The notes under the pieces: generated by a model
What the model was told of the DNA's origin: nothing
The model's input: the letters and a program-made list of their open reading frames with translations, nothing else
Databases searched by the model: none
Translations under genes and position numbers: made by a program
Shown here: in pieces, positions 1 through 64,000 of the stretch
Position numbering within the stretch: the stretch's first letter is position 1
Layout: each line of letters begins with the position of its first letter
IMG/VR virus record: IMGVR_UViG_3300023184_000029
Span: 122,543 to 186,542 of that record
Origin: a virus
Reading direction: 5' to 3' (one strand)
DNA: 64,000 nucleotides

Positions 1-2
1 TT

Positions 3-419
3 TTTAGTACTCAGGTTATAGATTGGACAGATGACCAAAGAAATTTAGTTAATATTACAAAAATGTATGATAATATATATGAAAATGAACATTGTCCCCC
101 AGATTCTATTATTAATGACGATGATATGCTTGATGGTTGGATGATTCTGCAAAGAAGAAAAAGAGAAAAAGAGAAGACTCAGCAAAGCATAGATGAGCTT
201 AATCCTAATCTTAAAAACGCTAATGAGGTTTTCTTATTTGCTAATAATAATGAGTCTTATGAAGAAATTACTTCTTTGAATAGCGCTGAAGCTAGTGCTA
301 GACTTAAGGAAAAGATGAATTATATTAAAACAGCGGGAACCGTAGATGATAGCAAACTCCCAGACGTACAAAGAGAACTATTACAACAACGAAATGATAT
401 GCTTAAAAATAGGAAATAA
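3..419 (+). CDS. 3' part of a conserved phage protein upstream of the tape measure gene
   Basis: The frame is open from the first complete codon, so the gene begins upstream and only its last 138 residues are visible; the first ATG in the window is at 63, but the codons before it read as normal coding sequence. Visible features are an acidic stretch with DDDMLDGWMI, then a basic helix (RRKREKEK) and a Gln/Glu-rich helical tail. There is no signal peptide or membrane segment. It lies 3 nt before the next gene and three genes upstream of the tape measure, where long-tailed phages keep tail-completion proteins and tail-assembly chaperones. That role is inferred from position; I do not recognise a named family. 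Confidence 0.65.
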   Translation, partial: FSTQVIDWTDDQRNLVNITKMYDNIYENEHCPPDSIINDDDMLDGWMILQRRKREKEKTQQSIDELNPNLKNANEVFLFANNNESYEEITSLNSAEASARLKEKMNYIKTAGTVDDSKLPDVQRELLQQRNDMLKNRK

Positions 420-422
420 ATT

Positions 423-755
423 ATGAATAATATAGAAAGATTATTATCTAATATTGAGACTAGAATTAAAACTACTATGATAGGTTCATTAGCTAGATTT
501 GAAGAATCTTTTGATCACTTATGGGAAGAAGATACTGAAAAAGCTGCTATGTATTATAACTTATGGGAACAAACCAGAAATAATATTTTAAATAATGGCA
601 ATAATCAATTAAGAGCAGCCATTGATGAATTATCAGATTATCTTTATAATAATGTGAGGGTTCCTAACAATAAGCCTAAATTTGAAAATAAGTATCATTA
701 TAAGTTGTTTTTTAATAATCCGGACCATAAAAATAATAAAGGAGACAGAGAATGA
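423..755 (+). CDS. conserved small phage protein, possible tail-assembly factor
   Basis: A 110-residue, mostly helical protein starting MNNIERLLSNIETRI, with a TTMIGSLARFEESFDHLW core and a basic, Asn/Lys-rich C-terminus. No catalytic motif, signal peptide or membrane helix is seen. It starts 3 nt after the previous stop without a clear Shine-Dalgarno, so translation is probably coupled. Its end overlaps the next gene in an ATGA arrangement. Its place between two other small genes and the tape measure suggests tail assembly, but this is positional inference. The ORF is convincing from codon use and tight packing; the function is not. Confidence 0.6.
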   Translation: MNNIERLLSNIETRIKTTMIGSLARFEESFDHLWEEDTEKAAMYYNLWEQTRNNILNNGNNQLRAAIDELSDYLYNNVRVPNNKPKFENKYHYKLFFNNPDHKNNKGDRE

Positions 756-1618
756 AGACTAAGACTTTTAAAGTAGAAGTAGATACCAAGGAAAGAGAGA
801 TACTAGTTAAATCTCCGTCTTTAAATGATCAGAGAGAGGCCCAGAAGATATATAATCAGGCTTTTACCGACGCTATCAAATCAAAGAGCGTTGTACGAGC
901 CAAGCTGGATGATTTGCTACAAGATCAGGGACTATGGAATGATGAAAAACAGGCTAAGTTTTCTGAACTACAAAGAAAACTACTAGACGGAGAAAAAAGA
1001 CTAGCAAAGGGAGGCTTTAGTTTAAATGAGGCCAAAGACTTGGCTATTGAGATGAAAGATACTAGAGATCAAATTAGAGATCTTATTAGTGTCAAAACTT
1101 CTTTGGATAATCATAGTGCTGAAGGACAAGCAGATAATGCTAGATTTAACTACTTAGTATCAGCCTGTGTGGTGTATAACGATACTAAAGAGCCAGTTTT
1201 TAGTAATATGGAAGATTATCTAAATAGGGGCTCAGAACAAGTAGCAGCACTTGCAGCTCAGAATTTGGCTAATATGCTTTACGGTTTGGATAATGATTAT
1301 GAAAGTAATTTGCCTGAAAATAAGTTTCTAAAGAAATATAAATTTATTGATGACAAATTAAGAATGATTGATAAAAAAGGAAGACTGATTGATTCAGAAG
1401 GAAGACTGGTGGATGAAAATGGTAGATTCATTGATGATCAGGGTAATTTTATTGATAAGTTTGGTAACAGAGTAGATGCAGACGGAGAATATATTGTTGA
1501 GACACAACCGTTTTTAGACGAAAATGGAAAGCCTATTATTGATGAAGACACTAGTGATAAACCAGAATCAAATCAATCAGTATCTGAAAATACTTCAGAG
1601 GAAAACAAGACTGGCTGA
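752..1618 (+). CDS. tail-assembly-region protein with heptapeptide repeats
   Basis: 288 residues. The start overlaps the previous stop (ATGA) and has a good GGAGA Shine-Dalgarno about 7 nt upstream. Residues 1-205 are charged and helical, with a beta-like beginning (KTFKVEVDTKEREILVKSP). Residues 206-247 are six tandem 7-residue units of the type I-D-x-x-G-R-L. The tail is acidic. I know similar proteins, ending in the same D-x-x-G-R style repeats, from large phages next to the tape measure gene. With that position, a tail-assembly chaperone or tape-measure partner is the best inference. I see no slippery heptamer that would produce a frameshifted G/GT pair. A terminator follows directly. Confidence 0.6.
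   Translation: MKTKTFKVEVDTKEREILVKSPSLNDQREAQKIYNQAFTDAIKSKSVVRAKLDDLLQDQGLWNDEKQAKFSELQRKLLDGEKRLAKGGFSLNEAKDLAIEMKDTRDQIRDLISVKTSLDNHSAEGQADNARFNYLVSACVVYNDTKEPVFSNMEDYLNRGSEQVAALAAQNLANMLYGLDNDYESNLPENKFLKKYKFIDDKLRMIDKKGRLIDSEGRLVDENGRFIDDQGNFIDKFGNRVDADGEYIVETQPFLDENGKPIIDEDTSDKPESNQSVSENTSEENKTG
1367..1492 (+). repeat. six in-frame 21-bp (7-residue) tandem repeats
   Basis: Six consecutive units read IDKKGRL, IDSEGRL, VDENGRF, IDDQGNF, IDKFGNR and VDADGEY, exactly 6 x 21 nt. The DNA has diverged more than the protein pattern, so this is an old repeat under protein-level selection and not a fresh slippage product. The regular D-x-x-G spacing suggests a beta-turn or beta-solenoid-like rod. 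Confidence 0.85.
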
Positions 1619-1653
1619 TAATATTTATTTTTTATTATATCGATTATATACAG

Positions 1654-1692
1654 ATCCCTGTGCGCTACTATTGTGCATAGGGATTTGTTTTT
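1654..1692 (+). terminator. Rho-independent terminator before the tape measure gene
   Basis: A 12-bp stem with two G-U pairs (arms ATCCCTGTGCGC and GTGCATAGGGAT) encloses a 7-nt loop and is followed by TTGTTTTT. It lies between the stop of the heptad-repeat gene and the tape measure start. It should limit read-through from the small upstream genes. I see no convincing promoter between it and the ATG at 1724, so the tape measure may depend on partial read-through. Confidence 0.7.
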
Positions 1693-1723
1693 ATACATTT
1701 AAATTCTAAGAGAAATTTTATAT

Positions 1724-4700
1724 ATGTCATCAGCTTTTAATTTAACCGCACAGCTAAATCTTAGAGGACCATCTAATATTGGAAATATAGTTTCTAATAT
1801 TCGTAGACAGCTTGGTACTATCAATAGCACTGTTAATTTAACAGTTAATCCAAACGCCGTTACCGGAGTTGGAAGACTTAATGCTTCATTGGTAACATTA
1901 AATACCACATTAGCCCAGACACAAACATCAGCAAATGCCGCAGCATCAGCAATTGCTAATTTTGCTCAAGCATTTAATACCAATGCTGTAGGTAGAACTA
2001 CACAACAGCTTAATGCTGCTGTAAATACTACTAATAATTTATCTAGAGCCACTTCTAATACTTCTAGACAAATTCAGATGGCTCATTCAGAAATGGCAGA
2101 GTTCGGTAGACAATCTTATCTAGCTATTAGAAGATTTGCTGCATTTAGTATAGTAACAGGAGGTGTTTTTGCATTAACCAATGCTATTAAAGGAGGTATT
2201 TCTGCTTATGTAGATTATAATCAAGAACTGGTTAAACTACAACAGGTTACCGGAGGATCCGCAGAATCTTTGAAGGGTTTGGAAAAAGAGATTACGGGCT
2301 TATCAACAAACTTAGGAGTTTCTTCTGGAGAGTTAACAAAAATTTCGTCTACTTTGGCTCAGGCAGGATTGAGCGCTAGAGATACTGAAAGAGCACTTAA
2401 GGCTTTGGCTTTAAGCTCATTAGCTCCGTCTTTTGATGATATGAATAGAACGGTAGAAGGTTCTATTGCTTTAATGAGACAGTTTGATATTAGTGCCAAA
2501 GATTTAGAGGCTTCATTAGGCTCTATAAATTCTGTTGCAGCAAAATTTGCAGTAGAATCTAGTGATATTATTGCTGCTATTCAGCGTACTGGTGGTGTGT
2601 TTGCTGCTGCTAGTAGAGGAGTAAGTGAAGGTAAACAGGCTTTAAATGAATTTATTGCTGTATTTACTAGTGTTCGAGCCACCACTCGTGAAAGTGCAGA
2701 AACTATTGCTACTGGCTTAAGAACTATCTTTACTCGTATCCAGAGAGGTAGTACTATTGAAGCGTTGAAAGAATTCAATGTTAATCTTACTGACGCTCAG
2801 GGTAAATTTGTTGGAGCTTACAAAGCTATTGAACTACTATCCAAAGGTTTGAGTAGCATAGATCCTAGAGATTTAAAGTTTTCTCAGATCGTTGAGGAGC
2901 TTGGTGGTTTTCGTCAGATAGGCAAAGTTATTCCCCTTATTCAGCAATTCGGCACTGCACAAGAAGCTTTAGCAGTAGCTCAACAAGGACAAGGTTCTTT
3001 GGCTGAGGATTCTATTAAAGCACAATTATCTTTAGCAAATCAAATATCCAAAGTAAGAGAAGAATTTTTAGCTTTATTTAGAGATATCGGGGGCTCTGAT
3101 AGTTTTCAGCTTTTAACTAAAGGAGCGCTTGGTCTTGCAAGTGGTCTCATTAAATTAGCCGATGGTGCTAAGGGTGTGTTGCCGGTATTAGGTATGCTTT
3201 TAGCATTTAAGGGAGCACAGGCTGCTACACAATTTGGATTAGGATTCGTAGGAGCTATGAGACAAGGCTCTACTGGTAGAAGACGAGCTAGTGGTGGACC
3301 CATCAATAGATATGCTGCTGGCGGGCCTGTGGATGTGGATGTTGCATTAATGCCGGGAGAAACTGTGGTATATCCTGATGCTGTTAGTAGGATTGGAGTA
3401 TCTAGATTAAGACAATTAAATCATGCGGATAAAAATGGAATAGCGGGTAAAAGAAGAGGAGGAAGAGTCTCTAAATTTTCTAAAGGAGGATATGCTGAGG
3501 TTCCTGGGTCTGGTCGCACAGATAGTTTTTATACTCAATTACCAGAAGGAAGCTTTGTTATAAGAACAGATGCTACAAGATCTCTTGGAGGACCAGATGG
3601 AGTAATGGATGCTGCTAGAAATCATGCATTTGGCGGAGATGTACAAAAATTTGAAAATGGTTCGTGGAGAGAGGTGAGAGCACAGGTACGATCTGGCAGA
3701 GGGAGACCATCTAAAACTAAGAGTACAGTAGGACAGGCTGTAGAAAAAATAGAATCTACAACATACGATAGAAAAGGAAGATTTAAAACGGATTTTCCTT
3801 TTATTATCAGAGGATTAAATAGAAAAGGTACGAAGCAAAAAATCAATGAAGAAGCAATATTAAAGGGGTACCTAAACCAAGGAGTAAACGATCTCTCTAA
3901 AGCTATTGTTGATAAAACACAAGGAAATATAACTATACCAACCGGTAATATTAATATTCAAAATAAAGAAAGTATTTATGGAGGATTATTCGAGACAGCT
4001 TTATTAAAAATTAGTGGTCGGTCAAAAGATAAAAAAGATAATAATCAAGCTTTTGATTTTCCAAGAGGTATAGGGTCAGCTTTATCTCCTATTTTTAGTG
4101 GTATGCCACCTGATATATCTACTGATGTTAAAAGAACAGCAGCTGCAAATGCTGCTCTGAAATCCAATATTGCTAATAAAATAGCAAATGATATGGCTTC
4201 TAATAGGCTTCCTCAAAAACCAACGCCCGTTGGAGTAGTATCACTATCCCCAATGGATTCTGCTATAGTTTCTAAAATTTCAGGAGTAGAAGTAGATAGA
4301 TTATTGAAAACTAAACTAAAAATAAAAGAACAAAAAAACAAAAAGAAGAGAAATGCTAAACGTAGAGCTGATAGATACTATGATAATGCTTTAGAAAACG
4401 CTATTAACATGATGCCATATGCTATAGGTGGTATTGTTCAAAAGTTTGGGGTTGGAGGAGAAGCAGAGCCAGTAAGGCGTACTGTTGGAATTATTGATTC
4501 TGACTCATGGAAAGGGGACTCTCCAGATATTGCCGCAGCGATGAAAGAGCTTGGCATTACTAAGCCCGATGAATATAAAGCTTATATGTCAAACTTAGCA
4601 GCTCAAAAAAGACAATCTAATGGAGTACGAAAACTCAGAGTAGCTACCGCAGTAGCAGCTGCTGGCAAGACCCGTATTGCTTTTGGTGGAGCTAGAGGTC

Positions 4701-7700
4701 AAGAAGCAGATAATGCAACATTACGAAAAACAACCAGAACACAAATAAGAGTACCAAGTGATTTCGACAAATTAGGACCCACCGACGATATTGTTGATAC
4801 AACTTCAGTAGTTACCCCTAGAAATTTGGGTGCGTTAAGAGCTGCTGACAGAATACGAGTTATTTCAACAAGATCCAAAGAAAGTCAAGAGAAGGTTGTT
4901 GAGAATAGAGACACTAGAGACATTCTTGGAGCATCTGGACAAGTTGATCCAACTGGAACTAATTTTGGACAATATGATCGTGAAGCAAAATCTGTTAGTA
5001 AAGCACCAAAAAATAGCGGCCCAATGGAAGCGTTATTAGCAGCCACAGAAGTTTCCGGAATTGATCCTAAAAAAATTGTAACAACAGATTTAGCCACCGG
5101 AAAAAGAATCTCACCTCCAAAAGTAAGAACCCCTGATAAGATGGGTGTTATGACCGGTAATTTTGGTCCTACTACACCAGCCCATGTGGAAATGGCAAAA
5201 ATAGGGGCTAAACAAGCAGGAATCAAACGTGAAAATGTAGTCGCTATGGTTGCTAACGATGTGCCTATAGATCCATTTAATAGAGATCCAGAAGCAGAAA
5301 GAACAGCGTATCTTCCACAAAAATCTAAAACAGGACCTTCTAGATACGGAATGGCCCAAGCTGTTTTTGGAGCTGAAGGCTTTTCTGTTCATGCTATGGA
5401 GAGAGGATCGTCTCCAAATTCTATGCCCTATGCTTTTCAAACTGGAGAAGATACAGATACATATATAGTTCCTAGTGATAAAACTAAAAAATTTGAAATC
5501 GGAGGAAGTGATAAGCCAGAAACATCAAGATATCCTGGATACGATCCCATAAGAGTTTCAAGAACTTCTGGACCAACAGCAGGAATAAGTGCTACTCTTG
5601 CTAGAGAAGCTATTAATAGTGGAAATATTAGTGAGATACAAAAATATCTTACGCCAGCAGGGCTCAAATATATTGAACCACATCTATCTCTTCTGAGAGA
5701 AAGACCAAAACTATTAGACAGTATTCTCGATAGACTTCAAAAAGGCAAAGGTGCTACTGCGAGTAAATATTTAGCTACTCTTGAAGAATTAAAAACACTA
5801 CCAGCAAGAAAAACTAAAACTACACCACCTGAAGTAGTAGCGAAGATGGAAGCTAAGAGAGAAGAAAGAGAGAGATACAAAAAAAAACTATTCGGATTAC
5901 CATCCAGAATGTTACGCAGATTAGAATCTAGACAGGCAAGAGCTATCGGTGGATTAGTTCAAAAATTTGGAAGAGGCACGGACAAACCCATAAAGTCTTT
6001 TAATGAGATGGGCAAATCAGAGCTATTGAAACAAGCGGAAAAATTAGGGGTTTTTGTTCCTATAGATTTTCGTAGACTATTAGATTCAAGAGCTATTGGA
6101 TCTGAAGAAATTAGAGCTAAAGTTATAAAAGAATTAGAAGATCAAAGAACCATCATAAAGGCTGCACAAGAAAAAACTTCAACCAGAGCTAAGAAAAGAA
6201 AAATAGGTGTTGTAGGATTAACAGGAGAAAGTTCGTCTACTGAACTCACCACCCCTGGTTTAAAAAGCAAAAAAGGTGGGCGCGGTTTAACAGGCGTTCC
6301 GGCAACTTTAGAAACAGGGTCGTTACCATCCGATTTATCAAAACAAGTACAAGCTATTATTCGTAATCAAAGCGAAAGAATAGCAGCAAGAGTAGGAAGA
6401 TTGATAGCGACTAGAGCAGGATCGTCTCCTGTTACAGATAAAAAACAAATTAGAGCTATTGTTAGCAAACAATTGGATAATATCTCGGGGTTATTATTTG
6501 AGAGTGGGTTAGCAGTTGCAGGAGCACCATATGACCCAACAGAAAAAACCGGTCCAGATTTTAGTAGAGGTTTGGGTAAAAAATTAGGAGCTTTATTTGG
6601 TGTTGATCCTAAAGCAATGACAGACGCTACTAATCAAGCTGTAAAAGACGTGGCTAAAGCCAAAGTAACTAAAGGAACTTTTGATAGAGGTCGCAGAAAC
6701 GCTATCAGAACAAAAAGATTAGCTAGAAATTTTGGAGGCATGATTCAAACATTTGAAATAGGCGGACAGCCTTCTCTTAGCAGATCTTCTAAAGATAAAC
6801 GATTTGATCCTAAAAAATTAGCAGCTTTTCTAGGAGCACAAACTCCAACTAGCAATAAAGCAAAAGACTTAGCAGAACGATTAAAAGATTCTAGTTCATC
6901 AGCTATTAGTAAGCCTAATTATGAAGAATTATTAAAGGGATTAAAAGGATATGCTAAAGGAGGAGAAATACCAATAGTAGCCCAAGAGGGTGAATATGTT
7001 ATAAATAGAACATCGGCTAATCAGATAGGACGCCACAATCTAGATAAACTAAATATTGGAGGCAGGGTAGGACTAGATAACTTGCCAAAGTATCATACCG
7101 GAGGCATAGTTAGATATAATAAAGGGGGATCCGTACAGAAATTAGCTGTTGGCGGAGAGATAGATAATGCATTATCTGGAATGTCTAATAAAGACACTAT
7201 TAGATTAAGAGCTAGTATACAAAAAAACTCTCAAGCTTTTGAACAATTAGCTAAATTAGTTTCTGGCTGGAAAGTTGAAGATGTTGGAATGGCGATGAAA
7301 AGATTAGATCGCTCTTTAGAAAAAGGTGTGTCTCAAGCAGATGCTTTAGCACAAAGCGTGGTTGCTGGTACTACTAGTGCTGCTAGACAACCATCCAAAG
7401 CTAGAGGTCCAAATATTTTAGGAGGAACACCAGATACTAGAAATGCCGGGACGGTTGGTAGAACAGGAGATTTTAAACAAATAACGGGACTAAGTAACAG
7501 TAAAGGCCAGCCGCTTAAAGTCAATGGGCCCGGTGATGTTCAAGCTACTTTAGATAGGATAGCCCCAAAAATTACTGCTAGATTTAATAGATTAGGCTTT
7601 ACTACTGAAGCTACAGAAAAAGCACTTCTAGTTTTTAATACACAGGTTAGACAAACCGGGGATGCAAACCAAGCATTTAGAGCCGCTGTTCAGAGCGGCA

Positions 7701-10700
7701 AGGATTCTATGACTATGGTAGGTCGGACGGGAGTTGGTGCTACCGTTTCTGGTATGACAAGAGAGAAAGGATCGACCACTCCTGAGCAAAGACTAGCCAG
7801 GAAAAAGCAGAATAGAGCGGATGATAGATTCGGTATGTTTCAAGGAGCCACCATAGGTGGGTGGGCTGGTTTTGCGGCTGGTGGAGCTATCGGTGGATTA
7901 GCTGGGGCTCCGCTAGGAGGAGTTATTGGAGCTGTTGGAGGAGCCGTAGCAGGCTCTGAAAGAGGCAACCGTATAAGATCTATGCAGTACGAAGCAGGAG
8001 CAGACAAGCTTAAAGCCAGAGCTAGTAATATGGCTCAAGGAGGATCTTCAGGATCAGCGACATTAGCATTACTTAATAAGGCTATGAGTCCATTAGTATA
8101 TAAAGCAGCCCAAGTTAGTAGTGGTATGTCAAAATTGCATTTAGGAGCCGCACAATTATCTTCTTCTTTAAATAAAGGAGCATCAGCAGTAGTTTCGTGG
8201 GGTTCTGGTATTAAAAATTCTCAGGGGCCTATGGATGGTTTTAAGAAAACTGTAGGAGGAGTCGGTTCTTTACTTAAAAATTCTTTCTCCTCATTAGCCA
8301 AAGGAGCAGATGCCGCTGTTGGTAAATTAATGGGATTAAAGAAAGTAGATATTGGAGGGGGTAAACAAGGATGGAGAAGTGCTGCTGCTACTATGGGAGC
8401 AGATGGTGTTACCAGAGATGCTAGTGGTAGAAGAGCCAGGGGTTTTGGTGGAGGGGGAGGAGGAGGAAGAGGGGGTAGAGGAGGAGGAGGAGGTATGGGA
8501 GGTGGTATGGGTATGTATGGACTAAGCATGGGAATACCTATGGCCGCTCAAATGTTTGGTACTCAAGAAGCCCAAACAGAGACTCAAGCTTCTAATAATG
8601 CTTTTGTTGAACAATCTTCAAACGCTGTTGGAGGAGCTTTAGCAATGGCTACTATGGGAGGACCAATAGGAATTATTGCAGGATTAGGAACCGCTGCGGC
8701 TGGTATAGCAACAGCCTTTGTAACCGCTGAGAATGCTGTTAATGAGTTTGGAAAAAATAAAGCAGCAAAACAAATGGAACAGAGTAGTGAAAAAATATCT
8801 AATATTTTAACAGAAATTAGCAACGCAGGCGCTGCAACACCAGCTGCCCTTGAGCAACTTAAAACGGCTCTAGATTCTAGCACCTCAGCCGCTTTAACAT
8901 TTGCCGAAAAGAGCGGAACCAAAAAAGGTAGTTTTGTACAAGATATAGTTGGAAATAGTAATTTGGGAGCATTACTAGGATCATTAGAAGGAGCTACAGA
9001 TAATAATGATGCTCAAGGAGCTATTAATAGATCTCAAATTCTAGACAAAAAAGGCATATTTGCCTATTTGGCATCTGCTGGAGATAAAGATACAGAACTA
9101 TCGAATATTCGTGATCTTATTCCTGATATGGCAAACGATATATCTAAAAGCTTTGCTATACCAGCTGATAATATTAAGAAAGCTTTTGAACAAAGAACTC
9201 GTTCTGGAGAATCGTCAGCGAGTATAACGTCATCACCAGAATTTGCTAAACAAGCAGAGATTTTAGCAAGATCAAATCCAGAAGCAGAAAAACAATTACA
9301 ACTTATACAAGCAGACACAAGATTAAGTGAACAGGACAAAAGAGCCAGAAGAGAAAATATCATAGCTGCATATGGAAATGCTGCTGCCATGAAAGCTATT
9401 AAAACAACTGAGACTCAAATGGCAATAGAAGCTCTTGGTAAATCAGCTAGAAACTTTAGTTTTAGTTTAAAAAGAATGTTCAATAATATGGATATTGCTA
9501 TAGCAGCATCGTCTAATTCATTACAATCTTTATCAGAAAAACTAGAATTAAGTGCCGCTTCTGCCGGTGGCAATGCCAAAGTTGGTAAATCTAGTGAAAT
9601 ACAGAGTATGATAGACGTATTAAAAAATCCAAGAGGTTATTCTGACACTCAAAGATCTACTGCTATGAAGGGAGCCTCATCAGTATTTGGACCACAATCT
9701 GGTAATATGGAAAAAATGTTAAATTTGGGAGCAAATATTGAAGACACTTTAATGTCCACTATTAATAGTACATTACAAGCAAATAGCGGAGCTAATAATG
9801 AAGAAGTTGGAGCCAAAGTAGAATCTGCTGTTAAAGATAAATTAAAGAGTTTGAACTTTCCACCAGATCTGGCCAATAAATTAACAGGACAAGTACAAGC
9901 CGCTGTTAGTAAGATGAGAACTAGAGGAGACGAGAAGCTTGACTTTTCTAAGCTAATGGAGGAAATAGGACCACTAGCTAATAGTATAGAGAGTCTTAAA
10001 GGAGCCTCAGATTCAGCAATCAGGGCCTTAGAATTTATAAAGAATTCTTTTGATCAACTATCTGACGCTACTAATCAGATAACAGATATACAAGTACAAA
10101 ACAATAGTAGGCTTAGAAATGCTCAAAATATTTTAGTAACAGGCACAAGAAATTTAGATAGAGCATTAGGCAAAGACATAAAATTATCTGATACTAAAAC
10201 AGATTTCAATAATCAAACAAGAAGTTTCACCGGCGGAGCCACTGACCCTTCTGCTATTAGAAGAAATATTCAAAATCTAGAAACACAAAGAAATCAACAA
10301 CAAACAGGACTAGATCAGGCTAAAGCTTCTACTGATATGGGAGGAGTTCTAGCTTTCAGTGATGGTTTGGTAAAAACTAATAGCGCTATTAGAGAGAACG
10401 TCGCAGCATTAGAGCAACTAGCACAGAATGGAGATTTAGCATCTGCTGCATTAGATCAAGTTAGTAAAATACAAGCAAAGCAAGCAGCTGGAGTATCTAT
10501 TGTTGAAAGATTGGTGACTAGCACTCCTGGTGAACTTAATAATCTTAATCAAGCATTTAATAGACTCACCAATAATATGCAAGGAAAAGCTAATTTTGGC
10601 ACTAGTGCTGATCAGAGAAAAGAATCATTAGATGTTCTTAATATGATTATGCCATTTTTAGGAGATAAACAAGGAGGAGTTAAAGCTAATATTTTACAAT

Positions 10701-13700
10701 CTCAATTACAAGAATCTGGTATACAAAGCAATCCTTTTATTGATCAAGTACTAGGCTCTTTAAGAAATCCAGAAGCTGATCCTGAGATGAAAGCTGCTAC
10801 AGATACTTATCGAGAAGCAATTACAACACAATCAGAGGCTAATATTCAGTTGGCTAAAATTAATACTGATTTGGCCGGGAATATCGCAAGGAGTACGGCA
10901 GACGCTGTAGCTGCTGCTATAAAAAATACTCCTCTTAATTTTAGTCAGATGCAAACTTCTGATGAACAAAAGGGTATAAATAAAGTACCAACAATGGCTA
11001 CGGGAGGAGTAGTATATAAATCAGTTGGGGGGAATATTTTTCAACCAAAAGGAACAGATACTGTACCAGCAATGTTGACTCCTGGAGAATTTGTTGTTAA
11101 TAGGAGTGCTACTCAAAGAAATCTGCCATTACTGAAGAGTATCAATAGCTATAGTTCAGGAGGAGCTGTCAAATATTATGCTTCTGGAGGCATGGTTGAT
11201 GTTAGAGATTCTGGGTCTGGGGCTTCAGCCGGAAAAAGTATCCTATCCGAATCAGCGACTGCTACTGATGACGTACGACTAACCAAAGAAGAATATCCTG
11301 TTTTATCAGAGAATTTAGTTAAAAATATTCTAACCAAAACAGATGAGGTTTCTCGTTTATACGGTACTCCAGCAACTGTTTATGGATCATATAATACTGA
11401 CCAAGATTTTACAGGACCTATTATTGCTAAATTAGACAAAGAAGCATTTAAAGCCAAAACTGATGGTCTGGGCATTAATGAGATTAGAAGATATCTAAAG
11501 ACTTTTAATACCTCTTTTGATCTAACACCGGACAATTGGGAGTTAGGAGCATCTAATCCTATTGGTATCGGTATTGATAGAGAAGAAAAAAAAGGATACC
11601 TTTGGGGAACCGTTATGGAGGGAAGTAATCTGCCAACATTTGAAAAATATAATACTACAGGCGTTGGTATGAGCAGAGAAGAAGAATTAGCTAATATTTT
11701 ATTACCTTATCAGGCAATACAGACTAATGCATTAGAAACTCATAGTAAAAAGTATAGAATAAGTAATAATACCACAGGGGGTAAAGATTTTAAAAACTAT
11801 AAGATTGAGGATCCAGATAGCTCATTTCTATCTAAACAAACACAGCTTGATCTATTGAATACTTTAGTAACTAAATTGGCCGGCTCTACGATAAATAATG
11901 ACGATACACTTGGTAAAAAAATACTTTCAGCAGAAGACAAATACACAGGGGATAGAGAATATAAAAACGGCAATAAACAGTCTCTGGACAAAATACTAGA
12001 AAGATCACTATTTATTACAACCAAACCAGTAAAAGATAAATATTATAATGCACAATGGACAAACGCCAAGCCTCAAGGATTAGTTACCGGTAATGGTAAT
12101 GCTTTAACAACTGTTCAAAAAACTACCTCTTTCATGGGAACGAATCTAAAAGGTAGAAAACAATTAGGAGCAGCTAATACAGACGTTTTGCGCCCTGGTG
12201 TTCTTGAGAACACAGCAAAAGGTACTGATGTTGAGAGTAAACAAAAATATATAAAGGAAAGATTAAAATATTTCGAAGAGTTAAAAAATCAATATGAAAA
12301 TATTAATAATTTTACTATTATTAATAGCAGTAAAGCTTCTAATAATAAAATGAATACTTTATTAGAATCATTGTACGATGATAATTTGAGCGGTCTCTTT
12401 GTTTCTATTCCTAAAAATCAATTATCATCAAGCTGGGGAGATTACGGGAAAATTACTGATTTTGCTTATATATATAGAAAACAATTTAATGATAAATGGA
12501 ATAGAATTGTTAATTCTTATAAAGATAATAAAGATCATGTATTTTCTAGCGATAGTAATAAACTAAACATAGTTAAGGATAGTACTGCGCAGTCTTTTAA
12601 TTGGAGTAATAAGCCAATAGATCTTGATCGTATCAAAGATATTGTATCTGATATAGAAGAAAAAAACAAGAAAAGAGAAAGTCTTTTTCAATTGGATGAA
12701 GCAGCAACATCTCATGCTTTCGAAGTAGCTATAGGATCAGAAAAATATGAAGGCAAATTTAATACTCAAAAAATAAAGATACCCAAGTTAACAGAAGAAA
12801 AAGGATATATTCCACCAACAGATGAATTTCTAGATGGATTCTTATTATCCTCATCCAAAGAAGCTCCTCTACTAAATCCATTTTTAGAGGCTAAACAGCA
12901 ACTATTTACATCACAAGACCCCGCATTAATAGCACAGTTATTATCAGGATCCTATAATACAAAAGAACCTTTAAAATTAGATAATATAGACTTAGTAAGA
13001 CTTCTTACACAAGAAGAAGGAATACAGGGAGGTATAGATGCATTAGATATAGATAAAGCATATACGTTAATTCCCGATCCCAAACCAGAGATTTTCTTAT
13101 TCCAGCAATTAGAAGATGCCAAAAATAGAATGATGGAACAGAGAGGAGAAACAACACTCCAGCCTTCTGCTAAACTTGCTACCAGTGTGGATAGAAAAGG
13201 AAAAAAAGCAAAAGCTTCATGGCTTAGAAAATCTTATCTTGATTATGCCAATGAAGCAATTAAAAATATTATTCTACCATCTATAGGAGTATTCAAAAAA
13301 TTTATTCCTAATTTTGGTTTAACTAAACTTGATAGTTCTAATCAATTTAAATCATACTCAGAAGGTTTAAATAAACTACAAACAGAATTTGGAAAAAGAA
13401 TAACCAATAATAAAGGAGATTTTCTTAATGATCAGCTAGGATCAGCTTGGGGAAATGTTGGGGCAGTATCGAAATTTATTGGAGCCCTATCCCTATCAGA
13501 TCCTTCCAAAGAACTAGGATCTATATTAGGGGCTGGAGAATTTGATTTAGAAAAAGTGAAAAATGTCACACCACTTTTTGAAAAAATTAAATCCTATGGT
13601 CAAATACTAAAAGGTGCCGGAAAAAGTAAAATAGCTGCAGAAATGATTTTAGCAGAGACTAATGAGAAAGGGGTGGCTACGGATAAGAAAATTCCAGAAG

Positions 13701-14833
13701 CAGAACAGCAAGCAGTAGATAGGGCTATTAGAGATACTGTTGGCACTGGTGAAACAGCCACCGTTGATAATAAAACCGGCATTATAACATATAAAAAATT
13801 AACAGATAAAGATACTCCTAAAAGCATAAGAGAGCTAGGAGCACTATCTCTAAATCCCTATAGCTTTTTCCCCGCACAAGCTAGACAAAGTCTTATAGAT
13901 CAATTATTATCATTTTTCCCTGCCGATAATAAAAATAAAAATTTAGATAAAGTCAAAACTGATATAACTGCACTTAAAACTTGGTATCGCTCTCAAGATT
14001 CATATTTATCATCAAAAGATCCTACAGCAGATGATAGTAAATATCTTGATGATAATTATAATACGGCTAATACAAGCTTACAAAATTTAACCGCTGGATT
14101 TTTTGGACTCTTACCAAGTCGTATTAAATTAGACGAGATGAAAAAAGCTAAAGAGAGCAGGGATCAAAAGGCGCCAGAATTTCAGAAACCACAGACCAGA
14201 GCTAATGGTGGTCTTATTTATGCTAGTAATGGAACACTTGTAAACTTTGCTCCTCGTGGTACTGATACCGTTCCTGCTATGTTAACCCCTGGAGAGTTTG
14301 TTGTTAATAGACGAGCTACTCAGAATAATCTTCCATTATTAAAAAGTATTAATAGTGGTAATTATAGTACAGGAGGAGTAGTTGTTCAGCCGAAGTACTT
14401 TGATAGAGGAGGACTAAACATAGGGAATGCTGTATCTGCTGGTATATCTAGCCTACTAGGATTAGATTCTGTTTCTTCTACAATCCTAGGCTCTTTTAGT
14501 AAGAGTTTTAGTCGAAATGTAAAATCATTATCAACTATTAAATTTGATTTTGGACAAAAGGTAATGGGGGACTTTGTTTCTAGCTTAAATTCATTAACTA
14601 AACAATTATCTTCTATAGATATTCCTCCCACTATTAATATTAGTGCTACTCATGAAGTAAATATTAATCTTAAAGAAGGAGCTAGTATATTACAAAGTAT
14701 TGAGCAGACTATAGCGTCTAGCGTAGTAGCAGAAGTTGGTAAACAGATAGACGAATTAAGAAAAGTGATAACAAAAAATAACGACGGGGCCTTGGAGTTA
14801 GGAAGTCCTTCCAAACCAGCAGGCAAACCATAA
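1724..14833 (+). CDS. giant tail tape measure protein with embedded domain cassettes
   Basis: 4369 residues. Residues about 130-480 are a TP901-type phage tail tape measure core: a membrane-like segment (IVTGGVFALTNAIKGG), then conserved helices with LVKLQQVTGGSAESL and TRESAETIATGLRTIFTRIQ. Residues 520-1810 hold blocks separated by GGxVQKF-type motifs. One block contains nucleotidyltransferase motifs GNFGPTTPAH (1145-1154) and ISATLAR (1288-1294). Residues 2030-2350 include glycine-zipper and membrane-like segments and a poly-Gly stretch near 2240-2270. A long helical region follows. Two near-identical copies of a TPGEFVVNR motif (residues 3110 and 4179) flank about 1000 unrecognised residues. 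If all of it were extended helix at roughly 0.15 nm per residue it would span about 650 nm; embedded globular domains make the real tail shorter. The gene sets tail length and probably enters the host during ejection. Confidence 0.93.
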   Translation: MSSAFNLTAQLNLRGPSNIGNIVSNIRRQLGTINSTVNLTVNPNAVTGVGRLNASLVTLNTTLAQTQTSANAAASAIANFAQAFNTNAVGRTTQQLNAAVNTTNNLSRATSNTSRQIQMAHSEMAEFGRQSYLAIRRFAAFSIVTGGVFALTNAIKGGISAYVDYNQELVKLQQVTGGSAESLKGLEKEITGLSTNLGVSSGELTKISSTLAQAGLSARDTERALKALALSSLAPSFDDMNRTVEGSIALMRQFDISAKDLEASLGSINSVAAKFAVESSDIIAAIQRTGGVFAAASRGVSEGKQALNEFIAVFTSVRATTRESAETIATGLRTIFTRIQRGSTIEALKEFNVNLTDAQGKFVGAYKAIELLSKGLSSIDPRDLKFSQIVEELGGFRQIGKVIPLIQQFGTAQEALAVAQQGQGSLAEDSIKAQLSLANQISKVREEFLALFRDIGGSDSFQLLTKGALGLASGLIKLADGAKGVLPVLGMLLAFKGAQAATQFGLGFVGAMRQGSTGRRRASGGPINRYAAGGPVDVDVALMPGETVVYPDAVSRIGVSRLRQLNHADKNGIAGKRRGGRVSKFSKGGYAEVPGSGRTDSFYTQLPEGSFVIRTDATRSLGGPDGVMDAARNHAFGGDVQKFENGSWREVRAQVRSGRGRPSKTKSTVGQAVEKIESTTYDRKGRFKTDFPFIIRGLNRKGTKQKINEEAILKGYLNQGVNDLSKAIVDKTQGNITIPTGNINIQNKESIYGGLFETALLKISGRSKDKKDNNQAFDFPRGIGSALSPIFSGMPPDISTDVKRTAAANAALKSNIANKIANDMASNRLPQKPTPVGVVSLSPMDSAIVSKISGVEVDRLLKTKLKIKEQKNKKKRNAKRRADRYYDNALENAINMMPYAIGGIVQKFGVGGEAEPVRRTVGIIDSDSWKGDSPDIAAAMKELGITKPDEYKAYMSNLAAQKRQSNGVRKLRVATAVAAAGKTRIAFGGARGQEADNATLRKTTRTQIRVPSDFDKLGPTDDIVDTTSVVTPRNLGALRAADRIRVISTRSKESQEKVVENRDTRDILGASGQVDPTGTNFGQYDREAKSVSKAPKNSGPMEALLAATEVSGIDPKKIVTTDLATGKRISPPKVRTPDKMGVMTGNFGPTTPAHVEMAKIGAKQAGIKRENVVAMVANDVPIDPFNRDPEAERTAYLPQKSKTGPSRYGMAQAVFGAEGFSVHAMERGSSPNSMPYAFQTGEDTDTYIVPSDKTKKFEIGGSDKPETSRYPGYDPIRVSRTSGPTAGISATLAREAINSGNISEIQKYLTPAGLKYIEPHLSLLRERPKLLDSILDRLQKGKGATASKYLATLEELKTLPARKTKTTPPEVVAKMEAKREERERYKKKLFGLPSRMLRRLESRQARAIGGLVQKFGRGTDKPIKSFNEMGKSELLKQAEKLGVFVPIDFRRLLDSRAIGSEEIRAKVIKELEDQRTIIKAAQEKTSTRAKKRKIGVVGLTGESSSTELTTPGLKSKKGGRGLTGVPATLETGSLPSDLSKQVQAIIRNQSERIAARVGRLIATRAGSSPVTDKKQIRAIVSKQLDNISGLLFESGLAVAGAPYDPTEKTGPDFSRGLGKKLGALFGVDPKAMTDATNQAVKDVAKAKVTKGTFDRGRRNAIRTKRLARNFGGMIQTFEIGGQPSLSRSSKDKRFDPKKLAAFLGAQTPTSNKAKDLAERLKDSSSSAISKPNYEELLKGLKGYAKGGEIPIVAQEGEYVINRTSANQIGRHNLDKLNIGGRVGLDNLPKYHTGGIVRYNKGGSVQKLAVGGEIDNALSGMSNKDTIRLRASIQKNSQAFEQLAKLVSGWKVEDVGMAMKRLDRSLEKGVSQADALAQSVVAGTTSAARQPSKARGPNILGGTPDTRNAGTVGRTGDFKQITGLSNSKGQPLKVNGPGDVQATLDRIAPKITARFNRLGFTTEATEKALLVFNTQVRQTGDANQAFRAAVQSGKDSMTMVGRTGVGATVSGMTREKGSTTPEQRLARKKQNRADDRFGMFQGATIGGWAGFAAGGAIGGLAGAPLGGVIGAVGGAVAGSERGNRIRSMQYEAGADKLKARASNMAQGGSSGSATLALLNKAMSPLVYKAAQVSSGMSKLHLGAAQLSSSLNKGASAVVSWGSGIKNSQGPMDGFKKTVGGVGSLLKNSFSSLAKGADAAVGKLMGLKKVDIGGGKQGWRSAAATMGADGVTRDASGRRARGFGGGGGGGRGGRGGGGGMGGGMGMYGLSMGIPMAAQMFGTQEAQTETQASNNAFVEQSSNAVGGALAMATMGGPIGIIAGLGTAAAGIATAFVTAENAVNEFGKNKAAKQMEQSSEKISNILTEISNAGAATPAALEQLKTALDSSTSAALTFAEKSGTKKGSFVQDIVGNSNLGALLGSLEGATDNNDAQGAINRSQILDKKGIFAYLASAGDKDTELSNIRDLIPDMANDISKSFAIPADNIKKAFEQRTRSGESSASITSSPEFAKQAEILARSNPEAEKQLQLIQADTRLSEQDKRARRENIIAAYGNAAAMKAIKTTETQMAIEALGKSARNFSFSLKRMFNNMDIAIAASSNSLQSLSEKLELSAASAGGNAKVGKSSEIQSMIDVLKNPRGYSDTQRSTAMKGASSVFGPQSGNMEKMLNLGANIEDTLMSTINSTLQANSGANNEEVGAKVESAVKDKLKSLNFPPDLANKLTGQVQAAVSKMRTRGDEKLDFSKLMEEIGPLANSIESLKGASDSAIRALEFIKNSFDQLSDATNQITDIQVQNNSRLRNAQNILVTGTRNLDRALGKDIKLSDTKTDFNNQTRSFTGGATDPSAIRRNIQNLETQRNQQQTGLDQAKASTDMGGVLAFSDGLVKTNSAIRENVAALEQLAQNGDLASAALDQVSKIQAKQAAGVSIVERLVTSTPGELNNLNQAFNRLTNNMQGKANFGTSADQRKESLDVLNMIMPFLGDKQGGVKANILQSQLQESGIQSNPFIDQVLGSLRNPEADPEMKAATDTYREAITTQSEANIQLAKINTDLAGNIARSTADAVAAAIKNTPLNFSQMQTSDEQKGINKVPTMATGGVVYKSVGGNIFQPKGTDTVPAMLTPGEFVVNRSATQRNLPLLKSINSYSSGGAVKYYASGGMVDVRDSGSGASAGKSILSESATATDDVRLTKEEYPVLSENLVKNILTKTDEVSRLYGTPATVYGSYNTDQDFTGPIIAKLDKEAFKAKTDGLGINEIRRYLKTFNTSFDLTPDNWELGASNPIGIGIDREEKKGYLWGTVMEGSNLPTFEKYNTTGVGMSREEELANILLPYQAIQTNALETHSKKYRISNNTTGGKDFKNYKIEDPDSSFLSKQTQLDLLNTLVTKLAGSTINNDDTLGKKILSAEDKYTGDREYKNGNKQSLDKILERSLFITTKPVKDKYYNAQWTNAKPQGLVTGNGNALTTVQKTTSFMGTNLKGRKQLGAANTDVLRPGVLENTAKGTDVESKQKYIKERLKYFEELKNQYENINNFTIINSSKASNNKMNTLLESLYDDNLSGLFVSIPKNQLSSSWGDYGKITDFAYIYRKQFNDKWNRIVNSYKDNKDHVFSSDSNKLNIVKDSTAQSFNWSNKPIDLDRIKDIVSDIEEKNKKRESLFQLDEAATSHAFEVAIGSEKYEGKFNTQKIKIPKLTEEKGYIPPTDEFLDGFLLSSSKEAPLLNPFLEAKQQLFTSQDPALIAQLLSGSYNTKEPLKLDNIDLVRLLTQEEGIQGGIDALDIDKAYTLIPDPKPEIFLFQQLEDAKNRMMEQRGETTLQPSAKLATSVDRKGKKAKASWLRKSYLDYANEAIKNIILPSIGVFKKFIPNFGLTKLDSSNQFKSYSEGLNKLQTEFGKRITNNKGDFLNDQLGSAWGNVGAVSKFIGALSLSDPSKELGSILGAGEFDLEKVKNVTPLFEKIKSYGQILKGAGKSKIAAEMILAETNEKGVATDKKIPEAEQQAVDRAIRDTVGTGETATVDNKTGIITYKKLTDKDTPKSIRELGALSLNPYSFFPAQARQSLIDQLLSFFPADNKNKNLDKVKTDITALKTWYRSQDSYLSSKDPTADDSKYLDDNYNTANTSLQNLTAGFFGLLPSRIKLDEMKKAKESRDQKAPEFQKPQTRANGGLIYASNGTLVNFAPRGTDTVPAMLTPGEFVVNRRATQNNLPLLKSINSGNYSTGGVVVQPKYFDRGGLNIGNAVSAGISSLLGLDSVSSTILGSFSKSFSRNVKSLSTIKFDFGQKVMGDFVSSLNSLTKQLSSIDIPPTINISATHEVNINLKEGASILQSIEQTIASSVVAEVGKQIDELRKVITKNNDGALELGSPSKPAGKP
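3626..3660 (+). repeat. cassette-boundary motif 1 in tape measure (AFGGDVQKFENG)
   Basis: First of five short GG-x-(V/I)-Q-(K/T)-F-type motifs spaced through the N-terminal half of the tape measure. It ends a region with TMP-type Gly-Gly motifs and precedes the block with the first E..D..DVK signature. Role unknown; similarity to the other four copies is visible at protein level only. Confidence 0.5.
3968..4143 (+). other. tape measure block with possible PD-(D/E)XK-like core, copy 1
   Basis: Residues about 749-806 contain GGLFETALL, then AFDFPRGIG, then TDVKRT. The spacing E ... D-F ... D-x-K resembles a reduced PD-(D/E)XK nuclease core. A diverged second copy lies at 6481-6660. The block is followed by a Lys/Arg-rich helix and boundary motif 2. 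The nuclease reading is tentative; the duplication is the better supported part. Confidence 0.3.
4421..4458 (+). repeat. cassette-boundary motif 2 in tape measure (AIGGIVQKFGVGG)
   Basis: Second copy of the GGxVQKF-type motif. It follows a strongly basic helix (KEQKNKKKRNAKRRADR) and precedes the block carrying the Walker-A-like and nucleotidyltransferase motifs. Confidence 0.5.
5129..5690 (+). other. embedded HxGH-type nucleotidyltransferase-like domain in tape measure
   Basis: Residues about 1136-1322. Two motifs are seen in the right order and spacing for the cytidylyltransferase/NMNAT/PPAT superfamily: G-N-F-G-P-T-T-P-A-H at 1145-1154 (compare GxFxPxTxGH, with Ala replacing the second Gly) and I-S-A-T-L-A-R at 1288-1294 (ISxTxxR), followed by EIQKYLTPAGLKYI as in the C-terminal helix of such enzymes. 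The motifs are about 140 residues apart, a normal distance for the fold. Substrate and activity cannot be told from sequence. Confidence 0.6.
5941..5976 (+). repeat. cassette-boundary motif 3 in tape measure (AIGGLVQKFGRG)
   Basis: Third GGxVQKF-type motif. As with the second, it follows a basic helical stretch (REERERYKKKLFG) and here closes the nucleotidyltransferase-like block. Confidence 0.5.
6481..6660 (+). other. tape measure block with possible PD-(D/E)XK-like core, copy 2 (degenerate)
   Basis: Residues about 1586-1646: SGLLFESGLAVAG, PDFSRGLGKKLG and TDATNQAV align with GGLFETALL, FDFPRGIGSALS and TDVKRTAA of copy 1. The lysine of the D-x-K position is replaced by Thr, so any nuclease centre would be broken here. 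A basic stretch (RGRRNAIRTKR) and boundary motif 4 follow. Confidence 0.3.
6728..6766 (+). repeat. cassette-boundary motif 4 in tape measure (NFGGMIQTFEIGG)
   Basis: Fourth GGxVQKF-type motif, again directly after a basic segment. A fifth, weaker copy (NKGGSVQKLAVGG) lies at 7118-7156. The region after 6950 (YAKGGEIPIVAQEGEYVINR) is a related form of the TPGEFVVNR motif. Confidence 0.45.
11051..11146 (+). repeat. 32-residue TPGEFVVNR repeat, left copy
   Basis: Residues 3110-3141 begin GTDTVPAMLTPGEFVVNR and end NLPLLKSIN. Twenty-nine of 32 residues match the copy at 14258-14353, while codons differ at many third positions. This is a known style of motif in long tail tape measures. It is flanked on both sides by Gly-Gly segments. 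Confidence 0.9.
14258..14353 (+). repeat. 32-residue TPGEFVVNR repeat, right copy
   Basis: Residues 4179-4210, the partner of the copy at 11051. The two copies bracket about 1040 residues with no similarity that I recognise. A final roughly 160-residue helical tail of the tape measure follows. Confidence 0.9.
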
Positions 14834-14926
14834 ACCTATATTTGGCCAGTAAATCAATATGACACAATCAATCCAAACTAAATTTTTAAAGGTGTATAAA
14901 CTTACATATTCTTTCAAGGAAAACCC

Positions 14927-17900
14927 ATGATTAATTCACCAATATATATATTTGATAATATCGGTTCATATTTTTCTTATCAAAATGATAAGTTTTTAAT
15001 AGGCTCTTCCCTTCCTGGTTATAAGTCTTTAAATATTGACCATATTAATGCTCATATCCCATATCTGGTTCGTAACGTTAATAATAGCAAAGTATTGTGG
15101 GAGATTGGTATAGGCAAGGTTGTTGTAGTAAATTCTTCTATATGTGTTGAAAGAGTACAGGTTGTAAAATCTTCTAATAATGATCAACTTGTTGATTTTT
15201 CAGCTGGCGGAACCAAAAGTTTCTACATATTCGCAAACGAATATAATTTTAATACGGGTTTTAATAATGTAATATTAAAAAATAATAATTTCATTGCTGA
15301 TTCTGTTCGATGTGTTTATATTGTAGATACTAGTGACAATGCTTCAGAAGCCTCATTACCAGATCCTTCAAAGTGTGCTGGATTAGAACTTAAATTCAAA
15401 ACAGTTGGTTCTGGATCTAATGACTTAATCATTAAAAAATCTAATAATGAAATTCTTACAACATTAACAGGTAGCGATAAATTTACACAAGTTATTTCTA
15501 CTGGCACAGATTGGGTAGAACTTAAAGACCAAATAGACGCACCAAACATAAAAGCTATGGGACTTTCAGACGGGTCATACACAATATCCAGTGTAGAAGG
15601 AGCAGGAGACGACCGCTCATTACAATTTAATAATGATGGAACCATAGATGGTACAGATGTATATTGGTCCAGTAACGGACAACTACTATTTGGATCATCA
15701 TCGTCATCATCTGCACACTCTATTATACCATCATCTGGCAATTCCCCAACAATAATAAATAATGATGGTACAAATTCTAACTTTTTAGTTAAGGGCTCAG
15801 GACTTAATAATAGTTTATTTTTCACATATGATGGTAAACTTGGTCTTAATATTCCTTCTGGCGCCACACCTCAAACGGTTCTGCATCTAATTAATAATAA
15901 TTGTAAAGAGGGTATAAGATTAGAAAATAGAAGTTCTTGCTATCCTGCTAATATAACTCTATATCATAAACCAGCATCTTCTATCGACGCCAACTCGGTT
16001 GTTTCATCACTTTCTCTTGCTGCTAAAAATAATTTGGGAAATAAAGTAGAATATGGAAAATTACAATCTAAAGCCCTGGTTTTAACAGAAGGTTCTACGA
16101 AAGGACAAATTGAATTATTAGTGGATAGCTCAGGATCCGGAGTTTCTGTATTACAAGCAAATCCTAATGCCGTAACTGTTGGATATACTAGTGGCAATGC
16201 TCTAGTAATTAATAATCAAGGAGCTAGTGTTTTAGGATACTCTAATAATAATATTACCGTAACTAATAATGCTATCAATATTAATACTAATAATATTAGC
16301 ATGACCGGAATTTTCAATGCTACTAAAATTAATATAGGTTCAGGCTCTATCTCTACACTTTCATTACCAAATATTTCTCCTAATAAATTATTGATGGTAA
16401 ATTCTTCAGGAGTTTTGACCACAAATGATTCTTCTTTTAGTATAGCGTCTATTCCTTCTGGTAGAATATTAACAACAAGCGCTAGCGGAGTAATAGTTGG
16501 TTCATTAACTCCGGAACAGTTTTTTATTACTGAAAAATCACTATCATGGAATCAGTATCCCGCAAGAACAGCAAATGTCTGTTTGAAACAAATAGCCCCC
16601 ATAGACCCTATTCCTGTAAAAGAATTTGCTATAGGAGATCAAGTTGCTATAGAAACAGATACTGATGTTTTTTATAGAATAGTAAAAGATATCGAAATAG
16701 AAAATAATAATATTATTTCAATTTTAGTAGATAGCAATATCACAGTAAATACTGTAGCAAATGTTAAGGTATATTCTATAACTCAGGGCGGGTATCTTAA
16801 AAATACCAGATATGTTAAAAGCGGCAATGTTTCAGATTCAACAGCAAATATTCTGAGCATCAGACCCCAAACAGATACGGTATTTAATAATCTGCATAAA
16901 GATATTAATTTTCTAGTTTATGGAATAGATAATATTCCAGCTCTAGAGGTATTTGCAAATATTAATCAGTCATCATCTTCTAAGGGAGTATATACATCCT
17001 ATAATCCTAGCACCACAGGAGTATTAAGGATTGTTGGGGATGATATTACAAAAAGTTATTATGGAACATATGATCAGGGAGATAATGTTTCTGAATGGAT
17101 AGAGAATGATAAAATATACTCTACTGATAATATAGAATATGTAGCTGGTGGTTCTTGGAATTCCACTAATGCTAATGAGTATAAGAGTATCAGAGCCTTC
17201 CCAAATAATACAGAAAATAATAAGATAGGATTTAGAGTTCGTAATAATCTAGACGCTGCTGGTAGCGCATATATATCCAATTTACTAGATCTTAAATTTG
17301 TATCAGTAGACGATATGAATAATCCTGAGGATACATCAGGACTATATGATTATACATCCTCTCCCGAACTATTAACTATTCCTAATCTTGGCTCTGTTCC
17401 TTATAGTTTCGGCATGACCGAATCAGAAATAACTAATAATCAATATTGTAAATTTTTAAATTCTGTTGCTTTGTCTGGGGATCCATACTCTTTATATAAC
17501 TCCAATATGGCTTCGTCTGGTTTATTAGGAGGTATAGCAAGATCTGGCTCTGGCCCATATAGCTACTCTACAGTATCAGGAATGGTATACAAGCCGGTTG
17601 TATATGTAGATTATTTGTCTGCTCTAAGATTTATCAATTGGATAGACCAAGGCGCTCCGTCCGGATCCTCATATGATCCAGATTTATTAAATGACGGGGC
17701 ATATACTATATCTGTTGAGGACTCATCCGTTCAAAAGAAAAGATTTCAAAAATATGGACTTCCATCTTTGAATGAATGGTATAAGTCTGCTTATTATCAG
17801 CCTGTTGAAACTATTCCTTCAGTAGGCCACTCTGCAGTAACAGTTAAAAGAAACCTACCTTATTCTTTATCTAGCGGCAACTATGCTTCTTTAAGCGTAA

Positions 17901-20113
17901 GCGGTTGTTTATATTCTGATAGTTTAAAAATTAGTAATCTAATAGATGCTGATAGTAAAAAGGTTTCTTTGATTAAGAATAGTGGCATATTATCTATAGG
18001 TCCTTCTATACCTCTAGGAGGTTCAACATATACAACAACAATTAGTACTACTGGTATTATACTAGCTACTAGTGGAGCTGTCTTAATTAAAACTCCACAA
18101 CCATTAAATATTAGCGGGATAATAGTAGATACTTTAAGCGTAAAGAATATTATTAATTTAAAACCGGATGGTAATCCTGTAACTAACTATCCTGGCGGAG
18201 TATTCTATAGCGATGAGAATACGGGACAAACTAATACTTATCAGAATCTTCTTATCAAAGCAGGATCTGATGGTTCTGGTATTCAGATCCCTAATGGTTC
18301 TATTTTAAGTCCTTTATATTTGGATTCAGAAAAATTTATCAGACAGTATGAAGATATTGTTTTGGATCCATCTGGCGTAGAAATAAAAACCTCTTTTAAA
18401 ACTCCTTCTATACAGATAGGTGAGGATAATCCATTTTTTTCTGGAAGTATACTTACCCATAATGGTGAAGGAGATGCCCTTTGGCAACCAGCTACTTATT
18501 TAAATGCAGACGGTGTTAAATGGACTAGATATCTCAAACGATCAGTTTTAGTTAAAAATAATGAGATAGTTTTTACAGAAGGAGATTTGGCAACTTTACG
18601 AAAAGAGTTTCCATATACTGATACTATCGCTGTAGTAAATAATGAAACTAGACAAATTAGTTATGTTAAAGCGGCTGATGGAGATTTTATTATAGATGGT
18701 GTTGGGTCGGTTACTCCGTCTACAGACACTTTCTACACAACAACCGATGGACTAGGAATGAGATTCTGTCCTGTTATTCCTTGGTCTACAGCTTCTGGAG
18801 TATCTGGTGTAGCTTTTGCTGTTAATAGAGGCGGATATTTATCTATGCAGTTAGAGCCCTCTGCGATCAATGGATTTTCTTGTGAATCCAATGATCCAAA
18901 TAGTCCGTATAGATTTAAACCTAGTACACTAAATACTATTAGTATTCGTCCAGATACGGCTACCACATTTAATACTCTAGCTGAAAGAATAGACTTTGCC
19001 ATATATGGACACAAACCCACCCAATATAATAGATATGAAGAGAATATTTTTGCTAAAGATGCACTAGGATTGCCTAGTGGTTTGATCCCAGCATTCAAGG
19101 TTGATTCTCATACATCTAATGCTGTTTCTGGAAGTTTAATTTCTGGAGTTTATCTATCTGGATATTCAGATATAGGTAAAACTTTACCAATAGGTTTTAA
19201 TAAAGACGAATCAGCTAAAACCTGTATCAATACAAAAACTCCTTATATCATTAATAGTATACCTAGTGGATCTTCAACATTAGCTCTATATGCAGATTTG
19301 ACTGTTAACAAATATATATACGCAGAGGGTCTGATAACTCAGAGCATCGTATTGAAACAAGGAGTAAATACTTTTGTTCCAAATGCTCCTTTAACTATTA
19401 ATGCTTCTGGTTATTTGGTATCACAAGTACCCACTGCGCCAGCGTCCATCCCAGATTCTCCAACATCGCTAGTAGGAGTAGAAGGCAATTCTTCTGTATC
19501 ATTAACATGGACCTCTCCAGCTGATGACGGAGGATCTCCTATAACTAATTATCTAATAGAATATAGTGCTAATGATGGCGGGACATGGACAGTATATAAC
19601 AAAGCTCCATCAACTGATACATTCGCCAATATTACAGGTTTAACTAATGGTATAGATTATTACTTCAGAGTTTCTGCAATAAACGAAATCGGGAATGGAG
19701 CTGCTTCAGAAATTTCTAATCAAGTTACACCGGATACTGATGTTCCTGGGGCGCCAACTAATTTACAAATTACTAGACAAAATTTACAAGCAACTTTAAG
19801 TTGGAATAGTCCATCTAATGTTGGTAGTTCTAGCGTAACGGGATACTTTATACAAAGATCTTCTGATGGCGGAAATACCTGGATTAATGCTACTTCAGAA
19901 ATTAATAATATAGTAGCCGCATCTCCAAAAATTTTAACTGGACTAAATAATAACTCTAGATATATATTTAGAATAAGAGCTATTAATAGCAGTGGAGGAG
20001 GAATGTATGCTAGTATAGCTAGTATAGGCACAGACCCATACAATCCTCCAGAACCAGTAGATAATAATGTCTGGGATTTCGGCAAAGTATCGTTCACAGG
20101 AGTTTGTTCATGA
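14927..20113 (+). CDS. large tail fibre/adhesin with permuted SUMF1-like domain and two FN3 domains
   Basis: 1728 residues, start supported by an AAGGAA Shine-Dalgarno. The N-terminus (about 1-130) has the tail-fibre pattern VLWEIGIGKVVV ... VVKSSN ... VDFSAGGTKSFY. A Ser/Asn/Gly-rich beta-repeat shaft follows. Residues 711-771 contain YGTYDQGDNVSEW, GGSW and GFRV; residues 828-960 contain FGMTESEITNNQYCKFLNS, PVVYVDYLSALRFINW and YGLPSLNEW. These are the C- and N-terminal halves of a formylglycine-generating-enzyme-like domain in swapped order. A TISIRP-containing module occurs twice (near 635 and 1335). Two fibronectin type III domains lie at about 1510-1710. Likely a host-binding or capsule-binding fibre; the catalytic Cys pair of true FGE is not evident. 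The end overlaps the next gene in an ATGA. Confidence 0.8.
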   Translation: MINSPIYIFDNIGSYFSYQNDKFLIGSSLPGYKSLNIDHINAHIPYLVRNVNNSKVLWEIGIGKVVVVNSSICVERVQVVKSSNNDQLVDFSAGGTKSFYIFANEYNFNTGFNNVILKNNNFIADSVRCVYIVDTSDNASEASLPDPSKCAGLELKFKTVGSGSNDLIIKKSNNEILTTLTGSDKFTQVISTGTDWVELKDQIDAPNIKAMGLSDGSYTISSVEGAGDDRSLQFNNDGTIDGTDVYWSSNGQLLFGSSSSSSAHSIIPSSGNSPTIINNDGTNSNFLVKGSGLNNSLFFTYDGKLGLNIPSGATPQTVLHLINNNCKEGIRLENRSSCYPANITLYHKPASSIDANSVVSSLSLAAKNNLGNKVEYGKLQSKALVLTEGSTKGQIELLVDSSGSGVSVLQANPNAVTVGYTSGNALVINNQGASVLGYSNNNITVTNNAININTNNISMTGIFNATKINIGSGSISTLSLPNISPNKLLMVNSSGVLTTNDSSFSIASIPSGRILTTSASGVIVGSLTPEQFFITEKSLSWNQYPARTANVCLKQIAPIDPIPVKEFAIGDQVAIETDTDVFYRIVKDIEIENNNIISILVDSNITVNTVANVKVYSITQGGYLKNTRYVKSGNVSDSTANILSIRPQTDTVFNNLHKDINFLVYGIDNIPALEVFANINQSSSSKGVYTSYNPSTTGVLRIVGDDITKSYYGTYDQGDNVSEWIENDKIYSTDNIEYVAGGSWNSTNANEYKSIRAFPNNTENNKIGFRVRNNLDAAGSAYISNLLDLKFVSVDDMNNPEDTSGLYDYTSSPELLTIPNLGSVPYSFGMTESEITNNQYCKFLNSVALSGDPYSLYNSNMASSGLLGGIARSGSGPYSYSTVSGMVYKPVVYVDYLSALRFINWIDQGAPSGSSYDPDLLNDGAYTISVEDSSVQKKRFQKYGLPSLNEWYKSAYYQPVETIPSVGHSAVTVKRNLPYSLSSGNYASLSVSGCLYSDSLKISNLIDADSKKVSLIKNSGILSIGPSIPLGGSTYTTTISTTGIILATSGAVLIKTPQPLNISGIIVDTLSVKNIINLKPDGNPVTNYPGGVFYSDENTGQTNTYQNLLIKAGSDGSGIQIPNGSILSPLYLDSEKFIRQYEDIVLDPSGVEIKTSFKTPSIQIGEDNPFFSGSILTHNGEGDALWQPATYLNADGVKWTRYLKRSVLVKNNEIVFTEGDLATLRKEFPYTDTIAVVNNETRQISYVKAADGDFIIDGVGSVTPSTDTFYTTTDGLGMRFCPVIPWSTASGVSGVAFAVNRGGYLSMQLEPSAINGFSCESNDPNSPYRFKPSTLNTISIRPDTATTFNTLAERIDFAIYGHKPTQYNRYEENIFAKDALGLPSGLIPAFKVDSHTSNAVSGSLISGVYLSGYSDIGKTLPIGFNKDESAKTCINTKTPYIINSIPSGSSTLALYADLTVNKYIYAEGLITQSIVLKQGVNTFVPNAPLTINASGYLVSQVPTAPASIPDSPTSLVGVEGNSSVSLTWTSPADDGGSPITNYLIEYSANDGGTWTVYNKAPSTDTFANITGLTNGIDYYFRVSAINEIGNGAASEISNQVTPDTDVPGAPTNLQITRQNLQATLSWNSPSNVGSSSVTGYFIQRSSDGGNTWINATSEINNIVAASPKILTGLNNNSRYIFRIRAINSSGGGMYASIASIGTDPYNPPEPVDNNVWDFGKVSFTGVCS

Positions 20114-20625
20114 AATTTAAACCTAAAAGAGACGAGACATCAACCTCTGCACCAGCTTCTAATCAATTGGAAGTAGGGGAACTTGTAATGAATAGTGTCA
20201 CTGGTAAACTTTATACCAAACTAGTGTCAGGAGCAATTGTAGAGTTTGTAGGACAACAAGTATGCTATATAGCAGTACCAGATATAGAGTTCGATAATGT
20301 TTCCGATTTTTGTTGTTATGGTGATGTTTTAACTGTAAAAATCAGAGGATTACAGCCTTCTCCGAAAACTTATTCTTTTGAAATACAAGAACTAACGAAT
20401 AATAATTCAACAACTACTGTTAGAACACCGGTATACTCTAATTATACAGGATCCTCCGTGGCTGGTTCTAATCCTGTAGCTCTTAGAGAAGCTATTATTC
20501 CTATAGACGTAGAGATAAATGGTAATAATCCAATTAGTATTTTTAAGTTTACTGTATTATCTGGTAATATTCCACTAACAGAAAAAACAATATCTATCTG
20601 TTGTAAGAATTGCGGGACTACATAA
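20110..20625 (+). CDS. small fibre-associated protein with GELVMNSVTGKLYTK motif
   Basis: 171 residues from the ATG that overlaps the previous stop (ATGA); a TTG two codons upstream is a less likely start. Residues 5-45 (KRDETSTSAPASNQLEVGEL, then VMNSVTGKLYTK and IVEFVG) match the N-terminal attachment-like segment common in phage tail fibres, where similar proteins read QLELGELAINTxDGKLF. The rest is beta-rich, with two Cys pairs (FCCYG, CCKNCG). Probably a fibre base or connector. Confidence 0.6.
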   Translation: MKFKPKRDETSTSAPASNQLEVGELVMNSVTGKLYTKLVSGAIVEFVGQQVCYIAVPDIEFDNVSDFCCYGDVLTVKIRGLQPSPKTYSFEIQELTNNNSTTTVRTPVYSNYTGSSVAGSNPVALREAIIPIDVEINGNNPISIFKFTVLSGNIPLTEKTISICCKNCGTT

Positions 20626-20626
20626 T

Positions 20627-21616
20627 ATGTTTTTAAATGAAGCCAATATACCTATTAATGTTTGTACAGATGGTACACTGATCAAATTTTCTCCGGTGTC
20701 ATGCACAGGATCAGGAGCGAATATTAAACCAGCAGATATTTATTTGATAGAATTTTATACAGAAACGACTATTCCTTCCGGAAATATTGTTAATATATCT
20801 CCATCAGGTTATACAATCTCTTCTACCAAATCATTTGTGCCTATGTGTGCTGTTAATATTCAATCAAAGTATCAAGAAGGTAGTCAAACATTAATAAAAT
20901 TAATTATCAAAGATCTATATGAAAATACTTTAAAAACAGAGTATAAAAAATTGGTCTGTTCCTCAACCTCTTCTTCAGTTTGTATTAAACCAGAAGACGA
21001 GCCCATTACTAATTTATATATAGAACTTAATGCTCAAAATGATTGGGAGTATAAATATAATGGATATTCAATTGCTAAATTTGTACCAGCATCTGTACCA
21101 TCCACTATAAAGATAAAATTGCCTCGTAAAGATATTGCATATTTACCACCAAAAGGACAAAATGACCAATTTAAAATTATTTTAGACACTTCCAAACTAT
21201 TACAGTATAATATTACAGCCACTTCTATAAGAGGTACTGTTGGAGGTAATGCTTCTTTAAGTTCAGATAGTGCTGGAAACCAGATTATTATTGTAGATGC
21301 TTTAAATCGTCCATTAGAGCTTATGGTTAATCTACAGATAGGATCTGTTACTAACACTACTACTGGTGGACAAACAGCAACCTTGCCAATATCACTAAAA
21401 CAAGTTTCTAAAAATATAGGCTATAATTCCTCTAAAGCTGCCCCAATTCCTGGTATTAGTATTATAAACTTACGAAATAATAGTAGTCAAACTTATTTGG
21501 GACAATTAATATATAATCCACAGACCTACTTATTAAATGATAAAATAATAGTTATTTATAATACAAATACTATTAATGGAGTACTACAAAGTCCCCTATT
21601 ATTGCTAAATTCCTGA
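20627..21616 (+). CDS. hypothetical tail protein, beta-rich
   Basis: 329 residues starting one base after the previous stop, with no Shine-Dalgarno, so translation is probably by reinitiation. It is rich in Ser, Thr, Asn and Ile, with alternating hydrophobic strands and no membrane helix. The first 120 residues resemble the Cys-containing immunoglobulin-like style of the preceding small protein (KTISICCKNC compared with KLVCSSTSSSVC). No family recognised. Its context between fibre genes suggests a virion component. Confidence 0.55.
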   Translation: MFLNEANIPINVCTDGTLIKFSPVSCTGSGANIKPADIYLIEFYTETTIPSGNIVNISPSGYTISSTKSFVPMCAVNIQSKYQEGSQTLIKLIIKDLYENTLKTEYKKLVCSSTSSSVCIKPEDEPITNLYIELNAQNDWEYKYNGYSIAKFVPASVPSTIKIKLPRKDIAYLPPKGQNDQFKIILDTSKLLQYNITATSIRGTVGGNASLSSDSAGNQIIIVDALNRPLELMVNLQIGSVTNTTTGGQTATLPISLKQVSKNIGYNSSKAAPIPGISIINLRNNSSQTYLGQLIYNPQTYLLNDKIIVIYNTNTINGVLQSPLLLLNS

Positions 21617-21668
21617 TTTGAAATTGTGGTGTATATCTTATTATAAAAGTAAACCTGAAGGCTATAAA

Positions 21669-22871
21669 ATGAATATTATATCGGAATTTTCTATAGAAAA
21701 GTATAATGGAAAGCTACCTTTTAATTTGATGGTGGCTCCTAGTGGATATATACCAGATCCTAATAATCCTTCCTCGAATATAGTAAATCCGTTATTTGTT
21801 CAGTATAATGAATTCATCAATGGTATTTCTACTATTTATAGTAATCAAACTGTTAATGGTTCTATACCGGTTTTCTGGACTATTCCTAGTGGCGAAAGAT
21901 ATGTTCCTAGTAGTGATTCATCATTAACACAATTATCTTCTGATGAGTCATATTATTTTATAGCAAGATCATCTTATGTATTACCTCTTACAATACCGGC
22001 TATAGGAGGATCTCTTCCGGATGAAAATGCCATAGGCCCGTGTATAAAAGATGTTAATTGTTGTCCTCCTATTTCTTGTTTTATCAATGGAGATCTTAGT
22101 AAAGCCAACAACAAATTTATGAACGACGGACTAGGAGCTTATCAGATCACCATGTCTGGAAATAAGCATACTTTATCCATTCTGGTTAGTGGTTTGATAC
22201 CACAAGAAGAATATAATTATGTTTTATCTAAAGCAGCTGGTAACTGGGACAGCTATATTGCTCCATCTAGTGGTATAATTAAACCTACAAAAGATCTTTC
22301 TCTTATAGAAGCGCAGTTTTATTTTGATCCTTTATATGTTGGTATTGGGGAGGGAAGTTATAGTATATACAACATGCCTCCGGTTATTTTTAATATTTTT
22401 GATTTTAATCTAACTCCTTCATATGAAGGTTGTAATGTTTTTACTCAAGATATTAGTTTTATATGTAATAGTTGTATTACACAGCCTACTCCTAGTCCAA
22501 CCTCAACTCCTACTAGGACTCCTACGCCTACACAATCAGCTACTCCTGGTCCTACAGCTACGCCCGGTCCTACAGCTACTCCTACTCCTACGCCCGGTCC
22601 TACAGCTACTCCTGTAGTATATACCAATAATCTTACAGGTGGTCAAAATGCAGCAGGGGTAACTTTTGCTAATGGTAGTCTTGGTACTTTTGCTTTTAAT
22701 AGTTTATCAGGAGGGACTCTACCTTTTATAATGAAATTATTTATAGGAGGTAATCAAGTTGGACAGGTAACAGCCTTTAGTAACTATTCAGGACAAAACT
22801 TTAGATATACATCTTCTGGTGGACAATCATATACTAGTACATTTGCCGAAGGCAATGTAAGCTTATCGTAA
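21669..22871 (+). CDS. tail protein with Pro-Thr linker, paralogue of the next gene
   Basis: 400 residues from the ATG at 21669, which has a GAAGG Shine-Dalgarno; a TTG at 21618 would add 17 residues. The middle (about 130-270) holds an INGDLSKAN ... YQITMSGNKHTLSILVSGLIP module related to the next protein. Then comes a 43-residue Pro-Thr linker and an 85-residue beta-rich C-terminal domain (FANGSLGTFAFNSLSGG). Domain order and C-terminal fold are shared with the next gene, so this is a tandem duplication. Function unknown; a virion decoration or fibre protein is inferred. Confidence 0.6.
   Translation: MNIISEFSIEKYNGKLPFNLMVAPSGYIPDPNNPSSNIVNPLFVQYNEFINGISTIYSNQTVNGSIPVFWTIPSGERYVPSSDSSLTQLSSDESYYFIARSSYVLPLTIPAIGGSLPDENAIGPCIKDVNCCPPISCFINGDLSKANNKFMNDGLGAYQITMSGNKHTLSILVSGLIPQEEYNYVLSKAAGNWDSYIAPSSGIIKPTKDLSLIEAQFYFDPLYVGIGEGSYSIYNMPPVIFNIFDFNLTPSYEGCNVFTQDISFICNSCITQPTPSPTSTPTRTPTPTQSATPGPTATPGPTATPTPTPGPTATPVVYTNNLTGGQNAAGVTFANGSLGTFAFNSLSGGTLPFIMKLFIGGNQVGQVTAFSNYSGQNFRYTSSGGQSYTSTFAEGNVSLS
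22485..22613 (+). repeat. Pro-Thr linker with tandem CCT-ACA-GCT-type repeats
   Basis: A 43-residue linker of PTP, TPGPTA and PTPTP units. At DNA level the block CCCGGTCCTACAGCTACTCC recurs, giving short perfect direct repeats. Such linkers separate domains in extracellular proteins and are hotspots for unequal recombination. Confidence 0.85.
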
Positions 22872-22884
22872 ATAGGAAAAACTT

Positions 22885-24354
22885 ATGTCTAAAACAATCA
22901 CTAAACAAATAGAACTAGTACAATTTTTAACAGATAATAAAAATATTGTTGATTTACCAGGGTATTTAAATTTAAAGTTAATATATAGAGTATCATCAAA
23001 TGGAACTTACTATGAAGGCTGGGATAGTAGTTCAGTATTTAATGATTTCGATAGTTTAGAAAAATATAAATTTTATCTTATTGTTAGTAAAACTACAAAC
23101 TATACTTTATATAGCGAGCCTGATCAATCTCCTACTATAAATCCCCCACTACCCACATGTCCAACCATAGCCGTTACTCCTACTCCGATTGAGAATTGTA
23201 GTATGCAATTAGCTATTAATGGAGATGCTAGTAAAAAAACAGGAGCTTATGTTTTTGATGGCCTTGATCACAGAACAATAACTCTATCTGGACAGGGAAA
23301 CAATGAACATAGACTATCAGTTATGGTAACGGGCGTTTTACCCGGTAGAGCATATAGCTATAATATTACAGAAGTTGATAGCAATGCAGATTATATATTG
23401 TCTGTATCCAGTGGTACATTTTCTCCTAGTAATAAACACCATATTATTAATACTAAATTTTATTTTGAAAATAATGAGAATAATAAAGAAACATTTGGAT
23501 ATTGCGGAACGACCGAAAATTCTTGTCCACCATCTAAACCATATGTATTATTTAATATTTATATTAGTGGACCAAATGGCTTGTCGTCTACATGTTATGC
23601 TATTAATGAAAGTATAGATATTTTATGTAATGATTGTTTATCTTTTTGTTGTGATGTTGCTGTTCCAACAGCTTCTTTTAGTCCGGCAAATATGATAGTA
23701 CCCGCTGGTAGATGTGATTTAAATAATCCTGTTGATGTTAATATTACAAATGGACAACCAGGATATAATTACAATTATTTATTTAGTAGCGATAATCCTG
23801 ATATAACAATAAGTCCTGTTAGCGGAATATTTTCTGTTGGTTCTACAGGAAGTGCAAATTTTTCTACCCTGGTAAATGTTAATGATAATTCACCGTCTAT
23901 TATCAAGGTTACAGTTACCGATCCTATAACAAATAAGAGTAGCATGGATTTCTTAACAATTACTTGTACTAATATCATAGTACCTTCTACCCCAATACCA
24001 TCAAGTCCACCAACAACTCCGGTTCCAACCCCGGTTCCAACCCCGGTCCCAACATCATCAGTAGCATTAAATACAACTATTACTGCTAATGTAGATTTGG
24101 GAGGATTTTTCCAAGGAACATCTTCTGGTATAACATTTGTTGCTGGTTCAAGAAATAGTAGATTCTCATTTAATGCTCAGAACTCCCCTAGCCAACTTCC
24201 TGCCGTTATGGAAATACGCAAGAATGGTGTTGAAGTTGCTAATGTAACATTTTTAGGAAGCTATACTGGAACAGATTGTTCTATATTTATTAATGATGGA
24301 AGTATGACTACTCCGTTTGTTACGAAATTTATAGCTGGCATAGTGAGTATATAA
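22885..24354 (+). CDS. tail protein with Pro-Thr linker, second paralogue
   Basis: 489 residues, with an AGGA Shine-Dalgarno 9 nt before the ATG. Residues about 105-255 (LAINGDASKK ... HRLSVMVTGVLPG ... NDCLSFCC) match the middle of the previous protein. Residues 270-365 are an extra beta domain that looks immunoglobulin- or cadherin-like (NPVDVNITNGQPGYNY). A short linker with three 12-bp repeats follows, then the same type of C-terminal domain (FVAGSRNSRFSFNAQN). Several Cys pairs. No enzyme motif. Probable fibre or adhesin component. Confidence 0.6.
   Translation: MSKTITKQIELVQFLTDNKNIVDLPGYLNLKLIYRVSSNGTYYEGWDSSSVFNDFDSLEKYKFYLIVSKTTNYTLYSEPDQSPTINPPLPTCPTIAVTPTPIENCSMQLAINGDASKKTGAYVFDGLDHRTITLSGQGNNEHRLSVMVTGVLPGRAYSYNITEVDSNADYILSVSSGTFSPSNKHHIINTKFYFENNENNKETFGYCGTTENSCPPSKPYVLFNIYISGPNGLSSTCYAINESIDILCNDCLSFCCDVAVPTASFSPANMIVPAGRCDLNNPVDVNITNGQPGYNYNYLFSSDNPDITISPVSGIFSVGSTGSANFSTLVNVNDNSPSIIKVTVTDPITNKSSMDFLTITCTNIIVPSTPIPSSPPTTPVPTPVPTPVPTSSVALNTTITANVDLGGFFQGTSSGITFVAGSRNSRFSFNAQNSPSQLPAVMEIRKNGVEVANVTFLGSYTGTDCSIFINDGSMTTPFVTKFIAGIVSI
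24019..24054 (+). repeat. three tandem 12-bp repeats (CCGGTTCCAACC)
   Basis: Two perfect units and a third with two mismatches, encoding PVPT repeats in the linker of the second paralogue. The near identity suggests recent slippage. Confidence 0.85.
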
Positions 24355-24357
24355 ATT

Positions 24358-27300
24358 ATGAGTATAAAAGTTAATGTTACATTTTTAGATAAGGGTATTA
24401 ATATATTCTCAACGTGGATGTCACCGAACGGTGGTCAGCAGATCAGTGTTCAGCCCCAATATATAGATATCAAGACAGAGACAGGAACCCTATTAACCAA
24501 AATCCAGAACGGTACTAATTATTCTGGACAAACTGGAGTTCGTCTTAGATGTGATATTTATTACTTTCTTTTATCAGGAACAACAACCTTACAAGACTAT
24601 CTGTCTTTTAATTTTATATTATATGGATATGCAAACCCTTTTTATTATTATATTAATACTTCTCCTTCGGATGTTGATAATCTTACTGATATAAACAATA
24701 CTATAACTATAGTAGGCAATAAAATACTTGAATATAGTGGCGACGGCATACCCATATCTAATGGTTCTTTGAGGATATCTGTACCAGATATTTATAAAAC
24801 AACAACGTCGCCAGCAGAACTAATTTTTCCAAGAACTATCAATGGGCTGATCGTTAACAATATTGGAAGAAGAAGTAATTCTGTTCCCTCGCTAGCAAAA
24901 GACCCGCCCTATAATCTCAGTCCTATGTACTATGGTAAAGGCCCCACAGAAGATAGACAAACGTTTGTGCCAGTTTTTGATATTGCAAATACAACAACTA
25001 TTAAAATACCATATAATATTCGAACAATAGGACAAAGTGTATTTTGTCCAGAAAGTTTTACACGCGGAATTAATCCTCCTGGTTTACTTTTTGGATTGAA
25101 CCTTAATTCTGATAAGCTTAAAAGAGTAGAATTGCCTGATAGCTTACAGACTATAGATACTGAAGCATTTTTTAAGTGTAAAAATCTAGATACTATTAAT
25201 TTTCCATCTTCTTTAAAGTATATTGGGAATTATTCTTTTTCACAAACCAAATTATCTAATATCGATCTATCATTATGCAATGATTTGAGAGATCTTAAAT
25301 TTGCAGCCTTTAGCGATTGCAACTCAGGCCCACTAAATAATATAATTTTGCCTTCTGGTGTTAATTCATATATTGATTCACCAGCTATTTTTGATAGATC
25401 TAATTATATTACTAATATTAGTGTTCAGGGTACAGGAAAATACTTCTCCAATAACAATACTATCTATGCAACAATTAACCCTAATTCTGCATTAGCTCCT
25501 CTTTTAAATACTACCAGCGCAGCTCCTGTTATATCTATAAATACTAATTTAACTATTCCTCCACAGGTCGGAAATTATGTTATTGATAATATACTAGCCA
25601 ACTTTTATCCAGAGGGATACTCTTTTACCAAATTAAATATATCCGAAAGCTATATTAGAATATTGCTACCCTCAAGCCTAGAAGCATATAATAGCACATC
25701 TAATATTGTTATGCCTTCTTCTTTAGTAGATGTGCGTGGGGATATTTTTCGAAGAAATCCCTATTCTACTGTCTCTTATGCAAGACCTAGCAGTATTTAT
25801 TTTCTTGGGAATCAACCAGCTTTTGATAGCAACATACCTAATAGTTTGTCGTATGATGCAAAATTTTATAGACTCTCCAATAAAACATGGAATTCTTCTA
25901 ATATTTATGGTATACCAGTAGTTATAAGTGTTCCTCCTCCAACACCCACACTTCCTCCTCCAACACCAACAGCCACACCCATCCCGCCAACACCAACACC
26001 CACAATTCCTCCGACCCCTCCCGGTGTTGTACAAAATTTTACAACAACTTCTGTGGCGGGAGGTATTAGTTGTTCTTGGAGTGCTCCTAGTAGTGCTGGA
26101 AATGCCGGAGCAAGAATAATATCTTATATATTACAAGTTAGAAACCCGTCTAATATAGACGATCTTAATAATTTAAATTATAGCACATCATCTACTTCTT
26201 TTTCTTTCTCTTTTCCAGCACTTAGTGTTATTGGTTATAATGTTTCTATAGCTGCTGTTAATTCAAACAATTTGGTATCAAATTATTTAACTTTTTTCTT
26301 AAATGAAACCCCACCACTACCAAGTCCCACAAACACCCCTGTTCCAACAGCTACTCCTACTAGTACTCCTGGTCCTACTACTAGTCCTACACCAACAGCA
26401 ACTTTGCCGCCTTTAGCACTACAAGAATATCTTACGTTTACCATTCCCAATGGCCCTAAGATCATAGATATGACATGCTCAGATGATCCTTATGATATAT
26501 CATTGATTGCTGGAGATTCATTCAATAATGGTATATGGACAGAAGAGGTTTATATAAAGGATATTGATACATGGACAAAGCCTCTTATGCCTCCATCAGA
26601 TGGTAGTATTAGATATTCTAGTATTTCTTCTTTTAATAATAATAGCGGCTTGCTCATTGCTGGTACTAAGCCTAGTGGTGGTTTTCCTTACTCATATAAT
26701 AGTCCAGCTCCTGTTTATCTAACAGCAGATAAAGGAAATAATTGGAAAAATATAGGATCTAATACTAGATGGTTGCAGGTTGTTAGTTCTAGTAGTGGTG
26801 CTGTTGTAGCGGCACTCAGTATGTCTTCTTCTCCGTCTGAGCTTTATGTATATACGGCTACAGGAGATCCAAATGATCTAGTTAATACTATTGGTGATTT
26901 GACCCTTAAAAAAACTTTCACATTGTTCAGTATTAATCTGGCTTCATCTAAAATATGTATTTCTGATGATGGGACTAAAATTGTGGTTGCTGTATATGGA
27001 GGAGCAGTATGGTTATCTGAAGATTCTGGAGAAAATTGGACATCAAAATTTGTAAATGCTGGTTGGACTCAATTAGCCTGTTCTAGTGATTGTTCCAAAA
27101 TTGCTGCTTGGGATGATGGAAATTACCGTTTATTTTTATCAAATAATACAGGAAATACATATAGCATTATTAGTAGTAATAAAATTAAAGGAAATTATCC
27201 TCATAACATAAGAATGGATGTTGATTTAGGTAGATGCACTCGTAGATTATCTATGAGTAAAAATGGTCAGAATCTTGTATTATTGGTATTTGATTCTAGT

Positions 27301-29001
27301 GGTAACTATGCTATTTTTTATTCCAGAGACGGAGGGAATAATTGGTTTTTATATAAACAGTATACCTTTGGAGGTGGTATTGTCAAATTGGATAATATAT
27401 TATATTCTGGTGATGGATCTACTATTTTCTATGCACGGGGAGCATCTTTTTATGAAATAAGTACTGCTCGTGCTACTCCTACCCCAACCCCTACTCGTAC
27501 TCCTACTCCTACCCCAACCCCAACCTCTACTCCTGGTCCTACTCCTACTTTAAATATTCAGTCTATAAATATATCTAACAATATAGAATTATTATCATAT
27601 CCAGGAACACCAACTTATATATCTTCGTTACCAGGAGTAGTTTCTAATAATGTTCAGTCTATAATTTCTATAAAGAATAATAGTGTTTCTTCCTGGAGGA
27701 AAAATAGTAGCTTTAATAGCCTTATTCTGCTAGACGGAGCTTCTACTACACAAAGTCAAGGATATTTAGTTGAAAGTAATGGATCGCCATATGTTTTTTA
27801 TAATGGGCCGATAATAGATCAGACAACAATCAATATACAACCAGGAAATAATATAGTAAAAATTAAAATGGGAGCTAAAAATAATAGTATTAATAATAAA
27901 TATTTTCTGGGAAATGATGGTCGTGGAGGTCCTGGTGACATATTCTTAACTAGTGCGATCTCTATTGAAAACGGTAGTCCAAAAAGCTGGCGATCTAATA
28001 GCTCTTTCAATAGCTTAAAATATTTAGAGAATGGAAAGACATATTTACTTCAGAGCAGATCAGATTTCCCTAGTAGTATTACTACTCTTTATAGATTTTT
28101 AACAAATTCTGCTAATATAGGATCACCAAGCAATAACTCTAGAGTTGGATCTAGTGGTAGAAGCAGTTATTATGGAACTTATGATCAAACTGGTACGATA
28201 TCTAGTGATATTGTATCTCTTGGAAGTCAGCATTACTATGTGAATGTAGCTGATGGGAATTCTCCTTATTCTTTTATTTTCGACAGTCGTCCTGTTGTAA
28301 ACGATCAAGCTCGTTCTACTAATTTGCGTATTGCTGGAAGTATTGAAGACCCATTTACAGAATTTGTATTTGTCGGAGATGTAGGCAATACTGGTATAGT
28401 GGAAAATATGTCAAATATGGTAAATTATAGAGGCGATGTTAATTATACTTATTATATACAAAAATACAAATTAACAGTAGCAGAATATTGTGTATTCTTG
28501 AATAGTATCTATAAGAGTGGTGAGGTTTTTTATCAAGGAAAACAATATTTTTTCAGTGACACATTAGACCCATTTGCTCCTGGAGAAGTGATTCGTGCAT
28601 TTTCTTCTTTTAAACGTACAGGAATTAAAGGAGCTTATGTATATGAACCAGATAACCTTAACAATGCAGATAATACTATGATCTGGAGTACTAGTACAAC
28701 AAATAATACTTCTTCTGAGTTTTTTCAAGTAGCAGCTTTGATTAATTGGTTAGATAATGGCAAAAATGATGGAGATTTAATAAGCGTACTCAATGGAGTT
28801 TATGACCTAACATCTTCTAATCCTGTCAAACAAAATATAAATCCAGTAACAAATTTACCACCTAAATTTTGGATCCCTACTGCTAATGAATGGATCAAAG
28901 CAGGTTTTTACAAAGGAAATGGTACCAATTCTGGATACTGGAAGACTAGTGTTATGAGCGACACTAAAACTACTTTAGACCCAGGATATTTAGACTCTTA
29001 G
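24358..29001 (+). CDS. mosaic tail adhesin: LRR, FN3, Asp-box propeller and permuted SUMF1-like domain
   Basis: 1547 residues, starting 3 nt after the previous stop. Residues about 210-335 are BspA-type leucine-rich repeats (KIPYNIRTIGQSVF, LPDSLQTIDTEAF, FPSSLKYIGNYSF). Pro-Thr linkers lie at 526-555, 652-685 and 1040-1064. An FN3 domain spans about 558-650. Residues 690-1038 form a sialidase-like propeller without visible catalytic residues, with Asp-box motifs TADKGNNW, SEDSGENW and SRDGGNNW. Two SWRxNSSFNSL repeats lie at about 1108 and 1210. Residues 1271-1547 hold SUMF1-like halves in swapped order (YYGTYDQTG first; then KLTVAEYCVFLNS and WIPTANEW). Built for surface binding; a receptor-binding or glycan-binding fibre is inferred. 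Confidence 0.78.
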   Translation: MSIKVNVTFLDKGINIFSTWMSPNGGQQISVQPQYIDIKTETGTLLTKIQNGTNYSGQTGVRLRCDIYYFLLSGTTTLQDYLSFNFILYGYANPFYYYINTSPSDVDNLTDINNTITIVGNKILEYSGDGIPISNGSLRISVPDIYKTTTSPAELIFPRTINGLIVNNIGRRSNSVPSLAKDPPYNLSPMYYGKGPTEDRQTFVPVFDIANTTTIKIPYNIRTIGQSVFCPESFTRGINPPGLLFGLNLNSDKLKRVELPDSLQTIDTEAFFKCKNLDTINFPSSLKYIGNYSFSQTKLSNIDLSLCNDLRDLKFAAFSDCNSGPLNNIILPSGVNSYIDSPAIFDRSNYITNISVQGTGKYFSNNNTIYATINPNSALAPLLNTTSAAPVISINTNLTIPPQVGNYVIDNILANFYPEGYSFTKLNISESYIRILLPSSLEAYNSTSNIVMPSSLVDVRGDIFRRNPYSTVSYARPSSIYFLGNQPAFDSNIPNSLSYDAKFYRLSNKTWNSSNIYGIPVVISVPPPTPTLPPPTPTATPIPPTPTPTIPPTPPGVVQNFTTTSVAGGISCSWSAPSSAGNAGARIISYILQVRNPSNIDDLNNLNYSTSSTSFSFSFPALSVIGYNVSIAAVNSNNLVSNYLTFFLNETPPLPSPTNTPVPTATPTSTPGPTTSPTPTATLPPLALQEYLTFTIPNGPKIIDMTCSDDPYDISLIAGDSFNNGIWTEEVYIKDIDTWTKPLMPPSDGSIRYSSISSFNNNSGLLIAGTKPSGGFPYSYNSPAPVYLTADKGNNWKNIGSNTRWLQVVSSSSGAVVAALSMSSSPSELYVYTATGDPNDLVNTIGDLTLKKTFTLFSINLASSKICISDDGTKIVVAVYGGAVWLSEDSGENWTSKFVNAGWTQLACSSDCSKIAAWDDGNYRLFLSNNTGNTYSIISSNKIKGNYPHNIRMDVDLGRCTRRLSMSKNGQNLVLLVFDSSGNYAIFYSRDGGNNWFLYKQYTFGGGIVKLDNILYSGDGSTIFYARGASFYEISTARATPTPTPTRTPTPTPTPTSTPGPTPTLNIQSINISNNIELLSYPGTPTYISSLPGVVSNNVQSIISIKNNSVSSWRKNSSFNSLILLDGASTTQSQGYLVESNGSPYVFYNGPIIDQTTINIQPGNNIVKIKMGAKNNSINNKYFLGNDGRGGPGDIFLTSAISIENGSPKSWRSNSSFNSLKYLENGKTYLLQSRSDFPSSITTLYRFLTNSANIGSPSNNSRVGSSGRSSYYGTYDQTGTISSDIVSLGSQHYYVNVADGNSPYSFIFDSRPVVNDQARSTNLRIAGSIEDPFTEFVFVGDVGNTGIVENMSNMVNYRGDVNYTYYIQKYKLTVAEYCVFLNSIYKSGEVFYQGKQYFFSDTLDPFAPGEVIRAFSSFKRTGIKGAYVYEPDNLNNADNTMIWSTSTTNNTSSEFFQVAALINWLDNGKNDGDLISVLNGVYDLTSSNPVKQNINPVTNLPPKFWIPTANEWIKAGFYKGNGTNSGYWKTSVMSDTKTTLDPGYLDS
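25933..26022 (+). repeat. Pro-Thr linker before FN3 domain
   Basis: A 30-residue PPTPT-type linker between the leucine-rich repeat/beta region and the FN3 domain. Codon use (CCA ACA, CCT CCA) differs from the 22485 linker, so the two are not recent DNA copies of one another. Confidence 0.8.
26311..26412 (+). repeat. Pro-Thr linker between FN3 and Asp-box propeller
   Basis: A 34-residue linker with TPTSTPGPTTSPTPTA. The CCTGGTCCTACT core is shared with the linkers at 22485 and 27475, offering short stretches of DNA identity between genes. Confidence 0.8.
27475..27549 (+). repeat. Pro-Thr linker after Asp-box propeller
   Basis: A 25-residue linker of TPTPTPTRTPTPTP and STPGPTPT units, with nearly the same TPTRTPTPT segment as the 22485 linker. 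It separates the propeller from the tandem SWRxNSSFNSL repeats. Confidence 0.8.
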
Positions 29002-29027
29002 AATAACCAATAATTAGGATATAATTT

Positions 29028-30983
29028 ATGCCATATCTTGCTCCATCAGAAAATTTATTCACTATTCAAGAATATCCTGCTAGTCCTAGTGTTCAAGTTA
29101 AATACAACGGATCTGGTATACACTCTATAACCGGTCCTGTTCCTATGGTTTCTTTGAATAAGAGCATCAATAGATCTGGATCAGGACAGATAGATAATAT
29201 AGCTACAAACATTAATTTAAGCGGCAAGATTGTTAGATACTCTGGAGAAAGCACTAGCGATCCTAATGGAAGTGGTATAAAAAGTATAACAAAAGCCATA
29301 GCTGATCTTCAGCAATTGTTTGCATCGTGTCCTATTGCTCCTTTTGAAATTACCTGTGGTACTGACACTGTTTTAGCCGTTAGCGGAGCTAGGGTTAAAA
29401 GTTTTAATGCTGAAAGATCAGAAAATAACTGGGTATTAACAGCGGATTACTCTATAGAGTTAGAGTACTACGAACCCTCGATAGAAGGATCCCCATTAGT
29501 TTCTAATACTAGCGATACTTGGTCTATAGAACCGTTGGATGATTATATTTATTCTTCTTTTAGCATCGGGGTATCACAAAGACCAGAATATAATAATCCT
29601 AATTTAAAACCAACCGCCCCAACCGCCGGAAGCACACAGCCAGCGGGTAGTCTTAATGGATCCAACTCTTCTGCAACATTAAATATTATTAATGTTCCAC
29701 AATTTAGAATTAGTCATAGATTATCAGCAGTTGGTTTACCAGCTACTGGTTTATGCTACTCAAATACCGATAATACCAACGCAGGACCAGGAGCAGCTTA
29801 TTTAGAAGCAAAAAAATGGGTACAACAAAGAGCAGATATTAGTTTAAACTATAGTCAGTATAATCAAAATGCTAGTTATAGTGGTTATCCTAATTTTATG
29901 AATACTCCTAATATTGGAGGATTTGACAAAACCTTTTTATATAACCATATTAGAACTACTAATTTTAGTGCTAGTGAAGGAAGTTATGAAATTAATGATA
30001 CATGGCTAGCTATGCCAACAGGTATCAAATATGTAGAAGATTATAGTATAGATTCTTCTACAGATGATAAATTTGTTAAAACTGTAAGAATTCAGGGGAA
30101 TATCAAAGGACTTAGTATTGAATCATTCGACATAATGGGATCTGGAGGTATGGTTCCAGATAAGGACGGAAAGATAGATCTAACATATTCTAGTGGACAA
30201 TTATCTGGACCTCTTAATGGTGTTGGGGGCTTATTAGACGTAAACTCTCAATCATCCAGTACTAATATCCATAAAAATAAATATGAAAATGCTGTTGACG
30301 CATGGATAAATGATATAAAACCATATTTATACCGTAGAGCTTCTTTGGTGCTAAATTCGCCGGATAGAACATCAGACTATATAAATCCAGCAGCATCTCC
30401 AGCACCACCCCCAAATAATCCTATTTATTGTAAAGAAAATTTACTTAATATTATTCCAGTATCTACAGCGGAAGGACATGATCCAAGAAAAGGTACAATT
30501 TCTTATAGTTGTGAGTTTACTAATAGGTTTAAATTAATTAGTGGAGTAATATCAGAAAGTATTAGTATTAGCGATACTGGACCAACAGATTCTATTAGCG
30601 AAACTGTTGTTATTGGTCGTAGATTAGGACCTGTTATTCAATCGTTGAATACAAAAACGTCTACTCGTAAAGATATTTCTATAGAAGTTACAGTAGTTCC
30701 TCCTTCTAGTGTTAATGGCTTATTTATGACTAATAGTTTATGTCCATTATATACAGGAGGTACGGTGTATACTACTATAGATCAAATAGTTGAAGGATTA
30801 AAGCCATTCGGAGATAGGCCAGCATCTATTTTTGGTAATTTAAGCCGTAGGAATGTGGCTGGACAGGCATATGTATCAGCGGACAATCAATCATGGAATC
30901 CGGCTGATGGACGATATAGTAGACAAGTAACATGGATTTATCAGCATTGTGATAATAATTATAGTAATTATCTGGACACATAG
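29028..30983 (+). CDS. probable baseplate/tail-tip structural protein
   Basis: 651 residues, with an AGGA Shine-Dalgarno. The sequence is beta-rich with blocks SNTSDTWSIEPLDD, NNWVLTADYSIELEYYEP, YEINDTWLAMPTG and TRKDISIEVTVVPPS. I know this style from large-phage virion proteins next to tail-hub genes but cannot name a family. There is no signal peptide, membrane helix or enzymatic motif. It precedes two much larger structural proteins with very short gaps, so these three are probably one assembly unit at the tail tip. Structural role inferred. Confidence 0.6.
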   Translation: MPYLAPSENLFTIQEYPASPSVQVKYNGSGIHSITGPVPMVSLNKSINRSGSGQIDNIATNINLSGKIVRYSGESTSDPNGSGIKSITKAIADLQQLFASCPIAPFEITCGTDTVLAVSGARVKSFNAERSENNWVLTADYSIELEYYEPSIEGSPLVSNTSDTWSIEPLDDYIYSSFSIGVSQRPEYNNPNLKPTAPTAGSTQPAGSLNGSNSSATLNIINVPQFRISHRLSAVGLPATGLCYSNTDNTNAGPGAAYLEAKKWVQQRADISLNYSQYNQNASYSGYPNFMNTPNIGGFDKTFLYNHIRTTNFSASEGSYEINDTWLAMPTGIKYVEDYSIDSSTDDKFVKTVRIQGNIKGLSIESFDIMGSGGMVPDKDGKIDLTYSSGQLSGPLNGVGGLLDVNSQSSSTNIHKNKYENAVDAWINDIKPYLYRRASLVLNSPDRTSDYINPAASPAPPPNNPIYCKENLLNIIPVSTAEGHDPRKGTISYSCEFTNRFKLISGVISESISISDTGPTDSISETVVIGRRLGPVIQSLNTKTSTRKDISIEVTVVPPSSVNGLFMTNSLCPLYTGGTVYTTIDQIVEGLKPFGDRPASIFGNLSRRNVAGQAYVSADNQSWNPADGRYSRQVTWIYQHCDNNYSNYLDT

Positions 30984-30988
30984 TTTTT

Positions 30989-33900
30989 ATGACAACATTA
31001 TGCTCCAATTCTAAACTAACAGCTCAAACACTATTCCTAGGAGCTAGTGTTGTAAATTTTACAACAAATATGGGATGGGGAGGCCAACCATCTCAATTAA
31101 CTGTGAATCTTATAGAAGATACCTCCCCATGTTTTTCTAATCAATCTACTATTAGACAATCTCAATTTACATCAAGATCTTATGCCGATAATCATCACCA
31201 TACTTGTGTTGATGATGCTTGTTATATAGATGAATTGGGCAGACCTTTTGATTCTAAAAATGATCCATCTCCTAAAGAACGTATAGTTCCGGGCAAAGTT
31301 TATTATGCTTGGGACAATAATAACGGGTTTGTATCACGATACTGGTATGATCAAGACCCTGGTTTTTTCGGAGACAAAACAGCAATTTCGGTTGATGGAA
31401 CCTATTCCAATGACCAGAAAACAATCGACGAGTCCAAGGGCTTTGATATAATAAATACCCCTGTTTGTTTCAAAATGGGAGATTTCTCGTTTGCTGGTAT
31501 TGTTAGAGACTGGAGTAGAGATTATGGTAGTGGGGGTAGAAATTATAGGGTTTCTATAGAAAGTGCCGATTCTTTTTTGGATCAGTGTCATATTATTCTG
31601 GGTCAATATGGTGGTTCTATTTTTAGTAAACTATCATCATCTACTTATGGTTCTGGTAGCAACTATCTTGGAGACAATGACGCCGTTTTAAATTATGGAA
31701 CTCTAAAACAAGGAAATCTTCCTAATGTATTTAATGTTTATGGTTTTTTAGAGTCTATGGGTTTGAATTATTTCGGTGGTTCTAAGTATAATGATGAGGG
31801 TATAAGTGCTGTATCTATCATAGATGCACTGTCTGTGCTTACATCAGCAAGATCAGACTCCCCCAACGACCCTGCCGCACCACTAAATACTTCTCAAAAA
31901 AGAGCCTTTTCTCCATTTGGTAGAATCTTATTAAAAACTGTACAAGAAAATACAACCTATACTAGAATTAAACCAGCGTTTGGCTCTTATAGTTTTGGCG
32001 TTATACCTCCATCACTAGATATAAATGGTATTGAAAGATGTCACATAGCTTTGGATCTGTCTGAATTACCTAGACCTCCAATGGACTATAGAATATCTGA
32101 GACTGTTATGAGCATAATGAATCTGATCAGAAGAATAACAGATGATACGGGATATGACTTCTATTTCGATATGATTCCTGCAACATATTTATCTCAACCT
32201 TATACTATTTTAAAAGTTAGAACAGTTTCTAGAGCTAAACAACCAATCCCTAATCAAGTTGTAAATACTATAGAAGAATTTAAAAAGAATAATATGCCTA
32301 TATCTGCTAGTAATATAGGTAAAGAAAAAAATGAAACTGCGCCACGAGCAATGTATTTTGGACCACAGCAACAAAGATTATATCAAGCAAAAAATTATAG
32401 ACTAGCATACAATCAAACATCATATGTCTATCACCCTGTTTTGCAAACTTTTGTTAATTTTTTCCAGCATGAGGGACAAGCAAATCTGGGTAAAATGAGA
32501 CTTCCTACTAGTTTATCCACAAGAAATCCAGCTTTGTCAACAAAAATTAATGGAGAGGATATTACTGCTTTATTTAATAATGACGAAGATATAAAGAATA
32601 CTCTAGAATTAAATAGGTTTGAGGACATAGATGATATATGGAACGATAAAGAAATTACAGATAATAAAACTAATAATAATGTTTTATCTGGAAATTATGG
32701 CCCAGCAAAAGCTGTTACAAATAGCAGAGACACCACAGCTAGATTTTTTCCTTTATATAAAGATGTTATTTGTCCATTTTTTGGATTTCAGATGGAAGAG
32801 ACTTTGACCGTTGATACAAATCCTGACAACAACACTTATAGATTAGTTCGTCCAGTATTTCTAGACACATGGACTGGCCAATTAGTAGTAAGTATAAATA
32901 TAGCAGATTTACCAAAAATTAGCGTATCTTTGAATCCTTTTAATCAGGATAAATATTTTTTACTCTTTGAAACAGAGATGAGAGCGGCTATAGCAGGATT
33001 TGATAATTTCTTATTATATTGTTTGGGTAAGATTTTTAAACCGGGTATTTTTCTAATGCTTGTAGAAGCATATTCTAATCTTGGTATATCTCTTGGTATT
33101 TCTAATTTCGATAGTTGTTGGGATAATTCACCCGCTAATATTGCTGCTCGTTCTACTACTGGTCATCCTTCTGGTTTTGTGGCTCAAAATACATCTACCA
33201 ATATTAACGGCGATTTTTTTATTAATCCTAATTTTCTAAAAGACTTAGAGATAATTCATTCATATATTCAAAAAATAGCTAATAAATATTATGGCAGAAA
33301 ATACATGGTAAAAGTTCCAGAATTGGTAAGCTATAGAGACACCCAATATTCTGATATACAAATACCAGCAGGATCAGATACTATATCGGTATTTCAGGGT
33401 AGTGGTAAAATATACTATAATTATGAGCCAGCTGATGATGGGGCATGGGAAGAATATGGAAATATTATAGACGATAGTATTTTTGTTGGTAGTCCGTATT
33501 ACTATGTATTAGCTGATGATAATGGTAAAATTCCTCCCCTATTAGGATATAATGCGTCAGATTCTTTTGATTATGTTAGTAGGGCCATGTGTGGACTGGA
33601 TATTTTAAACAAAGCTATCTATGTAGACCCGGCCGCTACCAATTATTATAATTCTCTTTCGGAGGAACAAAAAGCGGGATATCAATGGAAAAAAGATTAT
33701 ATAAAAACCAACTATGATTATTTATTCCAAGCTAATCTATCAGGAGCTTGTGATGATTCAAAATTTATTTTTCCATCTTTGGATGTAACAGCTTTATCTG
33801 AGGGTAGTTATGTTGTAACCCCTTGTGCAAATCCTGTAAAAAGTGCATTCAATAGAAATAACATCCCTTTATCCGCATCAAAAAAACTATATTGTAAAAC

Positions 33901-36900
33901 AAATGTAGAAGATAAAATTATTTTTCTCTCTCCAAAAACATTACAAGAACCCCGTATTATTATAGATTCTCCCGGTATTCCTTTAACGACTACAAGCTAT
34001 TCATACGAAACAGATCCTAATATTACGATAATAGCTAATGTTGCCTTAGAAGACTTATTAATTTATTTGAAAAAAATACCAGTAGGCTCTGAAGATCCTA
34101 ATTTTGTAGGATATATGATGAGTTTTATTTCTCCTATGATTGGAAATAATGCTTTATTGTTAGGAAATAATATGGGAAATAATAGTCCTAAATATATGAC
34201 AATAGCTCCAAAAATGGCGCATCCTTTTTTTGCTGGAATACCCATTAAGAGTAATCAGTTTTGCTATGGTCCATGGACTAATTATCCTAATCTTATAGCA
34301 TCAGATATATTTCCAGATGCTAGTAATCCTAATGAAGCTATAGAGAATCTTATAGGAGGAGTAAAAATAGATCAAAACCAAGATTTTGCTCCGTGGAATT
34401 ATGGAGGAATGAGTTTCTTAGATCAAAGAGTGATTTCAGAAATACAAAATAATGTTAATTACCAACAAGTTCTTGAAACAGCACAGATAGATATGCCTGG
34501 CTTGCCTATTTTTGGTTTGGGTTCTAGATTTACCTATTTTACCCCATCTGTTCAAGGAAATAATCAAATCAAATTTAATAATCAATTATATGATGTAGAA
34601 ATTGATACTTTAAACTATACAGATGTGAAATATAATACTTCAAATTCAAATCCTGTTCCTAATGCTCCGTTAGCGGGACAAGTTCTTGTGGGTTTTGACT
34701 ATAGTAATAGTTCTACTACAAGTTCACCTATTACATATGAGACTATAAAGCTATCATCAATAAATCCTAATCCTATTGCTCCTTTGATTAGTAGTATTCA
34801 GGTAAGTGTAGGAGGATCTATCACAACAACTTATGGTTTTAGAACATATATTAGAAAATTAGGATTTTTTAATAAAGAAACCGGCGATAGATTGAAACAA
34901 AATGCTTTGATGGGAATCAAAAGAAATAAACAATTTGCATCAATGTCTGGTAGTATTATTAGTAGAGTTAATAATGAAAAACAAAGAAGATTAAATGATA
35001 TTGGCGATAATAGAAAATTAGGCGCTAGGGAAGTAACTTCTAAATTTTATGCTACTAGTCCCGTAGAAGTAATGTGTGGTTTGGCAAGACCTTTTCTGCC
35101 TAATGATAAATTATTTAATGTAAAAAGATTAAGTTATTTACGGCAGAATTTAGAAAATCTTGAAAACACCGAAGAAAATACGAATAATGATCAACTAAAA
35201 AAACAAATACAAGAAAAAATAAAACAACTTGAGGAGGAAATCAATAATATAATGAGTTTGCCTTATGGCAGAGACTTGGGGGATGACTCTTCGAAAAACG
35301 GCAGTATAACCGGTGATTCTAATGGTATCAATCAGAATAAAAAAAACTTAAGGTATAATACCTTTGTTGGTATATATCCAACAAAAGAAATCGCGGTAGA
35401 GATGAATGCTGAGTACGCTAATAAATCATTAATGAGTTTAGATGGTTTATTTTCCCCCGTATCTTTTTATCCGACACTTTTTAATACCACATATCCTTTA
35501 GTTCCGTATACATCATCATCATGTCCATATTGTAAGGGTACAAAATCAATATCTGACACATATGTTAATAAGCAAGGACAAAACGCTACTGGAACATTCT
35601 ATTGTTCTTATTGCGCCAATAAAAGAAAAACTATATCGTATTCTTCTAAAACAACCAAAACATCATCTAGCATAGAAACATTACCTCCTTATATTATTAC
35701 TGATACTAATGATATTGATACTTTAATTAATTTTAATACAGCTATTAGTAGCTCCTCATCAACTTCAGCTGCTAGTAGTTCAGACTCTTCTTCGTCTTCG
35801 GAGGAAATACCGGTTAATTTATATAGTTTACAACCAATCGTTGTTCCTTATGGTGAGTTTAGAAATCCTAATGTACAAAACAATGGAACATATGTAGACA
35901 GATGTCGGCACAGCATACGAGTTGTTGCTAAAGGAACTGTGGCTCCTAAAAAAAATCAGTCTTTAGACATATCTCAAAACTTATTAAAATATATAGATCC
36001 GGCAACAAATAAAGAACAAACAGAACGTGGCTTAGGATTTAATGCCGATTACTATCAAAAAGATATTTTGAATAAGGATAATCCCCAGTTTTTAAATAAT
36101 CAAAGATTTTTGGGTCTTAGAGGACCCATAATGCTCCACGGATGGGGTTATGATAAGGAGGGATATCCTATTCCCAATGCTGCTGATGAACCGAAAGAGG
36201 TTGATGAATTTGGTAATCCTAAAAGATTTAAATTAACTAGATCAGTATCTACCAGTTCCACAAAATATTCAAAACTAAAAAACGGAGATCTATTTGTATT
36301 AAATAAGACAGATACTATTGATCTTATTAAATCTCCATCTTTATTATTAGATGATTTCACTAGTATAGCTGATGATAGAGATGTTCTTAAAGTTGAATAT
36401 ACTAATGATTTATCAGATGAGACAGGTGGTTTTTTACAAGGTCAAAACTCAATATTAGGAGATATTATTGGTAAAACACAAGAATTTAAGGAGGGTAAAT
36501 GGACATCAAAGAAAAAACTAAAGCAGTTTTATTTAAACTGGGCGGAAAGGCCAGATTTATGGCCAGTAGGACCAATAGACTTAAGATGGGATGAAGAAAA
36601 AAGAGTATGGTCTACTACTAGTGATCAAGCTAGTATTTATAAAATGGTTTATGTGGTTTTGGAAGAGGATTTAGTTAAAGAATATAACTATGATGAAACC
36701 TATGTAGCAAGAGGGTTTCTAGATGATTTAGAATATTCATCAGAACCTTTACCTAATGGACAAAGAAGATTAGTATATGTTAAAGATAGAGCGGGATATA
36801 CAGCTCCTAGAGGGTGTAAACTTCTCTGTCGATATGATACAGACACTGGTTTCTATGAGCCGATTACTAAGCCCTCTTTTATTTGTAAAGGAATTATTGA

Positions 36901-37075
36901 TAATGGTAATAAAGCAGTAATACAAATGGCTTATGCTGCTGGTAAAAAAGCAGGTGAAATACCAACAATGTTGGTTTCTTTTAGTAATCCTTTTAATTAC
37001 ACAGTAGTAAAGGATAAAAAAGGAATGTTTACTTTTATGGATGGTAACTGGACTATAACCGCTGTTGAGCAATAA
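30989..37075 (+). CDS. large baseplate hub-like protein with zinc ribbon
   Basis: 2028 residues, starting 5 nt after the previous stop. Residues about 165-210 (FSFAGIVRDWSRDYGSGG ... YRVSIESADSFLDQ) resemble the core of phage tail hub proteins (gp27/gpD type), where a G-x-V-x-x-W strand is followed by Y-x-V-x-I. Residues about 1511-1545 hold CPYCKGTK ... CSYCANKR, a likely four-Cys zinc ribbon. A Ser-rich low-complexity stretch precedes residue 1610. The C-terminal 180 residues carry PIDLRWDEEKRVW, seen in other large-phage virion proteins. No lytic enzyme motif recognised. Probable central tail-tip component. Confidence 0.6.
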   Translation: MTTLCSNSKLTAQTLFLGASVVNFTTNMGWGGQPSQLTVNLIEDTSPCFSNQSTIRQSQFTSRSYADNHHHTCVDDACYIDELGRPFDSKNDPSPKERIVPGKVYYAWDNNNGFVSRYWYDQDPGFFGDKTAISVDGTYSNDQKTIDESKGFDIINTPVCFKMGDFSFAGIVRDWSRDYGSGGRNYRVSIESADSFLDQCHIILGQYGGSIFSKLSSSTYGSGSNYLGDNDAVLNYGTLKQGNLPNVFNVYGFLESMGLNYFGGSKYNDEGISAVSIIDALSVLTSARSDSPNDPAAPLNTSQKRAFSPFGRILLKTVQENTTYTRIKPAFGSYSFGVIPPSLDINGIERCHIALDLSELPRPPMDYRISETVMSIMNLIRRITDDTGYDFYFDMIPATYLSQPYTILKVRTVSRAKQPIPNQVVNTIEEFKKNNMPISASNIGKEKNETAPRAMYFGPQQQRLYQAKNYRLAYNQTSYVYHPVLQTFVNFFQHEGQANLGKMRLPTSLSTRNPALSTKINGEDITALFNNDEDIKNTLELNRFEDIDDIWNDKEITDNKTNNNVLSGNYGPAKAVTNSRDTTARFFPLYKDVICPFFGFQMEETLTVDTNPDNNTYRLVRPVFLDTWTGQLVVSINIADLPKISVSLNPFNQDKYFLLFETEMRAAIAGFDNFLLYCLGKIFKPGIFLMLVEAYSNLGISLGISNFDSCWDNSPANIAARSTTGHPSGFVAQNTSTNINGDFFINPNFLKDLEIIHSYIQKIANKYYGRKYMVKVPELVSYRDTQYSDIQIPAGSDTISVFQGSGKIYYNYEPADDGAWEEYGNIIDDSIFVGSPYYYVLADDNGKIPPLLGYNASDSFDYVSRAMCGLDILNKAIYVDPAATNYYNSLSEEQKAGYQWKKDYIKTNYDYLFQANLSGACDDSKFIFPSLDVTALSEGSYVVTPCANPVKSAFNRNNIPLSASKKLYCKTNVEDKIIFLSPKTLQEPRIIIDSPGIPLTTTSYSYETDPNITIIANVALEDLLIYLKKIPVGSEDPNFVGYMMSFISPMIGNNALLLGNNMGNNSPKYMTIAPKMAHPFFAGIPIKSNQFCYGPWTNYPNLIASDIFPDASNPNEAIENLIGGVKIDQNQDFAPWNYGGMSFLDQRVISEIQNNVNYQQVLETAQIDMPGLPIFGLGSRFTYFTPSVQGNNQIKFNNQLYDVEIDTLNYTDVKYNTSNSNPVPNAPLAGQVLVGFDYSNSSTTSSPITYETIKLSSINPNPIAPLISSIQVSVGGSITTTYGFRTYIRKLGFFNKETGDRLKQNALMGIKRNKQFASMSGSIISRVNNEKQRRLNDIGDNRKLGAREVTSKFYATSPVEVMCGLARPFLPNDKLFNVKRLSYLRQNLENLENTEENTNNDQLKKQIQEKIKQLEEEINNIMSLPYGRDLGDDSSKNGSITGDSNGINQNKKNLRYNTFVGIYPTKEIAVEMNAEYANKSLMSLDGLFSPVSFYPTLFNTTYPLVPYTSSSCPYCKGTKSISDTYVNKQGQNATGTFYCSYCANKRKTISYSSKTTKTSSSIETLPPYIITDTNDIDTLINFNTAISSSSSTSAASSSDSSSSSEEIPVNLYSLQPIVVPYGEFRNPNVQNNGTYVDRCRHSIRVVAKGTVAPKKNQSLDISQNLLKYIDPATNKEQTERGLGFNADYYQKDILNKDNPQFLNNQRFLGLRGPIMLHGWGYDKEGYPIPNAADEPKEVDEFGNPKRFKLTRSVSTSSTKYSKLKNGDLFVLNKTDTIDLIKSPSLLLDDFTSIADDRDVLKVEYTNDLSDETGGFLQGQNSILGDIIGKTQEFKEGKWTSKKKLKQFYLNWAERPDLWPVGPIDLRWDEEKRVWSTTSDQASIYKMVYVVLEEDLVKEYNYDETYVARGFLDDLEYSSEPLPNGQRRLVYVKDRAGYTAPRGCKLLCRYDTDTGFYEPITKPSFICKGIIDNGNKAVIQMAYAAGKKAGEIPTMLVSFSNPFNYTVVKDKKGMFTFMDGNWTITAVEQ

Positions 37076-37081
37076 TATATT

Positions 37082-40000
37082 ATGTACCTAAAAGATAATC
37101 TTAAAAAATGCACTATAAATAATAGTGTTCTAGCAAATGATTTATCTCCTTATAGTTTAATAGAAACGTCTAGCTCTATAAAAATTAAATATGAAGAGAA
37201 TGGTACTGAAAATGAAATTTTTCTTAAATATGATATTTTAAATACTTTGCTAGATAATACTACAGATTTAGATATTTGGCTTCCTGTATTTATCAAGGAT
37301 GATGCTCATGTTAGTAATAAAGTTTTAGGTAGAAATTCCTCTTTCAGACATAAAAGATATGGTATTGAAAATTTTCTATCATTTGTTCCTTCTTTTAATA
37401 CCTGGAAAGTATCTAATCCTGACACATTAATAAAATATGATTGGATCATAAACTCATATATAGTACCTTTTGATGTAGCATATGGGTTATTATGTTGGTA
37501 TAGGAATAGCGATAGAAAAGATGATATTTCTATAGAAGATTTATCTAAAGTGCCAAATGGTACAGTATTAAGGGTTGTTAGTTCCGATGAGCTTGAAACA
37601 AACTCTATAGTAATAAAATATAATCAAGACACTCTTATCTCTACTAATAGAAGTCGAGTAGACTATAGCGAATTATCATCTACACAGGAGCGTAGTACAT
37701 ATTACTTTCATCCCAAGAATAGTTCTAATACTGCAATTTTGATTAAAAATCTAAAATCCACAGTTTTTAGTAAATATTTAGATAAATATAATTTAAATAA
37801 TAATAGTAAGTATACTGAGCTTTGGATAAGTAATGGAGAGCAGTTTTCTTATTTTAATAACGTTAAAGATAAAAATACTGCATATTCTATACAAAGCCCG
37901 AGTGCTTCTAATTCTTATCTGTCGCCATGTTTATATAATAACTATAGGGAAATATATAATTTATTATCTATCAAAAATATTAAAGGTATGGGATCTGGTT
38001 TAAATCTAAGAAAAGCAAGGCTTCTTAAAAAATTATGTCAGATATTGTCAACCTCTCCTATGATGGATAGGACCACACATAGCTATTTATTAAAAGAAGA
38101 GATTCAATCGGCGGTATCTACTTTTTTGGATACTTCTCTATCTAACACAGACAACGAGATATCTGCATTAAAAGATGTTTGTAAGATTATTTTTACTACT
38201 ATAAAAGACCTATCTTTAGGACTTGCGGAAAGTAATTTATCAGATAATTATATAACATCTAGTGAAGCTTTATTCAGAAAAATCACAAATAAATATAGTG
38301 GTTATCTCTCTATTGAGGCTGATACTAATCTAACTTATAAGAATAAGCTTAAAAATGGCCCGCATATTTTTATTAATCAAAATCTACAAAACGTGTGTGA
38401 TAAAACCTTAGAAAATATAGACGTTTTTAACAATCAATCTTTTACGGTAGGAAATATATCTATTGCTACTATTATTAATAGTCAAGATAGTAAAATTATA
38501 CTAAATAAGAATAAAACATTACCTCTATATGATATAGCCAAAAAAGAAAATACCAATAATAGTATTTTTACAGCAGGGCCAGATATCCTTTATCAAGTAG
38601 ATAAAAAAACATACAAAGAAGGTAAAGAAATACAGATAAATCTAGATAGAGTGACAATAGATATACCCAATTCTTCTTTTTTATGGAAACAAGTATCTGG
38701 AAAATGTTTGAGATTTAGTGACTATAATAAAGATAAAAACAGAGTATATAGAATAAAAAACTCAACATTCTCTGAACCTACAGTTTATATCTATGGTATT
38801 GGTAAATATGTTATTAGTTGTTTGGTTACTACAGAAAATGGATCTGTGCAAGATTTTGTAACAATTAATGTTGTTGATACTCCTACTACTATTCAAAATC
38901 AACAATCTATTATTAATCAGCCTGTTATTTTTCCTAGGGAGCCTATTAGATTATCGTCTGATAATTTGAATATAATATGTCCATCATTATCTCAAATAGC
39001 TATTAGTAAATATGGATTATTTTGGCCTCTTAAAAGTAACTCATATATATATGAAGTTAATAATACCAAATCTCCATTAAGATTAGAAGGCAAGTTTCGT
39101 TTTGCTTTTGACGTACAGTCAGTACAACAAAAGGATGCCGATCTGGTATTAGGATATACTCCAAATAATACTAAAATACAAATTAGACAGATTATATTAG
39201 AGAATATGAGAGACAATAAAGATTGTCCAGATTGTGCTCAGTGTAAAAGTTTTTATGAAAATATTTTTGCTAAAGATAAAGATTCCGCTGACTATCATAG
39301 AGAACTTTTTTATCCTGATACTTTTATTTTAAATACATATAATAATCAAGGACAAGTTATCGGTAAAGAGGGTTTTACTTATCCAAAAGTATCTAATAAG
39401 TATGCTCCTGATATTCTATCATACGGGGGATATCCTAATGAAGTTATAGATAAATTGGGTATAAGTTTGCCTAATCATCCAGCACCAGGGGCTGCTTTAC
39501 CACCGGTGATTGGTAATCCTATGACAGCTCCTGAAAGAAACGGAAAAACAAAACATTTATGCTATCTTAAACCTATAAATTATTCAGCTGATTCTGAATA
39601 TATATCAGAGTTTCATAAGGGTGTTTTTCATCCTAATTCTGGATGGATTATTGATCCCGCCACCACCAATAGCATTTTGCAAAAGTATTCTGGTATAGAT
39701 CAAAAAGAGTATGATACTATTAAGAATAAAACTAGTTCATTGAAATTTAATACAGCACATAGAAAAACTTTTACTTTTAAAGGCTCTGGATTTACTAATT
39801 TAGAATCTCTTTATATAGATGGAATTAATGTTCCTAATATTTATTCTAGTTCTATTAATTTAGGAGTTGCTACAGAAATATTACCAGAAAAAACTGTTGG
39901 AGAACCTGATGCTGAACAAATGAAAGCAAAACAAGACAAAGATGAACAGAAAGAAATAAAAGATCTTAATACCCATCTAGGCATCAGAAATTTAAATAAT

Positions 40001-43000
40001 GGCAATAGTCAAAATGTTTTTTTTGATGAATTTATATACGATGAAAATAAAAGCTTAGTCGATCCTGCTTGTCCTATTATTAACAATAGTAGTATCCCTA
40101 CCAATATAGGTAGTGAAGTTTCAGTAGATTATTTTTTTACTGTGAGAGGCTCAAGACTTCCTAAAAAAATTCCCAGAGACTATCCTAGAGTATTACAATC
40201 TAGTGAAATAAATAATTTAAAAATTGAAGATATAGAAGTTAAACTAAATTTTTTAAATTATGTCAATACTAAAAATTTAATAGTTTGGTTAGAAGCAGAT
40301 CTTGCTCCAGAAGCAGCTAAAATATTTTGTGCTGGTAGGAGAAATAAAATAAATGCAGATGACTATTTATATAATAATAATTTAGATTTGGATTCTTTAA
40401 AAAATAGCTTACCAGAAGATACTTTTAGATATTTAGAAGCTATATACAATATGAACAAACCAGAAACTGTATGTCCGACGCCAAAAGAAGTAGAAGATGA
40501 CGAGGTACAAGCAAGCGCTAAAATAAAACTATATTTATTAAATCAAGACCATATATCTCATAATCAATATAATGTTTCTCTAAAATTTTCTGATGGGGCT
40601 CCGTATATAAACGTATTAGCAAATTATAATTTAGTTCAAAATATTAATAAAACACAAAATATTGCAATTAATGAATTACATATCCAACCAACTATAACAG
40701 CTCCTGGATTTAATGACATAGACAGTTTTAAACATAAACAAATTTTATTAAATAATCATATTAACTTATATTACAATAAATTTTCTCAATTTAAAGAATT
40801 ACCATTGTTTCAAGACACAGATGGTCTACCATATGGAGCTACAAAATTCACACTTAAAGTAGCAGTTATCGAAGATACAGACGAGATGAGACTGTATGAT
40901 AACTTGTCTAATAATGATATCTTAAGTCATTATAAAAATACAGAAGAAATTCGCCAGTCTTCACAATTAAACAATTCTTTGTGTAGCTGGGAATTGATAT
41001 TACACACCAGTAGCTCTCCTAAATTTATAGATAAAGATGCTTTAGGGTTAATAGACTATGATAATCCTCCTAAAATACCTGGTTATAATTTTATTGCAAA
41101 TTTTCAAGATAAGAAGCATCTGATTCCTCCAGTAAATCTCAATGCTCCAAACAACTATTTTAATAATATTAATTTGTGTGTATATGACGATCCAACAATA
41201 ATTAGAACTAGTTTTCTAAAACCACCGGAATTCCCTAGTTTTGCTATACTACAAATATTAGCGGGACCTGGATTACTGATAGGAGGCGCTGGTGGTGGTT
41301 TAATAGGATTGTTAGGATCTATGGGTACAGATATGTCAGCAGGATATAGTGAGATCTTTTCTTATCTTAGTAGTATAAGAGAAACGGAGCTATTAAATAG
41401 TTTAGCATATCTTGTTAATAAGGGAAATTATGATACTTGGGGTTTTGGTAATCCAGAAAAGGTTTTACTAAATATTAGCAAAGACAAACTAATATGGTAT
41501 AAATTAGAAGCTAGTATCTTTAAATATACAAATGCCCCTATATTAAATAATAATAAATATAAATTTATTCGACTACACAAAGACATATGCGAAGGTTTGT
41601 CTACTTTTGATTTTACAACAATATCTTCTCTGAGAGATATTTTGGATATAAAAACAACTCTAAGTACCGATGAAAAAATGTCTGGAGAAACTGATGAGCT
41701 TAAAGCAGGAGATATAGTTGAGATCAATGCCCCTGTTGGAGGTTTGTCTAATACTGCTAATAATGGTTTTTATTTTATATCTAAAAATAGTTGGGAAAAA
41801 ATTACTAAAGCATTATTAATAAAAAATTTAATAGATCCTAATATTATAGATCTAGATTTAAATACTCTTACTACTTCGGATTTAGGAACATCTAAATCAA
41901 AAGTTTTTTCTGTACTAATACAAGGATCAAGAGCCTATCATTTTTTCAATAAAAACAATACAGTTTCAATAAACGAAAAAACATATACCATAAAAAATAC
42001 AGGAACTATTATAAAAAATAATTTATTATATACAATATTAACACTTTCATCAACAAATAGCGTAGTCGTTCCGTCCTCTGGGGTCATAGCTTTTAACACT
42101 TTCCAGTCGGATGTATTATTAGTATATAAACCAGAAACAACTATTTCTGCAGAAAATTTACCATTTAATAGATGGGGTTTAGAAAAATCTGTAGCTAATA
42201 ATCAGACAAGAATAGTACCGGACCAGTTTTTTTCACTATTAGGAGAAGGATCATATGGTACTGGCTCTAGTTTTCTAAGACCAAATATTCTTAGCAGCGT
42301 AGAAAAACATAATCGTCTAGATAATATTTATGATATTTTTAATAATCATCAAAACGATAAATATAAATATAATAAAATAACTTTTACTCTTGGAGATAAA
42401 AAAAAGATTCTAACTGGAGCTAAAATTTCTGGTAAACCATATTCTATGGAAGATTTATCATATTTTATACATAATAATTTTAAATTAGTATCCAACGACA
42501 CGAATGATACTGCTAAACAATTACTTATTAAAGAAATTAATAAAATTATTCTAAATAAAACCACCTTTAAAAATCAACAAAATTTTATTTTTATTGACTT
42601 AAAAAGCGATCAATTTACACAATCTTTTTTTGAAAAAACTTCTGAACCAGATGCAGAAGGCAATACTTCTATTACAACTATAGATTATGGAGATATAGAA
42701 ATTGAAAATGACTATATAGTTGAAACTCCTATAAATGCAATAACAAAATTAGACATAGACATTTTAACAAATAGGCTGTCGGCTTTAAATTTAGTATCAT
42801 CTAATGAAGAAAATATTACTATAGATAAAATTAATACTTTGAGTATTCCTGATCTTATATCTTTATCTAAAAAACTTGACCCCGATCCTGCCGAGTGCTA
42901 TACCAATTCTAGTGGAACTGAATGTCCACAAAAAATAATTAAAAATAAATTAAATACTTTATATAATGAAAAAAATAAGATAATCCAAACACTAAACACT

Positions 43001-44056
43001 TATGCTAAAAAAAATACAAATGATACAAAGACCCCGACACCAACCACCACAGGATCAACCCCAACACCAACTCCAACAGCATCAGTTAACCTTGTTTCAT
43101 ATGAACCTTTGCCACTAAACGGAGTATTGCCATATGAAACTATAGAGATAACTCTGGATGAATATGGAGCGGTTATAATAAAAAATAAAACAAATGATGA
43201 TAATTACTGGATTAATATAGATCCTCATCAGGGATGTTCTTTAGCAAGAGATGCTACGATAAAAATTTTAAGCAAAATAGAATATGAGTGTGTGTCTACC
43301 CTGAGAACTGCGGTCGCCGGTGGAGGCACAAATCCTATTCAGCCATCAAATTTTCAGCACGTTTGTCCAAACAAAATATCATCTTTTCCTCCTGGTTTAG
43401 GCAAAGATATGCAGTTTACTAATAAAACAACCAGCTTCACATATACTGTACCAAAAGATATTATAGATACACAAAAACAACAATATCCTTCGATAACTTC
43501 TTGGGAAGAAATTACCATGCCCGGCCCCAAAGCAGGGGGTCCAACAAGAACTTTTGCTTTACATGCAGATAGAACAGACGGTACCTCAACGAACAGAGAC
43601 GTAATGGTATTAGCATATGAAAAATATTGGATGCCATCAAGTGAACTAATTAATCAGAGTAATTTAGAACCAGATGGAGATGTTAAAAATAAGGTTCAAG
43701 ATATTTTTAACTTAGATGATACAGAAAAGCTTTATGTTCAATTTAGAAACATACCAAGAAAATTAAGAAATATAGATCAGCATAATAGTAATATGATTCC
43801 TGGTACTGACGGTAGCTACTATAGATCTGGAGTTAATTCGGGTGCCGAAGTTAATAACTATTTTGTTGCGTGGCATTCTATCGATTCAGAAACAGGTTCT
43901 TCTATAGAGATACCGGATTATTATAAATTACAAAATGAGATGATCTTTCGATCATTTTTTGGTAGTGTAGATGGCATAGAGAATAAGAATAGTAATCAGT
44001 TTAATAATCTAGAACCCTTTGAATGGATACCGTACGAATATGACCAAGACAAATAA
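37082..44056 (+). CDS. very large virion protein with PKD-like domain, probable tail tip
   Basis: 2324 residues. The first 480 residues are unrecognised. Residues about 498-602 look like a PKD/K319-like beta-sandwich (AGPDILYQV ... SFLWKQVSGKCLRF ... GKYVISCLVTTENGSVQDF). A CPDCAQC motif lies near residue 720. An IPT/TIG-like GSGFTNLESLYIDG occurs at about 900. Residues about 1390-1420 are a glycine-zipper hydrophobic segment (LLIGGAGGGLIGLLGS) that could cross or disturb a membrane. A Pro-Thr linker at about 1984-2001 precedes a 320-residue C-terminal domain. It ends inside the next gene. Position after the hub-like gene suggests a tail-tip or cell-contact protein. Confidence 0.6.
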   Translation: MYLKDNLKKCTINNSVLANDLSPYSLIETSSSIKIKYEENGTENEIFLKYDILNTLLDNTTDLDIWLPVFIKDDAHVSNKVLGRNSSFRHKRYGIENFLSFVPSFNTWKVSNPDTLIKYDWIINSYIVPFDVAYGLLCWYRNSDRKDDISIEDLSKVPNGTVLRVVSSDELETNSIVIKYNQDTLISTNRSRVDYSELSSTQERSTYYFHPKNSSNTAILIKNLKSTVFSKYLDKYNLNNNSKYTELWISNGEQFSYFNNVKDKNTAYSIQSPSASNSYLSPCLYNNYREIYNLLSIKNIKGMGSGLNLRKARLLKKLCQILSTSPMMDRTTHSYLLKEEIQSAVSTFLDTSLSNTDNEISALKDVCKIIFTTIKDLSLGLAESNLSDNYITSSEALFRKITNKYSGYLSIEADTNLTYKNKLKNGPHIFINQNLQNVCDKTLENIDVFNNQSFTVGNISIATIINSQDSKIILNKNKTLPLYDIAKKENTNNSIFTAGPDILYQVDKKTYKEGKEIQINLDRVTIDIPNSSFLWKQVSGKCLRFSDYNKDKNRVYRIKNSTFSEPTVYIYGIGKYVISCLVTTENGSVQDFVTINVVDTPTTIQNQQSIINQPVIFPREPIRLSSDNLNIICPSLSQIAISKYGLFWPLKSNSYIYEVNNTKSPLRLEGKFRFAFDVQSVQQKDADLVLGYTPNNTKIQIRQIILENMRDNKDCPDCAQCKSFYENIFAKDKDSADYHRELFYPDTFILNTYNNQGQVIGKEGFTYPKVSNKYAPDILSYGGYPNEVIDKLGISLPNHPAPGAALPPVIGNPMTAPERNGKTKHLCYLKPINYSADSEYISEFHKGVFHPNSGWIIDPATTNSILQKYSGIDQKEYDTIKNKTSSLKFNTAHRKTFTFKGSGFTNLESLYIDGINVPNIYSSSINLGVATEILPEKTVGEPDAEQMKAKQDKDEQKEIKDLNTHLGIRNLNNGNSQNVFFDEFIYDENKSLVDPACPIINNSSIPTNIGSEVSVDYFFTVRGSRLPKKIPRDYPRVLQSSEINNLKIEDIEVKLNFLNYVNTKNLIVWLEADLAPEAAKIFCAGRRNKINADDYLYNNNLDLDSLKNSLPEDTFRYLEAIYNMNKPETVCPTPKEVEDDEVQASAKIKLYLLNQDHISHNQYNVSLKFSDGAPYINVLANYNLVQNINKTQNIAINELHIQPTITAPGFNDIDSFKHKQILLNNHINLYYNKFSQFKELPLFQDTDGLPYGATKFTLKVAVIEDTDEMRLYDNLSNNDILSHYKNTEEIRQSSQLNNSLCSWELILHTSSSPKFIDKDALGLIDYDNPPKIPGYNFIANFQDKKHLIPPVNLNAPNNYFNNINLCVYDDPTIIRTSFLKPPEFPSFAILQILAGPGLLIGGAGGGLIGLLGSMGTDMSAGYSEIFSYLSSIRETELLNSLAYLVNKGNYDTWGFGNPEKVLLNISKDKLIWYKLEASIFKYTNAPILNNNKYKFIRLHKDICEGLSTFDFTTISSLRDILDIKTTLSTDEKMSGETDELKAGDIVEINAPVGGLSNTANNGFYFISKNSWEKITKALLIKNLIDPNIIDLDLNTLTTSDLGTSKSKVFSVLIQGSRAYHFFNKNNTVSINEKTYTIKNTGTIIKNNLLYTILTLSSTNSVVVPSSGVIAFNTFQSDVLLVYKPETTISAENLPFNRWGLEKSVANNQTRIVPDQFFSLLGEGSYGTGSSFLRPNILSSVEKHNRLDNIYDIFNNHQNDKYKYNKITFTLGDKKKILTGAKISGKPYSMEDLSYFIHNNFKLVSNDTNDTAKQLLIKEINKIILNKTTFKNQQNFIFIDLKSDQFTQSFFEKTSEPDAEGNTSITTIDYGDIEIENDYIVETPINAITKLDIDILTNRLSALNLVSSNEENITIDKINTLSIPDLISLSKKLDPDPAECYTNSSGTECPQKIIKNKLNTLYNEKNKIIQTLNTYAKKNTNDTKTPTPTTTGSTPTPTPTASVNLVSYEPLPLNGVLPYETIEITLDEYGAVIIKNKTNDDNYWINIDPHQGCSLARDATIKILSKIEYECVSTLRTAVAGGGTNPIQPSNFQHVCPNKISSFPPGLGKDMQFTNKTTSFTYTVPKDIIDTQKQQYPSITSWEEITMPGPKAGGPTRTFALHADRTDGTSTNRDVMVLAYEKYWMPSSELINQSNLEPDGDVKNKVQDIFNLDDTEKLYVQFRNIPRKLRNIDQHNSNMIPGTDGSYYRSGVNSGAEVNNYFVAWHSIDSETGSSIEIPDYYKLQNEMIFRSFFGSVDGIENKNSNQFNNLEPFEWIPYEYDQDK
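43031..43082 (+). repeat. Pro-Thr linker in the 2324-residue virion protein
   Basis: A short linker of TPTPTTTGSTPTPTPTAS type, the same building style as the linkers in the 21669-29001 fibre genes although this gene lies 14 kb away. Confidence 0.75.
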
Positions 44057-44402
44057 TATTTTTTGTGATTATATATATATAGGAAATAATAATTATATAT
44101 GCTCTAAATGTAAAACAAAAATAACTATTAGTGATCAGAATACGGAACCTCCTATATTCCCGTGCTCGTCTCTGTTCACAGAACAAAAAATTGAAGAGAT
44201 AAAAGACCTAGCATCATCCACAGTTGATAATGTTGTTTTATGCGAAGATACAGAAGTATCTCGCAGATTGAGTATCTGTAAAAGTTGTGATTTTTACAGT
44301 AACAATACCTGTTCAAAATGTGGATGCGTACTTATGAACACTGCAATGTTTGCTGGCAAATTAACTCAAAAAGATAGTACTTGTCCGATAGAAAAATGGT
44401 AA
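44040..44402 (+). CDS. small zinc-ribbon protein at the end of the late block
   Basis: 120 residues from the ATG at 44040, which overlaps the preceding gene by 17 nt; a TTG at 44019 is possible but less likely. Cysteines occur as C-S-K-C near the N-terminus and as ICKSCDFY ... CSKCGCVL ... CPIEKW at the C-terminus, a pattern common in small phage proteins with a rubredoxin-like zinc site. It is the last plus-strand gene and its stop abuts the stop of the first minus-strand gene. Function unknown. Confidence 0.7.
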   Translation: MTKTNNIFCDYIYIGNNNYICSKCKTKITISDQNTEPPIFPCSSLFTEQKIEEIKDLASSTVDNVVLCEDTEVSRRLSICKSCDFYSNNTCSKCGCVLMNTAMFAGKLTQKDSTCPIEKW

Positions 44403-44436
44403 TTAGTCTTTTTTATTTGACTGATATTTATACCAT
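44396..44436. terminator. possible bidirectional terminator at the convergent gene ends
   Basis: ATGGTA pairs with TACCAT, and inside it TTAGTC pairs with GACTGA (one G-U), separated by a 10-nt T-rich loop and an unequal internal bulge. On the minus strand the hairpin is followed by TTTTTC; on the plus strand only by CCTTTATTT. Both stop codons lie in the stem. A weak call because the stem is interrupted. Confidence 0.3.
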
Positions 44437-44729
44437 CCTTTATTTGGCAAATAATTACCGTCATCATCTTTTCTTTTTGGGAATAAGGTTCCACCCTTTT
44501 TGTGTTGACCAAATGCCAGAACAGCACCGCAATCGTTGCACTTAAGTTCGTAGTAGTCGTTACCATCTACGTTTCTTACTATAAAACGTATATTAGTACT
44601 ACCACACAATCCACACTTAGTTTCACTAAATATTTCTTGTATCAGAGCTAGTTCTTTAAAAATTTCTTTTTGTCCTGATCCTTCTAGCTCAAATTCTAGC
44701 TTATCATTTGCCTTATAATTTACTTTCAT
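44403..44729 (-). CDS. phage zinc-ribbon protein (CGLCGST / CNDCG)
   Basis: 108 residues, with a GGAAG Shine-Dalgarno. An N-terminal acidic beta/alpha region precedes a four-Cys zinc ribbon (KCGLCGST ... LKCNDCGAVL), followed by a conserved-looking C-terminus with GTLFPKR and NKGWYKY. I know proteins of this form from many large phages, usually near recombination genes and without an established role. It is the terminal gene of the minus-strand block, 4 nt after the candidate annealing protein, and may bind DNA with it. Confidence 0.65.
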   Translation of the reverse strand: MKVNYKANDKLEFELEGSGQKEIFKELALIQEIFSETKCGLCGSTNIRFIVRNVDGNDYYELKCNDCGAVLAFGQHKKGGTLFPKRKDDDGNYLPNKGWYKYQSNKKD

Positions 44730-44733
44730 TGTA

Positions 44734-45459
44734 TCACTTCCATTCAGTATTATAGCCTAGGGTTTCTGGTGGTATATCACTAATATTTTGTTGGAATTTG
44801 GATAGTAGTCTCACGATAGAAACAGCATCCTCATGTCCCAGCAAATATATATTTTTATGTTCCAAGTTGTTAGTTTCTAATAACTTGCTAACATTTATAT
44901 TAAGTCTTTTTGCCATTACGTCAATAAAATTAATTTGATTATTTGTAATCTTAGAGACTGTACTTTCATCTGGATGGTCCTCAATATCTTTGGCAACCTC
45001 TTCTGCCGCTACTACTTTTCTTAGTTTTAGACCTCTACGCAAAGCTCTGCCCTCTGCTCTGGTTTCGGCCACGGCAACTGGATGATTACGATAGATCTTA
45101 TCACAATTTCCCCAGTAAACGTCAGCAGCACCACTTACAGACCTGTATTTAGATTCTTCGGGAACAGAGCCATCTTTTAAATAAAAGGCCAGCCTGTGGA
45201 CTACCGTGGCCCTTTTTTCGTTTTCCGGGGAAGGAGACTGGACTACTTCGGTAGTTGATTCTATAAGATCGCAATTTAAACATTTTTCAAAAATTCTGCG
45301 TAATCCATCTGTAGTAGGATTCCCTGCAATTTTCTCGTCCTCATTAAGCATACCTAGCACATGCTCAGTCCATTCCGGATCATTGGGAGATACAACAGGA
45401 GGAACTTCGTTAATTATTGTGTTCACAGGCTCAACCATATCTTTTTTCTTTGGTGTCAT
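44734..45459 (-). CDS. candidate single-strand annealing / recombination protein
   Basis: 241 residues, with an AAGGA Shine-Dalgarno 2 codons upstream of the ATG. After a disordered N-terminus come DGLRRIFEKC, a beta region ending in ISG-like VSGAADVYWGNC, and the motif VAVAETRAEGRALRRGLKLR, which resembles the A-x-T-x-A-x-x-R-A-L segment of Rad52/Sak-like phage annealing proteins. The C-terminus (ITNNQINFIDVMAKRLNI) is like the small helical tail many of these carry. It sits with a zinc-ribbon protein and an endonuclease. The assignment rests on motif style and context; a structural search would be decisive. Confidence 0.4.
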   Translation of the reverse strand: MTPKKKDMVEPVNTIINEVPPVVSPNDPEWTEHVLGMLNEDEKIAGNPTTDGLRRIFEKCLNCDLIESTTEVVQSPSPENEKRATVVHRLAFYLKDGSVPEESKYRSVSGAADVYWGNCDKIYRNHPVAVAETRAEGRALRRGLKLRKVVAAEEVAKDIEDHPDESTVSKITNNQINFIDVMAKRLNINVSKLLETNNLEHKNIYLLGHEDAVSIVRLLSKFQQNISDIPPETLGYNTEWK

Positions 45460-45461
45460 AA

Positions 45462-46268
45462 TTAGTCCTTAATTTCTAAATTTCTTTGATCTACAGGAGG
45501 AAATTTTAATGATATAATATTAATATGTTTCATTAAATTATCGAATATTAATCTAGACCTACTCTTAGAAAAGTCTTTGGTTTGTTTTATTCTTATAAGA
45601 ACCAAACCTTTTCCCAAAATCAGTCCTTGTTTCTTGGAGTCATAAGTTTGTGTTTTTTTAAGAGCGTCCTCTCCCCAGATGGGAAGAAAGTGAGACGGAC
45701 CATCTACTTCTATTGCTGTATTAATCTTAGGCAGAAACAGGTCTATCTGCAACTTGGTATTTATAAGACTTTGTTCTTTGTGAAATTCTACATCAAAGCC
45801 ATGAGCAAGCAATTCTGATAATAGGAATTTTTCTAATTTTGACCCTACTTTACTAGTATGTCTAACGCTGTTGTTTGCTAATTTTATTATAGAAGCTTTT
45901 TTATCTTCGCTCATTTGTTCCCAATTATCTCTAATCTTTTCTTTTCGTTTTTGTAGTTCTACATTATCTAGTTTGTCCCAAGCTTTTAGTACGCCCATTC
46001 CTATTTTGTCTTTGGTCTGTTGATCTCTTTTTTTACCTTTTGTTGGATGTTTATGTTTGCCTGAGCCCAAAGCATTTTTTTGTGCTTCTGATTTATTCCG
46101 TATGGGTATATTAAATTTTATAGCATCTCTTCTTATACGATTAGCATAAGTATCATATAAAGAAGCAATGTCAGCAAAGCTATGATTTTTAGTAGTATAT
46201 AAATCATTAATCAGTTTACTTTTTTCTTGACTAGATAGCTTACTATATGATTTGTTCAAGTTCTTCAT
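45462..46268 (-). CDS. NUMOD3-containing Vsr-like endonuclease, possible homing nuclease
   Basis: 268 residues, with a GGAGA Shine-Dalgarno 9 nt before the ATG. Residues 1-60 look like a helix-turn-helix (FADIASLYDTYANRIRRDA). Residues about 65-100 contain HPTKGKKRDQQTKDKIG, a NUMOD3-like DNA-binding motif typical of homing endonucleases. Residues 145-250 have KLEKFLLSELLAHG, LQIDLFLP and TAIEVDGPSHF, the D ... E-x-D arrangement of the Vsr/DUF559 branch of PD-(D/E)XK nucleases. A free-standing mobile nuclease is the best reading. It overlaps the end of the upstream gene by 26 nt. Confidence 0.6.
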   Translation of the reverse strand: MKNLNKSYSKLSSQEKSKLINDLYTTKNHSFADIASLYDTYANRIRRDAIKFNIPIRNKSEAQKNALGSGKHKHPTKGKKRDQQTKDKIGMGVLKAWDKLDNVELQKRKEKIRDNWEQMSEDKKASIIKLANNSVRHTSKVGSKLEKFLLSELLAHGFDVEFHKEQSLINTKLQIDLFLPKINTAIEVDGPSHFLPIWGEDALKKTQTYDSKKQGLILGKGLVLIRIKQTKDFSKSRSRLIFDNLMKHINIISLKFPPVDQRNLEIKD

Positions 46269-46704
46269 AATTAAATGTCTCCGTAATTCCTATAGGTTTT
46301 TTCCAGCATAGTTCATATATATCAAATAATTCTTGGTTTTTAGTGATAATACTAATATTATTATGATCAAATAAAGATTTCCACTGATGAAATAAAACAG
46401 CAGGATCATCTATCCATGGAACATTGTAGGCATAAAAATATCTATTTTTAATATTGGTAAAATTTTTAGTTAATAACAAAGACGCTATATCAAATATTAT
46501 AAGATCTCCTTGGAAAAATCTCGCATGACTCAAATGTAAAATAGGTATATTTTTAATGTCTATTTTATCACAGAAACTATTGAATATGCATATATTACTA
46601 TATGGATTATTATCAATTAATTTTTGTGTGGTGTCTACAATAGAATTATATATATCTGCATTCTGTAACTTAATTAGTATCAAGCCTAAATTTTTAGATT
46701 TCAT
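46243..46704 (-). CDS. hypothetical protein of the sugar-transfer cluster
   Basis: 153 residues, coupled to the upstream gene by ATGA. Alternating strands and helices (LGLILIKLQ, SNICIFNSF, DLIIFDIAS, ISIITKNQE) suggest a small Rossmann-like alpha/beta fold similar to one half of a GT-B enzyme. No catalytic motif is recognised. Last gene of the seven-gene cluster. Function inferred only from company. Confidence 0.5.
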   Translation of the reverse strand: MKSKNLGLILIKLQNADIYNSIVDTTQKLIDNNPYSNICIFNSFCDKIDIKNIPILHLSHARFFQGDLIIFDIASLLLTKNFTNIKNRYFYAYNVPWIDDPAVLFHQWKSLFDHNNISIITKNQELFDIYELCWKKPIGITETFNYEELEQII

Positions 46705-47426
46705 AGTATATTATCATATAAAAAATTGAGATATGTTGATGTATTAAGTTCCGAGATATTCTGCATCGATTCACCCGATAAAGATTCAATCTCGTCTAAG
46801 CTTATAGGAATAGCGCCGCATAGTTTGGCTTCTAGCGCATAGTCTTTATCATTAATTACCAAATAATATTTAGTATTATTCAATAGTTCAATTTTATTAA
46901 GTTCTGTAATAGTTCCCATATTTTGAGGATGTTTGAATAAAACATGATTAAATAATTTAATATCTATTTTCTTATTAGGGTATAAATGTTGTTTTAGCTC
47001 TAATGGTATCTCTGGTATATTCTCTAGAAAGCTTATGATATGATATTTTTTACCAGGGTCTCCGGTATTGTTACATAAACCAGGGTTATATAAAGTAGGT
47101 ATATATATACTAGGATAATTAATATCTTTATCATGACACAGATGAGTTATTTGTAAGTTTTCTATTCTTTTATAAAGATCTATATTAAATTTATTGGTAT
47201 GATAGATACTAATTTTATTAGTTCCATGATAATTTGTTATAAAATCTAGAATTTCATTATCTATTAAGATATCATCAAATAGATAGTGCGTACAGTTATT
47301 TTGTGTGTGTATTTTGTAAATATCTTTATTTACAGATTGTGATACTATATCTATATTATTTAGGTCTCGTAAAGAGATCAAATTATCTATAAATTTAGAC
47401 CTGTAGTATTGAATAAAAAGTTTCAT
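46701..47426 (-). CDS. glycosyltransferase-like protein
   Basis: 241 residues, ATGA-coupled on both sides. The C-terminal half ends in YYLVINDKDYALEAKLCGAIPISLDEI, like the sugar-nucleotide-binding E-x-x-x-x-G-x-(I/V)-P-(I/V) element of GT-B glycosyltransferases; the N-terminal half is a beta-alpha array. Shorter than typical GT-B enzymes (about 350 residues), so possibly reduced. Substrate unknown. Confidence 0.45.
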   Translation of the reverse strand: MKLFIQYYRSKFIDNLISLRDLNNIDIVSQSVNKDIYKIHTQNNCTHYLFDDILIDNEILDFITNYHGTNKISIYHTNKFNIDLYKRIENLQITHLCHDKDINYPSIYIPTLYNPGLCNNTGDPGKKYHIISFLENIPEIPLELKQHLYPNKKIDIKLFNHVLFKHPQNMGTITELNKIELLNNTKYYLVINDKDYALEAKLCGAIPISLDEIESLSGESMQNISELNTSTYLNFLYDNIL

Positions 47427-48091
47427 ACGAATAATTTTGCTTTTGGTATATCTTTTAAACTAGATATTTTTAGTATATTTTTTTTATCTACAAAAACTTT
47501 ATCAAAACTTAAATTCTCATTCAATAAAATATTTATTGTTTCAAAAAGATAATTTTGATTTAGATTTTTTTTATCGGACAGATGCTGTAATCTACTCATT
47601 GTTTCTTCATTGAAATAAACACACTCGCTCCAGACTATAGGAAAATCATAAAATAAATATTGTATGCTTTCAGTATCATGACAACCTATGTTGAAATTAT
47701 TTTTAGGCTTGTCAATCATATATATTTTAGAATGATTGTTTTGTTCGCAACGATGAAAGAGATTCTTAAATAAAACACCACTACTTATAATCAGTATATT
47801 TTTAGGTTTGTTTTGTTGCAGATATAGGAGCAGGGAGGCTGTCTGGTTGGTAGTTTTGTATTCTTCGTTGAATATAATATTAATATTACTATACTTGTTT
47901 GTGTTTTTTTTAATTTTTTCTGATTCAAATCCTGTGCCGATATGAATAGTGTCAAGCCCTTTGATAGTATTAAGTTGCATTATCTGATAATCTAAAACGG
48001 CTGAAGACTGTTTAATTTTTAGTAAGGCTTTAGATCCTATGGATTTCATTCCTCTAGTGATTTCTGGAACCAAAATAAAAGCATCAAACAT
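47423..48091 (-). CDS. LicC/GalU-type nucleotidyltransferase-like protein, metal site apparently altered
   Basis: 222 residues. The pattern MKSIGSKALLKI ... AVLDYQIMQL ... DTIHIGTGFESEKI ... NIIFNEEYKTTNQTASLLLY follows sugar-1-phosphate or choline-phosphate nucleotidyltransferases (signature loop and Lys, then N-x-x-Y-x-x-T-N-x-x-S-L). Two differences stand out: the Gly-rich N-terminal loop is replaced by PEITRGMKS, and the strand that normally ends in the metal-binding Asp reads ILIISSGVLFKN without it. It may be inactive or bind nucleotide in another way. It overlaps the upstream gene by 8 nt. Confidence 0.5.
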   Translation of the reverse strand: MFDAFILVPEITRGMKSIGSKALLKIKQSSAVLDYQIMQLNTIKGLDTIHIGTGFESEKIKKNTNKYSNINIIFNEEYKTTNQTASLLLYLQQNKPKNILIISSGVLFKNLFHRCEQNNHSKIYMIDKPKNNFNIGCHDTESIQYLFYDFPIVWSECVYFNEETMSRLQHLSDKKNLNQNYLFETINILLNENLSFDKVFVDKKNILKISSLKDIPKAKLFV

Positions 48092-48827
48092 AATATTCTA
48101 CTTTACAGTTTGTGTTGTTAAATATTTCTGAAAAATATTCAGATTCCAAATACGGTCTTAGGAATACATAATTTTCAAATGGCACAAAAACTCCATTTAT
48201 CTCGCCTTGTTTTTTGGCTAATATACTAAAAGATTTTTGTTCTATATTGACTATAGTATTTATTCTCATTATATATTGCTCTAAATTATCAGCTTCTTCA
48301 CTATTAAAAAAAATAAAATAATGACTATTATTAGCTTTTTTGTTGGTGTCTAGTATATTAGATATTAATAAGCTTTCATGGTTTACTTCGATGAAATTAT
48401 GAATTTTCCACTTGATATTTTTGTCTAGTTTATTTTCTAGTGTTTTTATAAGAGCTTTTGTGTGGCTGTACTCGCATAAAGCAAAAGATATATATACTGG
48501 TTTTACAGTTAATTTATTAATAGTGTCGCAAAGTTCTTCTATATTATCTTCATTCTTTATTTTTAGAATCAAATAGTATTTTATCCCACTTCTATCACTA
48601 AGCAGTTGTACCATATCTACAGTATTTAATTCTTCTTTATGTTCCTCGTATATTTTTTTACTAAAAGCGAATCTACAAACATAATCGTCTATATAATAAT
48701 AATGATTTCTAATAGATATCGGCTTAGAGTCTTGTACAAGATCCGGAATACCTAGCGAGCAGGGCTTATTGCCGCTCTCTACTGGTTGAGCAAAAATGCA
48801 GTCTTGACAGTTTGTACTGATACTCAT
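48084..48827 (-). CDS. Cys-cluster protein of the glycosylation block
   Basis: 247 residues, ATGA-coupled to the upstream gene. The N-terminus has four to five cysteines (NCQDCIFAQ, NKPCSLG, YVCRF), a probable metal site. The remaining 180 residues alternate strands and helices (YYLILKIKNEDNIEELCDTI, KPVYISFALCE, HYFIFFNSEEADN) and resemble a GT-A/nucleotide-diphospho-sugar fold lacking an obvious DxD. No function can be assigned with confidence. Confidence 0.5.
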   Translation of the reverse strand: MSISTNCQDCIFAQPVESGNKPCSLGIPDLVQDSKPISIRNHYYYIDDYVCRFAFSKKIYEEHKEELNTVDMVQLLSDRSGIKYYLILKIKNEDNIEELCDTINKLTVKPVYISFALCEYSHTKALIKTLENKLDKNIKWKIHNFIEVNHESLLISNILDTNKKANNSHYFIFFNSEEADNLEQYIMRINTIVNIEQKSFSILAKKQGEINGVFVPFENYVFLRPYLESEYFSEIFNNTNCKVEYYV

Positions 48828-49240
48828 AGCTGTATTCTTTCTATGGTTATGATAGAATTATATTTGTTTTTATCTATTTTTGCAATTCTAAATAGTCTAT
48901 TGTCTAGTATACTTTCTATTGTTTTAAAAGATAAAATATTTTTTATAGTATGAATATATTTCATTGTTTCTTTGTCTGTTAATATCTTATTGAGATAGTC
49001 ATAGCAGAGGCTGTTGAAATCTATAAATGATATAATTATTTCCCCACCCATGGTAAGCTTTGTCATTATTTCTGTCAAAAGCTTATTAACTTTATTCTCT
49101 TCTATCTTTTGTGCGTCTTGAAGCAAAATTTTATTTATAGAATAGTTAGGTACTACTGAAATATTATCAATATGTATATTATTCAATTCTTGATTTTGAT
49201 CTGGTTCTATATCTATATAAATATTAATAATTCTACTCAT
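48824..49240 (-). CDS. possible reduced SAM-methyltransferase-like protein
   Basis: 138 residues from the ATG at 49240, which overlaps the upstream stop as ATGA; the ATG at 49255 would add 5 residues and break the regular coupling seen in this cluster. The stretch LTEIMTKLTMGGEIIISFIDFNSL resembles the post-motif region of class I methyltransferases (L-x-x-G-G-x-hydrophobic), but the glycine-rich SAM loop is absent. A fragment-like or non-catalytic relative is likely. Confidence 0.45.
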   Translation of the reverse strand: MSRIINIYIDIEPDQNQELNNIHIDNISVVPNYSINKILLQDAQKIEENKVNKLLTEIMTKLTMGGEIIISFIDFNSLCYDYLNKILTDKETMKYIHTIKNILSFKTIESILDNRLFRIAKIDKNKYNSIITIERIQL

Positions 49241-50115
49241 ATGTAAGGTCTCCATATTTTCTGTTCTATTAATTCTATTAAATTATTAGTAAATAATCTA
49301 TAATTATGTTCTTTTTTAAGTGTTTCTATAATAGCTAATCTATTATTGATATTATAATCCTGAATAGATGTCTTTGCTATAGATATAATTTCTTCCGGCT
49401 TATTGATCTCTATACTATCTCCGTAAGATATTCCATTAGCGGTAATAGCTATGCAACCACTTAGAAGTCCACACAAAATATTAATATCTAATTTAGTATC
49501 TATTATAACTTTATATTCATTTAATTTGCTTAGTATACTACTTATAGTAGAGTATTGATTTATAGATGAAATAATTTCTGCTTCTGGAATATGTGTTTTT
49601 ATATATGAAAAAAGCCTGTTTGTTTGGTCGTCATTATTAAGATTAACAAATACTATAGGTTTCCTATCTCCTAGATTTAATTCGTGTTCAGGAATACCAT
49701 ACGGGATGTTATATAGTATTGAATGAGAACTATTCTCAAAATAACTTTTTGTTCTATTGTTAGTTGATACAATAGGCGTTCTCTTTAGTTGTTCTAATAT
49801 AAGATATTTATCTTCTTTTTTTATAGATAATGATAGAGGCTCGTGGGCAAAGATACAATCTATTAAATGGTATTCTTTAATAGTTTTTATTTTGTCGATA
49901 TGTTCTAATAGTGTGTTAGTAGCGTATATATGATAATCTAAAAAATAATTAATATCCTGGTCAGTATCTATATTTTTAATACTAAGTCTAGAAATATCTT
50001 CTAAACACATATCAAAAATACTATTATGCTTTGAATATAGAATGTCTATACTTTTAGTATCAGATAAGTGTTGACTATTTTTAATTAAATTATAAATTGG
50101 AAAATGAATACTCAT
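49237..50115 (-). CDS. GT-B-like glycosyltransferase
   Basis: 292 residues, ATGA-coupled on both sides. The C-terminal part shows IVFVNLNNDDQTN, YKVIIDTKLDINILCGLLSG and CIAITANGISYGD, like the donor-binding half of GT-B enzymes, where a Gly-containing helix precedes a strand. The acidic residue usual before this glycine is not obvious. The N-terminal half is an alpha/beta acceptor-type domain. Probably modifies a phage or host glycan; target unknown. Confidence 0.45.
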   Translation of the reverse strand: MSIHFPIYNLIKNSQHLSDTKSIDILYSKHNSIFDMCLEDISRLSIKNIDTDQDINYFLDYHIYATNTLLEHIDKIKTIKEYHLIDCIFAHEPLSLSIKKEDKYLILEQLKRTPIVSTNNRTKSYFENSSHSILYNIPYGIPEHELNLGDRKPIVFVNLNNDDQTNRLFSYIKTHIPEAEIISSINQYSTISSILSKLNEYKVIIDTKLDINILCGLLSGCIAITANGISYGDSIEINKPEEIISIAKTSIQDYNINNRLAIIETLKKEHNYRLFTNNLIELIEQKIWRPYI

Positions 50116-51116
50116 AATATAGAAAGCAAGTCCACTCTAGTTTTTTGTTTATTATATATCATATTTTGATTACTAACCCTATCCACCATTTTTCTAGACA
50201 AGCTGTCCACACAGATATCTTCATAAGTATCGGACGGATAGTAATCTGAATCCCCGTAATATGGGGTTGTTGTACTATTAAGTTGCGACCGACTAATTAT
50301 ATTAGATTCATATATGCTAGCATACTGCTCATCTATAAATGGATAAAAATCATCATTTAGAGCCAAATATGTGTTACCTGTATTGTGTAGAATCTCGATC
50401 TCCGTATAATCTATAGGTCTCTGAATAAATAATATCTGGTCTATACCACTATTAATTTTCATTTTTTTCTTAGTATTTTCATAATACTCAAACAGACGAT
50501 TTTTTTCTGGTTCTGTCAAAGCAACCCATAGAATCAAACATATATTATTATTCGTTCTAAATGTACTTAAAAAAGAAATAATAATTTTATGTACTATATC
50601 AATATTTTTTTTATATTCTCCGATAAAATAAAACTTATACATATTGTTATATATGCCAATATTTAGTTTTTTATTTTTTGTATCTGGATTTACAGAAAAA
50701 GGAATTCGAAATAGTGATACTTTTTTGGGATCTACGCCGCAGGATAATATCTTATCAGAATCAATAGGATTATTACATAGTATCTTATCGGCTTTTTGTA
50801 AAATACTCTTATGTATTGAATTAATATTTTTTTTATGATCTAAAATTGGTATTATTATATTTTTAGAAAATTTAGGGTTATATACCAGCATATTAAGTGG
50901 TAAATTTTGTATAAAAATCTCTGTTTGATCTAAGTTTCTGTTGTGAGATTTAGACGGAGGTAACAGAGGGTCCACGAGTCCCCTCTCTAATATAATGGGC
51001 CTAGAAACTATTTGATTTTTAAATTTTTCTGACAACTCTATATATTCTAGATATGATCTAGATGTTAGACCAATATTATCTGGTTGAGTGGTTGGTCCTA
51101 TAAATAATGTATTCAT
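50112..51116 (-). CDS. GT4-like glycosyltransferase, probable
   Basis: 334 residues. Starts MNTLFIGPTTQPDNIGLTSRSYLEY, the G-x-G-like first strand and helix of GT-B enzymes. The middle has ADKILCNNPIDSDKI and CGVDPKKVSLFRIPFSVNPDT, close to the S-x-x-x-x-x-G-V-x-x-x-K-(V/I)-x-x-x-(P)-x-G-V-D segment of family GT4. YFIGEYKKNIDIVHKIIISF and LFIQRPIDYTEIEILHN correspond to the donor domain. ATGA-coupled to its neighbours. Confidence 0.55.
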   Translation of the reverse strand: MNTLFIGPTTQPDNIGLTSRSYLEYIELSEKFKNQIVSRPIILERGLVDPLLPPSKSHNRNLDQTEIFIQNLPLNMLVYNPKFSKNIIIPILDHKKNINSIHKSILQKADKILCNNPIDSDKILSCGVDPKKVSLFRIPFSVNPDTKNKKLNIGIYNNMYKFYFIGEYKKNIDIVHKIIISFLSTFRTNNNICLILWVALTEPEKNRLFEYYENTKKKMKINSGIDQILFIQRPIDYTEIEILHNTGNTYLALNDDFYPFIDEQYASIYESNIISRSQLNSTTTPYYGDSDYYPSDTYEDICVDSLSRKMVDRVSNQNMIYNKQKTRVDLLSIL

Positions 51117-52780
51117 TGTAATTGTTTAATTTTTGCATACCGTATAAAGTCTTCTGTATCAAAAGAAATATTTTCTTCTCTAACAGATGTTGCCCTATTA
51201 TTATTGTCTATCAATATATTAATATGTTCATATATATCTGTAAATTTATATGGTTGTATACTAGTAACATTCTGAACAAATCCGTAGTCTGCATTTTTGA
51301 GTAATTCTAGATATTTTAAAGACCCAATATTATCAGAATCGTGAAGTTTATTACTCACTATCTCAAATAAACTATTAAAATAATTAGACTGATCTATTGG
51401 CTTTTTATCTATAATAGATTCTAATATTTCGCTTCTACTATTCCACTTATATTTTTGTTGTGATAGATCTAAATTATCTAAATATTTTTCCCATTTTTGA
51501 GCTATTATATCCCAATTATAATTTTTTTCGGTAGCAATTCTTGTTTCTATTTTCTTTTTATTCTGTATAGAAATAGGCAAGTTCATAAAATCTAAAACGT
51601 GCTTGATCATATCATCATTATTAGGATATGCTCTTAAGGCTTTAGTCTCTAACTCTGTGAATAGTGTTTGAGTTCTTACTTTCATAGCCCCTAACTTATC
51701 TATAATATCGCACATGGCGCTATAATCGATAGTGATTACGGGTATCCCACAGGCTCCTGCCTCAACTTGTGGCATACCAAACCCTTCACAAATAGCATAT
51801 TGAACATATAAATCAAAATTATTATAAATCTGAGATAGTTGTACAGTGCTTACTCCGTGGGTAACAGAGGGCAGAAAGCTTGTTTTCTGAAAACATTGTT
51901 TACAAATTTTATTAGGAGACTGGAATACGCTGCATTCCAAATTTTGACAATTACGACAAATATAAGAGAATAAAACTTTATTCGATAGTCTATATTCTTT
52001 AAGCAGCTCTGGTATATCCCAGCCAGCATCTGGATAGCTTGTGTGTAGGTATAAAAATGTTCGTGCTCCAGAAGCATAGTCTTTAGTTTCTAAAATATCC
52101 AGCAGTTTTCTGAAACTACTAAATAGTTCTGGAATTAGTTTTCTTTTTTGATTTCTCATAACAGAACCTATCACAAAAGCATCTGTTGGGAGATTAAATT
52201 TTTGTCTAATCTGATTCTTGTCTTGTATATTAAACGTATCGAGATCAACGCCGGGAGAGGCCGTATCTATATAATTGATTCTGCTTGAGGTTTGATATTT
52301 CAGTACTTCCGCACCCCAATCAGAATAAGTGAATATTGCATCAGCATCCAAGAATGTTTCTATCCATTCCTCTTGTTGTGGTTTAGAATCTACCGTTGGC
52401 ATTAAAACCCAATGAAAATACTTCCTAACAGGAGATATTTTTTGATAAGCTGTCATCCAGTAGTCTCTAACATCTATCACAACATCTGGTTTGAAATCTA
52501 GAACAACTTTTTCGAATCTCCAGCGACCGAACTGATTATCTCCTCTAGACATATACTCAGCATATCTAGGATCCTCTGTTTTTACAGCATTAGCATAATA
52601 AATCCAATCTATTTCTTTATCTCTTGGATCATTAACAAAACCATATGAAGCAAATTCAGCAATAGTATATTTACCTGTCTTATGTAGCCTAGAAAGTATC
52701 TCTTTTGCATATACTCCGAATCCAGATTTTATAAAGCTGGCCTCAGAACACATCAATACTTTTAATTTTTCTTTTTGCAT
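51113..52780 (-). CDS. GT4-family glycosyltransferase with zinc-ribbon insertion
   Basis: 555 residues. KLKVLMCSEASFIKSGFGVYAKEIL is the first strand-loop-helix; ASPGVDLDTFN and FVIGSVMRNQKRKLIPEL mark the donor domain; EGFGMPQVEAGACGIPVITI is the classical GT4 E-x(7)-E motif. An insertion near residues 274-296 has CRNCQNLEC and CKQC, a likely zinc ribbon. The last 130 residues are an extra helical region. First gene of the cluster; its ATG lies 13 nt after a terminator hairpin and has no Shine-Dalgarno. The first strand begins at residue 5, so a much later start is unlikely. Confidence 0.85.
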   Translation of the reverse strand: MQKEKLKVLMCSEASFIKSGFGVYAKEILSRLHKTGKYTIAEFASYGFVNDPRDKEIDWIYYANAVKTEDPRYAEYMSRGDNQFGRWRFEKVVLDFKPDVVIDVRDYWMTAYQKISPVRKYFHWVLMPTVDSKPQQEEWIETFLDADAIFTYSDWGAEVLKYQTSSRINYIDTASPGVDLDTFNIQDKNQIRQKFNLPTDAFVIGSVMRNQKRKLIPELFSSFRKLLDILETKDYASGARTFLYLHTSYPDAGWDIPELLKEYRLSNKVLFSYICRNCQNLECSVFQSPNKICKQCFQKTSFLPSVTHGVSTVQLSQIYNNFDLYVQYAICEGFGMPQVEAGACGIPVITIDYSAMCDIIDKLGAMKVRTQTLFTELETKALRAYPNNDDMIKHVLDFMNLPISIQNKKKIETRIATEKNYNWDIIAQKWEKYLDNLDLSQQKYKWNSRSEILESIIDKKPIDQSNYFNSLFEIVSNKLHDSDNIGSLKYLELLKNADYGFVQNVTSIQPYKFTDIYEHINILIDNNNRATSVREENISFDTEDFIRYAKIKQLQ

Positions 52781-52784
52781 AAGA

Positions 52785-52809
52785 TATAAAAGAGGGGGCT
52801 TTCGCCCCC
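52785..52809 (-). terminator. GNRA-loop terminator between ssb and the glycosyltransferase cluster
   Basis: On the minus strand GGGGGC-GAAA-GCCCCC is followed by TCTTTTATATC. Flanking AAAGA and TCTTT can extend the stem with one bulged C. It lies downstream of ssb and directly upstream of the glycosyltransferase ATG at 52780, so it can act as terminator for ssb and attenuator for the cluster. Confidence 0.8.
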
Positions 52810-52846
52810 GTCTTTATTTTGATAAATTTATTTGAGAACAAAATTA

Positions 52847-53221
52847 TTAGAAAGCCACGCTCTCTGCTTCTTCATTTGTTTGCTTATTCCTAGAAAGCTT
52901 GGTGATTTTCGAGAAATTATTAACTCGAACTTTTAAGCTACTATGCTTAACGCCATCCTTTTCCCAGGTATCATTTCTGAGAGATCCCTCTACTAGAACC
53001 AAATCGCCCTTCTTGAAAGAAGAACCAATAATTTCAGCACCACTGTCCCAAGCTTCGCAATTAATGAAAGAGGTAATCTTATCCTTCTCTCCATTAGACT
53101 TGGTATACTCACGAGAAACAGCAATAGTAAAATTAACCACAGAAGTCTGCTTACCTCCTGTATTAACAACTCTTAGTTCTGCATCTCTGGCCAAATTACC
53201 TCTTAAAATAGCAATATTCAT
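52847..53221 (-). CDS. ssb: single-stranded DNA-binding protein
   Basis: 124 residues. A bacterial-type OB-fold SSB: MNIAILRGNLARDAELR at the start, VVNFTIAVSREY, TSFINCEAWDSGAEI, and KKGDLVLVEGSLRND, all in standard order. The C-terminus is short and acidic and ends SVAF, so a terminal Phe is present although the usual DDIPF tip is not. A strong AAGGAG Shine-Dalgarno (53229-53234) and its own promoter suggest high expression. It coats single-stranded DNA at the phage fork, with the polymerase, helicase and primase encoded upstream. Confidence 0.95.
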   Translation of the reverse strand: MNIAILRGNLARDAELRVVNTGGKQTSVVNFTIAVSREYTKSNGEKDKITSFINCEAWDSGAEIIGSSFKKGDLVLVEGSLRNDTWEKDGVKHSSLKVRVNNFSKITKLSRNKQTNEEAESVAF

Positions 53222-53266
53222 ATCAATTCTCCTTAGTTAAAATAAACAAATCCAACGCAACACTCT

Positions 53267-53294
53267 ATGATATTTAAACGAGCAGTAATGTCAA
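53267..53294 (-). promoter_or_regulatory. sigma70-like promoter of ssb
   Basis: On the minus strand TTGACA (53289-53294) is followed after 16 nt by TATCAT (53267-53272), about 45 nt upstream of the ssb start. It sits in the only sizeable gap of the replication block, which supports it. It implies use of host RNA polymerase with a housekeeping sigma factor. Confidence 0.55.
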
Positions 53295-53314
53295 GACGGA
53301 GGCCCTTTTTATTT

Positions 53315-54940
53315 TTAGGATATGGGCTCAAAGCATTTATCAACAATCAATCCGTCTTTACTCTTCGCTCTATTTCCTGTAAAAATGAGAATATTTCCTT
53401 CAAATATATGGGTTTTATATTTAGTCCATTGCTCTGGGAAAAATATTACTGAATCTAGTATGCCTGTTTGATCTTCTATACTAACAAAAGCCATTTCTTG
53501 ACCAGGATTTTTACCGGTCTTGGTTTTAATAATATTAATACCAGTTATTTCTCCGGCAATTATAATTTTGGAAGATATTGAGGATGTTTTAAATGTTTTA
53601 CAGTCTGTGTTCGACATACTAATATCGTATGAATCAAGTTTAGAACAAGAAATAGAAACTCCCAGAAGACTACTTTCACTATCAGATAGCCATTCTATTT
53701 TATCTGTTAAAGAAAATGGAGGATTTTTAAGAGCATTAATACTATTTTGAATGACTTCTTGTCTTTTTTTTAAGATTTTAAAATTACTCAACATATATTC
53801 TAATATAAGTATTAAAGACTTAGAGTCCTTATTAAGGGATAGTGAGCTAATAAAATACTCTAGCTCTTTTTTTGTTAAGATAGCACATATCTCATATTCA
53901 AATAATAATTCTATTCTATTCTTCTTGAAATAATCAAAACAACCAGTAGATATCATGGCTTTAGCCGCCACAGAATTAATATTTAATAGTATATTATATA
54001 CAATCTCATACCAGGATAGTTCTTCGATTTTTTTATCTGCTGATAGATTTAATATTTTCTGGTATACAGATTGACCCACCCCTTTAATATCTGTCAAACC
54101 AAAATAAATGTCTTTGTTTTTCAATATAAAAAATTGATTTAGATTTCTGAAATCTGGATTCTTAACCAAGATATTCATTTCATTTGCATTTCTAACTAGT
54201 TCTTTTATTTCTTGCTGTGGGTCTATCTTATCTTTTGCAAATTTAAGATATGATGCAAAAAACACTCTGGGGAAATGAGATTTGGCATAAGCCGATAGAT
54301 ATGCATTGATAGCATAACTTACAGCATGGGATTTATTAAAACTATATCTTTGACTTTTTTCTATCCAGCTGAAAATCTCTTCTGCTTGTTCTAGTGTTAC
54401 TATTTGTTTTTCTTTGGTTCCTTCCAAAAATCTTTTTTTAACTTTGGCCATTTCTTCTGGCTTTTTCTTACCTATTGCCTTTCTCAACATATCTGCTTCT
54501 TGTAGATTGAAGCCAGCAACTGTTTGAGCAATTTGCATAGATTGTTCCTGATATATCATTTCTCCATATGTAGATTTTAAAGATTCCTCCAAAATAGGAT
54601 GAAAATAATCTACGCTCTCTAATCCATTCTTTTTGTCTATAAAATGATTGGATACAGATTTTCCTTCTCTAATAGCCTCTAAAGATCCTGGTCTCATAAT
54701 ACTAATCAGAGCCGATAATTGCTCAATATTTTCTGGTTTCAGTTTTTTGGCCATAGTCTGTCCAAGTCTAGATTCTAGTTGGAAACAGCCCTTAGTATTG
54801 CCAGAGGAAATAAGATCCCAGGTCTTAGAACAGAATAGGTTAATCTCTTCTATTTTAGGAGAAAAATTTATTCTAGTACTATTATTTTCTTTCAAGACAG
54901 GAAATTTACAACCACAGTTAAATGTCAAGTAATCAGGCAT
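53315..54940 (-). CDS. dnaE: DNA polymerase III alpha subunit, C-terminal half (fingers to OB domain)
   Basis: 541 residues. After a 35-residue N-terminal piece with two close cysteines (FNCGCKF), the sequence continues the DnaE fingers: TWDLISSGNTKGCFQLES (residues 40-57), LSALISIMRPG, YGEMIYQEQSMQIAQ, LRKAIGKKK and YSFNKSHAVSYA. Then come the tandem helix-hairpin-helix region (YFGLTDIKGVG) and an OB domain near the end (GILDSVIFFPEQW). The catalytic aspartates are in the partner gene at 55793. It overlaps the exonuclease gene by 8 nt. No intein motif is present at its start. Confidence 0.92.
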   Translation of the reverse strand: MPDYLTFNCGCKFPVLKENNSTRINFSPKIEEINLFCSKTWDLISSGNTKGCFQLESRLGQTMAKKLKPENIEQLSALISIMRPGSLEAIREGKSVSNHFIDKKNGLESVDYFHPILEESLKSTYGEMIYQEQSMQIAQTVAGFNLQEADMLRKAIGKKKPEEMAKVKKRFLEGTKEKQIVTLEQAEEIFSWIEKSQRYSFNKSHAVSYAINAYLSAYAKSHFPRVFFASYLKFAKDKIDPQQEIKELVRNANEMNILVKNPDFRNLNQFFILKNKDIYFGLTDIKGVGQSVYQKILNLSADKKIEELSWYEIVYNILLNINSVAAKAMISTGCFDYFKKNRIELLFEYEICAILTKKELEYFISSLSLNKDSKSLILILEYMLSNFKILKKRQEVIQNSINALKNPPFSLTDKIEWLSDSESSLLGVSISCSKLDSYDISMSNTDCKTFKTSSISSKIIIAGEITGINIIKTKTGKNPGQEMAFVSIEDQTGILDSVIFFPEQWTKYKTHIFEGNILIFTGNRAKSKDGLIVDKCFEPIS

Positions 54941-55628
54941 TTAAAAAAGACCCTTTAAATTTAACTTTCTTAGATACATTGCGATGTAGTTTCAGGAATC
55001 TTATTAGAATTTCTGCTGTATCTTTAACATCTTTAAGAGCATCATGAGAACCTTCTTTGCTCAGACCTAAATATTCCCTTATATGATCTAATTGATAGTT
55101 TTTAATATCATTATTAGATTCAAACCAACAAAATACCATATTCATCACATCTAGAACATCTCTTGGATAAAAGAGACTAGACTTTCCTTCTTTATTCGTG
55201 TGATTATATCTGGTGCTCAATTTCTGAACAATAGGTAAATCAAATCTGTTAATATTATAGCCAGCAGCAATAGGAGCAGAAAAACACGACTTTTTAGATG
55301 TTCTGGTATGATACATTTCCAAATATTTAACGAACATATTCCATCCCTGTTCTTGTTTTTGATATTTTTTCCAAGAATCCAATATAGAAGCCTTAGAACA
55401 ATTTCTAACTTTTGCATGAAAATCTAGCACATCACTATCGTGATAGTCATAATTCTCGTCTTTCTCAAGGGCTTCTGGTTTAAGATTAATATTGAATTCG
55501 GAATCTTTGATAATTTCTAATTTAATAGGATCTACAATCAAAGAGGCTATCTGAACAGGACTACAAATATCTGGATTAGCACCATCAGTTTCTAGATCGA
55601 ACACACAAATTTTTTGGAAATTAGGCAT
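54933..55628 (-). CDS. DnaQ-type 3'-5' exonuclease (proofreading)
   Basis: 231 residues. DEDDh exonuclease: Exo I is FDLETDG (D11, E13), Exo II lies in GYNINRFDLPIVQKL, and Exo III is HDALKDVKDTAEIL. It resembles the proofreading subunit of polymerase III. Encoded exactly between the two polymerase halves, overlapping the C-terminal half by 8 nt and the small gene upstream by 8 nt, so it is probably made in equal amounts and acts with the split polymerase. Confidence 0.9.
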   Translation of the reverse strand: MPNFQKICVFDLETDGANPDICSPVQIASLIVDPIKLEIIKDSEFNINLKPEALEKDENYDYHDSDVLDFHAKVRNCSKASILDSWKKYQKQEQGWNMFVKYLEMYHTRTSKKSCFSAPIAAGYNINRFDLPIVQKLSTRYNHTNKEGKSSLFYPRDVLDVMNMVFCWFESNNDIKNYQLDHIREYLGLSKEGSHDALKDVKDTAEILIRFLKLHRNVSKKVKFKGSFLNA

Positions 55629-55800
55629 TAACTGTCACCGTTGTTGAGTCTTGGAAAAATTTTCTATTATTAGGATCTCCCTTTATATGAGCATTGATAG
55701 ACTGACAGCAACTAATTCTAACTGTGTCTGTCTTAGTATACTCTATACCATCTGCAAAAAAATTAGCACCTACTGCAACCTCACTAAAGTTTTTATTCAT
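55621..55800 (-). CDS. 59-residue conserved-type phage microprotein
   Basis: Starts MNKNFSEVAVGANFFADGIE, contains YTKTDTVRISCCQSINA and ends FFQDSTTVTVNA. It has a good GGAG Shine-Dalgarno 8 nt from the ATG and overlaps both neighbours by 8 nt, which is the local pattern for real genes. The form (F-x-x-V-x-V-G-x-x-F, then Y-x-K, then V-x-V) matches a family of tiny beta-rich proteins widespread in large phages, usually of unknown function. Its position inside the polymerase cluster is notable. Confidence 0.7.
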   Translation of the reverse strand: MNKNFSEVAVGANFFADGIEYTKTDTVRISCCQSINAHIKGDPNNRKFFQDSTTVTVNA

Positions 55801-57673
55801 TGTAATTCTCCGTTCTTAATGTTTCTGATATACTCATTACCTTGTCGAGCATTGCTACTCCTAGGATATCAAATTTAATTACCCCTAAAGCTTCTAAGTC
55901 TTGCATTTCGAGTCCTGCTATTTTTTGGTGATTTCTAGCATCATATACCATAGGACAAACTTTTGATAAGTCTTCTAAGCTTATAACCACACCAGCAGCA
56001 TGTTTAGACTGATTAGATTTGGTTCCTTCTAAACGTATAGCCTGCTCGAATCTTTTAGCGAGAGGCCCAGACAAAGAGCCATCTTCATTAAGATAGCACC
56101 ACTCTTTGAGTTTGTCAACACTATTTTCTAACGCCCATCGTATAATACTGGCTTCTCCGGTATCTTCTTTCATTTCCTGTAGTTCATCGGCTATTTTAGC
56201 TTCATCAGGAATATTTTTGGTAATTCTATTCATTTCTTCAAAACTTATATTATCATATACCCTTAAAACTTCTTTTAAAGCTCCCCTACCCTTCATAGTA
56301 TTATATGTTATCATTTGAGAAACATTATTTAAGCCGTATTTATTTTTTATATACTCTATAATTTGTTCTCTTTTATTAATAGGTACGTCCACATCAATAT
56401 CTGGCATGGAAATTCGGTCTTTTGTATTTCTACCAGAATTGTAGAATCTTTCGAAAATTAAATTGTACTTGATAGGGTCTATGGATGTTATACCAATTAA
56501 AAAAGAGACCAGAGAACCAGCAGCAGAGCCTCTGCCTGGACCGGGTAGCCAACCCTCCTCCCTGACTTTGTTGACAATATCTTGTACAATTAGAAAATAA
56601 CTGGATAATCCAGCTCCTTGTAGAACCTCTAGTTCGTATTTTACCCTATCTACATATACTGGCTGATCTTCAATACTTATATTGTTTATAATTTTTTGTT
56701 TCCATCCTACGCGACATAGTTCTCTAAGATACTCATCAGGAGACAGATTATTTGGACAATCGAATACTGGTAGTGTTGGTTTATTAAGAATACTATATTC
56801 CTCACACATACTATCTATAAGTAGAGTATTTTCTATTTCCTCTTGAGTATGTAATTCGGCCATTCTATCCGGGCTAATTATATAGTAATTGTCTGATTTA
56901 AAAAAACACTCCATAGCAATACTTTCATTATTAAGTATTTTTTTGTTGATATTTACGAGTGTAGTTTTAAGGTTGTTACACAATAAGATTCTTTGATCAA
57001 CAGCATCCTCCTGTTTTGCATAATGGGCGTCTGGGGTGCATATAATTTTGGTATTTGTTTTTTTACCAAGATTTCTTATGATGTCTGTTATTTCAATTTG
57101 CTTATGATTATATTCCATATCCATAAGTTGTGCTTCTAAGAAAAAATTGTCATCGCCAAAAATTTCTTTCATTTCTGCGATAAAGTCTATAGACTTATTT
57201 AAATAGTCATTTGGATTCTCTTCTATAAGATCAGATAAACAAGACCCTAAGTGTCCACAAAAACCAATTATGTTTTTATTATTGCTTATCAGATTTTTTA
57301 ATTTCTTAAAGTCTAGTCTTGGCTTATGGTAAAAATTTTCTGAATTATTAGATTCTGAAACTATATTGATTAGATTTTTCCAACCATCAAGATTTTTGGC
57401 TAATACTATAAAATGACTAAGGTTGCTATTTTCTTTTGTTTTGATATGACTATCCTGATTGCATATATATAGCTCACAACCTATTATCGGTTTAATATTA
57501 TTCTTGACCATTTCCTGATAAAATTGAACAGATCCCGATATGGTTCCGTGGTCAGTAATAGCGCAGCTTCTTACGCCTATCTCTTGACACCTAGCAGCTA
57601 TTTGAGAAGGCTTAGACAACCCATCCAATAGAGAGAAATGAGAATGACAATGTAATACAGAATAATTCTTCAT
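55793..57673 (-). CDS. dnaE: DNA polymerase III alpha subunit, N-terminal half (PHP, palm, thumb)
   Basis: 626 residues, ATGA-coupled to the upstream nuclease gene. The PHP domain begins LHCHSHFSLLDG, followed by AITDHGTISGSVQFYQ and IKPIIGCELYI. The palm has GPGRGSAAGSLVSFLIGIT and MPDIDVDVP, giving catalytic D425 and D427. The third catalytic aspartate, D602, is in VIKFDILGV near the C-terminus. The protein stops about 25 residues later, exactly where the fingers domain begins in normal DnaE (about 1100 residues or more). The missing part is encoded at 53315. Confidence 0.93.
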   Translation of the reverse strand: MKNYSVLHCHSHFSLLDGLSKPSQIAARCQEIGVRSCAITDHGTISGSVQFYQEMVKNNIKPIIGCELYICNQDSHIKTKENSNLSHFIVLAKNLDGWKNLINIVSESNNSENFYHKPRLDFKKLKNLISNNKNIIGFCGHLGSCLSDLIEENPNDYLNKSIDFIAEMKEIFGDDNFFLEAQLMDMEYNHKQIEITDIIRNLGKKTNTKIICTPDAHYAKQEDAVDQRILLCNNLKTTLVNINKKILNNESIAMECFFKSDNYYIISPDRMAELHTQEEIENTLLIDSMCEEYSILNKPTLPVFDCPNNLSPDEYLRELCRVGWKQKIINNISIEDQPVYVDRVKYELEVLQGAGLSSYFLIVQDIVNKVREEGWLPGPGRGSAAGSLVSFLIGITSIDPIKYNLIFERFYNSGRNTKDRISMPDIDVDVPINKREQIIEYIKNKYGLNNVSQMITYNTMKGRGALKEVLRVYDNISFEEMNRITKNIPDEAKIADELQEMKEDTGEASIIRWALENSVDKLKEWCYLNEDGSLSGPLAKRFEQAIRLEGTKSNQSKHAAGVVISLEDLSKVCPMVYDARNHQKIAGLEMQDLEALGVIKFDILGVAMLDKVMSISETLRTENYNE

Positions 57674-58755
57674 TCTACGCTTCCTGGGGCCTTATATTTA
57701 CCAATAACATGGGAATGATGTTTGTATGTTCTTGTTACTTCATCTATACCATTAAGTTCAATGTCGTGTTTTATTTGTTCACATTTTGTCATTGTGGATC
57801 CCAAAGAACAGTTTTGATTTTCACGATATTCAATTTTAGGTTGTATACTAGTATTGTCGAACGTTGTTTTGCCGAAGTGACATAGTTTACTACACATCCA
57901 GCTTTTTGTCAATCTTGGTTTTCTGGTATTTTTCACTATTTCAAATTTTTGTCTTAACATATCTTCTGTTTTGGGAAGATCAGACTTATCAAAACAAATA
58001 CTAAAAGGTCCACCGTCATTAATAAAATATATAGTAAAAATAACATGATCTATTTCTGGGTATAGATTACTTACAGCATAATGATAAATACGAAGTTGGG
58101 GATCTTTTTCAAGTTTTTCTTGGGTCTTTTCTTCTCCAGTCGCCCAGTCTAAACGCTTTCCTGTTTTATAATCTACTATCTCTAATGTATTATCGTCTAT
58201 TTTAGTAATTAGGTCTATAGTTCCTTTGATGGCTAAATAACCCTCTAGCTTAGTGTTATCTTCCATATCATAAGAATATGCTGCCCAAGGTTTTTTTATA
58301 GTAATATCAAAATGTTGCTCTGGTTGCAATATCTCACAATTTCTGGGATCAAACATACCATTATTGAATGTTAATGCTTTATAAACCCAGGTATGACAAT
58401 CTTTGTAGTCTTTAGTAGACCATTTATGATGACTATTGGCTGTTGAATAGTGCTTATATACTTTTTCAATAATACTATCTAGACTATATGTATGAGTATT
58501 TAATTTTCCTAAGATATCGTCTTCTATAAATTGTTGATTATCCTGTAAGCCTTGTTTCAGTACTGCTAAAATTTCTAAAACTTTATGGCAAATAGTTCCT
58601 TTGTCAGCTTTTTGTCCGCTTGGACCTCGCCATCCAAGAACATATTCTGCAAAAAATTGTTGCTCACACATGCTATGGGTATTATAGCTAGAACTTCTAA
58701 AATATGTAATTATAATATGATCACCTCTTTTAAAATATTTTGTATATCTATGCAC
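57670..58755 (-). CDS. RecB/Cas4-type PD-(D/E)XK nuclease
   Basis: 361 residues. MCEQQFFAEYVLGW near the N-terminus, KADKGTICHKVLEIL (motif I His), GTIDLITKIDDNTLEIVDYKTGKR (the D ... E-x-D-Y-K-T-G core of RecB/Cas4 nucleases) and QLRIYHYAV (motif QxxxY). C-terminal cysteines (MCSKLCHFG and further Cys) with the early Cys may form an iron-sulfur cluster as in AddB/Cas4. The ATG at 58755 lies 46 nt inside the upstream kinase gene. A later non-ATG start nearer the conserved ITYFRSSSYNT is possible. Likely a recombination or end-processing exonuclease. Confidence 0.8.
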   Translation of the reverse strand: MHRYTKYFKRGDHIIITYFRSSSYNTHSMCEQQFFAEYVLGWRGPSGQKADKGTICHKVLEILAVLKQGLQDNQQFIEDDILGKLNTHTYSLDSIIEKVYKHYSTANSHHKWSTKDYKDCHTWVYKALTFNNGMFDPRNCEILQPEQHFDITIKKPWAAYSYDMEDNTKLEGYLAIKGTIDLITKIDDNTLEIVDYKTGKRLDWATGEEKTQEKLEKDPQLRIYHYAVSNLYPEIDHVIFTIYFINDGGPFSICFDKSDLPKTEDMLRQKFEIVKNTRKPRLTKSWMCSKLCHFGKTTFDNTSIQPKIEYRENQNCSLGSTMTKCEQIKHDIELNGIDEVTRTYKHHSHVIGKYKAPGSVE

Positions 58756-59438
58756 TGATCATATATACTCATTTCTTCATTATGTATTATATAATCAAAA
58801 TTTGACCAATCATAATTATCTTGGTCTAATATTTTTTCACTTATATGGTTAGAATTATATAGATCTCTTGTAAGTCTAATAATTTTACCCCCTTTGTTTT
58901 TTATAGAGTCTACTTCATTAGGAAATCTACAGTCTGTGATGATAGCTATTTTGGGTTTATCTTCTTGAATCTGATTTAGAGTAGCATCTACCCAAACATT
59001 GGGTTTCATTTTTCTAAAAAGATCCGTACCTACATATTGCATTACATCACGAGCATTCATTGGTTTTAATACAAACGGATCCAAAACATCTGTCATAGTA
59101 TTTTTGTCTTCATCAGAACCATAACATTGCTCATAAGTTAAACCTAGTAATTTTATACAAATCTCTTTCTTTAGAATATCTGCAAAACTATATAGTTTAA
59201 TTAAAGGATTCAGTTTATCTAGTACTTTCTGTATGATATAATCATTCTTATGCAGGCTTTGGGTGTCAAAGATACCTTCATAATTTTTATCCCCCAAAAG
59301 ATCAGATACTACTATTCTTCCTTGATCATCTATATCAATAGATTGCGATATATCTGTATTAGCCATAACAAGAGATAAAATAAAATTACCAGATGTGGTT
59401 TTACCTGATTGTTTTTTCCCCGAGATACCTATAATCAT
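58710..59438 (-). CDS. deoxynucleoside monophosphate kinase-like protein
   Basis: 242 residues. Walker A GISGKKQSGKTT at residues 4-15, followed by KLYSFADILKKEI, MNARDVMQYVGTDLFRK, NVWVDATL, IAIITDCRFPNEVDSIKNKGG and IIRLTRD. This order matches phage T4 gene 1-type dNMP kinases and related P-loop kinases. It should supply deoxynucleoside diphosphates for replication. It overlaps the primase stop by 4 nt, within the replication operon. Confidence 0.82.
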   Translation of the reverse strand: MIIGISGKKQSGKTTSGNFILSLVMANTDISQSIDIDDQGRIVVSDLLGDKNYEGIFDTQSLHKNDYIIQKVLDKLNPLIKLYSFADILKKEICIKLLGLTYEQCYGSDEDKNTMTDVLDPFVLKPMNARDVMQYVGTDLFRKMKPNVWVDATLNQIQEDKPKIAIITDCRFPNEVDSIKNKGGKIIRLTRDLYNSNHISEKILDQDNYDWSNFDYIIHNEEMSIYDQCIDIQNILKEVIIL

Positions 59439-60604
59439 TTGTGGGCCTTTTCTATAAGTTTCACAATATCTTGTTGAATTTGGTCTACTGTCATAGAACC
59501 TATATCCGGATATTCTATTTGAATTTCTTTGATGTTGTAGGTTTTTTCACATTTTTTTATAATCTGTTTGGAAGCTTTGCGGCCAGCGTCGTCATTATCC
59601 ATAATTGTAATTATAGTCATAGCTCCTGATATGTCTAACAGCATTTTTTGTCTATCTCCCAATGAAGACCCAAACATAGCTAATGAATTATGTATTCCGG
59701 CTTCTTCTAGTCTCCATACATTACCCGGACTTTCTACTAGAACAACGGTTTTGGTTTTTTCTATATGTTTTTTAGCATACCAAAAATTGTATAAATATTC
59801 TTGGGTTTTAAATCCTGTGCTGTGTCTCCATTTAGAAAATAACCAAGCCTTATCTTTGTCTGGACAACCGGCTTGGTCATCATGATAGTATCCACACTGA
59901 TTACACTTTTCATATATGCTACGACCGGTACATCCTACCATGTATTTATACTCGTTATCATAAACAGGCACCACCGCCCTGTCGCTCATTTCTTTACCAG
60001 ACTTACTACATTCTCCAACATCATATTTTAATAAAATCTCTTTACTATAACCTCTATCTAAAAAATATTTAGATGGTATATTAAGATTGTTTTTAATAAT
60101 ATTCTTATCAATTATAGCTATATTGTCTTGGTTGTTTGTGTTAATATATTTAACAGTATTAACAAAAGATATTTTTTCTCTAGTTTTTTGAGATATTTTT
60201 ATACTAGATGGTTCTTGATTTAGAAATTCTTTAATAAATTCTAAGGCTTGAGAAAATGAGCAAGTAGGATCTCCTGCTTTAGACCAATTATGTTGATTAT
60301 GTGATAAGCAGCCTCTTATAAAACCTATAATAGAAGACTTAAAAGTTTCTTCGCACTGATGTGTTCTGCATTTCCAGTTACCTCTATACGAATCTCCTTG
60401 ATGATATAGGTTGAGTGCGGATTCATTGTCTCCTCCGTGTATAGGACAGCTCATAGTTACCATTTTATCAAAATTTCTATATTCAGAGATACCCAAAGTC
60501 TCTAATACTTCTTGTATATTATCACACAGCTTATCTGATATGATCTTAAGCTGTAGCTGATCATACGAAGGGGATTTCTTTTTCATCTGTAGAGCTGTTT
60601 TCAT
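59435..60604 (-). CDS. dnaG: DnaG-type primase
   Basis: 389 residues. An N-terminal zinc-binding domain (SCPIHGGDNES ... WKCRTHQCEETF), then a RNA-polymerase-like core with YFLDRGYSKEILLKYDVG and DRAVVPVYD, a second Cys cluster (CNQCGYYHDDQAGC), and a TOPRIM domain: VVLVESPGNVW at about 288 and ITIMDNDDAGRKASKQI at about 332. No helicase-binding C-terminal domain of usual length. The ATG at 60604 overlaps the helicase gene by 44 nt; the ATG at 60586 is an alternative. Makes primers for the phage fork with the DnaB-like helicase upstream. Confidence 0.9.
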   Translation of the reverse strand: MKTALQMKKKSPSYDQLQLKIISDKLCDNIQEVLETLGISEYRNFDKMVTMSCPIHGGDNESALNLYHQGDSYRGNWKCRTHQCEETFKSSIIGFIRGCLSHNQHNWSKAGDPTCSFSQALEFIKEFLNQEPSSIKISQKTREKISFVNTVKYINTNNQDNIAIIDKNIIKNNLNIPSKYFLDRGYSKEILLKYDVGECSKSGKEMSDRAVVPVYDNEYKYMVGCTGRSIYEKCNQCGYYHDDQAGCPDKDKAWLFSKWRHSTGFKTQEYLYNFWYAKKHIEKTKTVVLVESPGNVWRLEEAGIHNSLAMFGSSLGDRQKMLLDISGAMTIITIMDNDDAGRKASKQIIKKCEKTYNIKEIQIEYPDIGSMTVDQIQQDIVKLIEKAHK

Positions 60605-62033
60605 TTATTATAAATCCATTCTTATTATTATCAAAATTATTCATGGTTTCCAACTTTGTTCTACCCTCAGTAATTTTTGCACACCAACCTTTCATAGAAC
60701 AGTTAATATAATCATTATCGTCTAATCCTCCTCCGTGTCTACTAATCAGAGGAATAAGTTTTCTATTGCCAGATTTTCCTCCATCCTCAGCTATTTCTTC
60801 ATCAGATTTTCTTTTGAATATAGAAAAATTACTACATAGCCATATGATTCTATCTGAACCACTAGCTGAATCTGTGCTTTCTTTTGTTATGCCGTCTCTA
60901 TTGAGCTGAATAAACGCCATAATAGGAACTTTATACTTAACAGCAAAATTATGCAAGGCTGTCATCATAAAGCCTAATACTTGATATTCTTTCATGTCCT
61001 GAGACATACCTGCGGAATCCATTAGCTTTAAATAGTCATAAAATATAACACAGTCTTTTGCTGTCCCATCATCGTTTAGTCCTACTTCTTTTACAAGCCA
61101 TCTACGCATAATGGATAACTGTTCATCAAATGGTTTGCCAGCTATTACTTTATGGTATAGAGGAGTGTTTTTTAGTTCTTGAGCCATTTCTTCTATTTTT
61201 TTTGTATGTATAGGAGACTCTGTAAATTTGCCAGTTTCTATAGACGATAGTTCTATTTCTGTGCTCATAGCTAAAAGTCTATGAATATGATCTTCTTTTG
61301 TCATTTCGGTATCCATATTCAATACTGGAATTTTTAGTTTATTCGCTATATAAAAACCCATATTATCCGATAATAATGTTTTACCTACTTTGGGTCTTGC
61401 TCCTATTACATTAACTGTTCCTTTTCTCAGACCTCCTCCGATTGCTTGATCATATACAGGAAAACCCGTAGATATCCCAACCTGATCAATTTTATTTTTG
61501 GATAAAAAATCTACATATTCTTCTATATTATTTCCTATAGCAGATGGAGCATTATCATTATCGTTGTTTAATGATGATGCAAAACCGAATACGGCATCTT
61601 CTGCAACTCCCAGAATAGAAGATATAGATTCTGATCCATTAACATCTAACAGTTTTTCCTGAGTTTTTTCTAGTTCTTTGTATAAGGATCTTGCTATTTC
61701 TAGTTTTTTGATTTTAACTGCAAATTTTCTTATATTTTCAATATTTACAGGAAAATCTTTTACCGCCTTTAGATGTTGTGCCTCTTCCTTTTTGTTTAGA
61801 ACTTGATCCAAACTAAGTTCCTGTGCAGCAGAATATATTGAGGCTATATCTATAGCATTTTTGGGTTGATTCTTTTCACATATATGTTTTAAACACTTAT
61901 ATATGATTTGATTACTGTCTATAGTAAAAACAGAGTCTTGGATAAGATCACTAATATCCAGAAAAGCTTGGTCCCCGTATTGTATAATACCACTAAGAAC
62001 GGCTCTTTCTGCCGAAGGATCACATAAAATCAT
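60561..62033 (-). CDS. dnaB: DnaB-type replicative helicase
   Basis: 490 residues. An N-terminal helical domain (DPSAERAVLSGIIQYG) as in DnaB, then the RecA-like motor with Walker A GARPKVGKT near residue 211, MDTEMTKEDHIHRLLAMST, CVIFYDYLKLMD (Walker B) and PIMAFIQLNRDG. Length is near the family norm (about 450-500). Three nt separate it from the zinc-ribbon gene upstream. Unwinds DNA for the split polymerase. Confidence 0.93.
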   Translation of the reverse strand: MILCDPSAERAVLSGIIQYGDQAFLDISDLIQDSVFTIDSNQIIYKCLKHICEKNQPKNAIDIASIYSAAQELSLDQVLNKKEEAQHLKAVKDFPVNIENIRKFAVKIKKLEIARSLYKELEKTQEKLLDVNGSESISSILGVAEDAVFGFASSLNNDNDNAPSAIGNNIEEYVDFLSKNKIDQVGISTGFPVYDQAIGGGLRKGTVNVIGARPKVGKTLLSDNMGFYIANKLKIPVLNMDTEMTKEDHIHRLLAMSTEIELSSIETGKFTESPIHTKKIEEMAQELKNTPLYHKVIAGKPFDEQLSIMRRWLVKEVGLNDDGTAKDCVIFYDYLKLMDSAGMSQDMKEYQVLGFMMTALHNFAVKYKVPIMAFIQLNRDGITKESTDSASGSDRIIWLCSNFSIFKRKSDEEIAEDGGKSGNRKLIPLISRHGGGLDDNDYINCSMKGWCAKITEGRTKLETMNNFDNNKNGFIINENSSTDEKEIPFV

Positions 62034-62036
62034 TTT

Positions 62037-62426
62037 TCACCCTGGGGATGTAGAACAGTTATTACACTTATATCTTTTTGGGGACTCTCCCGCAAGGCCG
62101 GGACTTATAGTCTCTTTTCTTCCACACACACGACAAACAACCTCAATAGTAGAGAACTGACGGGTTCTACTAACAGGAGGATGCTTATTAAGCATTTTAT
62201 CTATTCTAGAATCTTCTTTAAACATATCTTTTTCTGGCATGTTTAAAAACTTATTTTTTTCTGAATTTTGCTTATGAAATTGTCTGGAGCTTTTTGTTCT
62301 TATGGGACTTACAAATTCTTCAGGTTCTTCTGTTTCTTCAGAATTATTTTTTGGTAAAAGTGTTTGTAGCAAGCTTATTAATTGTTTGATCTGTTCTGGA
62401 TTATTTGATAGCTCATTGAGATCCAT
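62037..62426 (-). CDS. zinc-ribbon protein of the replication block
   Basis: 129 residues. A helical N-terminus (NPEQIKQLISLLQTLLP), a long charged disordered middle, and a C-terminal four-Cys ribbon (VVCRVCGRKE ... YKCNNCST). It overlaps the upstream gene by 14 nt and precedes the helicase by 3 nt. It could act as a helicase or ssDNA accessory, but nothing in the sequence settles this. Confidence 0.65.
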   Translation of the reverse strand: MDLNELSNNPEQIKQLISLLQTLLPKNNSEETEEPEEFVSPIRTKSSRQFHKQNSEKNKFLNMPEKDMFKEDSRIDKMLNKHPPVSRTRQFSTIEVVCRVCGRKETISPGLAGESPKRYKCNNCSTSPG

Positions 62427-62898
62427 GTTTCACCTTTGTTTTCTGAATAGATAACATAATATCCGATAAATGTTTTATACTATTAGCCAAATATTGAAGT
62501 CTATCGCTTCTTTGTTTAGCATATTTTTTAATTTTATTTAATGCTGTGGCTTTTTCATTATTTTTTATAGCTTGTAAAGATTTTTCAATATAACCATATC
62601 CTTTATAGTTATTAATTTCTTCGGCAATAGTTTCTTTGATCGTTTCCTCTGCCCAATTAACTCTTGATAGCTCTCTATTAAGAGATCTTTGCATATGAAA
62701 AGCAAACTGACCCAATCTATAAGCTATTTCTCCACATACTTCTGGTGTTGTTTTCTCTAGTTCATCTCGACTCATTTGAAAATACCCATTTAATTCTGTT
62801 TCAGAGAAAATATCGGATTTGTATGCTCCCAATCCGAGTCCTTGTTCGTACTCATCAAGAACACGATCCCACTCATTTACTTGTTCTTTAGTGTTCAT
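62413..62898 (-). CDS. helical protein, candidate UvsY-like recombination mediator
   Basis: 161 residues, almost entirely helical, with charged heptad-like stretches; CGEIAYRLGQFAFHMQR and RLQYLANSIKHLSDIMLS are the most distinctive parts. T4 UvsY is a similarly sized helical protein whose C-terminus has a comparable AIKHIQDM segment, and this gene lies two genes from the RecA-like recombinase. That is weak similarity plus context, so the name is a hypothesis only. It overlaps the neighbouring nuclease gene by 11 nt. Confidence 0.4.
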   Translation of the reverse strand: MNTKEQVNEWDRVLDEYEQGLGLGAYKSDIFSETELNGYFQMSRDELEKTTPEVCGEIAYRLGQFAFHMQRSLNRELSRVNWAEETIKETIAEEINNYKGYGYIEKSLQAIKNNEKATALNKIKKYAKQRSDRLQYLANSIKHLSDIMLSIQKTKVKHGSQ

Positions 62899-63295
62899 TT
62901 TTAATACTTATTTCCCATTGGCTTAATTTATCAAAGGGTAATTCTATATACTCGATACCATTTATTTCGCACCATTCTTTTTTTTCTTGATCTCTTTTTT
63001 TGTGTTTTATAAAACCGAGTGGAGTATTATGAAAAAATCTACTGAATTTATAATGTTGCTCCCCATGAACCTCTATGCATTTTTTAATAAGCGGTAAATA
63101 AAAGTCTAAATAAAGAGTTTCTGATCTTCTTATATTGACGGGAACTTCTTCCAATACTTGTAATGTAGGAAAACAAACATGGATTAAATCTCTGGCCTGT
63201 AAATGTAAGCTAGATTTATTTTGAATAGACCCATGTGATATATTACCAATTAATTGCCAATTATAAGAATTACCATCCAGATCTTTTACTTGCAT
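62888..63295 (-). CDS. small Vsr/PD-(D/E)XK-like nuclease
   Basis: 135 residues. LYLDFYLPLIKKCIEVHGEQHYKF contains the D ... E-x-H-G-E-x-H core of Vsr-like and related restriction-fold nucleases, followed by KHKKRDQEKKEWCEINGIEYIELPF, where such enzymes end the fold. There is no DNA-binding extension. It lies between the RecA-like recombinase (10-nt overlap) and the helical gene, so a DNA repair or recombination role is more likely than a selfish element. Confidence 0.6.
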   Translation of the reverse strand: MQVKDLDGNSYNWQLIGNISHGSIQNKSSLHLQARDLIHVCFPTLQVLEEVPVNIRRSETLYLDFYLPLIKKCIEVHGEQHYKFSRFFHNTPLGFIKHKKRDQEKKEWCEINGIEYIELPFDKLSQWEISIKNEH

Positions 63296-64000
63296 TTGAT
63301 ACCCATAATATCCTTAACTTTTGTCCATAAATCGTCATAAACTTCTGGATGATCAACTAAATACTGTCTTGTTTTCTCAAGACCCTGGAATTTTGGCTTG
63401 TCCTCCACAGATGACATAGTATACCATGCACCCCCCTTAGATACAAGACCCAAATCTACAGCCAGTGTCAATAGTTCCATCTGTTTATCAATACCTTGTC
63501 CATATCTAATATAGCTTGTAATTTTACCACCAGGAGCACCTAGAGCAGAACACATTACTTGCCAGTGTACTTCTTGTCCAATCTGTGGACTGTCTGTACT
63601 TAAATTCCAAGGACTAAAATAGTTAGCTTTGATTTTAATATCTGTTTGATAAGCAATAGCCTGACCACTCTTTTCTTTCCACTCACTATGGCCCATTCCT
63701 GGATTACCCATTTGATGAGTAATACCTATAACCACATTCCTATTAACAGGAATAACGTTAGACACTTTTCTGCAAAACTTAGCCAATAGCTTGGCTCCGT
63801 CTGCTCTTTGCATCTTATCCATATCGCTAGTAATTTCAGCTTCTGTGCATAGGGCAGAGTAGGAGTCGATAATGACTACTGATCCTGGGATTTCATTAAT
63901 AATCCTTTCACCAATTTGTAAATACTCTTCTGCGTGTAAAATTTTACCTTCTTGAGATCCAATAATATTGAATTTTTCACGCAGAAGAGTATTTACAAAT
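63286..64000 (-). CDS. recA: RecA-like recombinase, 5' end outside the window
   Basis: The last 237 residues are visible; the frame stays open to 63999 and continues beyond, so the Walker A part is missing. Present are Walker B GSVVIIDSYSAL, then KMQRADGAKLLAKFCRK, VVIGITHQMGNPG, the loop-2-like KSGQAIAYQTDIKIKA, and the C-terminal ITSYIRYGQGID ... GLVSKGGAWY ... KFQG typical of RecA. An internal ATG at 63822 is not the start because the conserved Walker B lies upstream. Catalyses strand exchange in phage recombination-dependent replication and repair. Confidence 0.88.
   Translation of the reverse strand, partial: FVNTLLREKFNIIGSQEGKILHAEEYLQIGERIINEIPGSVVIIDSYSALCTEAEITSDMDKMQRADGAKLLAKFCRKVSNVIPVNRNVVIGITHQMGNPGMGHSEWKEKSGQAIAYQTDIKIKANYFSPWNLSTDSPQIGQEVHWQVMCSALGAPGGKITSYIRYGQGIDKQMELLTLAVDLGLVSKGGAWYTMSSVEDKPKFQGLEKTRQYLVDHPEVYDDLWTKVKDIMGIKCK
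63914..64000. repeat. perfect 23-bp inverted repeat with 41-nt loop
   Basis: The arm 63914-63936 (begins ATTTGTAAATACTCTTC) is the exact reverse complement of 63978-64000. No further pairing inward. The outer side of the right arm is cut by the window, so the repeat may be longer. It lies within the recA-like coding sequence. Confidence 0.9.

Follow-up and report, generated by a model that had tools for sequence, protein, structure and literature searches.

To our knowledge, the established enzymatic domains of tape measure proteins (TMPs) are mainly cell-wall hydrolases. The locus described here raises the question of whether a TMP can also hold a nucleotidyltransferase (NTase) domain and, if so, what such a domain would do in a phage tail. 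The first-pass annotation of this DNA had noticed two NTase signature motifs inside a putative TMP, in the order and at the distance of the superfamily, and had proposed an NTase-fold domain that could be delivered into the host or serve a structural role. We followed this up in the window, by which we mean the whole stretch of 64,000 nucleotides that was analysed and with which a viral record of 186,542 bp ends (Table 1). The long ORF is a tape measure protein, both by its great length and by its family matches to PF10145 (PhageMin_Tail; E 2e-22 at aa 188-393) and PHROG 28 (tail length tape measure protein; E 6.2e-30).

Table 1. Features of the tape measure gene discussed in the text (residues of the TMP, positions in the window).
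Feature	Residues (aa)	Position	Strand	Basis or remark
Tape measure protein (TMP) gene		1724..14833	+	4369 aa, one open frame
Linker GGIVQKF	902-908	4427..4447	+	Just before cassette
P-loop domain (predicted), N-terminal cassette half	914-1108	4463..5047	+	Alignment A3, AF2
Walker A position, AVAAAGKT	976-983	4649..4672	+	Weakened relative to the GVAGSGKT of relatives
HIGH-type NTase domain (predicted)	1133-1345	5120..5758	+	Alignments A1, A4; PDB profile matches; AF2; Foldseek
GNFGPTTPAH, HIGH-type motif	1145-1154	5156..5185	+	Kept in relatives
ISATLAR, ISxTxxR motif	1288-1294	5585..5605	+	Kept in relatives
Linker GGLVQKF	1409-1415	5948..5968	+	After cassette
Interval swapped for a diverged version in L002		4466..6775	.	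blastn

Elsewhere in the window, three ORFs lie on the minus strand at 53315-54940, 54933-55628, and 55793-57673. Two of them match consecutive portions of a single DNA polymerase family of phages (PHROG 405), with DnaE/Pol III alpha as the closest annotated phage matches, and a 231-aa ORF sits between both polymerase parts. The region 53315-57673 reads as a split polymerase gene, perhaps caused by an inserted element.

Signature motifs and nucleotidyltransferase fold

Both motifs that had been noticed are present at the residues given in Table 1, with EIQKYLTPAGLKYI directly after ISATLAR. There are 134 residues from the end of GNFGPTTPAH to ISATLAR, a family-like spacing. As a chance test, the residues of the TMP were shuffled 20,000 times, and a pair was counted when both motifs occurred at a spacing of 80-200 aa. 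On average, a shuffle contained 0.0002 copies of a loose form of the first motif and 0.043 copies of the second, and the pair was absent from all 20,000 shuffles vs. exactly one occurrence in the real TMP. The best evidence against chance motifs is their conservation across homologues: GxFxPxTxGH-type and [IF]S[AG]TxxR motifs (e.g., GGFAPTTAGH and ISGTMVR in relatives) are conserved across 24 distinct homologous cassettes, with the second His of the HIGH-type motif in 23 of them, the final Arg of [IF]S[AG]TxxR in all 24, and an invariant Arg between both motifs.

The single NTase domain returned nothing useful, either by tblastn against isolated phages or in a direct search of viral contigs, and light-harvesting proteins returned by phmmer against the PDB were rejected as spurious; profiles built from relatives were therefore needed. 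With these family profiles, the PDB sequence matches are all HIGH-type proteins, including MJ0951 (1.2e-5), NadD, NMNAT, RibF-like proteins, several PPATs, glycerol-3-phosphate cytidylyltransferase, and MJ0541, and the regions of the HIGH motif and of ISxTxxR align with their counterparts in 5llt and 9x6f. PHROG families of cytidyltransferases (PHROG 395 and PHROG 3041) match the domain family as well, and PF16581 is found in 10 of 11 family members and PF01467 in 4 of 11.

As checks on the fold, the first-pass annotation had suggested a comparison with PF01467 (CTP_transf_like) and a structure prediction followed by a Foldseek search. In the former, PF01467 is matched near full length in four relatives, whereas the window domain alone stays below the Pfam cut-off (14.4 vs. 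21 bits) and the best TMP relative scores 20 bits, against a cut-off that is a database threshold and not a structural criterion. For the latter, the AF2 model of the domain is predicted with a mean pLDDT of 84.6 and a pTM of 0.81, and its top Foldseek matches are NTases throughout, with NMN/NaMN adenylyltransferases (NadM, NadD) and PPAT leading at probability 1.00 and FAD synthetase near 1.00. In BFVD, the Foldseek matches are cytidyltransferase-like viral proteins with 10-17% identity.

From the profiles and the predicted model together, it is almost certain that a HIGH-type (CTP_transf_like) NTase fold lies inside this TMP, as the annotation had proposed. That a fold unrelated to NTases happens to contain two short motifs with a matching spacing has next to no chance of being true: the sub-threshold Pfam score of the window domain and its spurious PDB matches would fit such a coincidence, but it is refuted by the shuffles, the conservation in 24 homologues, the exclusively HIGH-type profile matches, and the agreement of AF2 and Foldseek.

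The domain resembles NMNAT/NadM, NadD, PPAT/CoaD, RibF, and UPF0348 MJ0951 (PF01467, PF16581) in motif order and spacing, in the conserved Arg, and in a Rossmann-like model. It differs from solved HIGH-type NTases in lying within a TMP, in sharing 13-20% identity with them, and at the position of the first His, where the cassette has TxxH instead of HxGH. Since TM-scores in Foldseek reach no more than moderate values (0.3-0.45 by query length, at most 0.64 by target), the assignment is to the superfamily and not to a substrate class. The hints at a substrate differ among methods: the best Foldseek matches are NadM and NadD, the best sequence match is MJ0951, and PPAT and cytidylyltransferases match too.

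P-loop partner and cassette boundaries

The NTase domain is the C-terminal half of a cassette of ~430 aa (aa 914-1345), of which a P-loop domain is the N-terminal half. This partner, its linker-bounded cassette, the exchange of the cassette between near-identical phages, and its spread in the TMP lineage all go beyond the first-pass annotation. The P-loop domain (~195 aa) lies upstream of the NTase in all cassettes aligned. Across 18 relatives (alignment A3) its motif reads G[VA]A[GA][SA]GK[ST], with G[VA]AGSGK[ST] in most of them, and there are invariant Asp and Arg positions. AF2 predicts an alpha/beta domain (mean pLDDT 80.3), for which Foldseek found no confident match (probability at most 0.41). 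The sequence thus indicates a P-loop domain, and that it might be a kinase is a guess: no kinase fold was recognised in it by profile or structure search, and the matches obtained were UvrA-type P-loops and one thermoresistant glucokinase P-loop.

In NadR, the NTase comes first and the kinase (P-loop) domain after it. The cassette resembles NadR and the phage fusions of a P-loop kinase with a HIGH-type NTase (e.g., ALP47012.1; PMC7824862) in joining both domains in one chain, and differs from NadR in having the P-loop domain first and in lying within a TMP; a nicotinamide riboside kinase identity of the P-loop domain is unsupported. The cassette may act in NAD metabolism in the manner of NadR. 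A partner NAPRTase gene was looked for in 13 related records and found in none.

The cassette is bounded by linkers (Table 1), and in 15 of the 24 homologous cassettes the start lies at most 10 residues from a GGxVQKF-type linker. When TMPs were split at these linkers in order to cluster all cassettes, long fragments chained together and no clustering was obtained. Across the TMPs compared, the layout is a mosaic in which the N-terminus is conserved, the cassettes vary, and the core is conserved to a moderate degree. A second variable region (aa ~3150-4180) in the window TMP is bracketed by a 98-nt direct repeat, 80% identical and encoding GTDTVPAMLTPGEFVVNR, at 11051-11148 and 14258-14355 of the window, and this region could be a second cassette site with terminal repeats.

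Distribution, exchange, and state of the alleles

The annotation had asked whether related tape measures share the domain, and half of them do. A search with the TMP N-terminus retrieved 33 related viral contigs, and an iterated profile search then found a homologous NTase domain in the TMPs of many of these; a further search with the extended cassette yielded 23 additional loci, of which several lie on contigs that had been found before. Among 22 distinct TMPs found by their N-terminus (window included), 11 contain the cassette. Conversely, all cassette-bearing ORFs whose N-terminus was retrieved have the TMP N-terminus, the exceptions (L001 and L039) being clipped stretches of a long TMP-type frame. 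When thirteen viral records were searched over their whole length, 9 contained one copy each, always in an open frame of 4376-7737 aa, and among the loci recovered no cassette lies outside a TMP-type frame. The upper bound is set by the L026 contig, in which the cassette-bearing frame (around G003 155648-156277) is 7737 aa and far longer than the window TMP. Separate small CTP_transf_like genes, apart from the TMP domain, occur on the L026 contig (G003:C1:85645-85929; 148 aa, E 2.6e-19) and on the L044 contig (G010:C1:24058-24366; 151 aa, E 5e-14).

The TMP lineage with the cassette was found only in metagenomic viral contigs. The TMP N-terminus had no relative in the bacterial genomes searched and only remote ones in isolated phages (22-28% identity), and no TMP with such a domain was found in the open-access literature, which leaves out most subscription journals.

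The cassette is exchanged between phages. Over positions 1-4465, the contig of L002 and the window share 99.06% identity, and at 6776-6941 they share 99.4% (blastn), whereas inside the intervening interval only diverged islands of 72-84% identity remain, and the divergence begins exactly at the cassette start. L008 and L055, in turn, have near-identical cassettes (dS 0.04-0.11) on TMP N-termini with a dS of 1.44. For the NTase, dN/dS is 0.04-0.25 in the other pairs tested and 0.35-0.48 in those of the window, as simple Nei-Gojobori estimates with dS above 1 in several pairs; these values indicate purifying selection on the cassette that is weaker in the window lineage. The replacement in L002, the near-identity of L008 and L055, and the dN/dS values together show a cassette that passes between phages as one unit and is constrained in most lineages, less so in that of the window.

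The window allele itself departs from the consensus. Its first motif ends in PAH and not xGH, and given its weakened P-loop the copy may be partly degraded; perhaps only the half for nucleotidyl transfer is still functional, or activity may be in the course of being lost. In L002, a Tyr replaces the second His of the HIGH-type motif and the P-loop is broken. With the His or P-loop altered in these two, some alleles look inactive. One might regard the domain as an active enzyme in relatives that is a decaying, functionless passenger in the window lineage, for which these lesions and the higher dN/dS of the window pairs would speak. We consider this quite improbable, since the window copy keeps the second His, the Arg of ISATxxR, and the invariant Arg and Lys positions, its frame is uninterrupted, and its dN/dS remains clearly under 1.

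Possible roles of the cassette

Besides the NTase cassette, other effector-like domains are predicted in sibling TMPs. The TMP of L029, which lacks the NTase cassette, matches an ADP-ribosyltransferase exoenzyme-type family (PF03496; E 2.9e-15, two stretches) at aa ~1590-1670, and weaker ADP-ribosyltransferase matches are found in the TMPs of L060 and L046. Weak staphylococcal-nuclease-like matches occur in those of L040 and L044, and the L040 ORF (from 4577), a TMP frame of >5300 aa, combines such a match with the NTase cassette. Relatives match the NTase together with an ADP-ribosyltransferase or, weakly, a nuclease, while the other cassettes of the window TMP gave no match to Pfam. By eye only, HExxH and HAD-like motifs were seen in the L040 TMP, and metallopeptidase-, HAD-, and protein-kinase-like motifs in TMPs of the family.

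Tape measure proteins are ejected during infection. That the cassette is carried, absent, or swapped among related phages suggests that the TMP serves as a delivery vehicle too, and the modular, effector-like context favours delivery, which we infer, over a purely structural role. On these sequences and predicted models, we lean somewhat towards an exchangeable payload cassette (a P-loop domain, possibly a kinase, plus an NMNAT/PPAT-like NTase) that would be injected with the TMP and act on a nucleotide or NAD-type metabolite. The cassette would then be a payload and not part of the ruler: it would ride with the TMP in the tail, be expelled into the host cell together with the DNA or before it, refold there, and phosphorylate and/or nucleotidylate a small molecule, presumably a nucleotide or NAD-type metabolite. 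This would help the phage at the very start of infection, for instance if NAD or nucleotide pools were kept up or a defence signal were changed. In this scheme, we infer the delivery step, the substrate, and the activity.

Alternatively, an exapted NTase fold may have a structural or assembly role as a globular spacer, a chaperone-binding domain, or a tail-plug domain, binding a ligand at most and not acting as an enzyme inside the host cell. The family matches of the TMP identify it as a tail component, catalytic positions are lost in some alleles (L002, and the P-loop of the window), and the delivery step of the payload scheme is conjectural, all of which fit this explanation. Half of the related TMPs, however, have no cassette, so that it is unnecessary for tail assembly; moreover, nearly all alleles keep the signature residues under purifying selection, and neighbouring cassettes are enzyme-like too. 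We therefore regard a structural role as unlikely.

A wider form of the payload reading, to which we would give slightly less than an even chance, is that the TMPs in this lineage combine two purposes: their conserved backbone would act as the ruler and also hold a linker-punctuated rack of interchangeable cytosolic enzymes (P-loop/NTase, ADP-ribosyltransferase, nuclease-like, and others), swapped by recombination and injected as a preloaded arsenal before phage gene expression.

Several known systems offer partial parallels. In cyanophages, virion-associated cytidyltransferases and kinases were detected by proteomics of virions, and their entry into the host has been proposed, with contamination of the virion preparations considered possible by the authors (PMC10665884). 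Like the cassette, the cytidyltransferases of cyanophages and marine Caudovirales (PHROG 395, PHROG 3041, BFVD) are phage HIGH-type NTases, some of them in large multidomain proteins; unlike it, they are not reported in a tape measure, and identity is 10-17%. Polyvalent proteins of phages and conjugative elements similarly consist of unrelated enzyme domains strung together in a single chain of great length, which is presumed to enter along with the DNA (PMC5512222, in which tape measure proteins are not mentioned), whereas the domains in the present case form a different set and are carried by the tail ruler. In contractile injection systems, the TMP-related effectors Tme (PMC11126660) and Sle1 (PMC13277306) are TMP-derived proteins with a functional domain that can be replaced. 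Theirs works after ejection, as the cassette presumably would; those effectors belong to bacterial injection systems and have C-terminal domains, whereas the cassettes here are internal to a phage TMP.

If the payload reading is correct, the tail ruler, with its swappable, metabolic-type enzyme, would double as a platform for effector delivery. Phage tails would thereby be connected with the effectors found in contractile injection systems, and one could predict, and test, which proteins are the first to enter the cell. In this lineage, moreover, tail length could then not simply be read off from the length of the TMP.
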